64,000 nucleotides of DNA from an uncultured Parvularculaceae bacterium (GTDB taxonomy: Bacteria > Pseudomonadota > Alphaproteobacteria > Caulobacterales > Parvularculaceae), in NCBI GenBank assembly GCA_947259375.1, contig CAMYLZ010000025.1, positions 62,001 through 126,000 of the forward strand, read 5' to 3'. Shown in pieces: positions 1 to 64,000 of the stretch (position 1 is its first letter; each line of letters begins with the position of its first letter). The notes beneath the pieces are model-generated. The model was not told the DNA's origin. It saw nothing but the letters and a program-made list of their open reading frames with translations, and did not search any database. The position numbers and the translations under genes were made by a program.

Positions 1-99
1 TGATATAAAGAATTGATGGCCGTCGGCTGGTAACGCATATGAGGTAATTCAATACCACATGAATAATTATCTGATTTCAAACAATTTATTCGAAAGTGG

Positions 100-128
100 T
101 TGACGGGAACGGAATTCGGCTTTACCTG
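100..128 (+). promoter_or_regulatory. Candidate sigma-70 promoter for rplM-rpsI
   Basis: TTGACG at 100-105 is a near-perfect -35 box. A 17-nt spacer leads to TACCTG at 123-128, a weak -10 box. This leaves a leader of roughly 90 nt before the rplM ATG at 223. The DNA at 1-99 is AT-rich and I see no gene in it. The assignment rests on motif spacing only. Confidence 0.4.
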
Positions 129-222
129 CCGCGCTTCCAATGCGGCCTGGCGGCGTTTTCTCGTCCGGTGCGCATGAGAATTCAGGACAGTGATCCGAGA
201 ATACGTAACCAGGATACGTGAA

Positions 223-696
223 ATGAAAACCTACGCCATGAAACCGGCGGAAGCGGCGGACCAGAAAAACTGGATCCTGATCGACGCAGAGGGCCTCGTG
301 GTCGGCCGTCTGGCTTCGGTCATTGCAACGCGCCTCCGCGGCAAGCACAAGCCCGCCTATACGCCGCATGTTGATTGCGGCGACAATGTCGTTGTCGTCA
401 ACGCCGAGAAAGTCGCTTTCACCGGCCGCAAGATGACGGACAAGAAATTCTACTGGCATACCGGCCATCCGGGCGGGATCAAGGAACGCACGATGGAAAA
501 ACTCATTGGCGGCGCGCACCCTGAGCGTGTCCTGATGAAAGCCGTCGAGCGCATGATGCCGAAAGACTCGCCGCTCGCCCGCAAGCAGATGACCAATCTG
601 CGCATCTATGCCGGAACCGAGCATCCGCATGAAGCGCAAGCGCCGGTCAAACTCGACGTGGCCGCCATGAACTCCAAGAACCAGAGAGACGCCTAA
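223..696 (+). CDS. rplM: 50S ribosomal protein L13
   Basis: Large-subunit ribosomal protein L13, an early assembly protein that binds 23S rRNA. The 157-residue product matches the family along its whole length. It opens with MKTYAMKP, followed by the conserved LVVGRLAS and [19 protein letters not shown] segments, [12 protein letters not shown], the [16 protein letters not shown] block and the [11 protein letters not shown] motif near the C-terminus. An upstream in-frame GTG at 190 would add 11 residues, but family members begin MKT, so the ATG at 223 is preferred. The stop codon abuts the rpsI start with no gap, the usual L13-S9 operon arrangement. Confidence 0.97.
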
Positions 697-1188
697 ATGA
701 GCACGACAAGCCTTGAAGACTTGAAAGACGTCGCCGCTGAAGCTGGCGTTGTCGCCGCGCCGGAAGAAGAAACGGTCGTCGCGGAACCGAAGATCGACGA
801 GCTTGGCCGCGCTTATGCGACGGGCAAGCGCAAGACCGCTGTCGCGCGGGTCTGGATCAAACCGGGCTCGGGCCGCATTTCGGTCAATGGCAAGGATCAC
901 ACTGAATATTTCGGTCGCGCCGTGCTGCAGATGATCATCAAGCAGCCTCTGGTCGCCGCTGAACGCAATGATCAGTTCGATGTCGTCTGCACGGTTGCAG
1001 GCTCCGGCCCATCGGGCCAGGCTGGCGCGGTGCGTCACGGCATTGCCCGTGCGCTGACGTTCTATGAGCCAGGGCTGCGTTCAGCCCTGAAAAAAGGCGG
1101 CTTCCTGACGCGTGACAGCCGCGTTGTGGAACGCAAGAAATACGGCCGCAAGAAAGCCCGCCGTTCGTTCCAGTTCTCGAAACGCTAA
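697..1188 (+). CDS. rpsI: 30S ribosomal protein S9
   Basis: Small-subunit ribosomal protein S9, whose basic C-terminal tail reaches the P-site tRNA. The S9 core begins near residue 43 with [18 protein letters not shown] and contains [33 protein letters not shown] and the terminal [20 protein letters not shown] ending in FSKR. The acidic extension of about 40 residues before the core is longer than in enterobacterial S9 but usual in alphaproteobacteria. The ATG follows the rplM stop directly, so the two are probably translationally coupled. The last bases of the gene take part in a short direct duplication (1170-1231). Confidence 0.97.
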
Positions 1189-1231
1189 TCGCGTTTCTAG
1201 GGCCAGTTCTCGAAACGCTAATCGCGTTTCT
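1170..1231 (+). repeat. Direct repeat of the rpsI 3' end
   Basis: A 29-bp block covering the last rpsI codons and stop (1170-1198) is repeated exactly at 1203-1231, giving a 33-bp period. Each copy contains the inverted repeat GAAACGC-TAATC-GCGTTTC (1179-1197 and 1212-1230), so the mRNA can form two identical hairpins. In the first copy the rpsI stop codon lies in the loop. Slippage or tandem duplication is the simplest origin. Confidence 0.85.
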
Positions 1232-1293
1232 GGAGCAGGGTTTCGAACGAGTTGGCGCGCTTTCGCGCCGGGCTTTCGAAAGATTAATCTTTT

Positions 1294-1340
1294 GGGAAAA
1301 GCCGCAGTCCAGCGTTTATGCCGGGTTGCGGCTTTTCCTT
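1294..1340 (+). terminator. Intrinsic terminator of rplM-rpsI
   Basis: GGAAAAGCCGCA at 1295-1306 pairs perfectly with TGCGGCTTTTCC at 1327-1338 across a 20-nt loop, and the 3' arm runs into a T-rich tract (TTTTCCTTTTC). It lies about 105 bp after the rpsI stop and is the natural end of that transcript. Confidence 0.75.
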
Positions 1341-1385
1341 TTCTAATCGGTAATGTTTGCGCGCATTCCATGTCCGAACGTTAAT

Positions 1386-1414
1386 TTGAGATCGACGTGT
1401 TCGCGCGCGACATT
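1386..1414 (+). promoter_or_regulatory. Possible promoter of a small RNA
   Basis: TTGAGA (1386-1391) and GACATT (1409-1414) are separated by 17 nt, lying between the rpsI terminator and a second plus-strand terminator at 1444. The -10 match is poor. It is listed because something must transcribe into the second terminator. Confidence 0.25.
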
Positions 1415-1419
1415 AGGGT

Positions 1420-1479
1420 CCTCCCACAAAACAGTTTCCAAGGGGCGCCGCTTGATCCAGACGAGCGGCGCCTTTGGTT
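1420..1479 (+). ncRNA. Candidate small RNA ending in an intrinsic terminator
   Basis: Between the rpsI terminator and the convergent tamB 3' end there is no plausible protein gene, yet a second strong plus-strand terminator is present. The stretch before it contains an unpaired CCTCCC, complementary to a Shine-Dalgarno core, which is typical of trans-acting regulatory RNAs. The 5' end is a guess from the weak promoter at 1386. An alternative is that the hairpin is a back-up terminator for rpsI readthrough. Confidence 0.3.
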
Positions 1480-1482
1480 TTT
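1444..1482 (+). terminator. Strong intrinsic terminator
   Basis: GGCGCCGCT at 1444-1452 pairs with AGCGGCGCC at 1464-1472 across an 11-nt loop and is followed by TTTGGTTTTT. The T-run is on the plus strand only, so it ends plus-strand transcripts and shields the convergent tamB gene. Confidence 0.75.
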
Positions 1483-1522
1483 CTGGGGGTGAAATTCTTC
1501 GCCGCGCATTATGTCGCGATGG

Positions 1523-4500
1523 TCAGAAATCTTTCTCCCAGTTCGCCGACACGGTCTGATCGCCATTCTGTTCGAGCTCGCTCTCAATGGTGATGTTGTC
1601 GGTGATTTCATATTTGACGCGCACCGAGCCGTTCTTGCCTTCAGCGTCTTGCGTTGCGGAGACGAAAAACCCTTCAGCGACATATTTTCCGACGGTCAGT
1701 GATCCGCCGCCATTTTCAGGATCGATATCCACATTGAGAAGGTCGAGGCCGACCGCATTGCGCAGCCGTCCGGTCAACCCTTCACCGCCAAACGGCCCGA
1801 CGCCGCTTAATGAGGCGAGGGCTTCAGCCGTTTGAATTGATTCGAATGCGGAGAGTTCCTGCGCCGGCTTGCCAAAAAGGACGAGAGACATCACATCCTC
1901 CGGCGGTCGCGCGGGCGTTGATGTCAGCGAAATGGAAGGTTCGTTTGCCCGCCCTGATATGACGATCGCCGCCGTAACGCCGTCGCCTGCCGCGAGCTCG
2001 GCGCGAATATCAAGTAGCGGGTTGTTTTGGGAAAGCCGGTCGAAACTGATTACGCCGCGTGTCAGGTCGAAACGGCGGCCGGAAAAATCGAGCCACCCTC
2101 GGCGCAAAGACAGATTTCCGAGGATTTGCGGTTCCTCTCGACCGTTCTCGGCGGAGACATTGGCCGACCATTCGCTTTCCAGGCCGCGCCCGCGGATGAA
2201 GACCCGGTCATCCGCGTTGATGCTGATGGCGAAGGCAAGGTTTGATGCTTTGCGCTGGGGCGGCGCGGGCGGCTCGTCGGCGCCGTTATTAAAGGCGATT
2301 ACTTCGATATCGGTGAAGCCTGCGGTGTCTCGGGTTGTGATTTCCGCGTTCAACTCGTCGATTGTGATACGCCCATCAGCCTTTAGCGCATCGAACGGCC
2401 CGGCAATGGATACAACGCCGTCGGCGCGCACCGAACTGACCGGCTCGGCGGATAGTTCAGCGCCGGTGAGCGTCACCGAAAGGTCAATCGACGGATTGTC
2501 GCCCAGGTTCAGCGCGCCCTGGAAAGTGATGGTGTCCGCTTGTTTTTGATCGGCGCCGCGCGCCCCGCCGGAAAACAGGACCGCACTTCCTTCGCCGTTC
2601 AGCTTCGCTCTGGCGTCGGCATGCAGACCGGCGATTGAAAATCCGGTTTCGATCTCGGTATAGGCGCCGTCGCGCAGACTGGCGGCGCCGTTCAACACGG
2701 GCGCAGCCATGTCGCCGTCAATAGTGAGGTTTGCGGCAAGCCGGCCTTCAACCGTTTGAAATGTTGGCGGCAGATAAGCGGCAATCGCCTGGATGTCGTC
2801 GTCAAAGCGAAAATATCCGTTGACCGGCCCGGCCATATCGACGCCGATACGGGGCGCTCTTGTCAACCGTGCGGGCAGCGAGATGCGCATGTCAAGACGC
2901 TCATCAGCGCCAGCGTCGCTCAGCAATATTGCCGTTCCATCCCAATTAAACTTTCCGGCGATCGCGGCGTTGTCGTCATCGAGTAAGAGCGAGCGCAGTT
3001 TGAAATCTCCATGCGCCGGCGTATCGGTATCCGTATCGAGCGCCAATGTCAGGGAAATTTGCCCATCCGCATTTGGAATGTTGACGTCTCGCAGCGCCGC
3101 CGCCGCGCGCCAGCGGTTTTGCGTTAGCGCTCCGTCAAACGCGATGGTTCCTGTCGCGCCATAGGCGAGGCGCAGATTGTCGATTGTTACGCCGTCATCA
3201 AGGCGAATTGTCGCCGGCGTGGTGAGGCGGGCGGCGTTGTCGGCAATCAATGCCTCGAATTCCTGCAGCATGATGACGGGCGTTCCGCGTAAGGCGATTT
3301 GCGCCCGTGCCTCATAATTGCTGACGGCGCCGATGGCCGGCGCGAAAAGCGTCGCCCCCGCGAGCGACAGATCGACAGCGCCGGGCGGGCCGGCCGCGTT
3401 CATGCTCAGTGATGCAACGGAAAAATCGTTGACGCTTAATGATTGAACATTGGCGGAAAGATCGTTGAGCGCCCCGTCGCGGGAAAGAACGCCATTGATT
3501 GCCGCATCGCCGCTAACAAAGACGCCTGGCCATGGTTCGGCGCCATCCTCGCCGGCATAGACGATTTCAAGCGTTACGGTTTGCAGTTTCGGGTCGAATG
3601 CGCCAGCGCCCTCTAAGGTAAAACGCCGGCCTGAATAAATGAGCTTCGGCGCCCGTATGAGACCGGCCTGGTTCGAGCGCAATTGCGCTTCGAGCCGCCG
3701 CGGCGCGCCATCGCGGGCGGTGGCGACAATTTCGCCGGTGGGACGGGCGGGAAGCCCGGCAAGCGCGGCCTTGACGGACATTGGCGGCATGGCGCCGTCT
3801 TGTGTTTTCAGGGCCGGGGTTTCGAAATTCGCCAGCATCGTGAGCCGATCAAGCGGGCCCGAAACATCGACATCGCCGGTGAATTCTCCCGACGGGCCGA
3901 GGCCAGGCGATAGCGCATTCAAGGCGTTTTCGTTGAGCGAAAAATCGCCGATAAATGTCAGGTTATTGGTGGGCGGAGCAAATGCGCCATCGCCGCGCAA
4001 CCGTGCGCCAATCTCGGTGATCAAGGATAGGTTTTGTACATTAATCGGCGCGTCGGACGCGATGCTGAAATCCGAGCGCAATTCAGCGCCTTGTGCGAGG
4101 AGGCCGGGCAGGCGTTCATTTTCACCAAGGATTGCAATGATCGCGCCGGAAAGTTCCTGCTCAAGGTCAGTGCGTCCTTCCGCGAGGCTCAATGACGCCT
4201 TTTCGCCGATAAGCGTGCCGGTCAACGCATAATCGTCGCGCCGCCATTTGAGATGCGCGTTGAGTGTCGCGCTTGTCCCGATGACGTCTTGTACAGGCGG
4301 GCGATAATCGGTTGTGAATTCGGCCTTGATAGCGGCGCTAAGCTCATCGACGCCGCCATTGCGCGTCCGCCAGGTCAACGCTCCGGTCGCTTCGCCGAGG
4401 GCCGATTTGAACGATCGGATCGCCATGGCGCCGCCGCGCCGGTCGAAATCGAAACGGGCCGCCAGCGTTATAGGCGCAGCGAGTTCGGGCGCGCGTGAGA

Positions 4501-5323
4501 CGCGTTCGCCCGGGGCAAAGCGGATATCCGCGTCAAAACCGGTGAAGTCTTCAAAATTGCTGCTGAAGGCGGCTTCAAGGTCGCCAAAGCCGCTGAGCCT
4601 TCCCTCGATATTAAGGGCGGCCGCCGCGATTGTACTGTCGGCGCTCGCTCTTAGCCGCAACGGTCCGTCGAGACCGGCCAGTGACGCGATAACGCCATTC
4701 GCCCCGGTTTTGAGGCTTGCATCGACAAAAAACCGGTCGCTGCGCGGCGCTTTTTCAAAAACGAGTTGGACCTCGTCATCCCCCGCAGCGCCGGATAGCG
4801 TGAGGCGCAGTTCCATGTCGGGCCCGTCAAAATGCGCGGCGCCCGCGCCGTCGAGGCGTTTCATTTCGCCGCCCAGATTGATCCGGAGATCGATGATCTC
4901 CAGCGCGGCGATAGAAAGGTTCGGCGCGTCGATTGAAAGGTCGATGCGTGCGGCCTTGTCTTCACTTTCGCCCGGCGGCGGCTCGCGCAGGAGGCGGGCG
5001 TGCGAAAGGCGGGCTTCGTCGATCAGAATCCGGCCCCGCAAAAGCGCCAGCGGGCGCCAACGCAGTTCCAGACGGCGGACAGTGAGCCAGGGGCCGGCGT
5101 CATCATTCAGCGTGATGCCGTCAAGAACCAGCAGCCCTGGCGGCGCGCCTTTGAGGGCGCCGATTTCGGCGGTGCTGTCCAGGGCGTCGCCAAGTTCGGA
5201 TTCGATAATTTGCGCCAGCAAGGCGCGGCCAGGCGGCGTGTGGAATAGCCCGACCCAGCCTGTGATAATCAGGGTAAAGAACAGTGCGACGGCAATCGCT
5301 GTTATCGTGAGCAGATGGCGCAT
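1523..5323 (-). CDS. tamB: Translocation and assembly module subunit TamB
   Basis: Inner-membrane-anchored periplasmic protein of the TAM complex, which works with TamA in outer-membrane assembly and probably in moving lipid between membranes. The 1266-residue product starts with one hydrophobic anchor (about residues 5-27). A very long, repetitive, beta-rich region follows, as in AsmA/TamB-like proteins. The C-terminal DUF490 domain is recognisable from the LVLFGKPAQELSAFES segment, the GGSLTVGKYV motif and a final beta strand ending WEKDF. The ATG at 5323 shares its A with the tamA stop (TGATG), preferred over an in-frame TTG at 5326, so the genes are coupled. Transcription runs from tamA. 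Confidence 0.93.
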   Translation of the reverse strand: MRHLLTITAIAVALFFTLIITGWVGLFHTPPGRALLAQIIESELGDALDSTAEIGALKGAPPGLLVLDGITLNDDAGPWLTVRRLELRWRPLALLRGRILIDEARLSHARLLREPPPGESEDKAARIDLSIDAPNLSIAALEIIDLRINLGGEMKRLDGAGAAHFDGPDMELRLTLSGAAGDDEVQLVFEKAPRSDRFFVDASLKTGANGVIASLAGLDGPLRLRASADSTIAAAALNIEGRLSGFGDLEAAFSSNFEDFTGFDADIRFAPGERVSRAPELAAPITLAARFDFDRRGGAMAIRSFKSALGEATGALTWRTRNGGVDELSAAIKAEFTTDYRPPVQDVIGTSATLNAHLKWRRDDYALTGTLIGEKASLSLAEGRTDLEQELSGAIIAILGENERLPGLLAQGAELRSDFSIASDAPINVQNLSLITEIGARLRGDGAFAPPTNNLTFIGDFSLNENALNALSPGLGPSGEFTGDVDVSGPLDRLTMLANFETPALKTQDGAMPPMSVKAALAGLPARPTGEIVATARDGAPRRLEAQLRSNQAGLIRAPKLIYSGRRFTLEGAGAFDPKLQTVTLEIVYAGEDGAEPWPGVFVSGDAAINGVLSRDGALNDLSANVQSLSVNDFSVASLSMNAAGPPGAVDLSLAGATLFAPAIGAVSNYEARAQIALRGTPVIMLQEFEALIADNAARLTTPATIRLDDGVTIDNLRLAYGATGTIAFDGALTQNRWRAAAALRDVNIPNADGQISLTLALDTDTDTPAHGDFKLRSLLLDDDNAAIAGKFNWDGTAILLSDAGADERLDMRISLPARLTRAPRIGVDMAGPVNGYFRFDDDIQAIAAYLPPTFQTVEGRLAANLTIDGDMAAPVLNGAASLRDGAYTEIETGFSIAGLHADARAKLNGEGSAVLFSGGARGADQKQADTITFQGALNLGDNPSIDLSVTLTGAELSAEPVSSVRADGVVSIAGPFDALKADGRITIDELNAEITTRDTAGFTDIEVIAFNNGADEPPAPPQRKASNLAFAISINADDRVFIRGRGLESEWSANVSAENGREEPQILGNLSLRRGWLDFSGRRFDLTRGVISFDRLSQNNPLLDIRAELAAGDGVTAAIVISGRANEPSISLTSTPARPPEDVMSLVLFGKPAQELSAFESIQTAEALASLSGVGPFGGEGLTGRLRNAVGLDLLNVDIDPENGGGSLTVGKYVAEGFFVSATQDAEGKNGSVRVKYEITDNITIESELEQNGDQTVSANWEKDF

Positions 5324-7107
5324 CAAAATGGCTGTCCCAGCGCAATATATAGCTGAAAATCGCTGTCGGTTTCTCGCTTGTCCAATGGGAAGGCGACATC
5401 GACCCGGAGCGGTCCAATCGGCGTGAAATATCGAACGCCGCCGCCATAGCCGATAAAGAATGCATCATTGAAGTCCGGCAGATTATCGGATGAAACCGAG
5501 CCGGCATCGACAAATGCCGCAAATTGCAGGTTTTTGATCGTCTTGAACCGCGCCTCGAGGGCGCCGTCGATGCGAGACAAGCCGCCTATCGGATCATTAT
5601 CGGCGTCAAGCGGGCCGGCTTCCTGAAATGAAAAACCGCGCACCGAGCCGCCGCCGCCCGCATAAAAGCGTTTGTTGCGGGGCAGATTTTCGAGCGTATT
5701 GGCGAAGGTCGCGCCAAGCGCCGCGCGCGCCGCCAGGGTGACCCGTTCATCGCCGCCGAAATGCACGCGTCCGCGCGCAGCAAGTTCGGTCTGGGTGAAG
5801 CTGTCAGAACCGGTATAGGGGGTCACTGTCCACGAGGCGCGGAAGCCTTTGGTGGGATTCAACAGGTCGTTTTCGGAATTCCAGATCACCGAGAGCGGCG
5901 TCGAGACGAAATAGGTGCGTTCTTCGGTTCCGTTGTCGCGAATCTTCGAGGTTTCGAGCGCAAGCGCGCCTCGGGTTTCGAGGTTATCATTGAGCCAATT
6001 CCGCGTCAGTCCGCCGGAGAGTTTCAAAGAGCGGGCGTTGAAAGCGTCTGTTGTCTCATTCTCAAATGCGCCGCTGGCGAAAGCGCGTGCGCCAAGCCGC
6101 GGCAGCGGGCGCGCAATGGTGGCGGTGAATGATTGTTCGACTTCGGAACCGGCAATTTCGAGACGCGAATTTTCGCCATGGCCGAATAGGTTGCGATGTT
6201 CGAAGAACAGCCGCCCGCCCGGTCCCTCTGCGGTCGAGTAGGAAACGCCCGCGCCAATGGTCCGCTGCTTGCGCTCTTCCAGCCGGACGATGACCGGCGC
6301 TATGCCGTTTTCGTCGATGGCGCCCGGCGCGACATCAATGCTGGCGAACAGACCGGTCTTGCGCAGGGCGTTTGAATAGCTATTGAGCTTTGAGCGGTCG
6401 AACTCCTCACCTTCTTCCCATGTTTTCATCCGGGCAAGGAAGACCGGATCAGTTTTTTCCGCACCCTCTATGCGCGGCGCGCCGAATTTCGCTTTCGGGC
6501 CGCTCCGGAAAACAAAGACGGCGCTGGCTTCTCCGGTTTCAAAATTCGCTATGGCGCGGCGCGCGACGATTTCAGCCGCCGGGTAACCACTTCGCCACAA
6601 GGCGCTCTGAAATTCTTCCTGGCGCGCCCGCAAGCTCGCGCCGTCGGCTGCGCCTTTGGTTTCGACGCCAGCATCGGCGAAAGTGAGGGGACGGCCTTCG
6701 ACTTCGTCTTCATAGAGCACTTCATATTCGATGATGCGAAAGGCCGGGCCGGTATCAACGGAAAAGATGACTTCCGGCTTGGCGCCATTGTCACCGGGAA
6801 TAAGCCTGAAATCAGCGGCGCCGGCATAATATCCGGCGGCGCGTAAGGCCTCGCCGAAGGCTTGTGCATCCCGGCGCGCCGCCCGGCGCAAGGCCGCGGC
6901 GGTCGGGTATTCGCGCGCGCCCTTCATCAAGTCGGAGATCTGGGCAAGTCGCGCTTTGAGGCCGTTGGGCGCGCCTTCAATCGCCGCTTTGTAGGTCTCC
7001 GCCCCGTGGGCCTGTGCAATAAGCGCCAACCACGCGAACCCGGCGGCCGCCAGTCGCGTTTTGGAAATATCAGCAAAGTCAGAAACTTGGCGCCGTTTAC
7101 GCAGCAT
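5323..7107 (-). CDS. tamA: Translocation and assembly module subunit TamA (Omp85 family)
   Basis: Outer-membrane Omp85-family partner of TamB. From the ATG at 7107 the 594-residue protein has a basic start, a hydrophobic stretch (LAAAGFAWLALIAQAHG) that fits a signal peptide, POTRA-type repeats to about residue 290, and a C-terminal 16-strand-type beta-barrel. Family landmarks are the FYAGGGGSVRGFSFQ motif (the conserved VRGF) and the terminal barrel strands with VDVAFPLDK ending in GQPF. An in-frame ATG at 7179 would add 24 residues ahead of the signal peptide and is less likely. The 7108-7364 gap to the divergent sulfotransferase gene should hold both promoters, but I could not pick convincing boxes. 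Confidence 0.92.
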   Translation of the reverse strand: MLRKRRQVSDFADISKTRLAAAGFAWLALIAQAHGAETYKAAIEGAPNGLKARLAQISDLMKGAREYPTAAALRRAARRDAQAFGEALRAAGYYAGAADFRLIPGDNGAKPEVIFSVDTGPAFRIIEYEVLYEDEVEGRPLTFADAGVETKGAADGASLRARQEEFQSALWRSGYPAAEIVARRAIANFETGEASAVFVFRSGPKAKFGAPRIEGAEKTDPVFLARMKTWEEGEEFDRSKLNSYSNALRKTGLFASIDVAPGAIDENGIAPVIVRLEERKQRTIGAGVSYSTAEGPGGRLFFEHRNLFGHGENSRLEIAGSEVEQSFTATIARPLPRLGARAFASGAFENETTDAFNARSLKLSGGLTRNWLNDNLETRGALALETSKIRDNGTEERTYFVSTPLSVIWNSENDLLNPTKGFRASWTVTPYTGSDSFTQTELAARGRVHFGGDERVTLAARAALGATFANTLENLPRNKRFYAGGGGSVRGFSFQEAGPLDADNDPIGGLSRIDGALEARFKTIKNLQFAAFVDAGSVSSDNLPDFNDAFFIGYGGGVRYFTPIGPLRVDVAFPLDKRETDSDFQLYIALGQPF

Positions 7108-7364
7108 CTTTCCGCTCGGTCGCCGCCGCAGCGCCGATCTTGTCGCCGGCGGCGGTTCTCCATTGTTGAATTGCTGCACGGAACCCTGTCATGTTCAGGT
7201 TAACCATGTGCTGCAAAATGGCGCTTTCAAGAGGTTCAACGTCCGGAAAATCACTCTTCCGTCGCGGCATTCTGAACGGTTAACAAGGCGGGATTATGGC
7301 CGTGGCGGCCAGACTGCGCTATGCCGCCTATTTCGAATGTAACGATCAAAAGGATGGCTTTTCC

Positions 7365-8495
7365 ATGGCGCACCCCCTGAGCGGCGCAAATATCGCAACC
7401 CTGATGACGGTCGCAGGGCGTTCCGGCCTGCCGAGCCATGCCTTGCAAGGGCTGGGGATCGGCCTGGCGGCGCTCGGCCGTTGGCCGTTTTCAACAATCG
7501 AAAAGCTGGTGCTCGAGAGCAAACTGCCGAAAGCTGAGGAAATGCCGGCGCCGGTTTTCATTCTTGGCCATTGGCGATCGGGGACGACGCATCTTTACAA
7601 CATCATGTGCGAGAGCGGCGAATGGGGTTTCGTGCCGCCGGTAGCGACGGGCCTGCCGTGGGATTTGTTCGGCATCGCCAAAGTCTTTAGCCCGCTGCTG
7701 GAGCGCGCTTTGCCCGAGCACCGCTATATCGACAATATTCCGGTGACGCCGACCAGCCCGCAGGAAGACGAAATCGGCATCGCCAATATGTCGGAAGCGT
7801 CGTTCTATCACGGCATCTATTTCCCACGGGCGTTCGCGGAAAATGTCAGCCGCGGGTTGTTCTTCGATGGATGCTCGACGGCGGACGTCCGAAACTGGCG
7901 CAAACAATTCACTTATTTCCTGCGCAAGCTCTATCTGCATCAAGGCGAAAAGCCGCTCTTGATCAAGAACCCGGTTTATACGGCTCGCTTCGCCATGCTG
8001 CGGGAGATGTTCCCGGAGGCGAAATTCATCCACATTCACCGTAATCCGTATGACGTTTTCGTTTCCATGCGGAATTTCTATACAAAGCTGCTGAAGGAAT
8101 TTGCGCTGCAAGGCTATGATCATGTGGATATTGATGAGACAATCCTCTCGGTTTATGACCGGATGATGCGTGCTTATGAGCGTGACGCAGCGGCAGTTCC
8201 CGCCGACCAGCTGGTTGAGCTGCGTTATGATGATCTCGACGCGGACCCCATGGCAGCGCTCGGCAAGGTTTACGATGGGCTGTCGCTGCCCGGTCTCGAA
8301 GAGGCGAGGCCGAAATTCGAGCGCTATCTCGCCTCGGTCGCGACATTCAAGAAGAACAAGTTCGACTATTCCGACGAGGCTGCGGCCAAGGTTGAGGCGC
8401 GTCTTGGCTATTTTATCGAAAAGTGGGGTTATAAGCGGCCGGGCGCGGATGCCGGCAAGGGCGAAGGGGCGCGTCATGGGGAACACGCTGCATAG
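7365..8495 (+). CDS. Sulfotransferase family protein
   Basis: Predicted PAPS-dependent sulfotransferase (Sulfotransfer_3 type) of 376 residues. The 5'-phosphosulfate loop is at about residues 66-78 (ILGHWRSGTTHL). The 3'-phosphate motif is near 220-240 (FIHIHRNPYDVFVSMRNFYT), with Arg-Asn-Pro then Ser as in the family. The acceptor cannot be read from sequence. The gene overlaps the next one by 20 bp and heads a four-gene run ending beside the hopanoid genes, so a lipid or terpenoid acceptor is an attractive but unproven idea. The ATG at 7365 follows AAAAGG and is preferred over 7296, since the protein before it lacks family similarity. Confidence 0.85.
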   Translation: MAHPLSGANIATLMTVAGRSGLPSHALQGLGIGLAALGRWPFSTIEKLVLESKLPKAEEMPAPVFILGHWRSGTTHLYNIMCESGEWGFVPPVATGLPWDLFGIAKVFSPLLERALPEHRYIDNIPVTPTSPQEDEIGIANMSEASFYHGIYFPRAFAENVSRGLFFDGCSTADVRNWRKQFTYFLRKLYLHQGEKPLLIKNPVYTARFAMLREMFPEAKFIHIHRNPYDVFVSMRNFYTKLLKEFALQGYDHVDIDETILSVYDRMMRAYERDAAAVPADQLVELRYDDLDADPMAALGKVYDGLSLPGLEEARPKFERYLASVATFKKNKFDYSDEAAAKVEARLGYFIEKWGYKRPGADAGKGEGARHGEHAA

Positions 8496-9561
8496 TTGGT
8501 TCGCCATTGCTGCGATGGCGACAATGGTATCTGCATGCGGGCGCGCTGAGGCGGGCGGCGCGCGATACAGCCATGAGCAATGCCGGCGCGTCGCGTTGAT
8601 CGGCGTTGATGGCGCGCCCATTATCGGCGCGGAGGACTTGGCGCTCGATGCGGACAATGACCGTCTTTTCGTTTCGGCCTATGATCGCCGCGCAACGGAA
8701 AGGGCCGCAAAGCGCAAGACGGGCGCGCCGCCCAATGGCGGCGTTTACGCCTTGCCCCTCGAAAAGCTGTTCGATCGGCGCGCGGAGGAGGCCAACGTTT
8801 CCTCGCTCGCCGCACCGGCCGATTTCGCCGGCGGCTTGCGCCCGCACGGGCTTTACTATGACGCGGCCAATAAAGAGCTCGTTTTCATCAACCGCACCTA
8901 TGCGCGCGATGGCCGTAAATGGCGGATGACGCCGCAATTGCAGCGTATCGGCGCCAATGGTGAAATGTTTATCGGCGAGGCCAAAACCGCCCCCTGCGCC
9001 GCCAATGACATCGTCAATCATGACGGCCAAATACTGACGTCTTTCGATCATGCGTCATGCGGTTTTGGCGGCGGGCTGGAAGATATCTTCCGGCTGAAGC
9101 GCAGCGGTTATGCAAATGAACATGGCGTCGTCTTTGACAAGGCGGCGTTCGCCAATGGCATCGCGAAACTTGGTAACGGCGATGTCGTGCTGGCGGCGAC
9201 GCGGGAAAACGCCCTCCTGGTGGTGAATGCGGAAAACGGCGATGTACGGCGCCGTATCAAATTACCCGGCGGGCCTGATAATTTGACGCTCGCAGCGGAT
9301 GGCGGAATTGTCGCGGCGACCCATCCGAAAATGCTGAAGCTCGCGTTTAACCGCAAGCTCGGCTGGGGCCGCGCGCCGTCGCGCATCGTCAAGGCGGATA
9401 CGGAGACGGGAGAGGTTGAAGTCTTGTTCGACGACCCGGAAGGCGCGCTGTTTAGCGCCGCTACCGCCGCCATTCAAACCGAAAGCGGGCTCGTCGCCGG
9501 TTCGGTAACCGATGAAGGACTGCTTGTTTGCAGGGACGAAGACGGAGCCGCGCGACCGTGA
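8476..9561 (+). CDS. Paraoxonase/arylesterase-like lipoprotein
   Basis: A 361-residue lipoprotein (lipobox VSAC, Cys21) whose mature part aligns by eye with the six-bladed propeller of paraoxonases, calcium-dependent lactonases and arylesterases. Matching elements are GAED (Glu53, Asp54), RPHGLYYD (His124), NDIV (Asn177), FANGI (Asn227) and DNLTL (Asp268, Asn269), all calcium ligands or active-site residues in PON1. Cys36 and Cys352 sit where PON1 has its closing disulfide. The position of the second PON1 catalytic His seems to be Arg140, so specificity may differ. The ATG at 8476 overlaps the sulfotransferase gene, and the stop overlaps the next start (GTGA). Confidence 0.75.
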   Translation: MGNTLHSWFAIAAMATMVSACGRAEAGGARYSHEQCRRVALIGVDGAPIIGAEDLALDADNDRLFVSAYDRRATERAAKRKTGAPPNGGVYALPLEKLFDRRAEEANVSSLAAPADFAGGLRPHGLYYDAANKELVFINRTYARDGRKWRMTPQLQRIGANGEMFIGEAKTAPCAANDIVNHDGQILTSFDHASCGFGGGLEDIFRLKRSGYANEHGVVFDKAAFANGIAKLGNGDVVLAATRENALLVVNAENGDVRRRIKLPGGPDNLTLAADGGIVAATHPKMLKLAFNRKLGWGRAPSRIVKADTETGEVEVLFDDPEGALFSAATAAIQTESGLVAGSVTDEGLLVCRDEDGAARP

Positions 9562-10547
9562 GCAGCGTCACACTTGTTACAGGCGGCGCCGGCTTCGTCG
9601 GCAAGCACCTCGTCGCCAAATTGCGCGAGCGCGGCGAGCGGGTGCGCTCGTTCGACCTCGCGCCGCCGGCGCATGACGATGACATGCAAGGATCGATTAC
9701 CGACCCGGAGGCTGTCGCCCGTGCGATGGACGGCGTTGCATCTGTGTTTCACCTTGCGGGCAATGCGCAGCTTTGGGCCCGAGACAAGACGATATTCGAC
9801 CGGGTCAATCATCTCGGAACAAAACACGTTGCGGAAGCGGCGCTCCATGCAGATGTCCGTCGTTTCGTTCACTGCTCCAGCTTGACGACGCTGGTGGCGC
9901 GTTCGGCGCCAATCGGTCGATCGCATGCGGATGAAAATATTCGCCTTGAGCCCGCTGATGTGCTTGGGCCATATCCGCGGTCAAAATTGCGGGCCGAACG
10001 CGCGGTCGAGGATGCGATAAAGCGCGGTCTCGATGGGGTGATCGCCGTGCCGACTGAGCCGCTGGGGCCGGGCGACGATAGTCTGACGCCGCCGACGCAG
10101 ATGATTCTCGATTTCGCGAATGGAAAGACGCCTGCTTATATAGATTGCGTGCTGAACTTTGTGCCGGCATCGAGCCTCGCTGACGGACTGATCGCAGCGC
10201 GCGATCGCGGCCGGCGCGGAAATAGCTACCTTCTTGGCGGCGAGAATGTGCCGATGTTCCAATTGCTCACGATGATCGAACAGGCGACCGGGCGGCCGGC
10301 GCTGAAGGTCAAAATGCCCTATTGGGTGGCGCTCGCCGCCGGGGCGGTGGATACAGGACTTGTGGCGGCGGTGACAGGAAAGCCGCCGAAAGCGCCGTTT
10401 ACCGGCGTGCGGCTTGCTGGAAGACAAGTGTCGTTCTCTTCAAAAAAGGCCGCCCGCGAGCTCGACTGGCGCGCCGCGCCCGCGGCGCCGGCATTGCAGG
10501 AAATGCTTGACTGGGCGCGGGAGACGGGACTGCTGAAACCGGTTTGA
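9558..10547 (+). CDS. hpnA: HpnA-like NAD-dependent sugar epimerase/dehydratase
   Basis: Extended short-chain dehydrogenase of 329 residues that resembles the hopanoid-associated epimerase HpnA. The NAD-binding motif TGGAGFVG is at about residues 8-15 and the catalytic Tyr-x3-Lys lies in GPYPRSKLRAE. HpnA-like stretches include NAQLWARD, PAYIDCVLNFV and a GNSYLLGGENV block. HpnA is associated with hopanoid clusters, but its reaction is not firmly established. A 3-beta-hydroxysteroid dehydrogenase-like activity is an alternative. The GTG at 9558 overlaps the preceding stop by 4 bp and matches the family N-terminus; the in-frame extension to 9528 has no support. Its position before hpnB-E supports the call. 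Confidence 0.7.
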   Translation: MSSVTLVTGGAGFVGKHLVAKLRERGERVRSFDLAPPAHDDDMQGSITDPEAVARAMDGVASVFHLAGNAQLWARDKTIFDRVNHLGTKHVAEAALHADVRRFVHCSSLTTLVARSAPIGRSHADENIRLEPADVLGPYPRSKLRAERAVEDAIKRGLDGVIAVPTEPLGPGDDSLTPPTQMILDFANGKTPAYIDCVLNFVPASSLADGLIAARDRGRRGNSYLLGGENVPMFQLLTMIEQATGRPALKVKMPYWVALAAGAVDTGLVAAVTGKPPKAPFTGVRLAGRQVSFSSKKAARELDWRAAPAAPALQEMLDWARETGLLKPV

Positions 10548-10592
10548 GGCTGCTTCAAAAAACGCCATCATGAGCGCCAAAGGGAAGCGATC

Positions 10593-11456
10593 ATGATGAC
10601 GACCGACTCCAGTGATCAGGGCTTGGAAAAATGGCTTGGCGCGCGCGCATTCGAAGATTGGCGGGCGCAATATGATCGCGACGGCTATGTCATCTTTGAA
10701 AATGTTCTCAGCGACCGCGAGTTAAACGACCTTAAGGCGGCGCTGGCGCCTTTCCTTGGTCAAAACCTTAAAGGCAGGAACGAATTTGAAGGCCGGCAGT
10801 CGAACCGGGTCTACGCCATGCTGGCGAAGTCTCCGGTTTTTGCTAACCTCGTCATTCATCCGCTGGCGCTCAGATTTGTCGAGGCGGAGCTTGGCGATGA
10901 TTGTCTGTTGTCAGCCTGCCTCGCCATCAATCTGCATCCGGGCGAAACGCCACAGCCTTGGCATTTTGACGACAGCCATTACCGCTGGCCTCGCCCGCGG
11001 CCGGCGCTGGGCGTGTCGACATTCTGGGCGCTCAGTGATTTGACGCAAACAAATGGCGCGACGGAAGTGCTCCCCGGCAGCCATCTGTGGGGAGATGAAT
11101 TGGTCGAAGGGGCGGTCGCCGAGGGCGATTTTGACAAGCAAGGCCAGCGACAAGGCGATCCCGGCGCGCGGTCCGATGCGGTCAAGGCGGTAATGCCGGC
11201 AGGCTCGCTGATGATCGCCAAAGGAACGCTCTGGCATCGCGGCGGGGCCAATCTGTCCGATTTGCCGCGCCTGATCATCACGCCGCAATATTGTCCGGCC
11301 TGGACGCGGCCGCTGGAAAATATGTCGCTTGCCGTTCCGCCTGAAATTGCAACGTCGCTGCCGCAACGCGCGCAGGAACTCGCTGGATATTCCATCTGCG
11401 CCCCGTTTATGGGCTATGTAGACGGCCGGCACCCGAGGCGGCTTTTGGAGCAATAA
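10593..11456 (+). CDS. PhyH-family Fe(II)/2-oxoglutarate dioxygenase
   Basis: Predicted non-haem iron dioxygenase of the phytanoyl-CoA hydroxylase family, 287 residues. The facial triad is His124-x-Asp126 in WHFDD and His215 in LWHRGGAN. Arg226 in LPRLIITPQY is placed to bind 2-oxoglutarate. These enzymes hydroxylate lipids and secondary metabolites; the substrate here is unknown. It follows the HpnA-like gene by 45 bp on the same strand, so it is likely co-transcribed with the sulfotransferase/paraoxonase/HpnA genes. AGGGAAG precedes two adjacent ATG codons (10593 and 10596), and either could be used. Confidence 0.85.
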   Translation: MMTTDSSDQGLEKWLGARAFEDWRAQYDRDGYVIFENVLSDRELNDLKAALAPFLGQNLKGRNEFEGRQSNRVYAMLAKSPVFANLVIHPLALRFVEAELGDDCLLSACLAINLHPGETPQPWHFDDSHYRWPRPRPALGVSTFWALSDLTQTNGATEVLPGSHLWGDELVEGAVAEGDFDKQGQRQGDPGARSDAVKAVMPAGSLMIAKGTLWHRGGANLSDLPRLIITPQYCPAWTRPLENMSLAVPPEIATSLPQRAQELAGYSICAPFMGYVDGRHPRRLLEQ

Positions 11457-11544
11457 CAGCCTCATATGCCCGCCGCTGCTGCATTTCGTTTTCAGGCGGA
11501 CATATCTATATTCGAGGCAAAGCGTATCGGAGGGAGGTTGCGTA

Positions 11545-12027
11545 ATGAAATTCAAGAGCATTATTGCCGCGATTTCGGTCGATGATGATTTGGCTGACGG
11601 CGTTGTACGGACCGCCGGCGAGTTGGCCGAGCGCGACGGCGCCAAACTGCAATTGGTGAGCGCTTGGCCTGTGCTCAGTACAGCCATTCCTGCGTTTAGC
11701 GGCGAAGCGGCGGCAAATACCGCCGTCGCCGCCGAAGCGATTATCGAGCGCAATCGCGAAGGCCGGCAGCAATGTGAGGACACGCTGAATGATCTGGCGA
11801 AACGCTTGGCGCCGGACGCAATGACGGTTCTGCTTGATGGCGATCCGGCCGAAAAGATCGCTGACTATGCAAAAGAACAGGGCGCCGACCTGATCGTTAC
11901 TGGTTCGCATCAGCGCAATTTCTGGAGCACGCTGTTTCAGGGCAGCGCTTCGCGCGACCTTGTCCGTGAAGCGCCATGTGCGGTGTTCCTTGTGACCAAG
12001 GCATTCGCCGAGAAGGACAAGCGCTAA
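11545..12027 (+). CDS. Universal stress protein (UspA family)
   Basis: Single-domain UspA-type protein of 160 residues. It starts with MKFKSIIAAISVDDD, the typical first strand with its Asp cluster, and ends with the TGSHQRNFWSTLFQGSAS block and the CAVFLV strand. The Gly-Ser-His and later Gly-Ser residues correspond to the ATP-binding loop of ATP-binding Usp proteins. GGAGGGAGG lies upstream of the ATG, an unusually strong ribosome-binding site. It is convergent with hpnB, 9 bp away. Role in stress tolerance is family knowledge; a link to the hopanoid genes is not implied. Confidence 0.88.
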   Translation: MKFKSIIAAISVDDDLADGVVRTAGELAERDGAKLQLVSAWPVLSTAIPAFSGEAAANTAVAAEAIIERNREGRQQCEDTLNDLAKRLAPDAMTVLLDGDPAEKIADYAKEQGADLIVTGSHQRNFWSTLFQGSASRDLVREAPCAVFLVTKAFAEKDKR

Positions 12028-12036
12028 CCCCTTGGG

Positions 12037-13191
12037 CTATTGGTAGGTCCGGCCTTTCCATTGTCCGCCTTTGCCGCGCCAGTAACGCAAGGCCGACGTG
12101 ATTGTCATCGCCGTATAGAGCGACGCCGCGACCGGCAATAAAACAGATTCCCAGGGCGCGCGGCCGTAAAGGCGCAAGGTGGGCCAGTAGGTGTAGCCCA
12201 TCAGACCGCAGGCGATCGCGCTGTAGAATGTCGCCGTCAGGTTGCCGTGGCTGAAAAGGCTCAACATGGTGAGCGGCGCGGCCAGATAAACCAGCGCCAT
12301 GCCGATAACGGCGCCGGCAAGCAGGGCGGGGGAATTCGAAAGTTGCGCATAGGCCGTGCGGGCGACCATGTTCCAGATGGAGGAAAGCGCGCGATTGTCC
12401 CGCAGGCTGACGGCTTCTCGGTCTGCAAGTCCGAGCCAGATCCGGGTCGCCGGCGTCGTGTCCTTGATTTTGCGGGCAAGAGCGCAGTCGTCGATAAGCG
12501 CGCCTTTGAGGGCCGCCATGCCGCCGATCTGTTCAATGGCGTCCGCCCGCGCCAGCATGCAGCCGCCCGCCGCCGCCGCGAGATTGTCCGCCGGATCATT
12601 GGCGCGCGGAAACGGGTAAAGTTTCTGAAAGAAATAGATAAAAGCGGGAATGAGGAATGCCGCCCAGGGCCCCCGCGCGTCCAGCCGCGCCATCAGCGAG
12701 GCGAGGGCGAGCTTGTCGCTTTCCGCCTTGGCCACAAGACGGGTCAGCGTGTCGGGCGCCAGCGCGATGTCTGCGTCGGTCAATAATATGTATTTCGCGC
12801 CCGGCGCGGTCTCAGCCGCGCGGTTGAGCCCGTTCTGAACGGCCCAAAGCTTGCCGCTCCAGCCTTGCGGCAAGGGCGAGACATTGACGACATCCATTTC
12901 GCGCGGCTTGTCGGCGGCGGCGGCCATCGCAATCTCGGCCGTCGCATCGCTGGAGCCGTCGTCGGCAAGGACCACCGACAACCGGCCGGGGTAGTCCGCG
13001 GCCATATGCGCGGCGATTACATTGCCAATTGTCTCCGCCTCGTCGCGGGCGGGAATGACGGCGACGACCTCCGGCCACCTTTCCGGCGCCGGCGCGTCGC
13101 GCAAGCGTTCGGACGCACGCCAGAAGCCGCCTTGCAGGAAGGTGAGCCAGCCCCAGGCAAGCAGCGACAGGAAGGCGATAAAGGTCAACAT
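12037..13191 (-). CDS. hpnB: Hopanoid-associated glycosyltransferase HpnB
   Basis: Family 2 glycosyltransferase of 384 residues with one N-terminal membrane segment (about 1-20) and two or more C-terminal ones (about 285-370). The catalytic domain shows VVAVIPARDEAETIGNV, LADDGSSDATAEIA and the DxD-like LTDADIALAP. The domain order and ends fit HpnB, a hopene-associated glycosyltransferase found in hopanoid clusters; its exact acceptor is not known to me. It is divergent from hpnC, with the starts about 90 bp apart, so the two probably share a promoter region. Confidence 0.85.
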   Translation of the reverse strand: MLTFIAFLSLLAWGWLTFLQGGFWRASERLRDAPAPERWPEVVAVIPARDEAETIGNVIAAHMAADYPGRLSVVLADDGSSDATAEIAMAAAADKPREMDVVNVSPLPQGWSGKLWAVQNGLNRAAETAPGAKYILLTDADIALAPDTLTRLVAKAESDKLALASLMARLDARGPWAAFLIPAFIYFFQKLYPFPRANDPADNLAAAAGGCMLARADAIEQIGGMAALKGALIDDCALARKIKDTTPATRIWLGLADREAVSLRDNRALSSIWNMVARTAYAQLSNSPALLAGAVIGMALVYLAAPLTMLSLFSHGNLTATFYSAIACGLMGYTYWPTLRLYGRAPWESVLLPVAASLYTAMTITSALRYWRGKGGQWKGRTYQ

Positions 13192-13280
13192 GGCGCATGC
13201 GGCTTAGCGCGCTCCGGCGCGCAGTGCAAAGGCGTGTGATCGCGCTTGGAAACAGGGCGAAAATCCGTAAGGTGCGGGCC

Positions 13281-14204
13281 ATGTCAGAGAGCCTTTCATC
13301 GCGCGGCCCCGGCGCCGCCAGCACGCCTCCTCCATCCGCGGCCGAGACCCCGTCCGGCAAAGGCGCGAAAGACGAGAATTTTCCTGTCGGCTCGTTTTTG
13401 TTGCCAAAGCATTTACGGTCTCATGTGGCGAAATTTTACGCTTTTGCCCGCGCCATCGACGATATCGCCGATAATGGCGCCCTGACCGCCGAGGACAAAA
13501 TCGCCCGGTTGAGCGCGTTCGATGCGGCGCTCACCGGCGCGCCCGGCTATGGCCCCGAATATGAAAAAGCGCACGCCTTGCGCGAAAGCATGAGCGAAAC
13601 AGGCGTTACGACGCGGCATGGCTCTGACCTGATTGCCGCTTTCGTGCAGGACGCGAAAAAGAACCGCTACGCATCCTGGGACGAACTCATCGGCTATTGC
13701 GAGCTTTCCGCCAATCCTGTCGGGCGTTATCTGCTCGACCTGCATGGCGAGGACCAGACCGGCTATCGCTATTCCGACGCGCTTTGCACAGTATTGCAGA
13801 TCGTCAATCACTTGCAGGATTGCGGCGACGACCGGCGCGAACTTGATCGCATCTACATCATTGAGGACTGGCTGAAGGAAGAGGGCGAGGATATCACCGT
13901 TGTTGATCGCGACCGCGTCTCGCCGGGTTTTCGCGAGGTGATCGATCGCATGCTCGATGGCTGCGAAGCGCTGATGATGGATGCGCGCAAATTGCCGTCG
14001 GCGCTTTCCTCAAAATCGCTCGCCATGGAATCGGCGGTGATCGTGCGGCTCGCCGACCGGTTGATAAAACTTTTGCGCAAGGGCGATCCGCTGGCGCGCC
14101 GGGTTGCGCTGACCAAATTCGATTTTGCTTCCGCCGGATTACGCGGCGCCGTGGCGGGCTATGTCGAAGCAGGCCGCCTCAATAAAAATCCGGATGCTGA
14201 CTAA
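13281..14204 (+). CDS. hpnC: Squalene synthase HpnC (hydroxysqualene synthase)
   Basis: Trans-prenyltransferase of the squalene/phytoene synthase family, 307 residues. In the HpnCDE route HpnC converts presqualene diphosphate to hydroxysqualene. The first aspartate-rich motif is in FARAIDDIADN, the second in IVNHLQDCGDDRRELDR. A Ser/Pro-rich stretch of about 35 residues precedes the domain. The ATG at 13281 is chosen because the domain follows and because further upstream in-frame starts run into the hpnB promoter region. The stop overlaps the hpnD start (TAATG), so the pair is translationally coupled. Confidence 0.92.
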   Translation: MSESLSSRGPGAASTPPPSAAETPSGKGAKDENFPVGSFLLPKHLRSHVAKFYAFARAIDDIADNGALTAEDKIARLSAFDAALTGAPGYGPEYEKAHALRESMSETGVTTRHGSDLIAAFVQDAKKNRYASWDELIGYCELSANPVGRYLLDLHGEDQTGYRYSDALCTVLQIVNHLQDCGDDRRELDRIYIIEDWLKEEGEDITVVDRDRVSPGFREVIDRMLDGCEALMMDARKLPSALSSKSLAMESAVIVRLADRLIKLLRKGDPLARRVALTKFDFASAGLRGAVAGYVEAGRLNKNPDAD

Positions 14205-15079
14205 TGGCCGCAGTCCTTCCGACTTCACTCGAAGATGCGCGCCGCCATGCCTATAAGACGGTACAACGCTCGCGAACATCCTTCGGGCCCGGCATGCGGA
14301 TCCTTTCAAAGGCGCGCCGCGAAGGCATGTATGCGGTTTACGCCTTTTGCCGCGAGGTTGACGATATCGCTGATGAAGGCGGTGCGGTTGAAGAAAAATG
14401 TGAGGGCCTTTCCGGCTGGCGGCGCGAGATTGACCGGGTGTTCGCCGGCAAACCGCAATATCCGACCGGGGTGGCGCTGCTTGAGGCAGTCCGGCAATTC
14501 GATCTGCCCAAGGAAGAGTTTATCCTCATGATCGAGGGCATGGAGATGGACGCCAAGGGCCCTGTCGTCGCGCCCTCGCTGGATGCGCTTTTTGCCTATA
14601 CGCGCCGTGTCGCCGGCGCTGCCGGCCAGTTATCGATGCCGGTATTTGGCGCGCCGAAGGGCGCGGCCTCCGATGACTTTGCGATTGCGCTCGGCGATGC
14701 GCTGCAATTCACCAATATCTTGCGCGATATCGAACAGGACGCCGGCGAAGGGCGTTTGTATCTGCCGCGTGAGCTGTTGCAAAAGCACGGCTGCCCGCTG
14801 GCGCCGGAAAATATCGTCGATGCGCCGGGGCTGCCCGGCGTGCGCGCTGATATGGCGGCGATCGCGCGCGAAAAATTCGCCTGCGCCCGCGAAGCGCTGA
14901 AGTCGCTCGATTGGCGTGTGCTGCGCCCGGCGTTGCTGATGATGGGCGTTTATGAGCGTTATCTCGACAAGATGATGGCGCGGGGCTGGGACAATGGCCA
15001 GCCGCGCGTGACGCTGTCGAAAGCGGAAAAAGCACTGATCGCTCTGCGCTGGCTCATTGCGCCGAAGCTGGAAGGATGA
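14204..15079 (+). CDS. hpnD: Presqualene diphosphate synthase HpnD
   Basis: Squalene/phytoene synthase family enzyme, 291 residues, that condenses two farnesyl diphosphates to presqualene diphosphate in the HpnCDE pathway. The diagnostic CREVDDIADEGG motif is near residue 48 and the second motif is in QFTNILRDIEQDAGEGRLYLP. Between them are FILMIEGMEMD and YTRRVAGAAGQLS, typical of the family. It starts on the last base of hpnC and is followed after 3 bp by a dioxygenase gene, so the run hpnC-hpnD-oxygenase-hpnE looks like one operon. Confidence 0.93.
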   Translation: MAAVLPTSLEDARRHAYKTVQRSRTSFGPGMRILSKARREGMYAVYAFCREVDDIADEGGAVEEKCEGLSGWRREIDRVFAGKPQYPTGVALLEAVRQFDLPKEEFILMIEGMEMDAKGPVVAPSLDALFAYTRRVAGAAGQLSMPVFGAPKGAASDDFAIALGDALQFTNILRDIEQDAGEGRLYLPRELLQKHGCPLAPENIVDAPGLPGVRADMAAIAREKFACAREALKSLDWRVLRPALLMMGVYERYLDKMMARGWDNGQPRVTLSKAEKALIALRWLIAPKLEG

Positions 15080-15082
15080 GGC

Positions 15083-15805
15083 GTGACGGCCGACGAAAGA
15101 AAATTCCACTCCGGAAAAACGCTTGGGCATGATGATTTCAAAGCGGAATTGATGAAAGAAGCGCCGGGCGTTTTGATGGTCAACAACGCAGTTCCCCCGG
15201 GCGTGCTTGTCGTGGAAAAATTTCTGCCGGCGGAGCTCTGCCAGGGACTGATACAGCGCGCATCTGCGACGGAAGGGAATACAGCCGGTGTATTATCGGC
15301 CGATCCTGGCGGTGCAGTTCAGGCGCGGAACGTGGACACCCGGAAAGTTGAACATTTCACGCTGGATCACTTCGGCGATGACCTCGAACGGATTACGCGC
15401 GCGGCCTATACGGAGTTTCTTACGAGGCATTACCGGGCCGTTTTCGAATGGTATGAAAAACCGGTGGTTCTGCGCTATCGCGAAAAGGGCGAATACACCG
15501 CTCATGCAGACGCCTATAATTGGGACGATGCTGACAAGCGATGGCGGCGCGTGGCCAATCGAGATTTCAGCCTGCTTGTCTACCTGAATGAAAATTATCA
15601 GGGCGGCGAACTGGAGTTCAAATATCTCAATTTTCGATTGAAGCCCGGGGCGGGCATGTTGCTGGCCTTTCCGTCCGATTGGCGCTATGCGCATGCGGCG
15701 CTGCCGGTAGCGGAAGGCGTGAAATATTCAATCGTGTCGTTTGGCGCTGTGAAAGGCGGCCCGCGCCTTGATGCGCCGCCGCCGCCCAATGCAATCATGG
15801 TGTAA
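15083..15805 (+). CDS. 2OG-Fe(II) oxygenase between hpnD and hpnE
   Basis: Prolyl-4-hydroxylase-type dioxygenase fold, 240 residues. The iron triad is His141-x-Asp143 (YTAHADAYNW) and His204 (YAHAALPV). Lys214 in EGVKYSIVSF fits the residue that binds the 2-oxoglutarate carboxylate, and GGELEF is the characteristic strand between. It starts at a GTG 3 bp after hpnD, with GGAAGGATGA as ribosome-binding site, and ends 3 bp before hpnE. Such tight packing inside the squalene operon suggests it acts on a squalene-pathway intermediate or hopanoid. A protein or small-molecule substrate is equally possible on sequence alone. Confidence 0.85.
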   Translation: MTADERKFHSGKTLGHDDFKAELMKEAPGVLMVNNAVPPGVLVVEKFLPAELCQGLIQRASATEGNTAGVLSADPGGAVQARNVDTRKVEHFTLDHFGDDLERITRAAYTEFLTRHYRAVFEWYEKPVVLRYREKGEYTAHADAYNWDDADKRWRRVANRDFSLLVYLNENYQGGELEFKYLNFRLKPGAGMLLAFPSDWRYAHAALPVAEGVKYSIVSFGAVKGGPRLDAPPPPNAIMV

Positions 15806-15808
15806 GGG

Positions 15809-17080
15809 ATGGTTCGTGTTCACATTATCGGGGCCGGGTTGTCTGGGCTCGCTGCTGCCGTCCGGCTTGTTGAGAACGATGTGGCGGTGACGGTCTATGA
15901 AGGCGCCGGACAGGCCGGCGGCCGCTGTCGAACCTTCTACGACAAGCACCTTGAGCGCGAGATTGATAACGGCAATCACCTTATCATGTCCGGCAACAAG
16001 TCGGCGCTTTCTTACCTTGAGCGGATTGGCGCGGAAGATCCGCTGACCGGTCCTGCCTTTGCTGTCTATCCGTTTGTAGACGTCGCAACGGGCAAGCGCT
16101 GGAATGTGCGCATTAATGAAGGGCCGATCCCCTTTTGGGTATTCGATAGTCAGACGCGCGTGCCGGATACGAGGCTGATGGATTACGTCAAGGCGGGCGC
16201 GATCGCTTTCGCCAATGACGACCAAACGGTCGCGGACATTGTCGATCAGAACAGCCCGCTTTATCAACGCTTCTGGGAGCCGTTGACGCTTGCGGTGCTC
16301 AATACAACGCCCGCGAAGGGCCAAGCGAAACTGTTGTGGCGCGTCATTCGCGAGACGTTCTTGCTTGGCGGTCAGGCCTCCATTCCCTTGACGGCGCGGA
16401 CCGGGCTTGGTCACGCTTTCATCGACCCGGCGGTGAAGTTCATCGAAGACCATGGCGGGCTGGTGCGGCTCAATGCGCGCCTTCGCAATGTCTGGATGGA
16501 AGGCGGCGAGGTGACGAGCCTCAATTTCTCCGAAGAAACCGTGACATTGGAGGAAGGCGATAAGGTGATTTTCGCCATTCCGCCGACGCGGCTTAAAAAC
16601 CTTTTGCCGGATGTCGACCCGCCGGAGGATGACGCCAGCATTTTGAATATTCATTTCAGGATGGGCGGGCCGGTTCCTAAAAATACGCTCGGAGACGGGC
16701 CGTTTATCGGCATGATCGGCTCTGACGGGCAGTGGGCGTTTGTGCGCGACGATGTCATCAGCCTGACGACCTCGGCGTCGAATGCAATCGGTACGGATGA
16801 CCGGCCGAACGACGATGTGGTCGCGAAAATCTGGCGCGAAACGCAAATCGCGCTCGGCCTGGGTGATCAGGAATATGAACGCGTAAGGGTGATCCGTGAA
16901 AAACGCGCAACGCCCGACCAGTCGCCGGACGGTGCGAGAAAGCGCCTCAAGCCCGAAACCCAATGGCGCAACCTCTTCCTCGCCGGCGATCATACGGATA
17001 CAGGCGTTCCTGCAACCATTGAAGGCTCGATCCGGTCAGGGGAGCGCGCGGCGGCGTTGGTCTTAAGGAGCAAGGCATGA
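15809..17080 (+). CDS. hpnE: Hydroxysqualene dehydroxylase HpnE
   Basis: FAD-dependent amine-oxidase/desaturase-like enzyme, 423 residues. HpnE reduces hydroxysqualene to squalene, the last HpnCDE step. The dinucleotide-binding motif GAGLSGLAAA is at residues 8-17, followed by the GGRCRTFYD flavin-contact stretch and EIDNGNHL. The C-terminal FAD motif is in LFLAGDHTDTGVPATIEGSI. The mid-region (PFWVFDSQTR, LNTTPAKGQAKLLWRVI) also fits HpnE rather than phytoene desaturase. It overlaps hpnG by 4 bp (ATGA), so no squalene-hopene cyclase gene lies between them. Confidence 0.93.
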   Translation: MVRVHIIGAGLSGLAAAVRLVENDVAVTVYEGAGQAGGRCRTFYDKHLEREIDNGNHLIMSGNKSALSYLERIGAEDPLTGPAFAVYPFVDVATGKRWNVRINEGPIPFWVFDSQTRVPDTRLMDYVKAGAIAFANDDQTVADIVDQNSPLYQRFWEPLTLAVLNTTPAKGQAKLLWRVIRETFLLGGQASIPLTARTGLGHAFIDPAVKFIEDHGGLVRLNARLRNVWMEGGEVTSLNFSEETVTLEEGDKVIFAIPPTRLKNLLPDVDPPEDDASILNIHFRMGGPVPKNTLGDGPFIGMIGSDGQWAFVRDDVISLTTSASNAIGTDDRPNDDVVAKIWRETQIALGLGDQEYERVRVIREKRATPDQSPDGARKRLKPETQWRNLFLAGDHTDTGVPATIEGSIRSGERAAALVLRSKA

Positions 17081-17853
17081 CTGGCTTCATCGCCGTCATT
17101 TGCGGGCTGAAATCCGAAGCAGCGGCTGTTGCGGCGAGTGTTGACACGTCGAAAATCCGCATTGGCGTATCCGGGGCGAATGCGCAGCGTGCGGAGGAAC
17201 TGGCGCGAGAATTTTGCACGACAGGCGCAAAAGCGATTGTCTCGGTCGGCGTTTCCGGCGGGCTCGACCCCGCGCTTCAGCCCGGCGATCTCGTCATAGG
17301 CAAGACGGTATATGCCGCAGACGGCGCAGTCTTCGAAAGTGGCGGTGCGTTGTTAGCCGCTCTAAACGCTACTCATTCCTGCGAAAACAGGAATCCAGAC
17401 AATATTAGCGCCGCCAATAAGGATCCCGGCCTGCGCGGGGTTGGGCAGGGCCGCTTTACTCTCAAAACGCTTTTCGGTGCGGATGAAATCATCGCCAGTG
17501 CGGCGCAAAAACGCGCCCTGTTCGAGCAATACGCCGCAGCCGCGGTCGACATGGAAAGCCATGGCGCGGCACGGGCTGCGCATCAGGCCGGCGTGCCGTT
17601 CCTCGCCATTCGCGCCATCGCCGACCCGGCCGACCGGGCCTTGCCGAAGGCGGCGCTCAATGCTGTCGCGCCTGACGGCTCTACACGGGTCTTCAAAACA
17701 CTCGGGGCCGCATTGCGCGAGCCCCGTCAATTCCCTGCACTGATGAAACTGGGAAGCGACAGCGCTACGGCGTTAAAGACGTTACGCAGCGACCTCGGCC
17801 TTCTATTTAACTGCCTTTTTATAACCACGCTCAGTGATGAGAAACTAGCGTGA
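17077..17853 (+). CDS. hpnG: Hopanoid phosphorylase HpnG, with an in-frame repeat insertion
   Basis: Nucleoside-phosphorylase-like enzyme, 258 residues, that converts adenosylhopane to a phosphoribosyl-type hopane. The phosphorylase core is seen in GVSGGLDPALQPGDLVIG, the purine-site VDMESHGAA (about 165-173) and PFLAIRAIADPADR. Two oddities stand out. Residues 99-123 (THSCENRNPD onward) are encoded by a palindromic repeat inserted in frame. The last 20 or so residues turn hydrophobic and are encoded by AT-richer DNA leading into a foreign-looking gene, so the natural C-terminus may have been replaced. The repeat falls in a surface-loop-like region before the VDMES core, so activity may survive. 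Confidence 0.85.
   Translation: MTGFIAVICGLKSEAAAVAASVDTSKIRIGVSGANAQRAEELAREFCTTGAKAIVSVGVSGGLDPALQPGDLVIGKTVYAADGAVFESGGALLAALNATHSCENRNPDNISAANKDPGLRGVGQGRFTLKTLFGADEIIASAAQKRALFEQYAAAAVDMESHGAARAAHQAGVPFLAIRAIADPADRALPKAALNAVAPDGSTRVFKTLGAALREPRQFPALMKLGSDSATALKTLRSDLGLLFNCLFITTLSDEKLA
17371..17445 (+). repeat. Palindromic dispersed repeat inserted in hpnG
   Basis: An imperfect inverted repeat of 75 bp. One end contains ATTCCTGCGAAAACAGGAAT (17375-17394), the other GGATCCCGG...GCGCGGGG (17421-17440). It resembles the common intergenic repeat with arms like ATTCCCGCGAAAGCGGGAAT, seen in many proteobacteria. Its length is a multiple of three and it has no stop in the hpnG frame, so it adds 25 residues to the protein. 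Confidence 0.65.
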
Positions 17854-17917
17854 TACTTGCCGGTATTACTTGCGCAAGAGCCCAGATAGGCCGCCATTAC
17901 GGATTAAAATAGAAAAT

Positions 17918-18991
17918 TTAAAACAGGCCTTTGTCGGCAAAAAAATCGGAAATCAGGTTGAACGTTTCCTTGTGGATAGCCATTCGTGATTTTGCGCCAA
18001 ACTCTTCACAAACAAACGTCTCGTTTGTTTCAGCAAGAACTGTTGCCGCGTTTTCGCGGCAAACCGGCAAAAAGCTGAAATGCTGAGCATCGCTTATTTC
18101 TGTGTACTCGCTGCCTTTCGGTAATTGTTGCGGAACACCCAGCAAATGGGTTTTGGGCGGTAGTTGCTGATCCAATGCGCCAGCAATAATTAATGTCGGC
18201 GCTTGCAAGTGTTTTATAGAGTCTGGCGTCATTGCTTCAGTGAAGCCAGGTGCAATTGCAACGGCGGCGGCGATGCTAGCGTCGCTGTGGTCCGCATTAG
18301 CTTGTGATAGGAAATTCTTATCAATCGAAGAAAAGTGATGACGAAAGGCCTCGCATGCGCCGTCATTGTGACGCTCGCAAAATTCAGGAAACTTGGCGAA
18401 ATCTAAACGAGCGCCGGCGAGTAGCATTGCGGAAGCGCCGCCTGCGGAAAAACCAACGGCTGCTATGCGTTGTGAATCGAAGCGCGCACTCCATTCAGAC
18501 TCAGACAGAAAGTCGATTAGGCGGCTGACATCATCAGGCTGTGACCAAACATGGAGGATGCTTAGACGTTCCGGGTTTCCGCCTGAGCTGTCAGGGTGTG
18601 CAGCGCCGACAACAAGTGCGCCGCGCAGCGCAAGGTCTTGCGCCAGCCATGCCATTCCGTCCGGGTCGCCGCCGGACCCGTGAATAAGAATAATTAAAGG
18701 GGTTTCTTCGTTAAGAAGAGGCTGGCCACCGGCTATTGCATTATATCCTGGCCGGATACGGCTGTCGCCGTAAGTTTTTTCAGGGCCAGGAGCCGTTGGA
18801 TACCATAATTTCAGTGGTAGTGCGGGAGCGCTTTCAGAACCCGGAATCAAAATCTCGCTAACGCCTATCGCACTACTTGATTGCTTGGAAGCGTGCGTGC
18901 GTCCGGCAATATCGGCCTGCTGATTTGCGGTTCCAACGCAAGCCGCGGCTGCGCTGAAGAGCGTCCCCATGATGAATTGCTTTAGTTTCAC
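17918..18991 (-). CDS. Alpha/beta hydrolase lipoprotein, probable acquired gene
   Basis: Predicted exported hydrolase of the dienelactone hydrolase/acetylhydrolase type, 357 residues, with a lipobox-like AAAC (Cys18) after a hydrophobic stretch. The oxyanion region is LIILIHGSGGDPDG, the nucleophile elbow is AAVGFSAGGASA, and a late Asp/His pair is suggested by IIAGALDQQ and SDAQHFSFLP. Two further Cys pairs may form disulfides. Codons use A and T more than neighbouring genes do, and it sits on the opposite strand inside the hopanoid locus, between hpnG and hpnH. This suggests horizontal insertion. The substrate is unknown. Confidence 0.85.
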   Translation of the reverse strand: MKLKQFIMGTLFSAAAACVGTANQQADIAGRTHASKQSSSAIGVSEILIPGSESAPALPLKLWYPTAPGPEKTYGDSRIRPGYNAIAGGQPLLNEETPLIILIHGSGGDPDGMAWLAQDLALRGALVVGAAHPDSSGGNPERLSILHVWSQPDDVSRLIDFLSESEWSARFDSQRIAAVGFSAGGASAMLLAGARLDFAKFPEFCERHNDGACEAFRHHFSSIDKNFLSQANADHSDASIAAAVAIAPGFTEAMTPDSIKHLQAPTLIIAGALDQQLPPKTHLLGVPQQLPKGSEYTEISDAQHFSFLPVCRENAATVLAETNETFVCEEFGAKSRMAIHKETFNLISDFFADKGLF

Positions 18992-19060
18992 AGCGCACCG
19001 ATTGGTTGGCGTATAACCGCATGAGGCCGGCCATTATACACACCTCTCGGTGCGATGACG

Positions 19061-20215
19061 CTAAGCCGCAGCCTCGGCCTTGTCCTTGGCCGCTTTTTTC
19101 TCAGCCTCGATCTTTGACATTTCGGTGGCGACGAGTTTCTCGTGCACGTCTTCGGCCGGCCGCGCGTTGGACAGGTCAATCTCCGGCGCCATCGGGCCTT
19201 CGGTCTTGATCTTGAACATGTCAGGGATCTTGAACATTTTGAACGGGTTCTTCACCGCGTCCATGGCGGCGGTCGGCTCATAGCCGCAATGGGCCATACA
19301 GTTCGAGCATTTCTCGTATTTGCCGGTGCCGTATTTGTCCCAGTCGGTCGTCTCCATCAGCTCTTTAAAGCTAGAGACATAGCCTTCGCCGAGGAGGTAA
19401 CACGGCTTTTGCCAGCCGAAGACATTGCGCGTCGGCGAGCCCCAGGGCGTGCACATATATTCTTCATTGCCGGCGAGGAAGTTGAGGAACAGCGATGAAT
19501 GCGACAGGTTCCATTTCTTGCCGCGCTCCTTGCCGATCCGAAAGATGTCGCGGAAGAGGTTCTTGGTCTTTTCGCGCGAAAGGAAATGGTCCTTGTCCTC
19601 GGCGCGTTCATAGGCGTAGCCCGGCGAGATCGAAATGCCGACGCCGAGATCGGTGGCGTAGTCGAGATAATCGGCGACCTGCTCAGCCGTCATATTGTCG
19701 AAGATCGTCGCGTTGACATTGACCTGAAAGCCGCGGTCCTGCGCCGCTTTGATCGCCTTGATCGCGATCTTGAAGGTGCCTTTCTGATCGACCGCGTGGT
19801 CATGTTCTTCTTCTAGGCCGTCGAGATGGACCGAGAAGAACAGGAAAGGCGACGGCTTGAAGAGATCGAGTTTCTTCTCAAGCAGCAATGCGTTGGTGCA
19901 CAGCGAAACGAATTTCTTGCGTGCGACGATGCCTTCTACGATCTCCGCGATTTCCTTGTGGATCAGCGGCTCGCCGCCCGGTACGGCGACGACCGGCGCG
20001 CCGCATTCGTCAACGGCGTCGAGGCATTCTTGCACCGTAAGGCGCTTGTTCAAAATAGGCGCGGGATAATCAATCTTGCCGCAGCCCGGGCAAGCAAGGT
20101 TGCAGCGGAACAATGGTTCCAGAAACAGCACCAACGGATATTTCTCGCGGCCCATGAGGGTTTGCTTGGCGACATAAGCGCCGACGCGGATCTGCTGGTG
20201 AAGCGATACTGACAT
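19061..20215 (-). CDS. hpnH: Adenosyl-hopene transferase HpnH (radical SAM)
   Basis: Radical SAM enzyme of 384 residues that adds 5'-deoxyadenosine to diploptene, making adenosylhopane. The [4Fe-4S] motif is Cys38-x3-Cys42-x2-Cys45 (RCNLACPGC), followed by VPGGEPLIHKEIAEI. The C-terminal SPASM-like cysteines are in EKCSNCMAHCGYEP. The start at 20215 (MSVSLHQQIRVGAYV) matches HpnH proteins and has CGGAGA upstream; an ATG at 20260 would add 15 unsupported residues. The C-terminal tail is Lys/Glu/Ala-rich. It follows ispH by 53 bp on the same strand. Confidence 0.95.
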   Translation of the reverse strand: MSVSLHQQIRVGAYVAKQTLMGREKYPLVLFLEPLFRCNLACPGCGKIDYPAPILNKRLTVQECLDAVDECGAPVVAVPGGEPLIHKEIAEIVEGIVARKKFVSLCTNALLLEKKLDLFKPSPFLFFSVHLDGLEEEHDHAVDQKGTFKIAIKAIKAAQDRGFQVNVNATIFDNMTAEQVADYLDYATDLGVGISISPGYAYERAEDKDHFLSREKTKNLFRDIFRIGKERGKKWNLSHSSLFLNFLAGNEEYMCTPWGSPTRNVFGWQKPCYLLGEGYVSSFKELMETTDWDKYGTGKYEKCSNCMAHCGYEPTAAMDAVKNPFKMFKIPDMFKIKTEGPMAPEIDLSNARPAEDVHEKLVATEMSKIEAEKKAAKDKAEAAA

Positions 20216-20268
20216 TGTTCTGTCTCCGGACGATTTGGAGGCCGGCCGCGCCGGCGCCATTGTGGTCT

Positions 20269-21276
20269 TTACGCGTTATTCAGGGCCCATGCCTCTAGCG
20301 CGTCCTTGGAGCGTGGCACGTCGGCCAGCTCTTTCGGAAGCTTGAAGTGCACGTTTTCTTCAACGCCGTCGAGCATTTCGACGGACACATTCCTGTAATT
20401 CTTCAGGCGCGCGATAGTCTCTTGCACCAGCGTTTCCGGCGCAGAAGCCCCGGCGGTGAGGCCAACCGTTTTGACGCCGTCGAGCCAGGCCGGGTCGAAC
20501 ATGCTGGCGTCTTCGATAAGGTAGCTTGGCACCCCGAAATTCTCGCCAATCTCGCGCAGACGGTTGGAGTTCGAGCTGTTATGCGCGCCGACAACGAGGA
20601 GCAAATCGACCTGTTTGGCCATGGCGATCACCGCGGTCTGCCGATTTTGCGTCGCGTAGCAGATGTCGCGGGTGTCCGGGCCGACAATGTTCGGAAAACG
20701 CGCCTTCAATTCGGCGATGACGTCTTTGGTGTCGTTCACCGAAAGCGTTGTCTGGGTGACGAAGGCCACGCGATTGTCGTCAGCGACATTCAGGTCCGCG
20801 ACGTCTTCCGGCTCTGAGATAACATGCACGGTGCCCGGGATCTGGCCGAGCGTGCCTTCCACTTCCGGATGGCCAATATGGCCGATCAGGACGATGTCAT
20901 AGCCCTTCTCAGCATAGCGGCGGCCTTCCTTGTGGACCTTGGTGACTAGCGGGCAGGTCGCGTCAATGACGCCAAGTTCGCGCACCAGCGCCCCGTCTTC
21001 GACCTTTTTGGCGACGCCGTGAGCGGAGAACACGGTCACCGCGCCGGTTGGAATTTCGTCAACTTCTTCAACGAAAATGGCGCCGCGCTCGCGCAAGGTA
21101 TCGACAACAAATTTGTTGTGGACGATTTCATGGCGCACATAGACAGGCGCGCCGTATTTCTCGAGCGCCCGTTCGACAATGTCGATTGCCCGCTCAACCC
21201 CGGCGCAAAAGCCGCGAGGCTGCGCCAGCACCACTTTCAGGTCTTCATTATCTGACGCCATGGCCCCATTGGACAT
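20269..21276 (-). CDS. ispH: 4-hydroxy-3-methylbut-2-enyl diphosphate reductase
   Basis: IspH (LytB), the last MEP-pathway enzyme, an iron-sulfur reductase giving IPP and DMAPP. The 335-residue protein has the three cluster cysteines: [13 protein letters not shown] near the N-terminus, [15 protein letters not shown], and [13 protein letters not shown]. It also has the HNKFVV and SSNSNRL substrate motifs and the catalytic Glu in VEGTLGQ. Placed directly upstream of hpnH, it supplies isoprene units to the same pathway. The start may be 21276 or the internal ATG at 21261. The 264-bp gap to the divergent gene at 21541 holds its promoter. Confidence 0.95.
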
Positions 21277-21540
21277 AAGAGAGCGCCCCCTCCGCCTTTA
21301 AGCTTAAACTACCAAGCCCGACTGAATGCGCCTTATTTCATGGGCGCAAGGCAGCGGCAACCTCATATTTGCAAACTAACTTTCAGCTATAACGCTAATC
21401 GCGCTGCAGTGCAAAAGAACCTCGGGGCGGTCGCGGCGGAATTCAACCCATGTCACCAAATAGTTACGGCCCTTGGCGCGCGCGCACCGCTCGTGTAGCC
21501 TTTTCGGCCGGGGACCATGGGGTAATGAGGGGCGGTCATC

Positions 21541-22203
21541 GTGTTTCAACTTTTTAACGGGAGCGCGCGGTCCGATGCGGCCGAATGGCCGCTTTCGAAA
21601 GTTACGGCCGCGCTGGAAGCGCAGTTTGGCGTGCTCGACGTACTTGGTGAGGACGGACCGCTCAAGGTCTTTGGCGTCCAGGATCACGGGGTCAATTTCG
21701 TCGTGGCCTTGATGCAGACGGGACCGGGCTCCGGCAAGGTGGCGGAGCTTGGTTTTCTTGCTCGTTTCGTGGGGTTCACGGTCGATTTGAGAATGATCGA
21801 GGCCATCAACCGGAATTTGCATATCTCTATGGCGTCGCTGGAAGGTGCTGACCTGTTTCTAATGGCGGGGCTGGAAGTGGCGGGCGCGTTCGATCAGGGC
21901 CAATTCAGACTGATCATGGAGGAATGGCGGCGCGACCTGATGGTGACGCTGCACGGGATTTCGGGCGATGGCGCGTCGATGGCGGCGGCATTCCCGGCGG
22001 CGCGCATGGAAGCGGCGCGCAGTTTTGCGATGAATGTGGCGCCGGCGCCGACCGACGACAGACCTGTGGACATGTTAGCAAGTTTTCTGGGCGCCAATAT
22101 AAAGAAGGCGCTTTGCCCCGATTGCGGCGGGCGCGGCAAACGCGGCCTGATCGCCCGGATATGCGCGCAATGCGACGGCGTCGGCTTTGTGACGAAACAT
22201 TGA
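21541..22203 (+). CDS. YbjN-like domain joined to a DnaJ-type zinc finger
   Basis: A 220-residue protein of unknown function. Residues about 15-145 resemble YbjN-type domains, with a VNFVVALMQ strand and a helix like MIEAINRNLHI followed by LMAGLEVAG and the LIMEEWRRDLM helix. Residues 192-216 form a compact zinc-finger of the DnaJ cysteine-rich kind: Cys192-x2-Cys195-Gly-Gly-x-Gly and Cys208-x2-Cys211-Asp-Gly-x-Gly. It starts at a GTG after GAGGGGCGG. Its place between ispH and the prenyl synthase gene suggests, weakly, a chaperone or assembly role in isoprenoid metabolism. I do not recognise this exact domain pair. Confidence 0.7.
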   Translation: MFQLFNGSARSDAAEWPLSKVTAALEAQFGVLDVLGEDGPLKVFGVQDHGVNFVVALMQTGPGSGKVAELGFLARFVGFTVDLRMIEAINRNLHISMASLEGADLFLMAGLEVAGAFDQGQFRLIMEEWRRDLMVTLHGISGDGASMAAAFPAARMEAARSFAMNVAPAPTDDRPVDMLASFLGANIKKALCPDCGGRGKRGLIARICAQCDGVGFVTKH

Positions 22204-22269
22204 AGTGATCGCGGGGGGCTCGCCGCCTTTTGGGGCTGGCCTTTTTTTCTGATGCGTCATATCCACCGC

Positions 22270-22317
22270 GGATCCCCGCGCCAGGCGCGGTTCCAGAATT
22301 AGCCGCGCTGAGCGGCT
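22270..22317 (+). repeat. Paired hairpins, possible dispersed repeat
   Basis: CCGCGCC-A-GGCGCGG (22276-22290) sits beside GGATCC and TTCCAG, the flanks seen in the repeat at 17371. A second perfect hairpin, AGCCGC-GCTGA-GCGGCT (22301-22317), follows. There is no U-run, so it is not a terminator. A T-run at 22241-22248 upstream has no good stem. Confidence 0.4.
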
Positions 22318-22382
22318 CGAGGTCCGCTTTTTCTTCCAAAATGTGCGGACAAAACCGAATATCGAATTGAGAGACGAGCCTC

Positions 22383-23270
22383 ATGTCCGCGTTCACCGTC
22401 ACCATCAAGGAAACCGCCGGCCTGGTCGAGCATTCGCTTGACGGCTTCCTGCCGCAAAGCGACGGCCCGCTCGGCCGCGTGGTCGACGCCATGCGTTGGG
22501 GCGCGCTCGACGGCGGCAAACGATTGCGGCCTTTCCTGGCGATCGCGGCGGCGGACATGCTGGGTGCGCCGCGCACACGCTCAATCCGTGTTGGCTGCGC
22601 AGTTGAGATGATCCATTGCTATTCGCTAATCCATGACGATTTGCCGGCCATGGATGATTCCGACCTGCGCCGGGGCCGCCCGTCGGTGCACAAAAAATTC
22701 GACGATGCAACGGCGATTCTCGCCGGCGATGCGCTGCTGACGCAGGCGTTTGAAATTCTGGCGGAGCCGGAAACACATCCGGACGGCAATGTGCGCTGCA
22801 CCGTGGCGCTGGAGCTTGCGCGGGCGTCCGGCAAGATCGGGATGGTCGGCGGCCAGATGATTGATATCTATGCGGAACAGAAAGAATTCGACCTTGCGGG
22901 CGTCACGCAGTTGCAGCGGCTCAAGACCGGCGCCCTGATCCGCTTTTCGGCGGTTGGCGGCGGGCTAATCGGCGAGGGCGATGATGCGCAAATCGCAGCG
23001 CTCGCAGCTTATGCGGAAGATCTCGGTCTCGCCTTCCAGATCGTAGACGATATTCTCGACGCGACAGCGGACGCCGAAACGCTTGGCAAGCCGGCTGGCC
23101 AGGACGCGGAAATGGACAAGGCGACCTTTATCAAGCTGCTCGGCATGGAGGGCGCCAAATCAAAGGCCGCCGAACTCGTGGAGCGCTGCAAGGCGCATCT
23201 TGACCCGTTCGGCGAGGCGGCCGCGCCGCTAAAGGGCGCTGCCGATTTCGTCTTTGAGCGGAAGAATTAG
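22383..23270 (+). CDS. ispA: Farnesyl/geranylgeranyl diphosphate synthase (IspA type)
   Basis: Short-chain trans-prenyl diphosphate synthase, 295 residues. It condenses DMAPP/GPP with IPP to make farnesyl diphosphate, the substrate of HpnD. The first Asp-rich motif is in LIHDDLPAMDDSDLRRG and the second in FQIVDDILD. GGKRLRPFL and KTGALIRFS are also conserved. The four-residue insert in the first motif is the bacterial FPP/GGPP synthase type. Chain length cannot be settled by eye. A location inside the hopanoid locus favours farnesyl diphosphate as product. It is convergent with hpnM. Confidence 0.9.
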   Translation: MSAFTVTIKETAGLVEHSLDGFLPQSDGPLGRVVDAMRWGALDGGKRLRPFLAIAAADMLGAPRTRSIRVGCAVEMIHCYSLIHDDLPAMDDSDLRRGRPSVHKKFDDATAILAGDALLTQAFEILAEPETHPDGNVRCTVALELARASGKIGMVGGQMIDIYAEQKEFDLAGVTQLQRLKTGALIRFSAVGGGLIGEGDDAQIAALAAYAEDLGLAFQIVDDILDATADAETLGKPAGQDAEMDKATFIKLLGMEGAKSKAAELVERCKAHLDPFGEAAAPLKGAADFVFERKN

Positions 23271-23346
23271 CGCTTAAATAAAGGGTTGCGCCCCAGGACA
23301 TAAATTGCGTTCGGGAAACAACCCAATTCCGATTTACAAACCCCTC

Positions 23347-23973
23347 TTAAGCCGTTTCGGCTTCCAGCCGCTCGATCAGCGCGTCGACGCCATTGGCGAT
23401 GACGAAGGATGAAAATTCTTCGCGTTTCAGCGTGATGATCGAGCCGCCTTCAACGATGATATCGACGATCTTGTTTTCGCCATCGCGATTGCGGATGCGC
23501 CAGACGACGTTCAGCGTCTTACGGTCGCCGATATCGAAGTCGGTGGCGACGAACACATCGCCGCGCGAAGCCGGTTTGGCGTCGATCACCTTATAGGGTT
23601 TGCCGAAAATCTTGTGGAACTGGTCAGCATAGATGCGCGTCATATAACCGGGAAAGGCGGCGTCATATCGGTTGGACTGGGCGTCGTCCATTTCCGAACG
23701 AAAGCGCCGGGCGAGCACAATTCGCGAGATAAATTCGAGGTCCATTTTCTCGGCGAGGAACAGGCGGAATTTAGCGAGCCGCGCCTCTTCGGATAGCGCT
23801 TCATCCGCGAGGGTGACAGACGCCTCGTCGATCAGCGAGCGCGCGAATTCCGTGGCGCTTTCAATCGCAGCGACCTGCGTTTCCTGTACTGGCTCCGGGT
23901 CGGCGGCGACGGCGGGCGCAGCGGCGGAAGCGGCGATGAGCGCGGCAAGAACGCGAACGCGGGACATGAACAT
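23347..23973 (-). CDS. hpnM: Hopanoid-associated MlaC/Ttg2-like protein HpnM
   Basis: Periplasmic protein of the MlaC/toluene-tolerance family, 208 residues, with a signal peptide ending near AVAAD. The mature part has the family's helical start, then FLAEKMDLEFISRIVLARR, a YMTRIYADQF segment and strands ending in IITLKREEFSSFV. MlaC-type proteins carry a lipid, so HpnM is thought to work with HpnN in hopanoid handling. It lies 189 bp downstream of hpnN on the same strand. That gap contains no gene. Confidence 0.85.
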   Translation of the reverse strand: MFMSRVRVLAALIAASAAAPAVAADPEPVQETQVAAIESATEFARSLIDEASVTLADEALSEEARLAKFRLFLAEKMDLEFISRIVLARRFRSEMDDAQSNRYDAAFPGYMTRIYADQFHKIFGKPYKVIDAKPASRGDVFVATDFDIGDRKTLNVVWRIRNRDGENKIVDIIVEGGSIITLKREEFSSFVIANGVDALIERLEAETA

Positions 23974-24162
23974 CTTGAAACGGACCCTCTTTTATAAGCG
24001 CTGTGCGCAGAAAGCCCCTCGGACGAGGGAATTGGACAGTTTGGACAATATGGGACGATTGCGGCGGAATTCCAGCATCACCGCGCCGGTGCTGCGGCGG
24101 AAGGTGACATTGGCGTTACCCCGCTGCTTGATCAAGGCTTGGCGAGGCTAGCGGTTTTTCGG

Positions 24163-26784
24163 CTAGGGCCTTGTATCTACGTCAAATTTTCTCACAGGCT
24201 CACCCCTTTTCAAACTTCGACGCTCTTCATAGTGAAACGCCGCCGGCAAGACGATGAGCGTGCAAATCAGCGTGAACAAAATGGCGATCGATAATAATTC
24301 GCCCATGGAGGCGGTGCCGCGATGGGGCGATAACATCAAGCTGCCGAAGGATGCGACGGTGGTGAGTGCGGAGAACAACACAGCTCGCGGCGTCGAGGTG
24401 CCGTAAATACCTTCGCCCGCTTCGATCTGACGCTGGCGCATGACAAGGTGGATGCCGCTATCGACGCCAATGCCGATCAGCAGCGGCAGGACGATGACAT
24501 TGGCATAGTTGAAAGGCGTGTTGATGATGACGCCTGTCGCCGCAGTCAGCACCGCCGCCAGCGCCAGCGGGAACAGCATCAGCAGGACGGTTCTGGCTTT
24601 GCGCACCAATAGCCACAAAAATGCGGCGATAATGCCGAATGCGATGGCCGTTGCCTGAAGCATTGAGGCGGATATGGTTTCGCCGGCCTTTCGCGCTTGA
24701 TAAGCGCCGCCTGCGAGATCAGGGATCACCGCTTCGACATCATTGACGAATGCGTCGAGGGCCCGGAAGTCGCGCACATCCGCCTTTGGCATGATATCGA
24801 CGCGCCATTTGCCGTCCGCGCTGAGATAGCGGGAGGTCAGTGATGCGGGCAGCGCTTCATAATCGACATAGTCAGCATTCATTTGCGCCCGGAGCAATGA
24901 AACGAGCTGTGGCCAATAGGCGAATATGTTGTCTTCAATTAGCGAAAGCTGGGCTTCGTTATCCGGATCGACGCTCGCCAACAGCGCGGCGAGGCGGGCG
25001 CCAGGTCCGTCTGTATAGGCGTCGGCAAGGCGGGTTTGCAGTGTCGCAACGCCTTCAGCGGCGGTCGGACCGTCAACAGCGCTTGGCGCTGCCTCCAGGG
25101 CGAATACCAGCGCGCCGGCCGCAAAGTCGATCAGCTCGAGTTTTTCGTCTTGTGCATCGGGGACAAAATCAGGAAGCGAGCGAACGGCATCCACCGTCTC
25201 GAGCCGGCTTGCAGCCTCGGCGGTGGCGATGGCCTCGGCTTCGCTCTCGACGAGCCGGCTCAACCGATAGGGCAAGGTCTGCGGGTCTTCGAACAAAAGG
25301 TTGAAGCCTTTGACTGACGGCGCATTGGGATTGCGAAGCGCCATCTGGTCTGCGTCGAAACGCACTTGCGGCATTAGCAATAGCGCTAACGCGCCAAGCG
25401 CGATCGTGGCGATGGCGATCGGGCCGGACACTGTCATGATCTTTTTAAAGAAGCGGCGGATACGCCCAACGCCGATCTCGCGCGGGCGGCCCTTGAACAG
25501 CGACAGCGCCGCCGGGCCAAATGTGAGCGTAACGACAAGCGCGATAATGACGCCGATAGCGGCAATCACGCCTAGCTGGGCGATGCCGTCAAATTTTGTC
25601 GGTACGAAGGAAAGAAAGGCAAGCGCGGTCGTTGGTCCGGCGAGCGCCAGCGCCGGTCCCACCTCGTGCAGCGCGCCGCGCAGAGCGTCGCCATTTTCCT
25701 GACCGGCTGCGCGCCTTTCCTGCACATGCAGAAACAGGTGAATGGCGAAATCAAGGCCCAACCCCACCAGCAGCACTGTGAAAGCGACCGATACGAGATT
25801 GAGTTCGCCGATGAAAATAGCGGCGACGGCGGAAGTCAGCATCAGCGTGACCACGAGACCGAGCAGCGTCAGCACCGCCATGGCGAGCGAGCGATAGCAC
25901 AGCAGCAGCAAGATGGAGACGAGGATGAATGAGAGCAGGAATGAATAGCCGATGCCGGTGGTCACCGCTTCGAGCTCTTCCAGCCGCAATGTCGGGTCGC
26001 CGGTGATGTACGTTTCGACCCGGCCGCCAAATTCAGCGTCGAGGCGTTCCGTCTCGGCGCGCAGAATATTTATCGCGGCTTTGGCGGGTTGCAGCCGCGT
26101 ATAATCGAGAACCGGACTTGCATAGAGCAGACGGGTATGGGCGTCTTTGGCGGCCAGTTCTTCGTCGATGGCGCCCATCCAGGAAAATGGCCGGCGCTCG
26201 CCTGCGAGCGCTGCTTCGACGGCGTGGCCAAGTTCTGCGTAGAACCGTTGCAGCGTATCGCCCCCCAATTCGGAACGTTCCGCGAGCGCGTCGTTTTCCG
26301 CCATTGTTTCGAATAGCGTTCCGGTGGTCGGACTGGCGACCAGCGTTTCGATCAGGCCGGTTGCCTTGGACATCTGGGTCAGCCGCGATTCGAGCTCAGC
26401 CTCATTGAGATACAAAAGACCGTTTTCCCGAAAAAACGGCTCTTGGGCGGCGGCAAAGACGGCGGTGAATGCGTCTTCCTTTTCTGACAGAGCGCCATAA
26501 AGCGCGCCGGCATAGGCGTCCGCCTCGTCAAGGCTGGGCGCGCGGATAACGACAATGACGTCTTCCTTGATCTGCGGGAAGGCATCGCGCAGCTCTGCCG
26601 CGCGCTGCTGGAACGGCAAGGCCGGATCGAGCATCGCGCTGGTGTCGGTGTTCACTTTCAGATTGCCGGCGGCATAGATGCCGGCAAGGATCGCCAGGAA
26701 CAGGACAGAGGCGGCAAAGGGCGCGCCAGCGCGCCGCGAGCCTTCCGCCAGTGCGGCCAGCAAGGATTCAATGAATTTCAGCAT
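24163..26784 (-). CDS. hpnN: Hopanoid transporter HpnN (RND superfamily)
   Basis: MMPL/RND-type inner-membrane protein, 873 residues, involved in moving hopanoids to the outer membrane in characterised species. The topology is duplicated: TM1 (about 23-42), a large periplasmic loop, a TM bundle (about 270-440), a second loop and a second bundle (about 700-860). RND features include GLGLDFAIHLFLHVQERR and the repeat LLIGIGVDSGIHLVMRQRQ. The start at 26784 has the TM1 helix close behind. It is divergent from the arginine operon; the 156-bp gap should hold both promoters. Confidence 0.93.
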   Translation of the reverse strand: MLKFIESLLAALAEGSRRAGAPFAASVLFLAILAGIYAAGNLKVNTDTSAMLDPALPFQQRAAELRDAFPQIKEDVIVVIRAPSLDEADAYAGALYGALSEKEDAFTAVFAAAQEPFFRENGLLYLNEAELESRLTQMSKATGLIETLVASPTTGTLFETMAENDALAERSELGGDTLQRFYAELGHAVEAALAGERRPFSWMGAIDEELAAKDAHTRLLYASPVLDYTRLQPAKAAINILRAETERLDAEFGGRVETYITGDPTLRLEELEAVTTGIGYSFLLSFILVSILLLLCYRSLAMAVLTLLGLVVTLMLTSAVAAIFIGELNLVSVAFTVLLVGLGLDFAIHLFLHVQERRAAGQENGDALRGALHEVGPALALAGPTTALAFLSFVPTKFDGIAQLGVIAAIGVIIALVVTLTFGPAALSLFKGRPREIGVGRIRRFFKKIMTVSGPIAIATIALGALALLLMPQVRFDADQMALRNPNAPSVKGFNLLFEDPQTLPYRLSRLVESEAEAIATAEAASRLETVDAVRSLPDFVPDAQDEKLELIDFAAGALVFALEAAPSAVDGPTAAEGVATLQTRLADAYTDGPGARLAALLASVDPDNEAQLSLIEDNIFAYWPQLVSLLRAQMNADYVDYEALPASLTSRYLSADGKWRVDIMPKADVRDFRALDAFVNDVEAVIPDLAGGAYQARKAGETISASMLQATAIAFGIIAAFLWLLVRKARTVLLMLFPLALAAVLTAATGVIINTPFNYANVIVLPLLIGIGVDSGIHLVMRQRQIEAGEGIYGTSTPRAVLFSALTTVASFGSLMLSPHRGTASMGELLSIAILFTLICTLIVLPAAFHYEERRSLKRGEPVRKFDVDTRP

Positions 26785-26940
26785 CGGACAACAACAGCGC
26801 CTGTCAAATGGTTTGGCGGGCTTTTTACCGGACTATAAAGCCGTTCGCCCTGAGAAGAAACGCCGCGCGCAATGGGAACCGGCGACAAATTCGACCCCTC
26901 CCTTGCGGGGATTCGCGGCCTTCGCTAGTGCTTCTGACGC

Positions 26941-28191
26941 ATGAGCAGTCATCACAATTACCGGACCGATCTCGCCTTTCTGGACGATAAACGCGAGCCC
27001 ATGACCGAAGCGCTGCGCGACTGGTGCGCGATCAATTCGGGCAGCGGCAATCTCGCCGGCCTTGCCCAAATGCACGGCGCCCTTGCCGAAGCATTTGGCG
27101 CGCTCGGGGGCGAGGTGGAAACCGCGCCGTCACGGCCGCATGAAATCGTTACCGAAGGGGGCGAAACCATTCGCCAACCGGTCGGCGACATGCTGCGCCT
27201 GGTCAAACGGCCCCAGGCGCCGGTGCGTGTGCTGTTGTCCGGCCATATGGATACGGTGTTCGCCGCCGATCATCCATTCCAGACTGAGACTTTCCTTGAC
27301 GACGATACGCTGAACGCGCCAGGCGCCGCTGATATGAAGGGCGGTCTGCTGGTCATGCTCTATGCGCTCAAGACCATCGAGAACTCACCGCTCGCCGACC
27401 GCATTGGTTATGAAGTGCTGATCAACGCCGATGAAGAAATCGGCTCGCACGGTTCGGCGCATATGCTGAAAAAGGCTGCTAAGCGCGCGCAGTTCGCTTG
27501 CGTCTATGAACCGGCGCTCGCCGACGGCACGCTTGCCGGCGCGCGAAAGGGCAGCGGCAATTTCGCGGCGGTGATCCGGGGGAAAAGCGCCCATGCGGGC
27601 CGCGAGCATCATCTGGGGCGTAACGCTTTGGCGGCGGCGGCGGAATTCATTTCCGGCGTCGATAACCTCTCCGGCGGGCGCGAAGGATTGACCGTCAATG
27701 TGGCGCGCGTTGACGGCGGCGGACCGAACAATGTCGTGCCTGACCTGGCGGTGGTGCGCTTCAATGTGCGGGTTGAACAGCCCGATGATGCGGACTGGCT
27801 GTTGTCGGAGGCGAACAGGCTCATCGCGGCGATTGAAGGGCGCGACGGATACAGTGCGGCGCTTAACGGCGGCTTCACGCGGCCGCCGAAACCAATGACG
27901 CCGCAATTGCAGAAATTCTTCCACGCCTTGCGCGCGGCGGGCGCCGACCTTGGTCTCGCCATCGACTGGAAGCCGACTGGCGGCTGCTGCGACGGCAATA
28001 ATATCGCCGCAGCGGGCATCCCGGTGATCGATACGCTGGGTGTGCGAGGCGCGCATATTCATTCAGCGAAAGAATTTGCAAAGCTCGACAGTCTTGTGGA
28101 GCGCGCGAAACTTTCCGCGCTTTTGCTGTTGAAAATCGCCGCCGGCGACATCGAAAACCCCGGTGCGGCGGCTATGGAGCGGCATTCATGA
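26941..28191 (+). CDS. M20-family hydrolase of the arginine succinyltransferase operon
   Basis: Metallopeptidase/deacylase of the M20 (ArgE/DapE/CPG2) family, 416 residues. Zinc-site residues are visible: His102-x-Asp104 (GHMDTVF), Asp131 (AADMKGG), Glu165-Glu166 (NADEEIGS), Glu190 (VYEPAL) and a C-terminal His in HIHSAKEF. It overlaps astA by 4 bp (ATGA), so it belongs to the operon. AST pathways end with AstE, which removes succinate from N-succinylglutamate, and no astE is seen here. An M20 enzyme cleaving an N-acyl amino acid is a credible replacement, by inference. Confidence 0.85.
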   Translation: MSSHHNYRTDLAFLDDKREPMTEALRDWCAINSGSGNLAGLAQMHGALAEAFGALGGEVETAPSRPHEIVTEGGETIRQPVGDMLRLVKRPQAPVRVLLSGHMDTVFAADHPFQTETFLDDDTLNAPGAADMKGGLLVMLYALKTIENSPLADRIGYEVLINADEEIGSHGSAHMLKKAAKRAQFACVYEPALADGTLAGARKGSGNFAAVIRGKSAHAGREHHLGRNALAAAAEFISGVDNLSGGREGLTVNVARVDGGGPNNVVPDLAVVRFNVRVEQPDDADWLLSEANRLIAAIEGRDGYSAALNGGFTRPPKPMTPQLQKFFHALRAAGADLGLAIDWKPTGGCCDGNNIAAAGIPVIDTLGVRGAHIHSAKEFAKLDSLVERAKLSALLLLKIAAGDIENPGAAAMERHS

Positions 28192-29198
28192 CGACAGCGA
28201 TCATGCGCCCCGTGCGGCGCGAGGATTTCGATCAGGTGTTGGCGCTCGCCAAACAGTCTGGCGGGGGCATGACCAATTTGCCGGGCGATCCGGAAACCTT
28301 GCGTGCGCGGATAGAGTTCTCCGCCGCCAGCTATGAAGCGAATGCGGATGCGCCTGGCGGCGAGGTTTATATGATGGTGCTCGAAGAGGATGGCAAAATC
28401 CTCGGCACCTCGGCTGTTTTTTCCGCTGTCGGCCTTGATCATGGTTTCGTCAATTACCGGATCAACAAGACCGTACACGTCTCAAAGCAGTTAAAGAAGC
28501 GCATCGAGCGCCGCCTCCTGATGCCGACCCATGATTTCACCGGGTGCGGCGAGGTTGGGTCGCTGTTCCTGTCGCCTGATGCGCGCGGCGGCGGATACGG
28601 GAAATTCCTTGGACGGGCGCGTTATCTCTTTATCGCACAACACCGCAAACTGATCGCCGACCCGGTCTGTGCGGAGCTGCGCGGCTGGCGCGATGAGAGC
28701 GGCGTGCAGCCATTTTGGGAATCGCTCGGGCGGCTGTTTTTCGACATGGAATTCGAGGACGCGGACCTCACCAATTCGGCGATGGGCAATCAGTTCATCT
28801 CCGACCTGATGCCGCGTCACCCGATTTATGTGGCGCTGCTGCCGAAAGCGGCGCGCGACATTCTCGGCAAGCCTCATGACGACGCGCTGCCAGCGTTCAA
28901 CATGTTGCTGCGCGAGGGATTTGCGTTCCGCGGTTATATCGATGTCTTTGACGCCGGGCCGTTGGTTGATGCGCGCATTGACGACATTGCGACTATTAAT
29001 GAAAGCAAGGTTTTCGAAGTCGCAATCGGCGCGCCCGGCGAGGCGCCGGCTATGCTGGTGGCGGCTGGTTTCCTTGGCTCTTTTCGCGTCGCGCGCGGCA
29101 GTGCGAAGGCGGAAGATGGCAAGCTGATCATATCGAACGAGATTGCAAACGCGCTTGGGGTCAAGCCCGGCGACAAGGTGCGTGCAGTAAAATGGTGA
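28188..29198 (+). CDS. astA: Arginine N-succinyltransferase
   Basis: AstA, first step of the arginine succinyltransferase pathway: succinyl-CoA plus arginine gives N2-succinylarginine. The 336-residue protein opens with IMRPVRREDFDQVLALAKQS, then has the KILGTSAVFSAVGLDHGF and CGEVGSLFLSPDARGGGYG segments of the acyltransferase core, where the Gly-rich stretch binds CoA, and ends with ALGVKPGDKVRAVKW. Only one subunit-type gene is present. It overlaps the M20 gene by 4 bp and astD by 7 bp. Confidence 0.95.
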   Translation: MTTAIMRPVRREDFDQVLALAKQSGGGMTNLPGDPETLRARIEFSAASYEANADAPGGEVYMMVLEEDGKILGTSAVFSAVGLDHGFVNYRINKTVHVSKQLKKRIERRLLMPTHDFTGCGEVGSLFLSPDARGGGYGKFLGRARYLFIAQHRKLIADPVCAELRGWRDESGVQPFWESLGRLFFDMEFEDADLTNSAMGNQFISDLMPRHPIYVALLPKAARDILGKPHDDALPAFNMLLREGFAFRGYIDVFDAGPLVDARIDDIATINESKVFEVAIGAPGEAPAMLVAAGFLGSFRVARGSAKAEDGKLIISNEIANALGVKPGDKVRAVKW

Positions 29199-30664
29199 AA
29201 CCGATGAACAACAAGATCCTCATCAATGGCGAATGGCGCGAAGGCGCCGGCTCGAATTTTTCAAGCAGCGATCCGGCGACGGGCGACGTCGTCTGGACCG
29301 GCAAGGCGGCGACGAAATCTGACGTTGAGGACGCTGTCAGCGCGGCAGGGGCGGCGTTTGAGCCCTGGGCGCTGACGCCGATTGCAAAGCGCATTGAAAT
29401 CATGGAGCGCTATCGCGATCTTATCCGCCGTGATGCTGACGAACTTGCGCGGCTGATCGCGCGCGAGACCGGCAAGCCATATTGGGAGACCAAAACCGAA
29501 GCGACGACCGTTTCCGGCAAGGTCGATATCTCAATCAAGGCCTATCACGAACGCACAGGCGAGCGGGTCAACAATACCGGCGCCACCCATGCTGTGCTGC
29601 GCCACAAGCCGCATGGCGTCATGGCGGTGCTTGGGCCGTATAATTTCCCGGCCCACCTGGCGAACGGCCATATGGTTCCGGCGCTGATCGCCGGCAACAC
29701 GGTGGTCTTCAAGCCGTCGGAAATGACGCCGGGGCCGGGCGCGTTCATCATTGAGCGGATGGTCGAGGCAGGCGTTCCGGCAGGCGTCGTCAATCTGGTG
29801 CAGGGCGCGCGCGAGACCGGCGAGGCGCTGACCGGGGCCAAGGTTGACGGCGTTCTTTTCACTGGCGGCGCAAAAACCGGGCTTGCCATTCACAAGCAGT
29901 TTGCCGATCGGCTCGACGTCATTCTGGCGCTGGAGCTTGGCGGCAATAATCCGTTGATCTGGTGGGATACGGAAAATATCGACGCAGCGGCCTTTACGGT
30001 GGTGCAGTCGGCCTTCCTCACCAGCGGCCAACGCTGCACCTGCGCGCGCCGGCTGATTGTGCCTGAAGGCGCCGCCGGCGACAAAGCGATTGAGGCGCTT
30101 GCAAAGCTGACTGACCGGCTGATTATCGGCGCGCCGTTTGACGAGCCGCAGCCCTTTATGGGCCCGGTGATCTCGCCGCGGGTCGCTGACGGGCTTGAAC
30201 GCGCCTTCGATCACCTCGTCGAACAGGACGGCGAGGCGATCCGCAATCTTTCCGTGCGAGAAGAGGGCGGGGCGTTCGTCTCGCCGGGCATTGTCGATGT
30301 GACCCGGTCGGACGCTGTCCCCGACGAAGAGCATTTCGGTCCATTGCTGAAAGTTTGGCGCGTCGCGGACTTTGACGAAGCGATCGCCCGCGCCAACGCG
30401 ACGAAGTTCGGACTGTCCGCGGGGCTTTTATCCGACGACCATTCCAAATGGGACCGGTTTCTGGCGCTGTCGCGCGCCGGCATCGTCAACTGGAATCGCC
30501 AGACGACTGGCGCCAGCGGCGCCGCGCCCTTTGGCGGCATCGGCGCGTCGGGCAATCATCGCCCGTCCGCCTATTACGCCGCCGACTATTGCGCCTATCC
30601 GGTTGCGTCGGTCGAAGGAGGAAAAGTTCTTCCGATGGCGGATGAGCAGGTTGGGGTGAAATGA
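29192..30664 (+). CDS. astD: Succinylglutamic semialdehyde dehydrogenase
   Basis: NAD-dependent aldehyde dehydrogenase, 490 residues, that oxidises N-succinylglutamate semialdehyde to N-succinylglutamate. Family signatures are GPYNFPAHLANGHMVPAL, the NAD-loop FTGGAKTG, the catalytic Glu in LALELGGNNP (about residue 250) and the nucleophilic Cys in SGQRCTCARR (about 284). The start overlaps astA. The next Met, at 29204, is equally possible. The stop overlaps astB by 4 bp. AstD gives the operon its identity, as most other dehydrogenases are not followed by astB. Confidence 0.95.
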   Translation: MVKPMNNKILINGEWREGAGSNFSSSDPATGDVVWTGKAATKSDVEDAVSAAGAAFEPWALTPIAKRIEIMERYRDLIRRDADELARLIARETGKPYWETKTEATTVSGKVDISIKAYHERTGERVNNTGATHAVLRHKPHGVMAVLGPYNFPAHLANGHMVPALIAGNTVVFKPSEMTPGPGAFIIERMVEAGVPAGVVNLVQGARETGEALTGAKVDGVLFTGGAKTGLAIHKQFADRLDVILALELGGNNPLIWWDTENIDAAAFTVVQSAFLTSGQRCTCARRLIVPEGAAGDKAIEALAKLTDRLIIGAPFDEPQPFMGPVISPRVADGLERAFDHLVEQDGEAIRNLSVREEGGAFVSPGIVDVTRSDAVPDEEHFGPLLKVWRVADFDEAIARANATKFGLSAGLLSDDHSKWDRFLALSRAGIVNWNRQTTGASGAAPFGGIGASGNHRPSAYYAADYCAYPVASVEGGKVLPMADEQVGVK

Positions 30665-31983
30665 CCTACGCTGAGTATAATTTCGACGGGCTGATCGGGC
30701 CGACGCACAATTACGCCGGGCTTTCCTTCGGCAATATTGCTTCGGCGACCAATAAAGGCGCGGCGTCGAACCCGCGCGAGGCGGCGCTGCAGGGGCTCGC
30801 CAAGATGCGCGCCGCGATGAAGCTCGGCCTCAAGCAGGGTTTCCTGCCGCCGCAGGACCGCCCCGCTTTGAAAACGCTGCGCGCCCTCGGCTTTGCCGGA
30901 ACCGACTGCGAGGTAATCGAAAAGGCGGCGAAAACCGACCGGCAATTGCTCGCCAATTGCTACGCTGCGTCGGCGATGTGGACAGCGAATGCCGGCACAG
31001 TTGCGCCGTCGCCGGATACGGCCGACGGCAAGGTTCATTTCACGCCGGCAAATCTCGCGGCGAATTTTCACCGCGCCATCGAAGCGGAGACGACGGCGCG
31101 GGCGCTCGCGCATATTTTCAGCGATAAAAAACACTTTGTGCATCACCCGCCGCTGCCGGGCGGCATGCATTTCGGCGATGAAGGCGCGGCGAATCATGGA
31201 CGGCTCTGCGAGGATCACGGCCAGCCGGGCGTGCATCTGTTCGTCTATGGCGAGGATGGCGAGAAATTTCCCGCGCGCCAGAAACTGCGCGCCAGCGAAG
31301 CGGTCGCCCGCAGCCACCGGCTTGGCCCGGACAATACCGTATTCATCAAGCAGTCGATAGCCGCGCTTGATGCCGGCGCATTTCATAATGACGTTGTCGG
31401 CGTCGCCAACGGAACGGTTCTGTTCCTGCACGAGAAAAGCTTTGCGGATGGCGATGCGGCATATGCCGCCATTCGCGAAAAGGCGCCGTTTGTAGAGATT
31501 ATCGAAGCGCCGGCGGCGTCTGTCTCGCTCGAAGATTGCATCAAGTCATATCTGTTCAATTCACAGCTACTGACATTGCCGGGCGATGACGGGCCAAGCG
31601 GCGAGATGGCGCTGCTTTTGCCGCAGGAATCGGAAGAAAACCCGCGCGTCAGGGCATTTGTCGAAGAGACTGTCGCCAGGAACAATTCGATCAACCGCGT
31701 GATTTACAAGAATGTGCGCGAGTCGATGCGCAATGGCGGCGGCCCGGCCTGTTTGCGCTTGCGGGTTGTCTTGTCGGAAGCTGAAGCGTCGGCGGCCGAT
31801 CAGCATTTCATCCTTGACGACGGCAAGATCACCGAGCTCGAAGGATGGGTGAAGACCCATTATCGCGACCGGATTACGCCGGATGACCTCGCCGATCCGG
31901 CGTTTATGGAAGAAAGCCTATCCGCCATGGATGCGCTCACCAGGATTCTCGGCATGGGCGCGTTTTACGATTTCCAGCGGTAA
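30661..31983 (+). CDS. astB: N-succinylarginine dihydrolase
   Basis: AstB hydrolyses N2-succinylarginine to N2-succinylornithine, ammonia and carbon dioxide. The 440-residue pentein-fold protein contains FDGLIGPTHNYAGLSFGN near the N-terminus, HHPPLPGGMHFGDEGAANH with the active-site His, AFHNDVVGVANG, and GGPACLRLRVVL with the catalytic Cys near residue 365. The reading frame overlaps astD by 4 bp. A neighbouring gene for AstC, the next enzyme, is absent; a general acetylornithine aminotransferase elsewhere could cover that step. Confidence 0.96.
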   Translation: MTYAEYNFDGLIGPTHNYAGLSFGNIASATNKGAASNPREAALQGLAKMRAAMKLGLKQGFLPPQDRPALKTLRALGFAGTDCEVIEKAAKTDRQLLANCYAASAMWTANAGTVAPSPDTADGKVHFTPANLAANFHRAIEAETTARALAHIFSDKKHFVHHPPLPGGMHFGDEGAANHGRLCEDHGQPGVHLFVYGEDGEKFPARQKLRASEAVARSHRLGPDNTVFIKQSIAALDAGAFHNDVVGVANGTVLFLHEKSFADGDAAYAAIREKAPFVEIIEAPAASVSLEDCIKSYLFNSQLLTLPGDDGPSGEMALLLPQESEENPRVRAFVEETVARNNSINRVIYKNVRESMRNGGGPACLRLRVVLSEAEASAADQHFILDDGKITELEGWVKTHYRDRITPDDLADPAFMEESLSAMDALTRILGMGAFYDFQR

Positions 31984-32090
31984 AAAATTCGCAATTGCGC
32001 CATATTGGCACGCTTGTGCGTGGTGAACGGTAGTCGCGTATTAAGGAATGCGTTCTAGTTTCGTCTGAAGACGTTTTCTGGAGACGCGAA

Positions 32091-33917
32091 ATGGACAACG
32101 CCATACCCGAGGGAGAGCGGGTGGGCCGTGAAAGCGAACCGTTGCAGCTATCGGGCATAGTTTCCACGGCGGTTGCGCGGCGTCGGCAATTGCCGACGCG
32201 GTTATTTATAGCGATTGTTGGTTCGGGGATAATGTGGGCCGGTTCGAGCCCTGTGCTAGGGCTGTGCTGGCTGGTGGCCATGTCGGTCAGCCAGCTCATT
32301 GACGATTTTTGCTGGAAGGCGTTCAGCGACCCGGACCGGACGCGACCGATCACAAACACCGAATGGATGATCTTGTGCGCCAGCGCCGCGCAGACGGCGT
32401 TGATCTATTCATTCTTTCCGGCGGCGCTTTGGTGGCTCGGCGGCAGTCCGGGCAAGATCTTCGCGATGCTTTGGCTGGCGGGCGCGCTCCTTCATGTGAC
32501 GCTGCATATGCATCATGAAAAGCGCATTTTTCTCGCAGCGCTTATTCCGCACTCGATATATTTCGCCGGTCTTCCCGTGTCGTCCCTGATCACAGGCGAC
32601 GAGCCGGGGCGGGCGGGGTCTTTGGGGTTGTTGATTGGCGTATTGCTGTACCTTTCGCATTTGGCAGTCGCCTTCAAGGAATATCAGCGCGCCAGTGTTG
32701 CGATGCGCTCCGCCCGCGAACAGGCGTTGCAGCGTCAAGCGATAGCTGAGCACGCAAGCCGTGCGAAATCCGTATTCCTCGCGAATATCAGCCATGAAAT
32801 CAGAACGCCCATGAACGGCATTCTCGGCATGGCCGAAATGCTCGACAACAATGATCTGACGCCCCATCAGCGAGAAAAAGTCCGCATCATCAGGGAATCT
32901 GGCGATCTGATGATGATGCTTCTCAATGATTTGCTCGACCTTTCAAAGATTGAGGCAGGCAAAATCGAATTCGAAAAAGCCCCGTTCTCGTTCAATAATC
33001 TTTTGGCGAAGGTTGAATCCCTGCATCGGGTGAATGCGAACGAGAAGGGTCTGGAATTTTCATGCGTTTGTGACGGCGAGTGCGAGAAGTTGCGCATTGG
33101 CGATGGTCACCGCATTTTGCAAGTCCTCCATAATCTGGCTGGAAATGCGATCAAGTTTACTGAAAAAGGGGCGGTGCGGATTAAAATCACCGCGCCGGCG
33201 CAGGACGGTGATCTGGCCCGGATTGAAGTCATCGACACCGGCATCGGCATGACGAAGAGCCAGGCGGCGCGAATTTTCGAGCCCTTTACACAAGCGGACG
33301 CCTCAACAACACGCAAATATGGCGGTACGGGGCTCGGGCTTTCTATTGTGCAAGGTATTGTTGAAGGCATGGGCGGGGACATTGCGGTTCGTTCATCGCC
33401 GGGCGAAGGATCGCGTTTCATCGTGCATATTCCTGCGCCAGCGGCGGAGCAGATGGCGTCACGCGCCACGCTTGACCAAGGCGACGCGCAGGGGGCTGAT
33501 CGTCAACAACTGAAAATCCTCGCGGGGGAGGACAATGCGGTCAATCAGGCGGTGCTGGCGGCATTCCTGAAAGAGCGAGGCCATGCGGTTCAGTTCGCAG
33601 ATGACGGCCTCGCTGTTGTCGAAGCCTTTAAAAACGGGGAATTCGATCTCGTTCTGATGGATATATCCATGCCGGTGCTCGACGGGACTGAGGCGCTGCG
33701 CCAGATACGCTTTTTAGAGCGAGAATCAGGCGCCGCCGCGCCAATACCGGTTATCGCGGTATCTGCACATGCAATGGAACAGCATGTCGATGAATGCCTG
33801 TCGCTCGGCTTTGACGGATATGTAACGAAGCCATTGCGATCAGCCACGCTGCATAGTGAAATCGAGCGCGTGCTTTCGGCGCAGCGCGTATCCGGTGTTG
33901 AAAGCGACGTGGCCTGA
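32091..33917 (+). CDS. Hybrid sensor histidine kinase/response regulator
   Basis: Membrane-bound hybrid kinase of 608 residues. About five or six hydrophobic segments fill residues 35-195, with little periplasmic sequence, so the signal may be sensed in the membrane. Then come the HisKA box (His235 in [12 protein letters not shown]), the HATPase domain (N-box [14 protein letters not shown] boxes DTGIGM and [11 protein letters not shown]) and a receiver domain (Asp524 in [13 protein letters not shown], Lys in GYVTKPL). No Hpt domain or output regulator is adjacent. It starts 107 bp after astB and may be separately transcribed. Confidence 0.9.
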
Positions 33918-33923
33918 CGGCGC

Positions 33924-34400
33924 CTAGCGGATGATCGATTGCGGTAAAGGCGTCACGACTTTGCGAGTGACTTCGCGCAATGTGAAGCTAGACTCTACGG
34001 TTGCAATATTCGGCATGCGAAGCATCGTTTCTGATAGGAACGTTTCGTAAGTGGCCAGCGAAGGCACGACGACGCGAATGAAATAGTCGAACTTGCCCGT
34101 TACCAGGTAGCATTCCATGACCTCTTCGCGATCCTTGATCGCGGATTCGAATTCGCGAAGGGTCTTGTCGTCTTCGCGCTCCAGCTTCACCAGGATGATC
34201 ACCGTGACGTTAACGCCAAGCGCTTCACGATTGATCTCTGTACGGTAGCCCTTGATAATCCCTTCGGTTTCAAGCCGGCGCAATCGGCGCAGGCAAGGGG
34301 TGGGCGATAAGCCGACTCGCTCGGCGAGCTCGGCATTGGTGATGCGCGCATTTTCCTGCAGGTGCTTCAGGATCTTGTGGTCGATTTGGTCGAGTTTCAT
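33924..34400 (-). CDS. Lrp/AsnC family transcriptional regulator
   Basis: Feast/famine regulator of 158 residues. The N-terminal winged helix-turn-helix is clear (LDQIDHKILKHLQENARITN, GLSPTPCLRRLRRLETEGII), and the C-terminal RAM domain ends with a SSFTLREV strand. The start at 34400 is preferred over 34436, since 34400 matches the family N-terminus (MKLDQIDHKIL). It is divergent from a leucine-type dehydrogenase gene, with a palindromic site between them, so it most likely regulates that gene and itself in response to an amino acid. Confidence 0.9.
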   Translation of the reverse strand: MKLDQIDHKILKHLQENARITNAELAERVGLSPTPCLRRLRRLETEGIIKGYRTEINREALGVNVTVIILVKLEREDDKTLREFESAIKDREEVMECYLVTGKFDYFIRVVVPSLATYETFLSETMLRMPNIATVESSFTLREVTRKVVTPLPQSIIR

Positions 34401-34430
34401 AGGTCCGCTTCCGATAATATAACCTGTATT

Positions 34431-34445
34431 TAGCATTATATGCTA
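34431..34445. promoter_or_regulatory. Probable Lrp/AsnC operator
   Basis: TAGCATTATATGCTA is a perfect 6-3-6 palindrome within the 178-bp gap between the Lrp-type regulator (start 34400) and the dehydrogenase (start 34579). It lies in an AT-rich patch in otherwise GC-rich DNA. Lrp-family proteins bind AT-rich dyads of about 15 bp, so it is the obvious target of the adjacent regulator. Confidence 0.6.
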
Positions 34446-34578
34446 ACCGTCAAGCGCAAATTCCCTATTTTTGACCGGAAGCGCTCGACAAATTCGGGTA
34501 GGAGGAGAGCGCGCGGAATTTCCCGTGCGCCAATGTCTAAACATGCGAACCGGGTTCGCATCAAGAAGGAATATCATA

Positions 34579-35628
34579 ATGAGATCAGAGGTCCTTGATG
34601 TCGCAGGGTGGCGAAAAGTCGTGCATTTTGAAGACGCGGCGTCGGGCCTTAAAGCGCTTATCGCCATCCATGACGCCAGTCTTGGACCGGGCTGCGGCGG
34701 ATGCCGGATTTATCCTTATGCCAGCTTCGAAGACGGGCTGGAGGATGTGAAGAACCTGTCGCGGGGCATGACGTTCAAAAACGCCCTTGGCGGCATTCCG
34801 TTTGGCGGCGGCAAGGCTGTGATCTTCGCTGATCCGAAAACCGAAAAAACGCCGGAATTGCTGCGTGCTTTCGGGGCGGCCGTCGAAAGCCTCGATGGGT
34901 TGTATTACACGGCGGAGGATTCAGGGGTCACCGAAGCCGATCTCGAAATAGTACGGTCTGTCACGAAATATGTGGCGGGGATGGAAGACAAGGGTGTCGG
35001 CGGCAATCCTTCGCCTTTTACCGCGCGCGGCGTGTGGCGCGGCATGCAGGCGGCGGCGCGTCATAAACTCGGTGCGGCGTCGCTCAATGGGCTCAGCGTA
35101 TCGGTGCTCGGCGTCGGCGCTGTCGGCATGGAATTGGCCCGACTTATTCATCAAGAAGGCGGCAAGCTGGTGGTGGCTGATGTTAATGCAAACGCCGTGA
35201 ATGAGGCGGTTGAGCGGTTCGGCGCCGAAGCGGTCTCGCCGGAAGACGCCATTGACGCCGATGTCGACATTTTCGCGCCCTGTGCGCTCGGCGGTGCGAT
35301 CAACCCGGATTCCATTGGCCGGCTAAAGGCGAAAGTGGTGGCCGGCGCGGCGAACAACCAACTCAAAACGCTGGAGATGGACAAAGCATTGGCGGAGCGC
35401 GGCGTTCTTTATTGCCCGGACTACGTCATCAACGCCGCCGGCGTCATCAGCGTCGGGCTGGAAATACTCGGATCCTGGACGACCGACGAAATGAATGCGC
35501 GCATCGACAAAATTGGCGACACGTTGAGCGAAATTTTCAAGCGCGCCGAGGCGGAAAACGCGCCGATAGGCGCGGTTGCGGACAAGATGGCGCTGGAAGT
35601 AATCTCAAAGGCGAAAAAAGCCGCATGA
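34579..35628 (+). CDS. Leucine/phenylalanine-type amino-acid dehydrogenase
   Basis: NAD-dependent oxidative deaminase of the Glu/Leu/Phe/Val dehydrogenase family, 349 residues. The substrate and catalytic lysines are in MTFKNA (Lys67) and GGGKAVIF (Lys79). PFTARGVWRGM follows, the Rossmann motif is GVGAVGMELA, and a PCALGGAIN segment closes the active site. The length and motifs fit leucine dehydrogenase. An AAGAAGGA ribosome-binding site supports the ATG at 34579 over the earlier start at 34471. It is divergent from the Lrp regulator and overlaps the next gene by 4 bp. Confidence 0.9.
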   Translation: MRSEVLDVAGWRKVVHFEDAASGLKALIAIHDASLGPGCGGCRIYPYASFEDGLEDVKNLSRGMTFKNALGGIPFGGGKAVIFADPKTEKTPELLRAFGAAVESLDGLYYTAEDSGVTEADLEIVRSVTKYVAGMEDKGVGGNPSPFTARGVWRGMQAAARHKLGAASLNGLSVSVLGVGAVGMELARLIHQEGGKLVVADVNANAVNEAVERFGAEAVSPEDAIDADVDIFAPCALGGAINPDSIGRLKAKVVAGAANNQLKTLEMDKALAERGVLYCPDYVINAAGVISVGLEILGSWTTDEMNARIDKIGDTLSEIFKRAEAENAPIGAVADKMALEVISKAKKAA

Positions 35629-35933
35629 CTATTTTACGTGAGTGGCGTGGTCGCGCAGCGCCGGATAAAGCGCCAGCGGTGCTTGAGTTTTATCGGAAGA
35701 ATGTAAAACCGGTGATGCTGCAATCCGACGGTTGTCTCAATGCGTCTTTTTGCAGCCGGGAAGTGGGCTCGCTCGTCGAGTTTGTCTTGCTTGCCTTCTG
35801 GCGCGATGAAGAAGCGATGCAAGCCTATACGGGGCCGACGCCGGACCGCGCAGCCATGCTTGATGGCACGCAAACGATTTTTATCGACAGTGACACCTTC
35901 GTACGAATGTACGATATCGTTGACCAGTATTGA
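35625..35933 (+). CDS. Small dimeric alpha-beta barrel (ABM-like) protein
   Basis: A 102-residue protein starting MTILREWRGRA. The pattern is a strand, a helix (PAVLEFYRKNVKPVML), strands (CLNASFCSREVGSLVEFVLLAFWRD) and a final MYDIVDQY strand. This resembles the antibiotic-biosynthesis-monooxygenase/dimeric ferredoxin-like fold of small mono-oxygenases and stress proteins. It overlaps the dehydrogenase stop by 4 bp (ATGA), so it is co-transcribed and coupled. The function is unknown; a role in the same amino-acid degradation is possible. Confidence 0.6.
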   Translation: MTILREWRGRAAPDKAPAVLEFYRKNVKPVMLQSDGCLNASFCSREVGSLVEFVLLAFWRDEEAMQAYTGPTPDRAAMLDGTQTIFIDSDTFVRMYDIVDQY

Positions 35934-36011
35934 CCTGGAACGCTTGGTTGCGGTTGCAGGCAACCTCGCGCAGGTCCAGGTTTATAATCGGAATTTGAAG
36001 GAGACGCCCCT

Positions 36012-37199
36012 ATGGCCCAGCAAGATCCTATCGTTATTGCCGGTATGGCGAGAACGCCGATCGGTAATTTTCAAGGCGCATTTTCGACTGTCAAAGCGAC
36101 AGAGCTTGGCACGCGGGCGATTGAAGCGGCGCTGGAACGCGGCGGCGTCAAGGCTGACGATATCGACGAAGTGCTGATGGGTTGCGTCCTGCCGGCGGGT
36201 CTTGGTCAGGCGCCGGCGCGCCAGGCGGCGATTGGCGCTGGCGTTCCAAAATCGGCCGGCTGCGTCACCGTCAACAAGGTGTGCGGGTCTGGCATGAAAA
36301 CAGTGATGATGGCGCATGATGCGATCATTGCGGGCTCAGCCTCAGTTGTTGTCGCTGGCGGTATGGAATCGATGACGGGCGCGCCGCATTTGCTGCCGAC
36401 CGGTCGCACGGGCATCAAATTCGGCAATGGCCAGGTGTTCGACCACATGGCTTATGACGGTCTTGAAGATCCGTATACAAACCATGCCGCCATGGGCGTC
36501 TTTGCGGAAAAGTGCGCGCGAGAATGGCAATTTTCCCGCGAAGAGCAGGACGAATATTCAATGCGCTCGGTAACGCGCGCGCAAACCGCAATCAACGACG
36601 GGACTTTCAAGGACGAGATCATTTCCGTAGAAGTCAAAACCCGCAAAGGATCGGTCACGGTTGCGGACGATGAGAAGCCGGGCCTCGTTGACGCATCAAA
36701 AATTCCGTCGCTGCGTGCGGCGTTCGAAAAAGACGGCACGGTGACGGCCGGCTCGTCTTCGGCGATCTCGGACGGCGCGGCGGCGCTTGTCGTTATGCGC
36801 GCTTCCGAAGCGGAAAAACGCGGCGCCAAGCCGATTGCGAAAATCATCGGTCATGCGACACACAGCCAGGAACCGGAATGGTTCACCACGGCGCCGGTCG
36901 CGTCGATCAAGAAGCTGCTCGACAAAATCGGCTGGTCGTCCGGCGATGTCGATCTTTTCGAGGTAAATGAAGCTTTTGCAGTCGTGCCGATGGCGGTCAT
37001 GCGCGAGCATGATATTCCCGCGGAGAAGATGAACATCCATGGCGGCGGCATCGCGCTCGGCCACCCGATCGGGGCATCGGGCGCGCGCATCATCGTGACG
37101 CTGATCAACGCCTTGCAAAAAACCGGCGGCAAGAAAGGCGTCGCGTCGCTTTGCATTGGCGGCGGCGAAGCGACCAGCATCGCTGTAGAGCTTATTTAG
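36012..37199 (+). CDS. Acetyl-CoA acetyltransferase (thiolase)
   Basis: Type II thiolase, 395 residues, that reversibly condenses or cleaves acetoacetyl-CoA. Active-site Cys91 is in [12 protein letters not shown], the catalytic His is in [17 protein letters not shown], and the second Cys is in [14 protein letters not shown]. It lies 78 bp after the ABM-like gene and 22 bp before the glutaryl-CoA dehydrogenase. It could serve as the last step of lysine/tryptophan or branched-chain breakdown, or PHB synthesis. I leave the symbol blank because phaA and atoB types cannot be told apart by eye. Confidence 0.92.
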
Positions 37200-37221
37200 C
37201 GACGAGATTGGAACTCCCCAG

Positions 37222-38400
37222 ATGACCTCCAAACAGACTTTCGACTGGCAAGACCCGCTGTTTCTTGACGGACAGCTTTCCGACGAGGAGCGGATGATCC
37301 GTGATGCGGCGCGCGGCTACGCTCAAGGCAAGTTGATGCCGCGGGTGATTTCCGCCAATCGCGAGGAGCGCTTCGATCGAGAGATCATGAACGAGCTCGG
37401 AGAACAGGGTCTGCTTGGCGCAACAATCGCCGAGGAATATGGCGGCGGCGGCGCTAGCCATGTGGCCTATGGGTTGATCGCGCGCGAGGTCGAACGGGTC
37501 GATTCCGGTTATCGCTCAGCCATGTCGGTGCAATCCTCGCTGGTCATGTATCCGATTGATGCCTTCGGGACCGAAGAGCAGAAAAAGAAGTACCTGCCGA
37601 AACTAGCGAGCGGCGAGTGGCTGGGGTGCTTTGGCCTTACCGAATCCGATGGCGGCTCCGATCCGGGCGCGATGCGCACCAAGGCCGAGAAAGTCGATGG
37701 CGGCTACAAGCTCAACGGTTCGAAGATGTGGATCACCAACTCGCCGATCGCCGACCTTGCGGTCGTATGGGCGAAACTTGACGGCGAAATTCGCGGTTTT
37801 ATCGTCGAGCGCGGAACGGAAGGCTTCTCGACGCCGAAGATTGAAGGAAAACTCTCCTTGCGCGCCTCTGTTACCGGCGAGATCGCGCTTGATGACGCGG
37901 TTGTCCCGGAAGAAAACCTGCTGCCGCATGTAAAAGGGCTTCGCGGCCCGTTCTCATGCCTTAACAAGGCGCGCTATGGCATCTCTTGGGGCGCGATGGG
38001 CGCGGCGGAATTCTGCTGGATGGCGGCGCGCGATTACGCCATGGACCGGGTTGTGTTCGGCAAGCCGATCGCCGGTACGCAGCTGGTCCAGAAAAAACTC
38101 GCGGATATGGCGACGGAAATCACGCTTGGTCTGCAAGGGGCGCTACAGCTCGGACGGCTGCTCGATTCAGGCGCCTTCCTGCCGGAGGCGATCTCCATGA
38201 TGAAGCGGAATAATTGCGGCAAGGCGCTGGAAATCGCGCGCGTCGCCCGCGACATCCATGGCGGGAATGGCATTTCAGACGAATATCATGTGCTGCGCCA
38301 CGCCATGAATCTGGAAACGGTCAATACGTATGAAGGCACGCATGACATCCATGCGCTGATCCTCGGCCGCGCGATGACGGGCCTTCAGGCGTTTCAATAA
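37222..38400 (+). CDS. gcdH: Glutaryl-CoA dehydrogenase
   Basis: FAD-dependent acyl-CoA dehydrogenase, 392 residues, that oxidises and decarboxylates glutaryl-CoA to crotonyl-CoA in lysine and tryptophan breakdown. Arg98 in [14 protein letters not shown] is the residue that pairs with the distal carboxylate, specific to Gcd[15 protein letters not shown] and [12 protein letters not shown] form the flavin/substrate region, [12 protein letters not shown] is GcdH-like, and the catalytic Glu is at about 371 in [16 protein letters not shown]. It is transcribed with the preceding thiolase. The 38401-38655 gap downstream holds nothing I can identify. Confidence 0.9.
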
Positions 38401-38655
38401 ATTCGCGTTCAGAAATTGGGCCTCTCAGAATCAGAAGCGCCGGCCGCTCGAACTGATGTCGTGCGTGCCGGCGCCGCGCTGTCTCCTAAAGGCGTTTCCT
38501 CCGCCAGGCATTTCCTCCCGGGACAGCGCAAACGAAGTTGGGCAAGCCCACCTTGCGTTTCCCTCTCGTCCCCGCGCGGAAGCTAACATGCAGTGGTTGC
38601 CAGGTCATGCTGCGATTGCGAAGGGAGGCGCGACTTTCCTACAACAGCGGCCGAT

Positions 38656-39714
38656 TTAGGTGTCGCTGACGCGCGCCTGCAGGGCGCGTGACGACGTCGT
38701 GTGCTGAAACTTCAGTTTCTTGCCGGGAAAGACGTAGTGAAAAGCGCCATGCGCCATCAGCGCGGATTCATGAAAGCCGGAAAGGATGAGTTTCAGCTTA
38801 CCGGGATAGGACGCCATGTCGCCGATACAGAAGATGCCGGGAACAGAGGTCTCGAATTTTTCTGTATCAACCGCGATCCGGTTTTCGGTGAAATCGACGC
38901 CAAATTCGGCGATGGGGCCGAGTTTCATTGTTAGCCCGTAAAAGGCGAGGAGCGTATCGCAGGGGATCTCGACGGCGCCGTCCGCATCGGTCTCGATGGC
39001 GACGGAAACTAGCTCGCCGTTTTCGCCATTAAGGCCCGTGATCTGCGCGACGCGAAATTCGATGCGACCGGTTTCGGCCAGCGCTTTCATCTTGTCGACG
39101 CTGTCCGGCGCTGCGCGAAAATCCGGACGTCGGTGGATCAGCGTGATTTTTTCCGCGATGGGTTCCAGATTGAGAGTCCAGTCGAGCGCTGAATCACCGC
39201 CGCCGGCGATGACGAGATTTTTGCCAGCGAAAGCGTCGCGCTGGCGCACGGCGTAAAAGACGGACCGGCCTTCATATTCATCGACGCCGGGAATTGGCGG
39301 TTTTTTGGGCTGGAACGAGCCGCCCCCGGCGGCGATGCAGATTACCGGGGCGACAATTGTCGTGCCGAGATCGGTCATGATCCGCCATTTGCCGTCCGCC
39401 GTTTTGTCGAGTGTCACCGCCATTTCGTTCAGGTGAAAAACCGCGCCGAAGGGCTCGATCTGGTTGAGCAACTGGCGGGTCAAATCCTCGCCGGTGATGG
39501 TCTTGATGGCCGGAATGTCGAGGATTGGTTTTTCCGGATAAAGCTCCGCGCATTGCCCGCCAGGCTTGTCGAGAATGTCGATGACATGGGCGCGAATGTT
39601 GAGGAGCCCAAGTTCAAATACGGCGAAGAGACCGCAAGGGCCGGCGCCGATAATGATGACGTCGGTTTCATGCGCCTCGCCTGGGCTGGCGCTGTTCACG
39701 AGCCTTGCGGCCAT
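38656..39714 (-). CDS. Ferredoxin-NADP reductase, thioredoxin-reductase type
   Basis: Two-dinucleotide-domain flavoprotein, 352 residues, resembling type 2 ferredoxin/flavodoxin-NADP reductases (YumC-like). The FAD motif is IIGAGPCGLFAVFEL near residue 22, then GGQCAELYPEKPI. The NADP motif is VIAGGGDSALDW, with IHRRPDFRA beside it. FAD closure is in GIFCIGDMASYPGKLKLI. The thioredoxin-reductase CxxC is missing in the NADP domain, which rules out thioredoxin reductase. It is monocistronic on the minus strand. Confidence 0.85.
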   Translation of the reverse strand: MAARLVNSASPGEAHETDVIIIGAGPCGLFAVFELGLLNIRAHVIDILDKPGGQCAELYPEKPILDIPAIKTITGEDLTRQLLNQIEPFGAVFHLNEMAVTLDKTADGKWRIMTDLGTTIVAPVICIAAGGGSFQPKKPPIPGVDEYEGRSVFYAVRQRDAFAGKNLVIAGGGDSALDWTLNLEPIAEKITLIHRRPDFRAAPDSVDKMKALAETGRIEFRVAQITGLNGENGELVSVAIETDADGAVEIPCDTLLAFYGLTMKLGPIAEFGVDFTENRIAVDTEKFETSVPGIFCIGDMASYPGKLKLILSGFHESALMAHGAFHYVFPGKKLKFQHTTSSRALQARVSDT

Positions 39715-39856
39715 AAGGGCGTCTCCTCCCGCGATTGCCGGAAAGGCTAGCCGAGTTTGCGCTGATCTGGAAAGCCCGAAGCTAGGGCCGCGCGCCTTGA
39801 CGCTGGCAGCCAGCTTTCGTCAACTGATCGGCGAAGGCGGCGGGAGATGGCGTTTC

Positions 39857-40108
39857 ATGCGGACGGTCAGGCGGTTCTTGTCGGTGCTCTTTGGTGTTTT
39901 CGGCGTGATTGCGCTTGCGGCAAGTGCGGCTGCGTCGAATGCGATCAGTGATATGGTTACCGCCAGGCATGAGGCTGAGTGGCTGTTTGAGATGTTTTTG
40001 GATCTTCCGGCGCTCGCTGCGTTTGCGGAGCAAAGCGTCGCGATCGTGTTTCTGGTCGGCGTGCTCGCGTTTATCCTTGCCTGGTGGGCATGGCCGCGCA
40101 GGCGGTAA
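39857..40108 (+). CDS. Small two-helix membrane protein, hypothetical
   Basis: An 83-residue ORF starting at the ATG at 39857, about 10 nt after GGGAG. There are two hydrophobic stretches, roughly residues 5-27 (FLSVLFGVFGVIALAASAA) and 55-77 (SVAIVFLVGVLAFILAWWAW), and a basic end (PRRR). No family is recognised. A much longer frame reading back to 39566 covers the ferredoxin reductase gene antisense and is not credible. The gene is supported only by its hydrophobic pattern and ribosome-binding site. Confidence 0.4.
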   Translation: MRTVRRFLSVLFGVFGVIALAASAAASNAISDMVTARHEAEWLFEMFLDLPALAAFAEQSVAIVFLVGVLAFILAWWAWPRRR

Positions 40109-40123
40109 AAATGGTGAAACGGC

Positions 40124-40645
40124 TTATCCGGTGACGCCGCCGCTTTGTTCCTTGCTGAAACGCGCAAGAGCCGAAACGCCAGATAGGCTGTTCGCGGATG
40201 AAACAAGAACAAAAAACCTGGCGACGCCGCCAATGATGATGCCGATAAAGGCGTTCGGCGCATTCCCGATTGTCGCCGAAGCACTGAGCGCGAAGGCGCC
40301 GGCGTCGAGAATCGCGAACATCACAAGAGCGATTGCGGCAAGCCGGGAGTTGTTCGATGAAATCTGTAACGCCACGAAAACAAGAACAGCGATAATCATC
40401 AGGTTAATGGCGGCGTCGACGAAATGAGCGACGCGCATATCGGCGGCGAGGCGCGCATCGTCAATATTCACACCAAGGGCGTTCACGATGGATGCAAGCG
40501 CCGCAATGATTGCGAAGACGCATAACAGCGAAATGGCAATCGCTGCGCGGTCGCGGCTGGCGATGGCGTCGTCGACCGATTCGATCATGATAAAGAGCGA
40601 GGTTCGTGTCGGGGCGCTCGCTCTTTCTCCGGTGTTCTCTCCCAT
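40124..40645 (-). CDS. Hypothetical four-helix membrane protein
   Basis: A 173-residue protein with four hydrophobic segments (approximately residues 35-60, 75-95, 102-122 and 127-150) and a hydrophilic N-terminus. No motifs point to a family. It is convergent with the small ORF at 39857 and lies 44 bp downstream of the quinone oxidoreductase gene on the same strand, so it may be co-transcribed with it. It may start at an internal Met (MIESVDDAIA, 40588). Confidence 0.55.
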   Translation of the reverse strand: MGENTGERASAPTRTSLFIMIESVDDAIASRDRAAIAISLLCVFAIIAALASIVNALGVNIDDARLAADMRVAHFVDAAINLMIIAVLVFVALQISSNNSRLAAIALVMFAILDAGAFALSASATIGNAPNAFIGIIIGGVARFFVLVSSANSLSGVSALARFSKEQSGGVTG

Positions 40646-40689
40646 AAGCCGGTTCTTATAAAGTAGTTCGGAAAAAATAAAAGAAAAGA

Positions 40690-41685
40690 TTAGTCGAGAG
40701 ACAATATAATCTTGCCAGTCGCTTTTCGGCTTTGAAGCATTTCCAAAGCGTCAGCGGCTCTTTCCAGTGGAAATCGCGCCGTAACGCGCGGCTTTATCTT
40801 TCCTTCTGCATAAAAGCGGAACAGCTCCGCAACATATTCGGCGTTTTTGTCAGGCTCGCGCATGGTGAAGGCGCCCCAAAACACGCCGACGATCTGGCAA
40901 GATTTGAGCAAGGTCAGGTTAAGCGGAATTTTCGGAATGCCGGCGGGGAAGCCGACCACGAGGAAGCGGCCTTCCCAGGCGAGCGCGCGCAAGGCCGGCT
41001 CTGCGTAATCGCCGCCGACGGCGTCATAAACGACATCCGCGCCTTCGCCGCCGCAAAGTCTTTTGATTTCGGCGGATAATGTCTTTTGCCCGTCGCGATC
41101 AAGTTCGCGCGGATAGATGAGCGTCTCATCGGCGCCGAGTTCTCTGCAAAACGCTGCTTTTTCCGGCGATGAAACACCGGCGACGACCTTCGCGCCGAAC
41201 GCCTTGCCCAGTTCGATCGCCGCAGCGCCGACGCCGCCAGCCGCGCCGAGAATGAACAGGGATTGGCCCGGCTGGATTTTCGCGCGGTCCTTCAACGCAT
41301 AATGCGATGTTCCGTAAGTGAGCATGAAGGCGGCCGCCTCGTCGAAGGGCATCGCGTCCGGGATTTTGTTAACCCGCGCTGAATCGGCGATGAAATGCGT
41401 GGCGTAGCCGCCATTGACGGCGCCGGCGAGAACCCGGTCGCCGATGCTGAGTCCGGTCACGCCGTCGCCGACCGCATTAATAACCCCGGCGACTTCGCCG
41501 CCCGGCGCAAAAGGGCGCGGCGGTTTGAATTGATAAACATCGCGAATGATGAGCGTGTCGGGAAAATTGACGCCTGCGGCCTTGACCGCGATGCGCACCT
41601 GGCCCGGACCCGGGGGCGGCGTTTCAAGCTCGGTCATTTTCAGAGTTTGCGGGCCGCCGGGCTCATGGCTCATCATCGCCTTCAT
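40690..41685 (-). CDS. Quinone oxidoreductase-like zinc-independent MDR protein
   Basis: NADPH:quinone reductase/acryloyl-CoA reductase-like MDR protein, 331 residues. It begins MKAMMSHEPGG and shows PPGPGQVRIAVKAAGVNFPD, the domain interface GGEVAGVINAVGDGV, and the NADPH-binding ILGAAGGVGAAAIEL. It lacks the structural-zinc cysteines of alcohol dehydrogenases. The ATG at 41685, with GAGGAT upstream, is preferred over the 22-residue longer start. It is divergent from a lipoprotein gene at 41795. The substrate is unknown. Confidence 0.88.
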   Translation of the reverse strand: MKAMMSHEPGGPQTLKMTELETPPPGPGQVRIAVKAAGVNFPDTLIIRDVYQFKPPRPFAPGGEVAGVINAVGDGVTGLSIGDRVLAGAVNGGYATHFIADSARVNKIPDAMPFDEAAAFMLTYGTSHYALKDRAKIQPGQSLFILGAAGGVGAAAIELGKAFGAKVVAGVSSPEKAAFCRELGADETLIYPRELDRDGQKTLSAEIKRLCGGEGADVVYDAVGGDYAEPALRALAWEGRFLVVGFPAGIPKIPLNLTLLKSCQIVGVFWGAFTMREPDKNAEYVAELFRFYAEGKIKPRVTARFPLERAADALEMLQSRKATGKIILSLD

Positions 41686-41794
41686 AGAAATATCCTCATG
41701 TCGATCATTCTTGCGCTGTGGCGACATCTTACGCATTCTCTTCCGGCGCATAAACGATCAATCACAGACAACGCGCGGAGGGAGCCAGTTACGC

Positions 41795-42121
41795 ATGCAC
41801 CGTATGATTCCGGCGGCGGGGGCCGCTTTGTTGCTTGGGACGCTATTGTTGGTAGGCTGCGCGACGGCAGCGCGCTACACCTTGCAGGACCGGTTTCGCG
41901 CCATCGGCATCCCCGCAGACACCGCAGATTGCATGGTTGGCGAACTCGATGAGCGCCTGTCCGACGACGATCTTGCCGACCTTGCGCGGTTTACGCTGAC
42001 CTTGGCGCGTGCCGACACGACGCTTGCGGCGATCCGTTCCTTGCGGACCATCGATAATCCGCGCGCAGTGACGGCTGTCGGCGGAGCGGGGCTCGCTTGC
42101 GTGACGGGGCTTCGCCTGTGA
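41795..42121 (+). CDS. Small lipoprotein, hypothetical
   Basis: A 108-residue protein with a signal peptide and lipobox (LLVGCATA, Cys near residue 22). The mature part is mostly helical, containing MVGELDERLSDDDLADLARF, a segment also found in small periplasmic lipoproteins of alphaproteobacteria. The ribosome-binding site is GGAGGGAG. Its stop overlaps the next gene's GTG by 4 bp, giving a small operon with the MFS transporter. The function is unknown. Confidence 0.7.
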   Translation: MHRMIPAAGAALLLGTLLLVGCATAARYTLQDRFRAIGIPADTADCMVGELDERLSDDDLADLARFTLTLARADTTLAAIRSLRTIDNPRAVTAVGGAGLACVTGLRL

Positions 42122-43566
42122 GCGATGCGAGTGCGCCCGCCGAGCGGACCTCGCCGGGCGCGGCGAGCGGCGTTTACAGGACTTATGTCCTGCTGCTGCT
42201 GACTTGTGTCTATACGTTCAATTTCATTGACCGGCAGATTATCGGAATCTTGTCGCCGGCGATTAAAAATGAACTTGGCCTCGCCGACTGGCAGCTCGGC
42301 GTTCTGAAAGGTTTTGCGTTCGCTGTACTTTATACGACGCTCGGGATTCCGATCGCCAGGCTCGCCGACCGCGCCAATCGGGTCACGATTATTTCCGTCG
42401 CGCTGGCGTTATGGTCAGGCTTTACGGCGCTGTCAGGCGCCTGCCAGAATTTTGTGCAATTGGCGTTGGCGCGCGTTGGCGTCGGCATCGGCGAGGCTGG
42501 CGGATCGCCGCCCGCGCATTCGCTGATTTCCGATTACTTCCCGAAAGAAAAGCGTGCGGGGGCTCTTGCGGTCTACGCTATGGGCATTCCGATTGGCGTC
42601 GCCTTCGCTTATCTCGCCGGCGGATGGATCACGCAGACTTTCTCTTGGCGGGTGGCGTTTTTGGTGGTCGGCCTGCCGGGCGTTTTGGTGGCGCTGCTGT
42701 TGCGTTTGACGGTGCGCGAGCCTGCGCGCGGTTCTACGGAACAAGGCGTCGCCGATACGTTTAGCGGGCTGCGGGTCGAAACGCCGGAAGGGTCCGTCGA
42801 GCACGGCCTGAGGCTGCTTTGCAGCGTGTTTCCCAAAGCAATGCGCGATAGTGCGTTCAGCGAGGCGGCGACCATCTGGCGGGCGGCGAAACACCTGATG
42901 TCGATCCCGACCTATCGCGCTGTCGTTTTCGGCGCCACGGCGATTTCGTTTTCGACCTACGCCAACGGCACATGGATTGTTGATTTCTATGCCCGCAGCC
43001 ATGCGGATTTCAATTTGCTGACCGTTCTATTCGCGCTTGGATTGATCTCCGGGACAGCCTATGCGCTCGGCACGTTTCTTGGCGGGCATATGGTGGACCG
43101 CTTCGCCAGCAAGAACAAACGCATGTATGGCTATGTGCCGGCGATCGCGCTTCTGGCGAACGCGCCGCTTTTCCTGATCGTGCTGTGGCACCCAAGCCCG
43201 ATTGTGTCGCTGATCTTTCAGATCCCTGTGCAACTGGCGATCGGGTTTTATCTCGGCCCGTCTTTCGCCCTGGCGCAGACACTTGCGCCGCTTTCCGTAC
43301 GCGCTTTATCGACAGCGGTTTTTTTCTTCATTCTCAACATGATCGCGCTCGGCTTTGGGCCGACCGTTGCGGGCGTATTATCCAGTATGCTGACGAGTGT
43401 CTTCACCGAAGAACTCGCGCTGCGCTGGTCATTGACGATCGTCTCGCTTTCCGGATTGCTCGGGGCCTGGTATTTTTATCAGGTCGGTCGGCGCATTCCG
43501 GCGGATTGGGCGAACGCAACCGGGGAGACAATTGATGGCGCTGACACGCAAAACCTCAAAACATAA
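42118..43566 (+). CDS. MFS transporter
   Basis: Major facilitator superfamily protein, 482 residues from the GTG at 42118, with about 12 membrane segments and a cytoplasmic loop of about 60 residues in the middle. The family's loop-2/3 motif is in GIPIARLADRANR, and ALARVGVGIGEAGGSPPAHS follows, typical of the spinster-like/sugar-phosphate-permease-like group. The substrate cannot be inferred. The start overlaps the lipoprotein stop (GTGA). A GTG at 42097 would add seven residues. The 3' end overlaps the next gene by 32 bp. Confidence 0.88.
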   Translation: MSDASAPAERTSPGAASGVYRTYVLLLLTCVYTFNFIDRQIIGILSPAIKNELGLADWQLGVLKGFAFAVLYTTLGIPIARLADRANRVTIISVALALWSGFTALSGACQNFVQLALARVGVGIGEAGGSPPAHSLISDYFPKEKRAGALAVYAMGIPIGVAFAYLAGGWITQTFSWRVAFLVVGLPGVLVALLLRLTVREPARGSTEQGVADTFSGLRVETPEGSVEHGLRLLCSVFPKAMRDSAFSEAATIWRAAKHLMSIPTYRAVVFGATAISFSTYANGTWIVDFYARSHADFNLLTVLFALGLISGTAYALGTFLGGHMVDRFASKNKRMYGYVPAIALLANAPLFLIVLWHPSPIVSLIFQIPVQLAIGFYLGPSFALAQTLAPLSVRALSTAVFFFILNMIALGFGPTVAGVLSSMLTSVFTEELALRWSLTIVSLSGLLGAWYFYQVGRRIPADWANATGETIDGADTQNLKT

Positions 43567-44047
43567 GGCTGGGACGGCAAAGGCCGCCAGGAAATCGACG
43601 ACGCAGAAAGCGACGAAAAAACCGTCGAAATCAGCGGGCCCCAAGACGACGCTGACCGGTTCGAGCGTTACCGCATTCATCAACACCGTTGAAAATGAGA
43701 CGCGGCGGCGCGATGCAAAAACGCTGGTGGCGCTGATGAAAAAGGCGACGGGCGAAAAGCCGAAGATGTGGGGCCCGTCGATTATCGGCTTCGGCGAGTA
43801 TCATTATAAATATGCGACCGGGCGCGAGGGCGACATGTGCGCGGTGGGGTTCAGTCCGCGCAAGGCGAATACCGTGCTTTATGTGCTGGGCGCGCTGGGC
43901 GGGGACGAACCGCTGCTGAAGAAACTCGGTCCTTACAAGAACGGCAAGAGCTGTCTTTACGTGAATAATCTCGACAATGTCGATATTGGCGTGCTCGAGG
44001 AAATAGTGGCTAAGTCCTACAAGGCGACGAAACGGAAATGGGGCTAG
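43535..44047 (+). CDS. DUF1801-type protein with a Lys/Ala-rich N-terminus
   Basis: A 170-residue protein. Residues 1-40 form a basic, low-complexity tail rich in Lys, Ala and Thr, and the rest matches the DUF1801 (YdhG-like) fold, with VTAFINTVENETRRRDAKTL, GPSIIGFGEYHYKYATGREGD and a C-terminal LEEIVAKSYK helix. The basic tail suggests nucleic-acid or acidic-surface binding. It starts inside the MFS gene (32-bp overlap) with GGGGAGACA upstream. An earlier TTG would add one residue. The function of the family is unknown to me. Confidence 0.7.
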   Translation: MALTRKTSKHKAGTAKAARKSTTQKATKKPSKSAGPKTTLTGSSVTAFINTVENETRRRDAKTLVALMKKATGEKPKMWGPSIIGFGEYHYKYATGREGDMCAVGFSPRKANTVLYVLGALGGDEPLLKKLGPYKNGKSCLYVNNLDNVDIGVLEEIVAKSYKATKRKWG

Positions 44048-44071
44048 GATTTTCTCCGCCGCTCGGAAGAA

Positions 44072-44095
44072 AAAGGCCGGCGTCAGCCGGCCTTT
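44072..44095. terminator. Bidirectional intrinsic terminator
   Basis: AAAGGCCGGC-GTCA-GCCGGCCTTT is a perfect 10-bp hairpin with A-runs on one side and T-runs on the other. It separates the convergent DUF1801 (stop 44047) and methyltransferase (stop 44117) genes and can end both transcripts. Confidence 0.85.
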
Positions 44096-44116
44096 GTGCG
44101 TAGGGTTCAGGCGAAC

Positions 44117-44881
44117 TTACTTTGCTGGATTTCTGTAGCGATGCACCATGCGATTGGTCTTGCCGCGCAACCCTGTTTCGAACCACACATTCTTGTTGTC
44201 GTCGTCCGAATTGACGTGAATGTCGGCGGCGCCGTCAAACTCAAATCCGGCATTTGTAACATCGGACTTGATGATGGCTTCCGGCGCGCGATGCCAGCTT
44301 GCGCTTTCCGCGCGGGAAGAGCCGGGCGCGGCAGTGTGTTCGATAACTGCGAAAGCGCCGCCGGGTTTCAGCACGCGCTTGACCTCGGCATAGAAATCCA
44401 GTGCGGACTGCGGCGGGCCGTTTTCACCGGTTTCTTCCGAATAGTGTAGGTGATGAATAATGAGCGACAACATCACCATGTCGATGGAATCGTCCGCATA
44501 AGGCAAAGGCGCGCCGCCTTCGGTTATGTCCAATGTAATATTGCCGAACTGGTCGTAATGGGCTTTGAGCGCATCTTTGCGTTCGTCCATGCGCGTGCTT
44601 GCGCGGTTCTGGGCTCGGACTTCGCCGTCAGGGCCCACTGCGCCTGAAAGCACCTCGGTAAAATAGCCGCCGCCGGAGGCGATATCGACGACGCTCATGC
44701 CCGGCTTGACGTCGTAAAAGGCGAGAACTTTGCCAGGCTTGCGATCCTCGTCGCGCGCGCGGTTTTCCTCCGTGCGCAACGGATTGTCGACGGCGCTTTG
44801 AATATGCGCAGGTATTTCGCCTGCAATTGCGGTGGAACAGGCCAGCAATCCGGTGGCTGCTATGACGCTGAATAGTTTCAT
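44117..44881 (-). CDS. Exported class I SAM-dependent methyltransferase
   Basis: A 254-residue protein beginning MKLFSVIAATGLLACSTAIA, a signal peptide or lipoprotein-type leader, followed by a methyltransferase domain: motif I is VVDIASGGGYFTEVLS, the acidic post-I region is DGEVRAQNRAS, and IDMVMLSLIIHHLHY with VLKPGGAFAVIEH follows. Periplasmic methyltransferases of this type occur in alpha- and gammaproteobacteria, though the source of SAM there is puzzling. The start at 44881 is chosen over 45115, which would place the signal peptide internally. The 226-bp gap upstream divides it from a divergent gene. Confidence 0.8.
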   Translation of the reverse strand: MKLFSVIAATGLLACSTAIAGEIPAHIQSAVDNPLRTEENRARDEDRKPGKVLAFYDVKPGMSVVDIASGGGYFTEVLSGAVGPDGEVRAQNRASTRMDERKDALKAHYDQFGNITLDITEGGAPLPYADDSIDMVMLSLIIHHLHYSEETGENGPPQSALDFYAEVKRVLKPGGAFAVIEHTAAPGSSRAESASWHRAPEAIIKSDVTNAGFEFDGAADIHVNSDDDNKNVWFETGLRGKTNRMVHRYRNPAK

Positions 44882-45107
44882 CGATGACCCCTTGTTGAGA
44901 AAAACAGGAGAATTCAGGGCTAACGATATTGGGTAGTGATGCACATCACATGCGTCGACACGAGTTGATTCTAGGATGAACCGTATGGCGCGATCACAAA
45001 TGCGTGCGACAAGCTTCGGCCCCATTTCAGCCACGCCCCGCACGTTTTTCCGCGCAATGATTTGAAAATCGGAGAGATTCTCCGGGACCACAACGTGGGA
45101 GGTCGTC

Positions 45108-45575
45108 ATGGCCATTGCAATCAGAGGTGCAGGAGCGCGTTTCGACGTTAAACCAGCCGGTGAAAATCGCGGCGCTTATGGCGGACCGGCCGCCGGTTTA
45201 TTCGGCATTTCAAAAGACGCCTGCCAGGGCGCTTGCGCGGGCTTCCTTTCGTTGATTGGCGCGACGCATTTGACCGGCGGGACCAGCGCTTTCGGCGTCA
45301 GCGGCAGCAATATCGGTTTCCTCGACAATATCTGGACGACGCTGTCGGCAAACGGCATGGCCGGCCCGGTGGAGCTTTTGGGCGGCGTCGCGTTGTTCCT
45401 CGCCGCGCGGCGGACAATCTCACGGACATTCGGCCTTTTGGCCTTCATCATCTTCGCCGCCGCCATCGCCAATGGGTACACGGTTGCGGACATGCTCTCG
45501 ATGACGTCGGATTTCCTCAAAGGCGCGGCGGGCGTGCTGGAATCAATCCCGGTCGCTGAGGCGCCGGCGGCTTGA
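45108..45575 (+). CDS. Hypothetical membrane protein
   Basis: A 155-residue protein with a Gly-rich hydrophilic start and two or three hydrophobic segments (about residues 45-65, 85-105 and 107-125). Two cysteines occur in DACQGACAGF. No family recognised. GGGAGGTCGTC upstream is a good ribosome-binding site. It precedes the acetyltransferase gene by 59 bp on the same strand. Confidence 0.55.
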   Translation: MAIAIRGAGARFDVKPAGENRGAYGGPAAGLFGISKDACQGACAGFLSLIGATHLTGGTSAFGVSGSNIGFLDNIWTTLSANGMAGPVELLGGVALFLAARRTISRTFGLLAFIIFAAAIANGYTVADMLSMTSDFLKGAAGVLESIPVAEAPAA

Positions 45576-45634
45576 CTAATGGTCTGTTCGGGTCATGCGA
45601 CGGCACGCCGGGAACGGGCTTGCAATTGGACCAT

Positions 45635-46150
45635 ATGGCGCGCGACAACGCGCTAATGACCTTCACGGTGAACGATCAGACACAAGCGGACTGGCCGGAA
45701 GTCTGGCGGGTGTTGGCGCCGGCGTTCCGCGCCGGGCTTTCTTATCCGTTGCCGCGCAATGTCAGCGAAGAAGACGCAAAAGCCTACTGGATCAAGAAAG
45801 ACGGGTATAACGCGGTCGCTCGCGATGACGCAGGCGAGATCGTCGGCGTTTATTATCTGCGCCCGGATCAGGGCGGGCCGGGCGATCACATCTGCAATGC
45901 CGGATATGTGGTTGCCGAATGCGCGCGCGGCAAAGGTTACGCGGTCGCGCTATGCAAGCACTCGCAGGAACAGGCCCGCGCCATGGGCTTTTCGGCGATG
46001 AAGTTCAATCTCGTCGTGGCGAACAACACCGCCGCCGTGCGGGCCTGGACGCGCGCGGGGATGGAGATTATCGGCACGATCCCAAAGGCTTTCCGGATGC
46101 CAGATGGCGAGATTGCAGACGCGTTCATCATGTATCGGGCGCTGGCTTGA
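45635..46150 (+). CDS. GNAT-family N-acetyltransferase
   Basis: An acetyl-CoA-dependent transferase of about 171 residues. The GNAT core is visible as EIVGVYYLRPDQGGPGDHICNAGYVV, the acetyl-CoA loop AECARGKGYAVALCKHSQ, and VVANNTAAVRAWTRAGMEIIGTIP. The substrate is unknown. Starts at 45572 (TTG), 45635 or 45656 (both ATG) are possible; 45635 is a compromise and the domain begins just after 45656. Confidence 0.8.
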   Translation: MARDNALMTFTVNDQTQADWPEVWRVLAPAFRAGLSYPLPRNVSEEDAKAYWIKKDGYNAVARDDAGEIVGVYYLRPDQGGPGDHICNAGYVVAECARGKGYAVALCKHSQEQARAMGFSAMKFNLVVANNTAAVRAWTRAGMEIIGTIPKAFRMPDGEIADAFIMYRALA

Positions 46151-46220
46151 GGCTTGGCCCGCCTTGTAGAATCCCGCCGTGAGCCGCTATAGAGCGCTTT
46201 CACCAATTGAAAGACCCTCC

Positions 46221-47933
46221 ATGGCCCGCATCCTGATCACGTCCGCATTGCCTTACATTAATGGAATCAAGCATTTGGGCAATCTCGTGGGCTCCATGCT
46301 GCCGGCGGATGTTTATGCTCGGTTCCAGCGCCAGCGCGGGAATGAGGTGCTCTATATCTGCGCGACGGACGAGCATGGGACACCGGCGGAGCTCGCCGCC
46401 GCAGCAGCGGGGCAGGGCGTTTCTGACTATTGCGCCGAGCAGCATGAGATCCAGAAGCGGGCGGGCGACGCATTCGGGCTTACCTTCGACCATTTCGGCC
46501 GTTCATCGAACGCGCCCAATCACCGATTGACCCAGCATTTCGCGCATGTGCTCGAAGGCAAGGGCCTGATCGAGGAACGCACCGACAAGCAGGTTTATTC
46601 CGTCGATGACGAGCGCTTCCTGCCGGATCGTTACGTGGAAGGCACATGCCCGCATTGCGATTATGAAAAGGCGCGCGGCGACCAGTGTGACAATTGCGGG
46701 CGGCTGCTCGACCCGACTGACCTAAAAGATCCGTATTCGGCGGTTTCGGGTTCAAAGAATGTAGAAGTGCGCGAGACCCGCCATCTTTATCTCTTGCAGG
46801 CGCAGATGCAGGAGCGCATCGCCGCGTGGCTGGAAAAGAAGACGGCGTTTCCCTCGCTCACCGTTTCGATTGCCAAAAAATGGCTGAAAGAGGGTTTGCG
46901 CGACCGGTCGATCACCCGCGATCTCAAATGGGGCATTCCGGTGGCTTACGAAGGCAAGCCCCGCGAAGGCTTCGAAAACAAGGTGTTCTATGTCTGGTTT
47001 GACGCGCCGATCGAATATATCGCCGCGACCGAAGAATGGGCGCGCGCCAAAGACAAGGGCGATGCATGGGAGCGCTGGTGGCGCACGGACAAGGGCGCTG
47101 ACGATGTCAAATATGTTCAATTCATGGGCAAGGACAATGTGGCGTTTCACACGGTGAGCTTCCCGGCGACGATCCTTGGCTCGGAAGAGCCGTGGAAGAC
47201 GGTGGATGCGCTGAAATCCCTCAACTGGCTCACCTGGTATGGCGGCAAATTTTCGACCAGCCAGAACCGCGGCGTCTTTATGGATCAGGCGCTGGAGCTG
47301 TTGCCGGCGGATTATTGGCGCTGGCATTTGATGGCCAACGCGCCGGAATCCGACGACGCGTCCTTCACGCTTGAACATTTCGCGGGCGTCGTGAACAAGG
47401 ACCTCGCCGACGTGCTCGGCAATTTCGTCAATCGCATTACGCGCTTTTGCAAGGCGCGCTTTGGCGAGGAAGTCCCGGGCGAGGGCGCATATGGCGAGGC
47501 GGAAGCCGCGCTGATCGGGGAGCTCGATCAGCGCATCAAGACGTATACGGAATGCCTTGAGACGATGGAATTCCGCAAGGCGTTCGCCGAGCTGCGCGCC
47601 ATCTGGGTCGCCGGCAATGAATATTTGCAAGTCGCCGCGCCGTGGACCGCGATCAAGCAAGACAAAGAACGCGCGGCCGCCTCGGTGCGTTGCGCCCTCA
47701 ACCTGATCGCACTGTTCGCTGCGTTGTCGCGGCCGGTTATTCCATTCACCGCCGACAAGATGTTCGCGATTTTCGGGCTCGACCCGGATATGGCGTCCGC
47801 CTGGCCCGGTTCCGCCGCCGAGGCGCTTTCTCGCTTCAAAGGCGGAGAGACATTCACGCCGCCCGAGGTCTTGTTCGCCAAGATCGAAGATGATCAGATT
47901 GAAAGCTGGCGCGAACGGTTCGGCGCAGAGTAA
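46221..47933 (+). CDS. metG: Methionyl-tRNA synthetase
   Basis: Class I aminoacyl-tRNA synthetase that charges tRNA-Met, 570 residues. The HIGH-like motif is [11 protein letters not shown] (about residue 15), the zinc knuckle is [17 protein letters not shown], and the KMSKS-like motif is FSTSQNRG (about 350). The anticodon-binding domain follows. It lacks a C-terminal dimerisation domain, as is usual for the shorter form. The ATG at 46221 is preferred over 46179, since [12 protein letters not shown] is the standard start. Confidence 0.95.
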
Positions 47934-47946
47934 AGGGGGCGATGCG

Positions 47947-48384
47947 ATGTTGCGCGTGATTGGGTTGTTGTTGTTGCTTACCGTCGCCTGCGCGCCTGAT
48001 GCGGAGCGCAATGCGCCGATGCCGCCGGCCGGCGACAATGTCGACGTGGTTAGCGGCTTGATGGCGGCGTTCAACGCCCATGATGCCGATGCAATGCGTG
48101 AATTCTGGCATTCAGACGTGACCTGGGTGGAGCTTTCCGGCCAGCAGGCGAGCGTCGTTACCTCATCCGCGGCGCAGCTCCATAATGAGTTGATCGCCTA
48201 TTTTGAATCTTATCCGACCGTTTCGTCGAGCCTTGAGAATATTTCGGTGAACGGCAATTTCGTCACCGCTGTCGAGCGTCCGGTCTGGAAGGAAGGCGGC
48301 GAGCGCCAGAGCCAGTCCTCGATCGTTGTGTATGAAATCATTGACGGCAAGGTGAAACGGTTCTGGTATTTCCCTCCGCAATAG
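47947..48384 (+). CDS. NTF2/SnoaL-like lipoprotein
   Basis: A 145-residue protein with a lipobox (LLTVAC, Cys15) and a SnoaL-like cone fold pattern: VVSGLMAAFNAHDADAMREFW, then DVTWVELSG and strands ending SIVVYEIIDGKVKRFWYF. Such domains act as small-molecule binders or isomerases; the role here is unknown. It lies 13 bp after metG and 12 bp before an SDR gene, so the three may be co-transcribed. Confidence 0.7.
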   Translation: MLRVIGLLLLLTVACAPDAERNAPMPPAGDNVDVVSGLMAAFNAHDADAMREFWHSDVTWVELSGQQASVVTSSAAQLHNELIAYFESYPTVSSSLENISVNGNFVTAVERPVWKEGGERQSQSSIVVYEIIDGKVKRFWYFPPQ

Positions 48385-48396
48385 GGAGCCGATGCT

Positions 48397-49185
48397 ATGA
48401 TGAAAGATCTTTTTTCGCTTGAGGGCCGTACAGCGCTTGTCACCGGCGGCTCGCGCGGTATCGGCAAAATGATTGCGCAAGGCTTTCTGGAGCAGGGCGC
48501 GAAAGTCTACATCACCGCGCGCAAGGCGCCGGCCTGCGACCAGGCGGCGGAAGAGCTCTCGCAATACGGAACCTGCATCTCGCTGCCGCATGACCTTTCA
48601 AGCGTCGCCGGATGCGAGGCGCTAACGGCCGAGCTTACCCAGCATGAAAGCACGCTTGATATTCTCGTCAATAATGCCGGCGCCGCCTGGGGCGCTGATT
48701 TTGATGAATATCCTGAAAGCGGTTGGGACAAGACGATGGATCTCAATGTGAAGTCGCTGTTCTTTCTGACGCAAAAACTGCACGGTCTGATGAAAGCGGC
48801 GGCGAGTGCGGATCGTCCGGGCAAGGTGATCAACATCGCCTCGATCGACGGCATCAAGATCAACCCGTGGGAGACCTATGCATATCAAGCGTCAAAAGCG
48901 GCGGTGATCCATCTCACAAGGCGCATGGCGGCGCGGCTGATCAAGGACGATATTTGCGTTGCCGGCATCGCGCCCGGCGCCTTTGCGTCCGAGATGAACA
49001 AGGCGGCGAAGAATGCGGGCGATGCGGTTGCGAAAATGGTCCCGGCTAATCGCATCGGCCGCGCCAGCGATATGGCCGGCGCGGCGGTGTTTCTCGCCTC
49101 GCGGGCCGGCGACTATGTGGTCGGCGACACGATTGCTGTCGATGGCGGCGTTGCCTATTCCAGCATTGGCGAGGCATGGGGTTAG
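48397..49185 (+). CDS. Short-chain dehydrogenase/reductase (RhlG-like)
   Basis: Classical SDR of 262 residues. The NAD(P) motif is TGGSRGIG (about 17-24), NNAG is present, and the catalytic Tyr-x3-Lys is in YAYQASKAAV. The C-terminal AVDGGVAYSS is typical. By pattern it is close to 3-oxoacyl-ACP reductase/RhlG-type enzymes, but the substrate is unproven. A start at 48400 would also fit. Confidence 0.85.
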   Translation: MMKDLFSLEGRTALVTGGSRGIGKMIAQGFLEQGAKVYITARKAPACDQAAEELSQYGTCISLPHDLSSVAGCEALTAELTQHESTLDILVNNAGAAWGADFDEYPESGWDKTMDLNVKSLFFLTQKLHGLMKAAASADRPGKVINIASIDGIKINPWETYAYQASKAAVIHLTRRMAARLIKDDICVAGIAPGAFASEMNKAAKNAGDAVAKMVPANRIGRASDMAGAAVFLASRAGDYVVGDTIAVDGGVAYSSIGEAWG

Positions 49186-49274
49186 GCAAGGCCGGTGGCC
49201 GCTTGCTGGCTTAGCCGTGCGGACTTATTACAGTCTTGATCCGTGATCGACATTGAACCGCATGCGGCGTCTTG

Positions 49275-49303
49275 GTGGATTCCGGATCAAGCCCGGGGCG
49301 AAA
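49275..49303 (+). repeat. Dispersed repeat fragment
   Basis: TGGATTCCGGATCAAGCCCGG followed by GGCGAAAG, in the gap 49186-49376, resembles the widespread intergenic repeat whose consensus contains GGATTCCGGATCAAG. It lies between convergent genes and has no coding content. No matching second arm was found. Confidence 0.4.
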
Positions 49304-49376
49304 GTAAAGCAAGACAGAGTTCGGAAATGGCGAAAGCCTCGCCGGGCATTGAGCGCGCTGGCGAAGCTTCCGTAAA

Positions 49377-51095
49377 TTACCGCGCTTCTTTCTCCGCCTT
49401 TTTTAGTTCTTCGCGCAACTCTTTGATGATTTTCTTGCGCTGTTCGGCTTCGCGTTTGGCGCTATCTTCCATGCTGGCGATGGCTTTGCGCAACATCTCC
49501 GCGCGCATTTCCGGGTCCGCGTCGTCGCCGGAAAGGCAGATGACTTCCTTGGTGACGAAGCGGTGTTCGTCACCGGCTTCTTCATCGGTCCATTCAAGCA
49601 CCATCGCGCCGGCGCCATCCTCGCCGCTGGAGCATTGCGACATTTCAAAGAATTGTTCGCCGTCATGGGGCATGAAGACCATATTGGCGCCGGCGTCGCC
49701 CTTCATGTCGCCAACAAAGACGGCGCGTTTTTCCATTTCCGCGCCATGCGGATCAGTGTTGAGCATGACAATCTGTTTGTCGCCGCCGAGCCGGTGAACG
49801 AGCGCAAGTCCCTCAAGGTCGTGATCGCCAAGCGCTTTCACGACGACATTTCTTTCGTCCCCATCCTTTCCGACAATCACGACCTTGCCGAGTGCGATGG
49901 GTTCGCCGCCCGCATAGACATTTTCCGAAATGACATTGCCGTCAGCGTCATAGACTTTGACAGTGCTTACCCCGTCCTCTTTGACGATCTCCAGCTTGGC
50001 GGCGCCTTCGACGCCGTCAATCACCAATTGTTCATCGCCATCGACGCTGACAACTTGTACGGACTTTACTTCGCGCTCCATGACGCGCGTGCTGTCCTGG
50101 TCCTTATCCGGCGCAAAGCCGTAGCTGGCCGTCCCGGCAAGACTGGCCGCAGTGATGGCGGCGACAGAAACGGCGCCTGCCGCCAAGCGCAAACGGCTTT
50201 TCTTCTGGTTCTTGAGCAACATTATTCTCTCCTTGACTGGGTGTGCGAGTGATAGTCCGTATGCGGGTGTTGTTGCGCCGTTGCGGATTGATTTCATGAT
50301 CGCCGATGCGTATTCCCCAGCAGCGCCATGGCTGGCGCGGCAGCGCGCCATGACGAACGCGTCGCAAGCGGCTTCCTGATCGGTTCGGAATTTCGCAAAA
50401 GCGGCGTGTGCGAGCGGGTTCGGCCATTGCGCCGCCTGAAAGCCGATTGCGATGAGCGTCGCCGCCATGTCGCCGCGCGCGATATGGGCGATCTCATGGG
50501 CGAGGGCGAGATAGCGCTCGCGCGCCGAATAAGACGTCTCGAACGACAATGGCAGAAAGACCACCGGCCGGAACAGGCCGACGACGCAAGGGCCGGTGTC
50601 GTCATGGCTGATCCACACGCTTGGCGTTCGTTTAAGGCCGAATTGTCGGGCCAGTTCGTTGGCGGTGTCGGAAATCGCAATTGGCGCGGCGTCGGACTGC
50701 GCCATGCGCGCGCGCAGAAATTTGGTTTGGGATTCTAGTTTCAGGCTGAACCAGGCGACCGCGACGGTAATCCAGATAAAAAGGCCAGCGGCGGCGCCGA
50801 GCGATGCAAAGTCGAAAGGCGGCAGCGCGGGCGCTGTCGCGGCGCCGGCAAGACCGGCGTCGAAGACGGTCGTTTCCAGCATCGCGGTTGCGACAGGGGG
50901 CTCGGCGGCCGGTTGCGGAAGGATTTTCAGTTCCGGCAGAAAAAGCCGCAATGCCGGCGCTAACCACAGCGCGTAAGCGGCGTTTGCGCCAAACGCTTTG
51001 GCGACCGGTTTGCGGATGATCAGTATAAGAAAAATAAGCGCGCCGACGGCGAGCGATGTCTCGCCAAGCCATCGAATGAGGTCAATCGCCGTCAC
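49377..51095 (-). CDS. BlaR1/M56-type signal-transducing metalloprotease
   Basis: Membrane protease of the BlaR1/MecR1 family, 572 residues from the GTG at 51095. Membrane segments occur near 15-27 and 98-117. The zinc motif is HEIAH at 200-204, followed by the metal-ligand region QEAACD. One further membrane segment (AAGAVSVAAITAASLAG, about 305-325) leads into an outside domain of about 240 residues that is not the usual penicillin-binding domain: I see no SxxK or KTG. Its C-terminal 60 residues form a charged coiled coil. It overlaps blaI by 14 bp. Confidence 0.85.
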   Translation of the reverse strand: MTAIDLIRWLGETSLAVGALIFLILIIRKPVAKAFGANAAYALWLAPALRLFLPELKILPQPAAEPPVATAMLETTVFDAGLAGAATAPALPPFDFASLGAAAGLFIWITVAVAWFSLKLESQTKFLRARMAQSDAAPIAISDTANELARQFGLKRTPSVWISHDDTGPCVVGLFRPVVFLPLSFETSYSARERYLALAHEIAHIARGDMAATLIAIGFQAAQWPNPLAHAAFAKFRTDQEAACDAFVMARCRASHGAAGEYASAIMKSIRNGATTPAYGLSLAHPVKERIMLLKNQKKSRLRLAAGAVSVAAITAASLAGTASYGFAPDKDQDSTRVMEREVKSVQVVSVDGDEQLVIDGVEGAAKLEIVKEDGVSTVKVYDADGNVISENVYAGGEPIALGKVVIVGKDGDERNVVVKALGDHDLEGLALVHRLGGDKQIVMLNTDPHGAEMEKRAVFVGDMKGDAGANMVFMPHDGEQFFEMSQCSSGEDGAGAMVLEWTDEEAGDEHRFVTKEVICLSGDDADPEMRAEMLRKAIASMEDSAKREAEQRKKIIKELREELKKAEKEAR

Positions 51096-51459
51096 GTTTG
51101 AACTCCTCCAGAATTTTTTCAAGGTCGCGGACGTCTTCGTCGGTGAGGCCTTTGCTTTCCGCCAGATGCGCGACAAGCGGCGCGGCGCGGCCGCCAAATA
51201 GCTGGTCGGCGAGCTTGCGTGCTGCGTGCTGGGCGTGTTCGTCGCGCGAGATCAGGGGGCGGTAAAGATAGCGCCGCCCGTCCGGCTGGTGACTGACCGC
51301 GCCTTTTTCGACCAGTCGGCTGAGCAGCGTTTTGACCGTCTTGAGGCTCCAGCCCGTTTCACGCTCAAGGCGCTCGGCGACGGCCGACGCAGCGACAGGG
51401 TTTTCGTTCCACAGCACGTCCATAACCTGAAATTCGGCTGTGGTGATCCGCTTCGCCAT
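51082..51459 (-). CDS. BlaI/MecI-family transcriptional repressor
   Basis: Winged helix repressor of 125 residues that is cleaved when the partner sensor is activated. Characteristic stretches are ITTAEFQVMDVLW, VAERLERETGWSLKTVKTLLSRLVEKGAV and RRYLYRPLISRDEH. The last region, with LAESKGLTDEDVRDLEKILEEF, dimerises. Its own promoter carries two matching operators (51515-51555), so it is autoregulated. Similar pairs act outside beta-lactam resistance, and no beta-lactamase is near. Confidence 0.92.
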   Translation of the reverse strand: MAKRITTAEFQVMDVLWNENPVAASAVAERLERETGWSLKTVKTLLSRLVEKGAVSHQPDGRRYLYRPLISRDEHAQHAARKLADQLFGGRAAPLVAHLAESKGLTDEDVRDLEKILEEFKRDGD

Positions 51460-51514
51460 CGGTTTTCAGTCCTTTACCGGGGCGCCGGGCCTCTGCGGGA
51501 AGCGGGCGCGCATT

Positions 51515-51530
51515 GACTACAAACGTAGTC
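51515..51530. promoter_or_regulatory. BlaI-type operator 1
   Basis: GACTACAAACGTAGTC is a palindrome of 6-4-6 arms, close to the BlaI/MecI consensus. It lies about 55 bp upstream of the repressor start and borders the -10 box of its promoter. Confidence 0.8.
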
Positions 51531-51557
51531 TATGCGTCGGACTACACCTGTAGTCAA
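51529..51557 (-). promoter_or_regulatory. Probable promoter of the blaI-blaR1 pair
   Basis: Read on the minus strand, TTGACT (51557-51552) and CATAGA (51534-51529) form a -35/-10 pair with 17-nt spacing. The -35 lies inside operator 2 and the -10 overlaps the edge of operator 1, so repressor binding would cover both. Confidence 0.6.
51540..51555. promoter_or_regulatory. BlaI-type operator 2
   Basis: GACTACACCTGTAGTC has the arms GACTAC/GTAGTC and contains the full TACA-N2-TGTA core of BlaI/MecI sites. Its centre is 25 bp from operator 1, so the sites are about 2.4 helical turns apart, a spacing compatible with paired repressor dimers. Confidence 0.85.
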
Positions 51558-51703
51558 TCCCGGCGAGACAAATTGAGCTGTCCGGGCGGTGAATTGCGGT
51601 AGCGGCCTAACGATGGTCGCGGCGCTGGAGGTGGCGCCGCCCGGTTTGCTCCCTTAATGTCAAGGCGTCGGCGAGTTTGATCGCGCCGGGTTGGGAGGAC
51701 GCC

Positions 51704-52675
51704 ATGGCCGCTGCACTACAAACCCCGCTGGGATCGGGCTTCGGGCGAATGACGTCGGCGGCCCAAGCGATCAGCGGGATCGATCTATCCGGTAAAATAG
51801 CGGTCGTCACCGGCGGCGCGTCGGGCATTGGACTGGAGACGGCGCGCGCGCTCCAATCCGCCGGCGCGGAAGTGATCGTGCCGGCGCGCGATGTGTCAAA
51901 AGCAACGGGCGCGCTCAAGGCCGCCGGGATCGCCGCCAGCGTCGTTTCGCTCGACCTCGCCGATCTCGCCAGCGTTTACGAATGCGCTGCTGAAATCAAT
52001 GATGCGCATGACAAGATCGACATTCTGATCAACAACGCTGGAATTATGGCGTGCCCGGAACAGCGCGTCGGGCCAGGCTGGGAGATGCAATTCGCGACCA
52101 ATTATATTGGCCATTTCGTGCTGACAAAAGAGTTGATGCCGTACCTGCTGAACGCCGGCGGCGCGCGCGTCATCTGCCTGTCATCGACTGCGCATAAACG
52201 CGCCGGCGTCGATTTCGACGACATTCATTTCGAAAAAAAGCCCTATGACAAATGGGAGGCTTATGGACAATCAAAGACGGCGGATGCGCTGTTTGCCGTT
52301 GAGCTGAGCCGCCGCCGCAATGCGGATGGCGTCAAAGCGTTTTCCGTCCACCCCGGCGGCATCATGACGCCGCTGCAACGTCACCTTGAGCGCGAGGAGA
52401 TGATCGCGCTTGGCTGGATCGACGAATATGGCGCCCTTTCCGAACAGGCGAGGTCAGTGTTCAAAACGCCGGAGCAGGGCGCGGCGACCAGCATCTGGGC
52501 GGCGACGAGCCCGGTGCTGGACGATCGCGGCGGGGAATATTGCGAAGACTGCGACATCGCCGCTATGGCGGATGAGCATACGCCGCGATGGTCGGGCGTC
52601 GCGCCATGGGCCGTTGATGAAGCGGCGGCGGCGAAGCTGTGGAACGTGACTGAGGATATGGTGCTTTCCGCCTGA
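51704..52675 (+). CDS. Short-chain dehydrogenase, retinol-dehydrogenase-like
   Basis: SDR of 323 residues with TGGASGIGLETARAL (about 37-51), NNAGIM, the catalytic Ser in LSSTAHKRAG and the Tyr-x3-Lys in YGQSKTADALF. The later FSVHPGGIMTPL is typical of the retinol-dehydrogenase-like/WWOX group. The ATG at 51704 follows GGGAGGAC. It faces away from the BlaI operators about 150 bp upstream, so it might also be under BlaI control, but no promoter was found to prove this. Confidence 0.8.
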   Translation: MAAALQTPLGSGFGRMTSAAQAISGIDLSGKIAVVTGGASGIGLETARALQSAGAEVIVPARDVSKATGALKAAGIAASVVSLDLADLASVYECAAEINDAHDKIDILINNAGIMACPEQRVGPGWEMQFATNYIGHFVLTKELMPYLLNAGGARVICLSSTAHKRAGVDFDDIHFEKKPYDKWEAYGQSKTADALFAVELSRRRNADGVKAFSVHPGGIMTPLQRHLEREEMIALGWIDEYGALSEQARSVFKTPEQGAATSIWAATSPVLDDRGGEYCEDCDIAAMADEHTPRWSGVAPWAVDEAAAAKLWNVTEDMVLSA

Positions 52676-52736
52676 GCGGCGTTTATAAAGCTTTTTGAAG
52701 CGGCCAAGACCGCAGTCAGCGAACCAGCGGGGCGTA

Positions 52737-54374
52737 ATGAAGATTCTGAAGCGTGTGTTTGCAGCCATTGCTGCAATGTCGGGTGTTGCGGCGGTTTTTG
52801 CGGGGAGCATCGCGCAGGCGCAACCCATTCCGGCACGGTCGCTTGGCGAAGGGCCTTATGAACGCCTCGTCATTCGCGGCGCGACAGTCATTGACGGCGC
52901 CGGCGCGCCCCCGGTCGGGCCGGTCGATATCGTGGTTGAGGGCGGGCGCATCACGGGCATTTCACCGGTCGGCGTGCCGGGGCTGCCCATCAACGGCGAG
53001 CGCCGTCCGGGCGCCGGAACGCGTGAGATCGACGCCGAAGGCATGTATGTCATGCCCGGCTTCATCAATCTTCACGGTCATATCCACTCCGAAGACGGCG
53101 GCCAGGGCGTGCCGCCGGAATATGTGTTCAAGCTATGGCTGGCGCATGGCATCACGTCCGTGCGCGAGCTTGGCAATGGGGCAGGCGCGGCATGGACGGC
53201 GAATGCTGCGCGCCGTTCCGCTCGCAACGAGATCGATGCGCCTAATATCTATCCCTATCCGGTCTTTCGCGGCTGGTCCGCCGGCGAGGTGGACACGCCT
53301 GATCAGGCACGGGCGCGCATTCGCCAATTGAAGCGCGACGGCGCCGTTGGCGTAAAGTTTTTCGGCGCCCCGGAAGAGATTTTATGGGCGGGTCTTGAAG
53401 AAGCGCGGCGCCTCAATCTCAAGACGACCATGCACCATGCGCAGCTTGATGTGGCGCATGCGGATGTTTTGGATACTTCCGCGCACGGTCTTGGCTCCAT
53501 GGAGCACTGGTACGGATTGCCCGAAGCTTTGTTCACCGGCCAAACGCTGCAGAATTATCCGGTCGATTACAATTATGCGGATGAGCAACATCGCTTCGAG
53601 AATGCGGGAAAGCTGTGGGCTGAGGCCGCCGGGCCCGGCTCAGCGCGCTGGGAAGAGGTAATGTCGACCTTGCTGGAACGCGAGTTTTCCATCATTCCGA
53701 CATTTTCCATCTATGTGTCGAGCCGCGACTGGATGCGCATGCGCCGCGCCGAATGGCACGATGATTACACCATGGCGTCCCTGTGGAAGTTCTTTGCGCC
53801 TGATCGCAACGCTCATGGCTCTTACTGGTTCGACTGGGGCACGGAGCAGGAAACCGCGTGGAAGGACAATTACCGACGCTGGATGCGGTTTATCAATGAC
53901 TATAAAAACCGCGGCGGCAAAGTCGGCGTCGGCGAGGATGCGGGGTACATCTATTCGACCTACGGTTTTGGCTACATACAAGAACTCGAGCTGTTGCGCG
54001 AAGCTGGGTTCCATCCGCTCGAAGTCATCAACGCTGCGACGTTGCAGGGCGCCAAGATCATCGGCATCGACGGGGAAACCGGTTCGGTGCAAGTGGGCAA
54101 ACGGGCCGACCTGGTGATTGTCAGGGAAAACCCGCTCGCCAATTTGAAAACGCTGTTCGCTACAGGCCATATCAAGCTTGACCCTGAAACCAACAAACCC
54201 GTGCGCGTCGGCGGCGTCGATTTTGTCGTCAAGAACGGCGTCGTTTATGATGGCGCGGCGCTGCGTGAAGAAATCAGGACGATGGTTGCCGACGACAAGG
54301 CGCGCCGGGGCATTGCGTCCGGGCCGATGCCGATTGTCGATTTTGAACTGACCGAAGACGGAGGAAGCCAGTGA
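52737..54374 (+). CDS. Exported amidohydrolase
   Basis: Metal-dependent hydrolase of the amidohydrolase superfamily, 545 residues, with a signal peptide (VFAAIAAMSGVAAVFAGSIA, cleavage near AQA). The metal motif is HxH in FINLHGHIHSEDG (about 110); a further ligand His is in TTMHHAQLD, the late Asp is in GVGEDAGYI, and GSVQVGKRADLVIV is the C-terminal beta-sandwich hallmark. It is unlike dihydroorotase or urease; the family includes imidazolonepropionase-like and prolidase-like enzymes. It overlaps the M20 gene by 4 bp, so the two probably act on one exported substrate. Confidence 0.85.
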   Translation: MKILKRVFAAIAAMSGVAAVFAGSIAQAQPIPARSLGEGPYERLVIRGATVIDGAGAPPVGPVDIVVEGGRITGISPVGVPGLPINGERRPGAGTREIDAEGMYVMPGFINLHGHIHSEDGGQGVPPEYVFKLWLAHGITSVRELGNGAGAAWTANAARRSARNEIDAPNIYPYPVFRGWSAGEVDTPDQARARIRQLKRDGAVGVKFFGAPEEILWAGLEEARRLNLKTTMHHAQLDVAHADVLDTSAHGLGSMEHWYGLPEALFTGQTLQNYPVDYNYADEQHRFENAGKLWAEAAGPGSARWEEVMSTLLEREFSIIPTFSIYVSSRDWMRMRRAEWHDDYTMASLWKFFAPDRNAHGSYWFDWGTEQETAWKDNYRRWMRFINDYKNRGGKVGVGEDAGYIYSTYGFGYIQELELLREAGFHPLEVINAATLQGAKIIGIDGETGSVQVGKRADLVIVRENPLANLKTLFATGHIKLDPETNKPVRVGGVDFVVKNGVVYDGAALREEIRTMVADDKARRGIASGPMPIVDFELTEDGGSQ

Positions 54375-55744
54375 AGTATCTTTTGTTATCCGCCGCCGCC
54401 ATGGTTGCCTTGCCAGGCGCCGCAGCCGCCCAGGATCTTGCTGACGCAGTGGCTGAAGATTACGGCTATGTCTTCGACCTTTACAAACACTTCCACGAGA
54501 ATCCGGAGCTCTCCTTCAAGGAAAGTGAGAGCGCGGCGCGCATGGCGTCGGAGCTTGAAGCGCTGGGTTTTTCGGTGAGCACCGGTCTTGGCGATGACTG
54601 GACCCGCAAGAAAGCCAGGTCGGATGCCGGCGCCGTACTTGATGGCGTCGGCGGTTACGGCCTCGTGGCGATCAAGAAAAACGGCGAAGGGCCGACGGTG
54701 ATGCTGCGCGCCGACATGGACGCGCTGCCGCTTGAGGAAAAGACGGGCCTCGCATATGCGTCAAAAAAGGTTGCGCCTGACTATATGGGCCAGGAAGCGC
54801 CGGTGATGCACGCCTGCGCTCATGACAGCCACATGGCGATGCTGATTGGGACGGCGCGCCGGCTGGCCGCGATGAAAGGCAAATGGTCAGGCACGCTGGT
54901 GCTCATCGGTCAGCCTGCGGAGGAAATCGGCCTTGGCGCCAAGGCCATGCTTGAGGACGGGCTTTACAAAAAATTCCCGAAGCCGGATTACGTCCTCGCG
55001 ACGCATACATCGGGCTGGGACGCCGCCGGCGACGTGACTTATACGCCGGGCTGGGCGCTCGCCAATGTCGATAGCGTCGACATTACCATCAAGGGCGTCG
55101 GCGCCCATGGCTCCGCGCCGCATATGGGCAAGGATCCGATCGTTATCGGCGCGCAGATCGTCAACGCCTTGCAGACGCTGGTTGCGCGCGAGGTTGATCC
55201 GCTCGATTCCGGCGTCGTCACGGTGGGCTCGTTCCAGGCTGGCTATAAACACAACATCATTCCCGACGAGGCGCATCTGAAAATCACCGTGCGTTCTTAT
55301 GAAGACGATGTGCGCCAGAAATTGCTGACCGGCATCGCGCGTATCGCCGAAGCGCAGGCCCGTTCCGCCGGTTTGTCAGACGCGTTGATGCCTGAGGTAA
55401 AGATCGAGCAGGATTACACGCCCTCGACCTTCAATAATGAAGAAATGACAGGGCGTGTCATGGATGCGATCCGCGACGAGCTTGGGGCCGAACGGGTCTA
55501 TGAGCGCGTGCCAAGCATGGGCGGTGAGGACTTTTCCCATTATGGCCGGACTGGCGACATCCCGACGCTGATTTTCTGGACTGGCGGCAATGATCCCAAG
55601 GCGATGAAGGCGGCGCGCGAAGGCAAGGCGCCACCGCCGCCGGGCAATCACTCGCCGTTTTTTGCGCCGGTCCCGGAGCCGACGCTGAAAACCGGCGTTC
55701 ACGCCATGACCATCGGCGCGCTGGAGCTGTTTGGCGCAGATTAA
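54371..55744 (+). CDS. Exported M20D amidohydrolase/peptidase
   Basis: Metallo-amidohydrolase related to IAA-amino-acid hydrolases and N-acyl amino-acid deacylases, 457 residues, with a signal peptide ending at AAAAQD. The metal site is RADMDALP, HACAHDSHMAMLIG, GQPAEEIG and GGEDFSHYG. The dimerisation domain is the GVGAHGSAPHMGKDP stretch. It starts with a GTG overlapping the upstream amidohydrolase stop by 4 bp. Export suggests cleavage of peptides or acylated amino acids in the periplasm. Confidence 0.88.
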   Translation: MKYLLLSAAAMVALPGAAAAQDLADAVAEDYGYVFDLYKHFHENPELSFKESESAARMASELEALGFSVSTGLGDDWTRKKARSDAGAVLDGVGGYGLVAIKKNGEGPTVMLRADMDALPLEEKTGLAYASKKVAPDYMGQEAPVMHACAHDSHMAMLIGTARRLAAMKGKWSGTLVLIGQPAEEIGLGAKAMLEDGLYKKFPKPDYVLATHTSGWDAAGDVTYTPGWALANVDSVDITIKGVGAHGSAPHMGKDPIVIGAQIVNALQTLVAREVDPLDSGVVTVGSFQAGYKHNIIPDEAHLKITVRSYEDDVRQKLLTGIARIAEAQARSAGLSDALMPEVKIEQDYTPSTFNNEEMTGRVMDAIRDELGAERVYERVPSMGGEDFSHYGRTGDIPTLIFWTGGNDPKAMKAAREGKAPPPPGNHSPFFAPVPEPTLKTGVHAMTIGALELFGAD

Positions 55745-55762
55745 GCGCTGGCCGAGTTGGCG

Positions 55763-56725
55763 TTAGCGGCACTGCTCGGCGGCGCGGGTCAGATCGGCGC
55801 CGACATAACATGGCGCGCCAATGGCGGCGTCGAGTGCCGGCTGGTGGATCATCAAATGGCTGGCGCCGAACACCACCATGACGGATTCATTGCTATTAAG
55901 GCGGTCGAGCACCTGGTGATGCAGGAATACAGCGCGCTGGCGTGATATCGCTGAGGCAATGCGATTGGACCCGTGCGGCCCGTCTGATAGCGGGCCCGTC
56001 TCTTCCAGGACGAAGTCCGCGCCCAGCGGTTTTCCATTAATGCCCTGATACCAAGAAAGGAATGCTTCAGCATCAGGCAGAACAGTGGCGTCGATGTCGA
56101 GGCGCTGGCGGTTGCGTTCCAGTTCTTCGACAAGAAGCGGCATCAGCGCCGGGTCGGCGCCATTGGTGATCCGTCGCTCACGCATCCACTGCGGGATTGT
56201 GCGCATGGTGTAAAATCCGATGAGATCCGCCGGCGGGAATCCTTGCGAAGCCAGCGCGGTTTTTATGTCGATGTCGCTTGGTTCCGCGCAATGGAGAGTT
56301 GTTTCATTATCGAGACCGCCAATAACAGCCAGAATGATTTCGCCGCGTTGTTGAAACCCGTCTTTTTCAGCGGCGGCGCCTTCGCGCGCATAGTCGATGA
56401 GCCTTTGCGGATTCGGTCCCCACAATGCCGGACAGCCTTCAATGATCAATGAATCGATATTGAATGCGCGATAGGCGCCTTCGATGAGAGAGAAGGTTAG
56501 ACTGTCTGTTCGTGTAGCGTGTTTCGCGCCTATCCAGATGAGTTGATTTTCTCCAGCCTTGTAGACAGTAGCGAAAGCATCTTCCGGCTGATTGTCGCGA
56601 ATAATGGTGCTGAACGGTTCGAGTGCGTCAGGGCGCGGGGCAATCGTTGGAGCGTCTTTTGAGCAGCCTGTCAGCATGATCGCCGCACTCAAGGTAAGCA
56701 AAGCGCCTTGTTGAGCTAATAGCAT
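55763..56725 (-). CDS. TraB/TIKI-like lipoprotein
   Basis: A lipoprotein of 320 residues (LTGC, Cys21). It has two Gly-x2-His motifs, GAKH (66-69) and GASH (287-290), as in the TIKI/TraB/GumN superfamily of putative metalloproteases and esterases, with conserved Glu in LIIEGCP. The rest has no clear family match, and it may be closer to the erythromycin-esterase/ChaN branch. The start at 56725 puts the lipobox at the usual distance; an ATG at 56785 would lie inside a large inverted repeat. Confidence 0.5.
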   Translation of the reverse strand: MLLAQQGALLTLSAAIMLTGCSKDAPTIAPRPDALEPFSTIIRDNQPEDAFATVYKAGENQLIWIGAKHATRTDSLTFSLIEGAYRAFNIDSLIIEGCPALWGPNPQRLIDYAREGAAAEKDGFQQRGEIILAVIGGLDNETTLHCAEPSDIDIKTALASQGFPPADLIGFYTMRTIPQWMRERRITNGADPALMPLLVEELERNRQRLDIDATVLPDAEAFLSWYQGINGKPLGADFVLEETGPLSDGPHGSNRIASAISRQRAVFLHHQVLDRLNSNESVMVVFGASHLMIHQPALDAAIGAPCYVGADLTRAAEQCR

Positions 56726-56754
56726 GATGACATTTCTCCATTGCCGCAGACTGA

Positions 56755-56794
56755 GAGCCAGTAGCACTGTTTGACGCGCAAGCACTACTGGCTC
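56755..56794. promoter_or_regulatory. Perfect inverted repeat upstream of the TraB-like gene
   Basis: GAGCCAGTAG (56755-56764) is the exact complement of CTACTGGCTC (56785-56794), with a 20-nt loop. It lies 30 bp before the start of the minus-strand gene and could be an operator or an mRNA hairpin. No U-run follows, so it is not a terminator. Confidence 0.5.
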
Positions 56795-56954
56795 GGCCAG
56801 CAGTCTCGCGCCGGAAGTGGCCGAAGGTGGTTTCGGACGAAGGGCGCCGGTGCGGAAGCAAAGCTTCGCAAACGCAGACGTATTGCCGGGCGCGAAGGTG
56901 ACATGCGGCAGGAAAAAAACTTACCGCATCTGACCGTCTCGTGCGGCGTTGGCG

Positions 56955-57272
56955 CTATTTCCGCTCCAGCAGCAGACGGCCCTCTTTTTCGACCTTGCCG
57001 CTGATGGTCTCGGCGATCGCGGCGAGAAGGCCGGGCAGGGTCGCCTCGATGCGCACATGTTGCGGGAAAATGTCCACGGTTCCGATAATCGTCTGGCCAA
57101 GGCCCCTGGCGGTGAAGGAAAGTCGGTTCTCGCCGGTCCATTCTTCCGAAAAACGGAACATCATGCCGCCGGTCATGGCGTTTTTGATTTTGTCGAACCC
57201 ATCGCGCACGCGGCCGCGGGCCTCTTCGAGCCCGAGCTCGTGGGCGATCGTAATGGTTACCGGGCGCGCCAT
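56955..57272 (-). CDS. Polyhydroxyalkanoic acid system family protein
   Basis: A 105-residue protein starting MARPVTITIAHELG, of the family annotated as PHA-granule-associated or PHA-synthesis-related. It shows a helix (LEEARGRVRDGFDKIKNAM), strands (FRFSEEW, NRLSFTARGLGQTIIGTVDIF) and a helical end with a KVEKEGRLLLER tail. Its precise role is unknown, and PHA genes are not nearby. It is divergent from the DUF1499 gene at 57423. Confidence 0.75.
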   Translation of the reverse strand: MARPVTITIAHELGLEEARGRVRDGFDKIKNAMTGGMMFRFSEEWTGENRLSFTARGLGQTIIGTVDIFPQHVRIEATLPGLLAAIAETISGKVEKEGRLLLERK

Positions 57273-57422
57273 GCTGTCTCCCCTGTCGCAAGCGCTATGC
57301 AGATGGGGTATTTCGCCGCTGATTCAACCGTAAAGTGAAGCATGCGGCGCGCTATCGCGCGTGCATTGGGCGGTGCGATCGTTTAGAGTTTTCAAGAAGG
57401 GGCGAACAAACAGGGGCTGTTC

Positions 57423-58208
57423 ATGAGAGTTTTGATTACGCTGGCGTCGCTGGCGGCGTTCGGGTGCGCGTTGGCGATCGCGATCGCCGGGCCGGGCGCG
57501 CGATTAGGCTGGTGGGATTACGGAACGGGATTTGACATCATGCGTTCGGTGGCCTCGCCGCTTGATGTCTTTGGGGCGTTCAAACTCTCGCCGATCTTTA
57601 CGATCGCCGGCTTGTCGGCGCTGGGCGGGCTTGCGGCGTTGATCATGCGGCCGCGCGGCGTGGGACTTTTCGCGCTTTTCGCCGCTGCCGCGGCCGCCGG
57701 CGCAGGGATGGTTCCGATCAAGATGCGCGAAGCGGCGCTGGCCAACCCGTTCATTCACGACATTACGACGGACTTCGAAAACCCGCCGGCCATTATCACC
57801 GGCGCCGGTGAAGAGCGCGCCAATCCGCCGGAATATGTCGGCGATGAAATGGTGCGTAATTCCGAATTGACGGTTGCGGAAGCGCAGCGCGAAGCGTTTC
57901 CCGATATTGCGCCCATGGTGGTCAATGCGGGGCTGGATGAGACGCGAGAGATCGTGCGCGAGCTCTTGCCTTCCCTGAAGATGGAAATCGTCGATGAAAC
58001 GCTTACCGACGAAGGCTGGCATATCGAAGCGACCTACACGTCCTTTTGGTATGGTTTTATCGACGATTTTGTCGTTCGCCTGACGCCGCAAGGGTCGATG
58101 ACGCGTGTTGATGTCCGCTCGAAATCTCGTGTCGGCCTGTCTGATCTTGGCGCAAATGCCGCGCGCGTGCGCATGTTTTACGAAAAGCTCGACGCCGCGA
58201 CCATGTAG
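57423..58208 (+). CDS. DUF1499 membrane protein
   Basis: A 261-residue protein. Three N-terminal membrane segments (about 1-22, 55-73 and 80-95) precede a soluble DUF1499 domain, recognised by NPFIHDITTDFENPP and the later FVVRLTPQGSMTRVDVRSKSRVGLSDLGANAARVR. The family is found in many alphaproteobacteria; its function is unknown. The stop is 1 bp from the convergent purN stop. Confidence 0.8.
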   Translation: MRVLITLASLAAFGCALAIAIAGPGARLGWWDYGTGFDIMRSVASPLDVFGAFKLSPIFTIAGLSALGGLAALIMRPRGVGLFALFAAAAAAGAGMVPIKMREAALANPFIHDITTDFENPPAIITGAGEERANPPEYVGDEMVRNSELTVAEAQREAFPDIAPMVVNAGLDETREIVRELLPSLKMEIVDETLTDEGWHIEATYTSFWYGFIDDFVVRLTPQGSMTRVDVRSKSRVGLSDLGANAARVRMFYEKLDAATM

Positions 58209-58209
58209 A

Positions 58210-58866
58210 TTACGTTGTCGGCGGATTTGTGACCGCCCCGCTTGCGGCGACATCGTTCGTGTAGGGAACAGTATGGCCTGAGAGGCGGGCCTTGCCCTCT
58301 ATCAGCAGCTTCAGGCAAGCCGGATAAAGCTTGTGCTCCTGTTCGAGGATGCGCGCGGCGAGCATGTCGGCGTCATCGCCCGGCAATACCGGCACAGCCG
58401 CCTGGCCGATGATTGGTCCGGCGTCGACTTCCGATGAGACGAAATGCACGGTGCAACCGGCAAGTTTGACCCCCGCCTCGATCATCCGCTCATGCACGTG
58501 CAAGCCCTTGAAAGCGGGCAGCAGCGAGGGGTGAATATTGATCAGCCGGCCGCGCCAGTCGCTCGCGAAACCATCGGTCAGCCGGCGCATGAAACCGGCA
58601 AGGCAGATAAAATCGATCTTCGCGATTTTGAGCGCATCGTTCAGCGCCGCTTCAAAATCCTCGCGGGTCTCGAAATCCTTGTGATCGATTGTCTCCTGGC
58701 TGATGCCGGCCTTGGCCGCGCGCTCAAGCCCCGCCGCTTTCGGCCGGTTGGAAATGACAAGACCGATTTCGGCCGGGAAGCCGGGATCATTGGCGGCGTC
58801 GATCAGCGCTTGCAGATTGCTGCCGCGCCCGGAAATGAGAACCGCGATCCGCGCCTTTGGCATCAC
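58210..58866 (-). CDS. purN: Phosphoribosylglycinamide formyltransferase
   Basis: PurN adds a formyl group to GAR from 10-formyl-THF in purine synthesis. The 218-residue protein begins with [17 protein letters not shown], which carries the phosphate-binding loop. It has the active-site residues Asn and His in [11 protein letters not shown] and Asp in [11 protein letters not shown]. The tail beyond about residue 195 is a little longer than in E. coli PurN. It overlaps purM by 4 bp, so the two are coupled. Confidence 0.95.
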
Positions 58867-59870
58867 TGCGCCTCCGCAATGTCGCCGATAATGCGCGCGT
58901 CTTCACCGGATTTTTGCAAGGCGTCGAGCGCCGCATCGACGGCCTCTTTGGCGCAGACGAGCACCCCGCCAATGCCGCAATTGAATGTGCGGCGCATCTC
59001 GGCGTCGCTCAAATCGCCGGCGTCGCGCAGCCACGCAAAAAGCGGCGGCAGGTCAAGCGCGGCGTCGTCAAAGCGGGGCGCGAGCCTGTCAGCCAGTATG
59101 CGCGGGACGTTATCCGTAAGGCCGCCGCCGGTGATGTGTGCGAAGGCCTTGATGGTATCGTCGCCGAGCAGCGGCAGGATGGATCTAACATAAATTCGCG
59201 TCGGCGCGATCAGCGCTTCGCCGAGGCTTTTCGATTCGTCAAACGGCGCGGGCGCAGCGTAGCGCGCGCCGACATCGGCGGCGATCTTGCGGATCAGCGA
59301 ATAGCCGTTCGAATGCGCACCCGAAGACGCAAGGCCGATCATCACGTCCCCCGCCTTGACCATGCGGGGCAAAAGGCGCCCGCGTTCGGCTGCGCCGACG
59401 CAAAAACCGGCGAGATCATATTCACCCGCGCCATACATGCCAGGCATTTCCGCGGTCTCGCCGCCGATCAACGCGCATCCCGCATCCGCGCAACCCTTGG
59501 CGATGCCGGCCACGACCTGCGCGGCAACGCCTTCCTCAAGTTTGCCGGTGGCGAAATAGTCGAGGAAGAACAGCGGCTCAGCACCTTGCGCCAGGACGTC
59601 ATTGATGCACATCGCCACGAGATCGATGCCGATCGTGTCATGCATGCCGGTCTCGAACGCGATTTTGAGCTTGGTGCCCACGCCGTCCGTGCCGGAGACC
59701 AGGATCGGGTCATTAAAGCCCGCGGCCTTCAAATCGAACAAACCGCCAAAACCGCCTAGCGCGGCATCGGCGCCGGGCCTGGCGGTCGCCTTCGCCAGAG
59801 GGCCAATGGCTTTCACCAGCCGATCGCCAGCGTCGATATCGACCCCGGCTTTTTTGTATGCGTCGTTCAT
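58863..59870 (-). CDS. purM: Phosphoribosylformylglycinamidine cyclo-ligase
   Basis: PurM (AIR synthase) closes the imidazole ring of FGAM using ATP, 335 residues. Conserved elements: [18 protein letters not shown] at the N-terminus, [67 protein letters not shown] and [13 protein letters not shown]. It is upstream of purN on the minus strand. Divergent from the protease gene: the 224-bp gap should contain its promoter, and I found no clear PurR-type site. Confidence 0.97.
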
Positions 59871-60094
59871 ATCGTCTCGCCTTCACCCGTCGGCGCCGTC
59901 CTAAGCGCGCTCGGGCGCGGGAGCAAGCCGGGACAGGCGCGTGTGAGCGTTGTCTCCGGCGAAATTGGCGGTTTTTGCTATGTATCCGCCGCACCGAACA
60001 GGTTAGGGTGTCGGCGTCAGGTTGCGGCGTTCCCCGCGCCCGGACGATTTGGCGCGGCCGCTGCGGCATGCATCAGTCGATGGAGGGGGAGCCC

Positions 60095-61918
60095 ATGTTG
60101 CGACAGCTATTGCTTGCGGTCCTGATAGCGTTTTTCGCGCCCTTGGGCGCAACGGCACATTTCTGGCCCGGTCAGGACTTGTCTGGTGAAGGCCGTTACA
60201 TCGTTGTCCTGAATGACGGGGTCGGCGCGCCGCAGACAATCGCTGAAGAAATTCGTGCGCGTGTCAATGGCCGGTTGAGCTTCGTCTATACCCGGGCGCT
60301 CAACGGATTTTCTATTACCTTGTCGCCGGCGGCGTTGGCGGTGATCGAGGGTGATCCGCGCGTGGCGTTCATCGAACCGGATCTACCCATGTCGATCGCT
60401 GACCAGACGATCCCGACCGGGATCAGGCGCAGTTTCGCCGCGGCCAATCCCAATCTGATGATCGACGGCGCAGATGATTATCGCGTTGATGTGGACATTG
60501 CCGTGCTCGATACCGGGATCGACCGTGAGCATCCGGACCTCTATGTCGTTGGGGGCGTCGATTGTACCTTTTCCACGGGCTGGTTTTTCAATCGCACTTA
60601 TTACTGCGAGGAAAGCGCCGACGGCGACGACGATCATTATCACGGTACTCATGTGGCCGGGTCGATCGGCGCCATCGACAATAATGAAGGGGTTGTCGGC
60701 GTTGCGCCGGGCGCGCGTTTATGGGCGGTGAAAGTCCTCGATTCAAATGGCGGCGGCTATACATCCGGCATCATTGCCGGCATCGACTGGGTAATCGCGC
60801 AGGGCGATATTGAAGTCGTCAATCTCAGTCTCGGCGGGCCGGGCGTCAGCAGCGCGTTCGAGACCGCCATCGACAATGCGGTCGCGAATGGCGTCGTTGT
60901 CGTCGTATCGGCCGGCAATGAAGGCTCTGATGCGAGCGAATATTCCCCGGCATTTGCGCCGAACGCCATCACGGTTTCCGCGCTCGCGGATTTTGACGGG
61001 GCGCCCGGCGGGCTTGGCGCGCCGACATGTTGGACCGATATCGACGATACGCTTGCAAGCTTTTCCAACTGGGGCGACGTGATAGACATCGCCGCGCCAG
61101 GCGTGTGCATTCTTTCGACCTTTCCGGTTGAACAGGGCGCCTACGGCACGCTTAACGGCACTTCCATGGCGGCGCCGCATGTTGCGGGCGCAGCGGGCCT
61201 CCTCGCCAGCGGCGCCAATACGCCGCAAGATGCGTCCGACGTTCAGGCGATCCGCGATACGCTGGTCAGCTTCGGCAATTTCAACTGGACGGACACGTCG
61301 CCCGACGGAATCCAGGAAGCGCTGCTTGACGTTGGAGCTTTCAATGCGGCGCTGATCCCCGGCGATGGCGGCGGGCCGCCTCCAGACCCGGATCCTGATC
61401 CCGACCCCGAACCGGACCCGAATACGCCTCCAGTCGCGAATTTCAGCGTCGATTGCGATTATCTTGCTTGCAGCTTCACCGACGGTTCGAGCGATTCTGA
61501 CGGCGATATCGCGAGCCGGACGTGGAATTTTGGCGATGGCGGGGCGTCATCCGCGCAAAATCCACAGCATGACTATGCCGCAGCCGGAACCTACGCCGTC
61601 AGTCTGACGGTCAACGATGACGACGGCGATAGCGATAACGTCAGCCGCAATGTGACCGTCGAAGAGGAGCCGGATCCGGGTGAAATCACGCTCAGCGTCT
61701 CCGGCTACAGCATCGGCACACGCAATTATGCCGAACTGAGCTGGAGCGGCGCTCAGAGCTCACGGGTCGATATCTATCGAAATGGGACGCGATTGAGGTC
61801 TACGTCAAATGACGGGGCGTTCCGGGACAATTTAAGACGCCGTACAGGACTTTTCCGCTACAAGATCTGCGCGCAGAACGCCAATGTCTGTTCCAATGAG
61901 GCGGCCATTTCGTTCTAG
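60095..61918 (+). CDS. Exported subtilisin-like protease with a PKD domain
   Basis: S8 serine protease, 607 residues. A signal peptide (LLLAVLIAFFAPLGATA) precedes an I9-type propeptide (RYIVVLNDGV, RALNGFSITLS). The catalytic triad is Asp139 (VLDTGIDREHPDL), His183 (HGTHVAGSI) and Ser357 (NGTSMAAPHVAGAAGLL), with the oxyanion Asn in SAGNEGS. A Pro/Asp linker (GPPPDPDPDPDPEPDP) leads to a PKD domain (PPVANFSVD, WNFGDGGASS) and a final strand-rich domain with two Cys. GGAGGGGGA supports the ATG at 60095. It is monocistronic. Confidence 0.93.
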   Translation: MLRQLLLAVLIAFFAPLGATAHFWPGQDLSGEGRYIVVLNDGVGAPQTIAEEIRARVNGRLSFVYTRALNGFSITLSPAALAVIEGDPRVAFIEPDLPMSIADQTIPTGIRRSFAAANPNLMIDGADDYRVDVDIAVLDTGIDREHPDLYVVGGVDCTFSTGWFFNRTYYCEESADGDDDHYHGTHVAGSIGAIDNNEGVVGVAPGARLWAVKVLDSNGGGYTSGIIAGIDWVIAQGDIEVVNLSLGGPGVSSAFETAIDNAVANGVVVVVSAGNEGSDASEYSPAFAPNAITVSALADFDGAPGGLGAPTCWTDIDDTLASFSNWGDVIDIAAPGVCILSTFPVEQGAYGTLNGTSMAAPHVAGAAGLLASGANTPQDASDVQAIRDTLVSFGNFNWTDTSPDGIQEALLDVGAFNAALIPGDGGGPPPDPDPDPDPEPDPNTPPVANFSVDCDYLACSFTDGSSDSDGDIASRTWNFGDGGASSAQNPQHDYAAAGTYAVSLTVNDDDGDSDNVSRNVTVEEEPDPGEITLSVSGYSIGTRNYAELSWSGAQSSRVDIYRNGTRLRSTSNDGAFRDNLRRRTGLFRYKICAQNANVCSNEAAISF

Positions 61919-61988
61919 GGCGAGGCCGTCTATAAAGTGCCGTAAAGCGCGGCTAGGATGGCGGACGGGCGTTCAATCGGAGTTGAGG

Positions 61989-63482
61989 ATGCGGATTTTT
62001 CGGGTTTCGGCGGGGCTGGTTGCTTTCCTGTGGGCGGCGTTCAGCGCTTTGTTCTGGACGACAGGCGCCTTGGCGGCCGGCGACGACGTTTTCGTGGTGC
62101 CGCGCGTCACGGTGCAAGGGCAGGCTGACAACGCCACGGCGGCGAAGGCCGTCGCCCAGCGGCGCGGCCGCCGGCGGGCGCTGGACATTCTCTTGAAACG
62201 TCTGACGGTTGAAGAAGACTGGCCTTATCTGCCCCGTGTCGAGACCTTGCTGGACGAGATCGAGGAACCCGAAGAAGAAGCCGGCGACGAGACTGCCGAT
62301 AGCCTTGGCGTCGTCAGTCCTGACGGGCCGGGTGAATTGCCCGAGGATATTTTCGATCCTTACGCCTATCGCGACCGGCCGGTGCTGACCCTTGACGACG
62401 CCAGTCTGGAAGCGCTGGAGGCCGGTTTCGAAGTCTATAATGAAAAGAGCTCGGCGCGGACCTATCGGGCGTTCATCACCTATCGCTTCAAGCCGGCGGC
62501 GATCCGGCGGTTGCTGCGCGATGCGCAAATTCCGTATTCGGAAGCGCAAACGCGCACCGCGCTGGTGCTGCCCGTTCTTGAAACCGCCAATGGCCTCTAT
62601 CTTTGGGAAGAGAACAATCCGTGGATGGCGGCGTGGAAGGTGCGTCCTTACAATAATGAGCTGACGCCCATGGCGGCGCCGCTGGGCGATCTGGAAGACG
62701 CCGCGACGGTCAGCGCGCAGGATGCGATTTCCCTCGATGAAACTGCGATGCGCGTGATGGCGGACCGGTATGCGGTCAGCCAGGTGATCATCGCGCACGC
62801 TTTTTTGCGTCAGGTTGATGACGAGCATCAGTTGCGCGTGCGACTGGTGAACGGTTTTCGCGAGTCGGGCGATATCGCCGATGCGCCGGACGAGTTTTCC
62901 ATCATCGAAGCGCCGGCCGCCGCTTATGAAGGGTTGAGCGCCGCCGAGCCAGAAGCTGACGCCAGCCTGATTACCGCGAGCACTGGCGATATTCTCGCAG
63001 AGGCCTGGTTCCGCCGGCCGGTCGGCAACTTTCCGACCCTTGCTGAAGAAGCCATTGAGGTGGTCATCGCCAAACACGCCAAGCCGTGGAAAGAACGCAC
63101 ACTGATTGATCACACTGCGGCCGCGCTGTTGGAGGCGAGCGCCTATTTCCGGTCGCTGGCGGAATGGTCGCAAATTCGCTCGGCGCTGATTTCAACCCCG
63201 CTGGTCGGTTCGGTGCAGGTGCGTTCGCTATCGCGCCAGGGCGCAGAGATGTTGATCCGCGCTTATGGCGACCCTGACAAGCTGGTTATCGCCATGGAAG
63301 CGCAGGGCCTGGCCTTATGGTCGGAAGATGGCGAGCGCTGGCTGGTGGCGACGCCGGGAACCGCGCAGAATTTGCGTCGCGGCGGGCGCGGCCGCAATGA
63401 GCGTTTTGGCGAGACCGCCCCGGACGGCGCGGTTCAGCCGGCTGCGTTCGAGGCGCAAGGCGGCGCGCCGTCGCGATATTGA
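61989..63482 (+). CDS. DUF2066 domain-containing exported protein
   Basis: A 497-residue protein with a signal peptide (VAFLWAAFSALFWTTGALA). The DUF2066 domain is recognised by FVVPRVTVQGQADNATAAKAVAQ and the RALDILLKRL helix, and later strands with YRAFITYRFKPAAIRRLLRDA and LVLPVLETANGLYLWEEN. The gene commonly sits next to hdaA in alphaproteobacteria, as here (14-bp gap). The function is unknown; the domain may act in the envelope. An extra acidic loop (about 85-115) is present. Confidence 0.8.
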   Translation: MRIFRVSAGLVAFLWAAFSALFWTTGALAAGDDVFVVPRVTVQGQADNATAAKAVAQRRGRRRALDILLKRLTVEEDWPYLPRVETLLDEIEEPEEEAGDETADSLGVVSPDGPGELPEDIFDPYAYRDRPVLTLDDASLEALEAGFEVYNEKSSARTYRAFITYRFKPAAIRRLLRDAQIPYSEAQTRTALVLPVLETANGLYLWEENNPWMAAWKVRPYNNELTPMAAPLGDLEDAATVSAQDAISLDETAMRVMADRYAVSQVIIAHAFLRQVDDEHQLRVRLVNGFRESGDIADAPDEFSIIEAPAAAYEGLSAAEPEADASLITASTGDILAEAWFRRPVGNFPTLAEEAIEVVIAKHAKPWKERTLIDHTAAALLEASAYFRSLAEWSQIRSALISTPLVGSVQVRSLSRQGAEMLIRAYGDPDKLVIAMEAQGLALWSEDGERWLVATPGTAQNLRRGGRGRNERFGETAPDGAVQPAAFEAQGGAPSRY

Positions 63483-63496
63483 ACGGCGCAAGATCC

Positions 63497-64000
63497 ATGA
63501 CGACCCAATCCTTGACGCTGCGGGCAGGGGCTGCACGGCAACTCTCGCTCGCATTGCCGGACACGCCGCCGCGCTATGATCGCGCCTCTTTCTTGCGTTC
63601 CGATGCGAATGACGCCGCGTGGCGTGCGGGGGCGGCGTGGCTTGCTTCCGATGAACCGGCGCTGATTGTTTGCGGCCCGCCAGGAGCGGGCAAGTCGCAT
63701 TTTGTACATGCGCTGCTCGAAGGGCGTGACTTTGCTGCGGTGGGGGCGGACGGATTTTCGAACATGTCCGAGGAGCCAGCGCTAACCTTTGTGGACGGCA
63801 TGCCGGCGGTCGATCCGCGCGGGTTCTTGTCGGCGTTTGAAAGCGCGGTCTTGTCCGGGCGGCGACTGGTGCTCGCTGGCGTTGGTCATCCTTCCGAATG
63901 GGCGCTCGGTCTCAAGGATTTGCGCACCCGGCTCGAAGCCGCGCCGCGCGCGGTGCTGGTCGACCCGGACGAAGTGCTGATCCGCGCGGTGATCGCCAAG
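63497..64000 (+). CDS. hdaA: DnaA regulatory inactivator HdaA-like (partial)
   Basis: Partial: 168 codons, cut at the window edge. It is an AAA+ protein resembling Hda/HdaA, which promotes ATP hydrolysis on DnaA to prevent over-initiation. Visible parts are AARQLSLALPDTPPRYDRAS (the clamp-binding QLSLAL region), the Walker A GPPGAGKSH (60-68) and LTFVDGMPAV in the Walker B position. Walker B is degenerate, with Phe-Val-Asp-Gly in place of Asp-Asp/Glu, a common feature of Hda. Its neighbour, a DUF2066 gene, matches the usual context. The ATG at 63497 follows a weak AAGA site. Confidence 0.85.
   Translation, partial: MTTQSLTLRAGAARQLSLALPDTPPRYDRASFLRSDANDAAWRAGAAWLASDEPALIVCGPPGAGKSHFVHALLEGRDFAAVGADGFSNMSEEPALTFVDGMPAVDPRGFLSAFESAVLSGRRLVLAGVGHPSEWALGLKDLRTRLEAAPRAVLVDPDEVLIRAVIAK

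Follow-up and report, generated by a model that had tools for sequence, protein, structure and literature searches.

Hopanoids are the main bacterial counterparts of sterols, membrane lipids that also serve as geological biomarkers. In the window analysed here (64,000 nucleotides of a contig from an uncultured Parvularculaceae bacterium), four co-directional genes at 7365–11456, all on the + strand, adjoin the hopanoid genes hpnB, C, D, E, G and H at 12037–20260. Do these four genes belong with the hopanoid genes, and if so, what might they make? A sequence-only reading had proposed that all four form a hopanoid tailoring module.

Organization of the locus

The gene coordinates bear out the layout described in that reading: a sulfotransferase (ST, 7365–8495, +) overlaps by 20 bp a paraoxonase-fold lipoprotein (LP, 8476–9561, +), which overlaps by 4 bp an HpnA-like SDR (9558–10547, +, GTG start), and a PhyH-type dioxygenase gene (10593–11456, +) starts 45 bp later. 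With start codons picked mechanically, 22 of 37 locus pairs show precisely the 20 bp overlap of ST and LP, and 29 of 38 precisely the 4 bp overlap of LP and HpnA; because the overlaps recur across loci, the arrangement is not due to chance. A universal stress protein gene (11545–12027, +; PF00582), a neighbour outside the module, comes next. Four of the hopanoid genes score above the cut-offs of their models: the glycosyltransferase gene hpnB (12037–13191, −; TIGR03469, 481 bits), hpnC (13197–14204, +; TIGR03464, 275 bits), hpnE (15809–17080, +; TIGR03467, 358 bits) and hpnH (19061–20260, −; TIGR03470, 530 bits). Just below their curated cut-offs are hpnD (14204–15079, +; TIGR03465, 278.2 bits, cut-off 278.6) and hpnG (17077–17853, +; TIGR03468, 180.5 bits, cut-off 187.1). 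Further along lie an HpnM-like gene (23347–23973, −; TIGR03481, 71 bits, below the cut-off of 160) and the hopanoid transporter gene hpnN (24163–26784, −; TIGR03480, 765 bits, above the cut-off of 752).

Two features had been overlooked in the sequence-only reading: a neighbouring 2OG-Fe(II) oxygenase gene in the gap between hpnD and hpnE (15083–15805, +; PF13640, 53 bits), and the location of shc, the squalene–hopene cyclase gene of this genome, on a contig other than that of ST.

Predicted activities of the encoded proteins

ST matches Sulfotransfer_3 at 109.3 bits (Pfam cut-off 27). The ATG at 7365 is preferred as its start over a longer mechanical ORF from 7296; MAHPL begins 23 of 24 aligned ST proteins, homologue starts being those nearest to the window's start. 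The motifs GHWRSGTTHLYN and HRNPYDVFVSMRNF are present, and R71-S72-G73-T74-T75, R226 and S234 are invariant in the 24-row alignment; the same residues are conserved in generic ST relatives. We take the R71–T75 loop to be the 5'-phosphosulfate loop and R226/S234 the 3'-phosphate site. By motifs and profile, ST is a predicted PAPS-dependent sulfotransferase that would transfer a sulfonate group. An APS kinase gene is found in the genome, so PAPS is probably available. The distribution of APS kinase was dropped as an informative marker, since 41 of 48 genomes have the gene, some of them without shc.

A Rikenellaceae ST, 34–35% identical, follows cysQ, cysC, cysD and cysN; it falls outside the hopanoid-linked ST clade described below, with no hpn matches around it. 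The layout reported for the Bacteroides cholesterol sulfotransferase BT_0416 is much like this PAPS cluster (PMC9417993). ST resembles BT_0416 in being of the PAPS-dependent type, which in BT_0416 acts on a polycyclic isoprenoid, a likeness drawn through the Rikenellaceae relative and its layout rather than through an alignment with BT_0416 itself.

In a fold search, the nearest solved structures to ST were mycobacterial STF1 and STF9 (2zq5, 2z6v), similar in fold (TM about 0.6) and unlike ST in sequence (16–17% identity); we know of no hopanoid context for either. Retinol dehydratase, the curacin and olefin synthase ST domains and sorghum LGS1 were also among the matches. These enzymes use sulfonation as an activating step (in LGS1, 'sulfation-assisted' ring formation), and their presence lends something to the notion that ST only activates its substrate, the sulfate leaving by elimination or ring closure to yield an anhydro or unsaturated hopanoid. 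We regard this as improbable, given that STF1 and STF9 are the nearest folds and that the end product of BT_0416, which on gene layout alone is the nearest characterised relative, is cholesterol sulfate.

The description of LP as paraoxonase-like in the sequence-only reading was right: a 20-row profile matches PON1 at E 5.5e-6, and PON1 is the best fold match of the predicted model (pLDDT 90.6; Foldseek E 3.3e-15, TM 0.68/0.74). LP had no Pfam family at 1e-3, and neither Pfam nor NCBIfam gave a name above cut-off. It carries a lipobox, VSAC, at residues 18–21, with Gly at +2. The catalytic calcium ligands of PON1 are E53, N168, N224, D269 and N270, and its dyad is His115–His134. LP shares the propeller fold, and PON1 N168/D169, N224, D269/N270 and H115 align with conserved LP residues: N177, N227, D268 and N269, aligned with calcium ligands, are invariant in 20 of 20 rows, and H124, aligned with H115, is found in 19 of 20. 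The counterpart of E53 lies beyond the stretch that aligns and is assigned solely from its position and invariance. LP differs from PON1 in being a bacterial lipoprotein, in its low identity (18%) and in an incomplete dyad, H134 aligning with the nearly invariant Arg140 in the 20-row alignment. As modelled, LP keeps the paraoxonase fold and calcium ligands and is a predicted hydrolase.

The HpnA-like SDR matches Epimerase in Pfam (92 bits). It resembles HpnA, the hopanoid-associated sugar epimerase, in lying at a hopanoid locus and in having TIGR03466 as its best-scoring curated model; unlike HpnA it scores 297 bits, below the cut-off of 367.65, as do all 10 further ST-linked HpnA tested (249–350 bits). 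In a tree that took 13 of the 39 family HpnA rows, one per near-duplicate set and with the broken gene L196 left out, a branch of length 1.3 (SH-aLRT 100) separates 28 canonical rows from 40 ST-linked and 4 ST-less rows. Judged by score and tree, ST-linked HpnA is a subfamily of its own, apart from curated HpnA. The two kinds coexist in five genomes (G070, G083, G100, G103 and G109; a further pair of labels, G081 and G219, appears to be one genome, having the same coordinates). The ST-linked subfamily does not need ST, because four genomes without ST carry members of it.

Co-occurrence with hopanoid genes in the family and class

Across 80 genomes, ST (E≤1e-60) and squalene–hopene cyclase (above cut-off) are found in the same 38, that of the window included. 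ST lies at the hpn locus in 37 of these 38, two of the loci being broken across contigs; in the exception, G070, it is distant from hpnC, shc and LP. In 35 of 38 family genomes, a single contig carries ST, LP and HpnA together with hpnB or hpnC; the other three end or break at contig edges. In a class-wide sample of 290 genomes, ST (E≤1e-90) occurs in 8, every one of which has shc, a gene present in 72 of the 290; leaving out the genome of the window, the figures are 7 of 7 and 71 of 289 (p 4e-5 by Fisher's test, which ignores kinship).

These data bear on the possibility that what the module sulfates is a different lipid of the envelope (lipid A, a carotenoid or a squalene-derived lipid), needed only in hopanoid-making cells. 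Carotenoid sulfates are known from bacteria, some family genomes hold further SQS_PSY genes, and in most genomes of the family the module is flanked by the envelope genes TamA/TamB; moreover, genome linkage cannot name the substrate. Six relatives (G033, G036, G040, G041, G045 and G046) lack an shc above the cut-off and have one SQS_PSY gene each (107–128 bits against HpnC), probably a phytoene synthase gene. No ST was found in them at E≤1e-60, which weakens the case for a carotenoid as the substrate. Linkage across families, furthermore, is to hpnN, hpnM, hpnH and shc (lipid A and crt genes lay outside the systematic search). We consider another lipid unlikely, yet the most credible of the alternatives.

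PhyH is a neighbour rather than a module member

The PhyH gene matches PF05721 at 106.8 bits (cut-off 22). It is at the hopanoid locus in 23 of 28 genomes of its own genus, as one pathway of all four genes would have it, but is missing there from the other five and from all 10 genomes that represent five other genera. It lies elsewhere in G002, G007, G029, G037 and G044, several of them hopanoid makers. Homologues 60–63% identical occur in two genomes lacking shc, G045 and G068. We therefore rejected PhyH as a module member; it is an optional neighbour in this genus. A single pathway including PhyH is very unlikely, and the four-gene unit as a general module is largely refuted: what the sequence-only reading proposed stands for ST, LP and the HpnA-like SDR, which are hopanoid-linked, and fails for PhyH.

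The module in distant bacteria

In a tree of 105 ST rows, which omitted L068–L079 (named copies of loci from the family) and fragments shorter than 300 aa, a hopanoid-linked clade of 66 rows was recovered with an SH-aLRT of only 91. Among the matches listed are 35 further loci of this clade: 30 carry an hpn gene no more than 5 kb from ST, and 28 an HpnA-like gene no more than 2.5 kb away. Four of the 35 are near-identical loci of Azospirillum type, and several are short contigs. The ST tree holds 31 of the 35 (G028 under the label L063); L111 fell short of the required length, and the remaining three (L157, L159 and L161) were assigned to the clade by profile score or gene neighbours, outside the tree. 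L157, L158 and L164, from three genomes in a different family, and G028 (L165) have complete clusters of the form hpnN/ST-LP-HpnA/hpnB/hpnC-D-E-shc-hpnG/hpnH, and Azospirillum brasilense has ST-LP together with hpnN, shc, hpnG and hpnH. Skermanella aerolata has a clade ST without hpn genes around it.

As a control, 35 loci with other ST (L113–L147) gave an hpn match in 0 of 35 in the flanking sequence searched (tblastn at 1e-5, among the matches listed), a control that is partly weak in that 11 of the 16 control genomes searched had no shc at E<1e-60. Because tblastn was run with window proteins as queries at 1e-5 around distant and control loci alike, divergent hpn genes may be missed, at control loci too. 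The shc check took in each of the 33 loci L080–L112 as well as 17 control loci out of 35, which added 16 genomes; shc was found in 29 of 30 distant ST genomes, the sole miss being a 1.8 Mb MAG. The wider search took the best 80 of 570 candidates, so the absence of a species from it is uninformative.

The clade reaches Gammaproteobacteria and, among the matches listed and in MAGs only, Cyanobacteriota, Planctomycetota, Verrucomicrobiota and Myxococcota. Loci outside Pseudomonadota are MAG contigs, for which misbinning is possible; the Litchfieldella locus (L097) comes from an isolate. No LP was found next to ST at the cyanobacterial, gammaproteobacterial, planctomycete, verrucomicrobial or myxobacterial loci.

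Operon neighbours may be co-inherited inside one family, and linkage might then be that of mere passengers with no common function. We give this hardly any credence: the ST-LP-HpnA unit keeps together amid differing flanks (TamA/TamB mostly, hpnN in G028), occurs in other families and phyla, and is absent where shc is absent, even though shc is on a separate contig. Chance linkage is likewise rejected by conservation in distant bacteria, with the 35 other-ST loci as control. The three genes thus lie mostly beside hpn genes and with shc, in the family and in distant bacteria, rather than far from hpn genes or without them. We conclude that ST, LP and the HpnA-like SDR do form a module of the hopanoid locus.

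A possible route to sulfated hopanoids

We favour, with a probability of about 0.55, the reading that this module tailors hopanoids, ST sulfating a hopanoid and LP and the SDR processing the same lipid; that the product is a sulfated hopanoid is an inference. In the cytosol, ST would transfer a sulfonate group from PAPS to a hydroxyl on the hopanoid side chain (ribosylhopane or bacteriohopanetetrol), giving an acidic hopanoid, and the HpnA-like SDR would oxidise, reduce or epimerise the same sugar-derived side chain. HpnN would export the product, and LP, as a calcium-dependent paraoxonase-type hydrolase anchored outside the inner membrane, would open its lactone or ester or trim it. With LP on the side of the membrane opposite the cytosol, a shared pathway would have to include export from one step to the next.

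The module is comparable to HpnI/HpnK/HpnJ, HpnO, HpnP and HpnR, which decorate the hopanoid side chain or ring A; to our knowledge, none of these is a sulfotransferase. Genes for HpnI, HpnJ and HpnK are often within the hpn cluster, and a 2025 survey of genes near hpn clusters in Alphaproteobacteria listed no uncharacterised candidates other than HpnA, B, L and M (PMC12583986). Our literature search found no sulfated hopanoid described; in papers on Acetobacteraceae and Entotheonella that name both hopanoid and sulfotransferase, the sulfotransferase sits in other clusters.

In A. brasilense, the survey detected adenosylhopane only and no Rohmer products (PMC12583986). A C-35 sulfate alone should still give Rohmer products, so this result fits only sulfation nearer the rings, another side chain or no such product; sulfation as an explanation of the missing products is a lead only.

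The conserved, sulfotransferase-led set beside hopanoid genes suggests that some bacteria make sulfated hopanoids. The chances are about even that Pseudomonadota, and perhaps Cyanobacteriota, Planctomycetota, Verrucomicrobiota and Myxococcota, do so by means of ST and the second HpnA subfamily, with LP added in Alphaproteobacteria. If so, these lipids would be a new, charged head-group class of hopanoids, parallel to cholesterol sulfate, that biomarker work may overlook. The orphan HpnA family, with a second subfamily previously unseparated from the first, would gain a testable chemistry, and the role of this HpnA type could be addressed in the culturable A. brasilense and Amphiplicatus metriothermophilus.

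A sulfotransferase–lipoprotein–HpnA trio is conserved at hopanoid loci

The layout described in the sequence-only reading, four co-directional genes ahead of the hopanoid (hpn) genes with the first three overlapping by 20 and 4 bp, was borne out. Between 7365 and 11456, all on the plus strand, lie genes for a sulfotransferase (ST, 7365–8495), a lipoprotein (LP, 8476–9561, overlapping ST by 20 bp), an HpnA-like SDR (9558–10547, overlapping LP by 4 bp) and PhyH (10593–11456). They are followed by Usp, hpnB (minus strand), hpnC, hpnD, a 2OG-Fe(II) oxygenase gene, hpnE and hpnG, and beyond hpnG by an alpha/beta hydrolase gene, hpnH and ispH (all minus strand), FPP synthase, an HpnM-like gene and hpnN. 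The source genome is alphaproteobacterial (3.2 Mb); its squalene-hopene cyclase gene, shc, is on a separate contig (L066, G000:C12), away from the hpn locus.

Divergent TamA/TamB-like envelope genes (1523–7179) lie immediately upstream of ST, as in most family loci; in G028, a genome from another genus of the family, hpnN occupies their place. The oxygenase gene (15083–15805), between hpnD and hpnE, has tblastn matches in 12 of 44 fetched loci including its own, some of the loci not spanning the spot; identity in the other 11 is 34–51%, and G021 has two copies. The hydrolase (17918–18991, minus strand, in the hpnG–hpnH interval) is PETase/BD-FAE-like, and hpnN neighbours genes for an M20 peptidase, AstA arginine succinyltransferase and an aldehyde dehydrogenase (26941–30664).

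Eighty genomes, the window's own and 79 relatives, were searched with ST, LP, PhyH, HpnC and shc models. ST (E ≤ 1e-60) and shc (over its cut-off) were each found in 38, and these are the identical 38 genomes; the best ST match among the 42 ST-negative genomes was 1.7e-8. LP (E ≤ 1e-34) was also found in 38, lacking one genome of the ST/shc set (G070, where LP is weaker than the threshold) and adding another (G018, 76% complete, where the contig ends within the locus and LP is present with neither ST nor shc found). G028 has shc, hpnC, ST and LP; its three congeners lack both shc and ST, and in them LP matches reach 2.8e-10 at best and HpnC matches do not exceed 130 bits. The trio shares a single contig with hpnB or hpnC in 35 of the 38 locus-bearing genomes, and in the remaining three (G012, G035, G018) the contig ends or breaks at the locus. 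The ST/LP overlap is exactly 20 bp in 22/37 locus pairs, and the LP/HpnA overlap exactly 4 bp in 29/38. We conclude, with a probability of about 0.93, that ST–LP–HpnA is a conserved hopanoid-locus module.

PhyH, proposed as the fourth member, did not survive this comparison. Of 28 genomes in the window's genus, 23 carry it at the locus; none of ten trio-bearing genomes from five other genera does, and homologues 60–63% identical occur in two genomes without shc (G045, G068). PhyH is therefore judged not to belong to the module. PhyH is located elsewhere in G002, G007, G029, G037 and G044, ∼17–18 kb from the locus in G029 and G037.

The linked HpnA is a distinct subfamily

Against the curated HpnA model TIGR03466 (cut-off 367.65), the HpnA-like protein of the window reaches 297 bits. 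For ten further ST-linked HpnA, drawn from varied loci, the scores are 249–350 bits, all below the cut-off, with TIGR03466 still the best model. HpnA over the cut-off (canonical) was found in 23 of 30 ST-less hopanoid makers picked from the class sample. In a tree of 72 HpnA proteins, a branch of length 1.3 (support 100) separates 28 canonical sequences from 40 linked ones (39 beside ST, one beside LP) and four from ST-less genomes; the linked subfamily can therefore occur without ST. Every ST-adjacent HpnA placed in the tree belongs to the non-canonical subfamily. Both kinds occur together in five genomes (G070, G083, G100, G103, G109), and in G070 a second HpnA copy immediately follows LP.

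Spread beyond the family

In a class sample of 290 genomes including the window's own (ST E ≤ 1e-90, shc E ≤ 1e-60), ST was found in 8 and shc in 72, including all 8 ST genomes, so that about one in nine hopanoid makers there has ST. With the own genome removed, shc is in 7/7 ST genomes as against 71/289 overall (P = 4e-5, uncorrected for kinship). In G028 and in three members of a single other family, the gene order is hpnN, ST–LP–HpnA, hpnB, hpnC-D-E-shc-hpnG, hpnH-ispH; G193 has a like cluster from hpnN to hpnH-ispH, but with shc elsewhere. Azospirillum brasilense has ST–LP amid hpnA-like, hpnM, hpnN, shc, hpnG and hpnH genes. shc is within the cluster in G028, G218, G294, G357 and A. brasilense.

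A tree of 105 ST proteins, including loci from the best 80 of 570 in an ST-profile scan of species genomes, places 66 in a hopanoid-linked clade (SH-aLRT 91). Its sister is a small paralogous group from Azospirillum and Acetobacteraceae, with other STs outside. Among the matches listed, the clade includes Gammaproteobacteria (with the isolate Litchfieldella) and metagenome-assembled genomes (MAGs) of Cyanobacteriota, Planctomycetota, Verrucomicrobiota and Myxococcota. LP adjoins ST in alphaproteobacterial loci only, among the clade loci inspected. A further 35 loci, outside the main family set, were assigned to the clade: 30 of them have an hpn gene no more than 5 kb away, and 28 have an HpnA-like gene no more than 2.5 kb away. 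No hpn match was found in the available flanks of 35 other-ST loci (L113–L147, from the best 80 of 570).

Five clade loci (L061, L098, L099, L101, L111) have no hpn gene within 5 kb, three of them on contigs <8 kb. At E < 1e-60, shc was found in 29 of the 30 genomes behind L080–L105 and L108–L111, the sole miss being a 1.8 Mb MAG, in none of three Azospirillum paralogue genomes (L106, L107, L112) and, where the ST locus was of another kind, in 5 of 16 genomes.

Further ST paralogues in Azospirillaceae and class member G385 (L099, L106, L107, L112, L162) have no hpn matches nearby, and three are in shc-less genomes. A Myxococcales MAG has two tandem ST genes between shc-like and hpnH-like genes (L102:8391–11077), just one of them in the hopanoid-linked clade.

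Predicted chemistry

The PAPS motifs of ST are invariant in 24 aligned rows and common to generic relatives too; D135 (Glu in most generic STs), P92 and G96 are characteristic of the hopanoid clade together with its sister group. The ST structural model (pLDDT 84.5) is nearest in fold to STF1 and STF9. A related Rikenellaceae ST (L125) comes after cysQ, a gene for a 617-aa protein (no NCBIfam match at 1e-30), cysC, cysD and cysN, in a cluster at L125:3347–11222. According to the available text of PMC9417993, the Bacteroides sulfotransferase BT_0416 yields cholesterol sulfate, in vitro as well as in vivo, and lies next to putative sulfate uptake and PAPS genes (BT_0411–0415), a gene layout like that of L125; from layout and phylum, we infer that L125 may be its counterpart.

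LP has no Pfam family at 1e-3. The top fold match of its model (pLDDT 90.6) is PON1, which a 20-row LP profile also matches from sequence alone (E 5.5e-6). PON1 N168/D169, N224, D269/N270 and H115 align to positions conserved in LP, and Arg140 of LP stands opposite H134; we read LP as a putative paraoxonase-type hydrolase. Its lipobox is VSAC with Gly at +2, and by rule such a lipobox points to an exported, probably outer-membrane lipoprotein, which suggests this location for LP.

Sulfation of a hopanoid is predicted as the most likely chemistry of the trio, at somewhat better than even odds; action on a different lipid, or a sulfonation that is only transient, is less probable. No sulfated, sulfonated or anionic hopanoid, as lipid or gene, was found in the open-access literature, nor, in the portions available, a sulfotransferase tied to hopanoids. 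The accessible part of a 2025 survey of 54 Alphaproteobacteria reports that a dedicated look at genes near hpn clusters gave no obvious candidates beyond HpnA, B, L and M, that adenosylhopane alone was found in A. brasilense, and that Rohmer products were absent in A. brasilense, Skermanella aerolata and Microvirga massiliensis despite the presence of the six key hpn genes (PMC12583986). Clade ST is present in A. brasilense (strains other than the one surveyed) and in S. aerolata, there away from hpn genes. The missing products in these two species are a lead, not support for sulfation, because a C-35 sulfate alone would still permit Rohmer cleavage. Hopanoid tailoring is of an already known kind; sulfation as its modification would be new.
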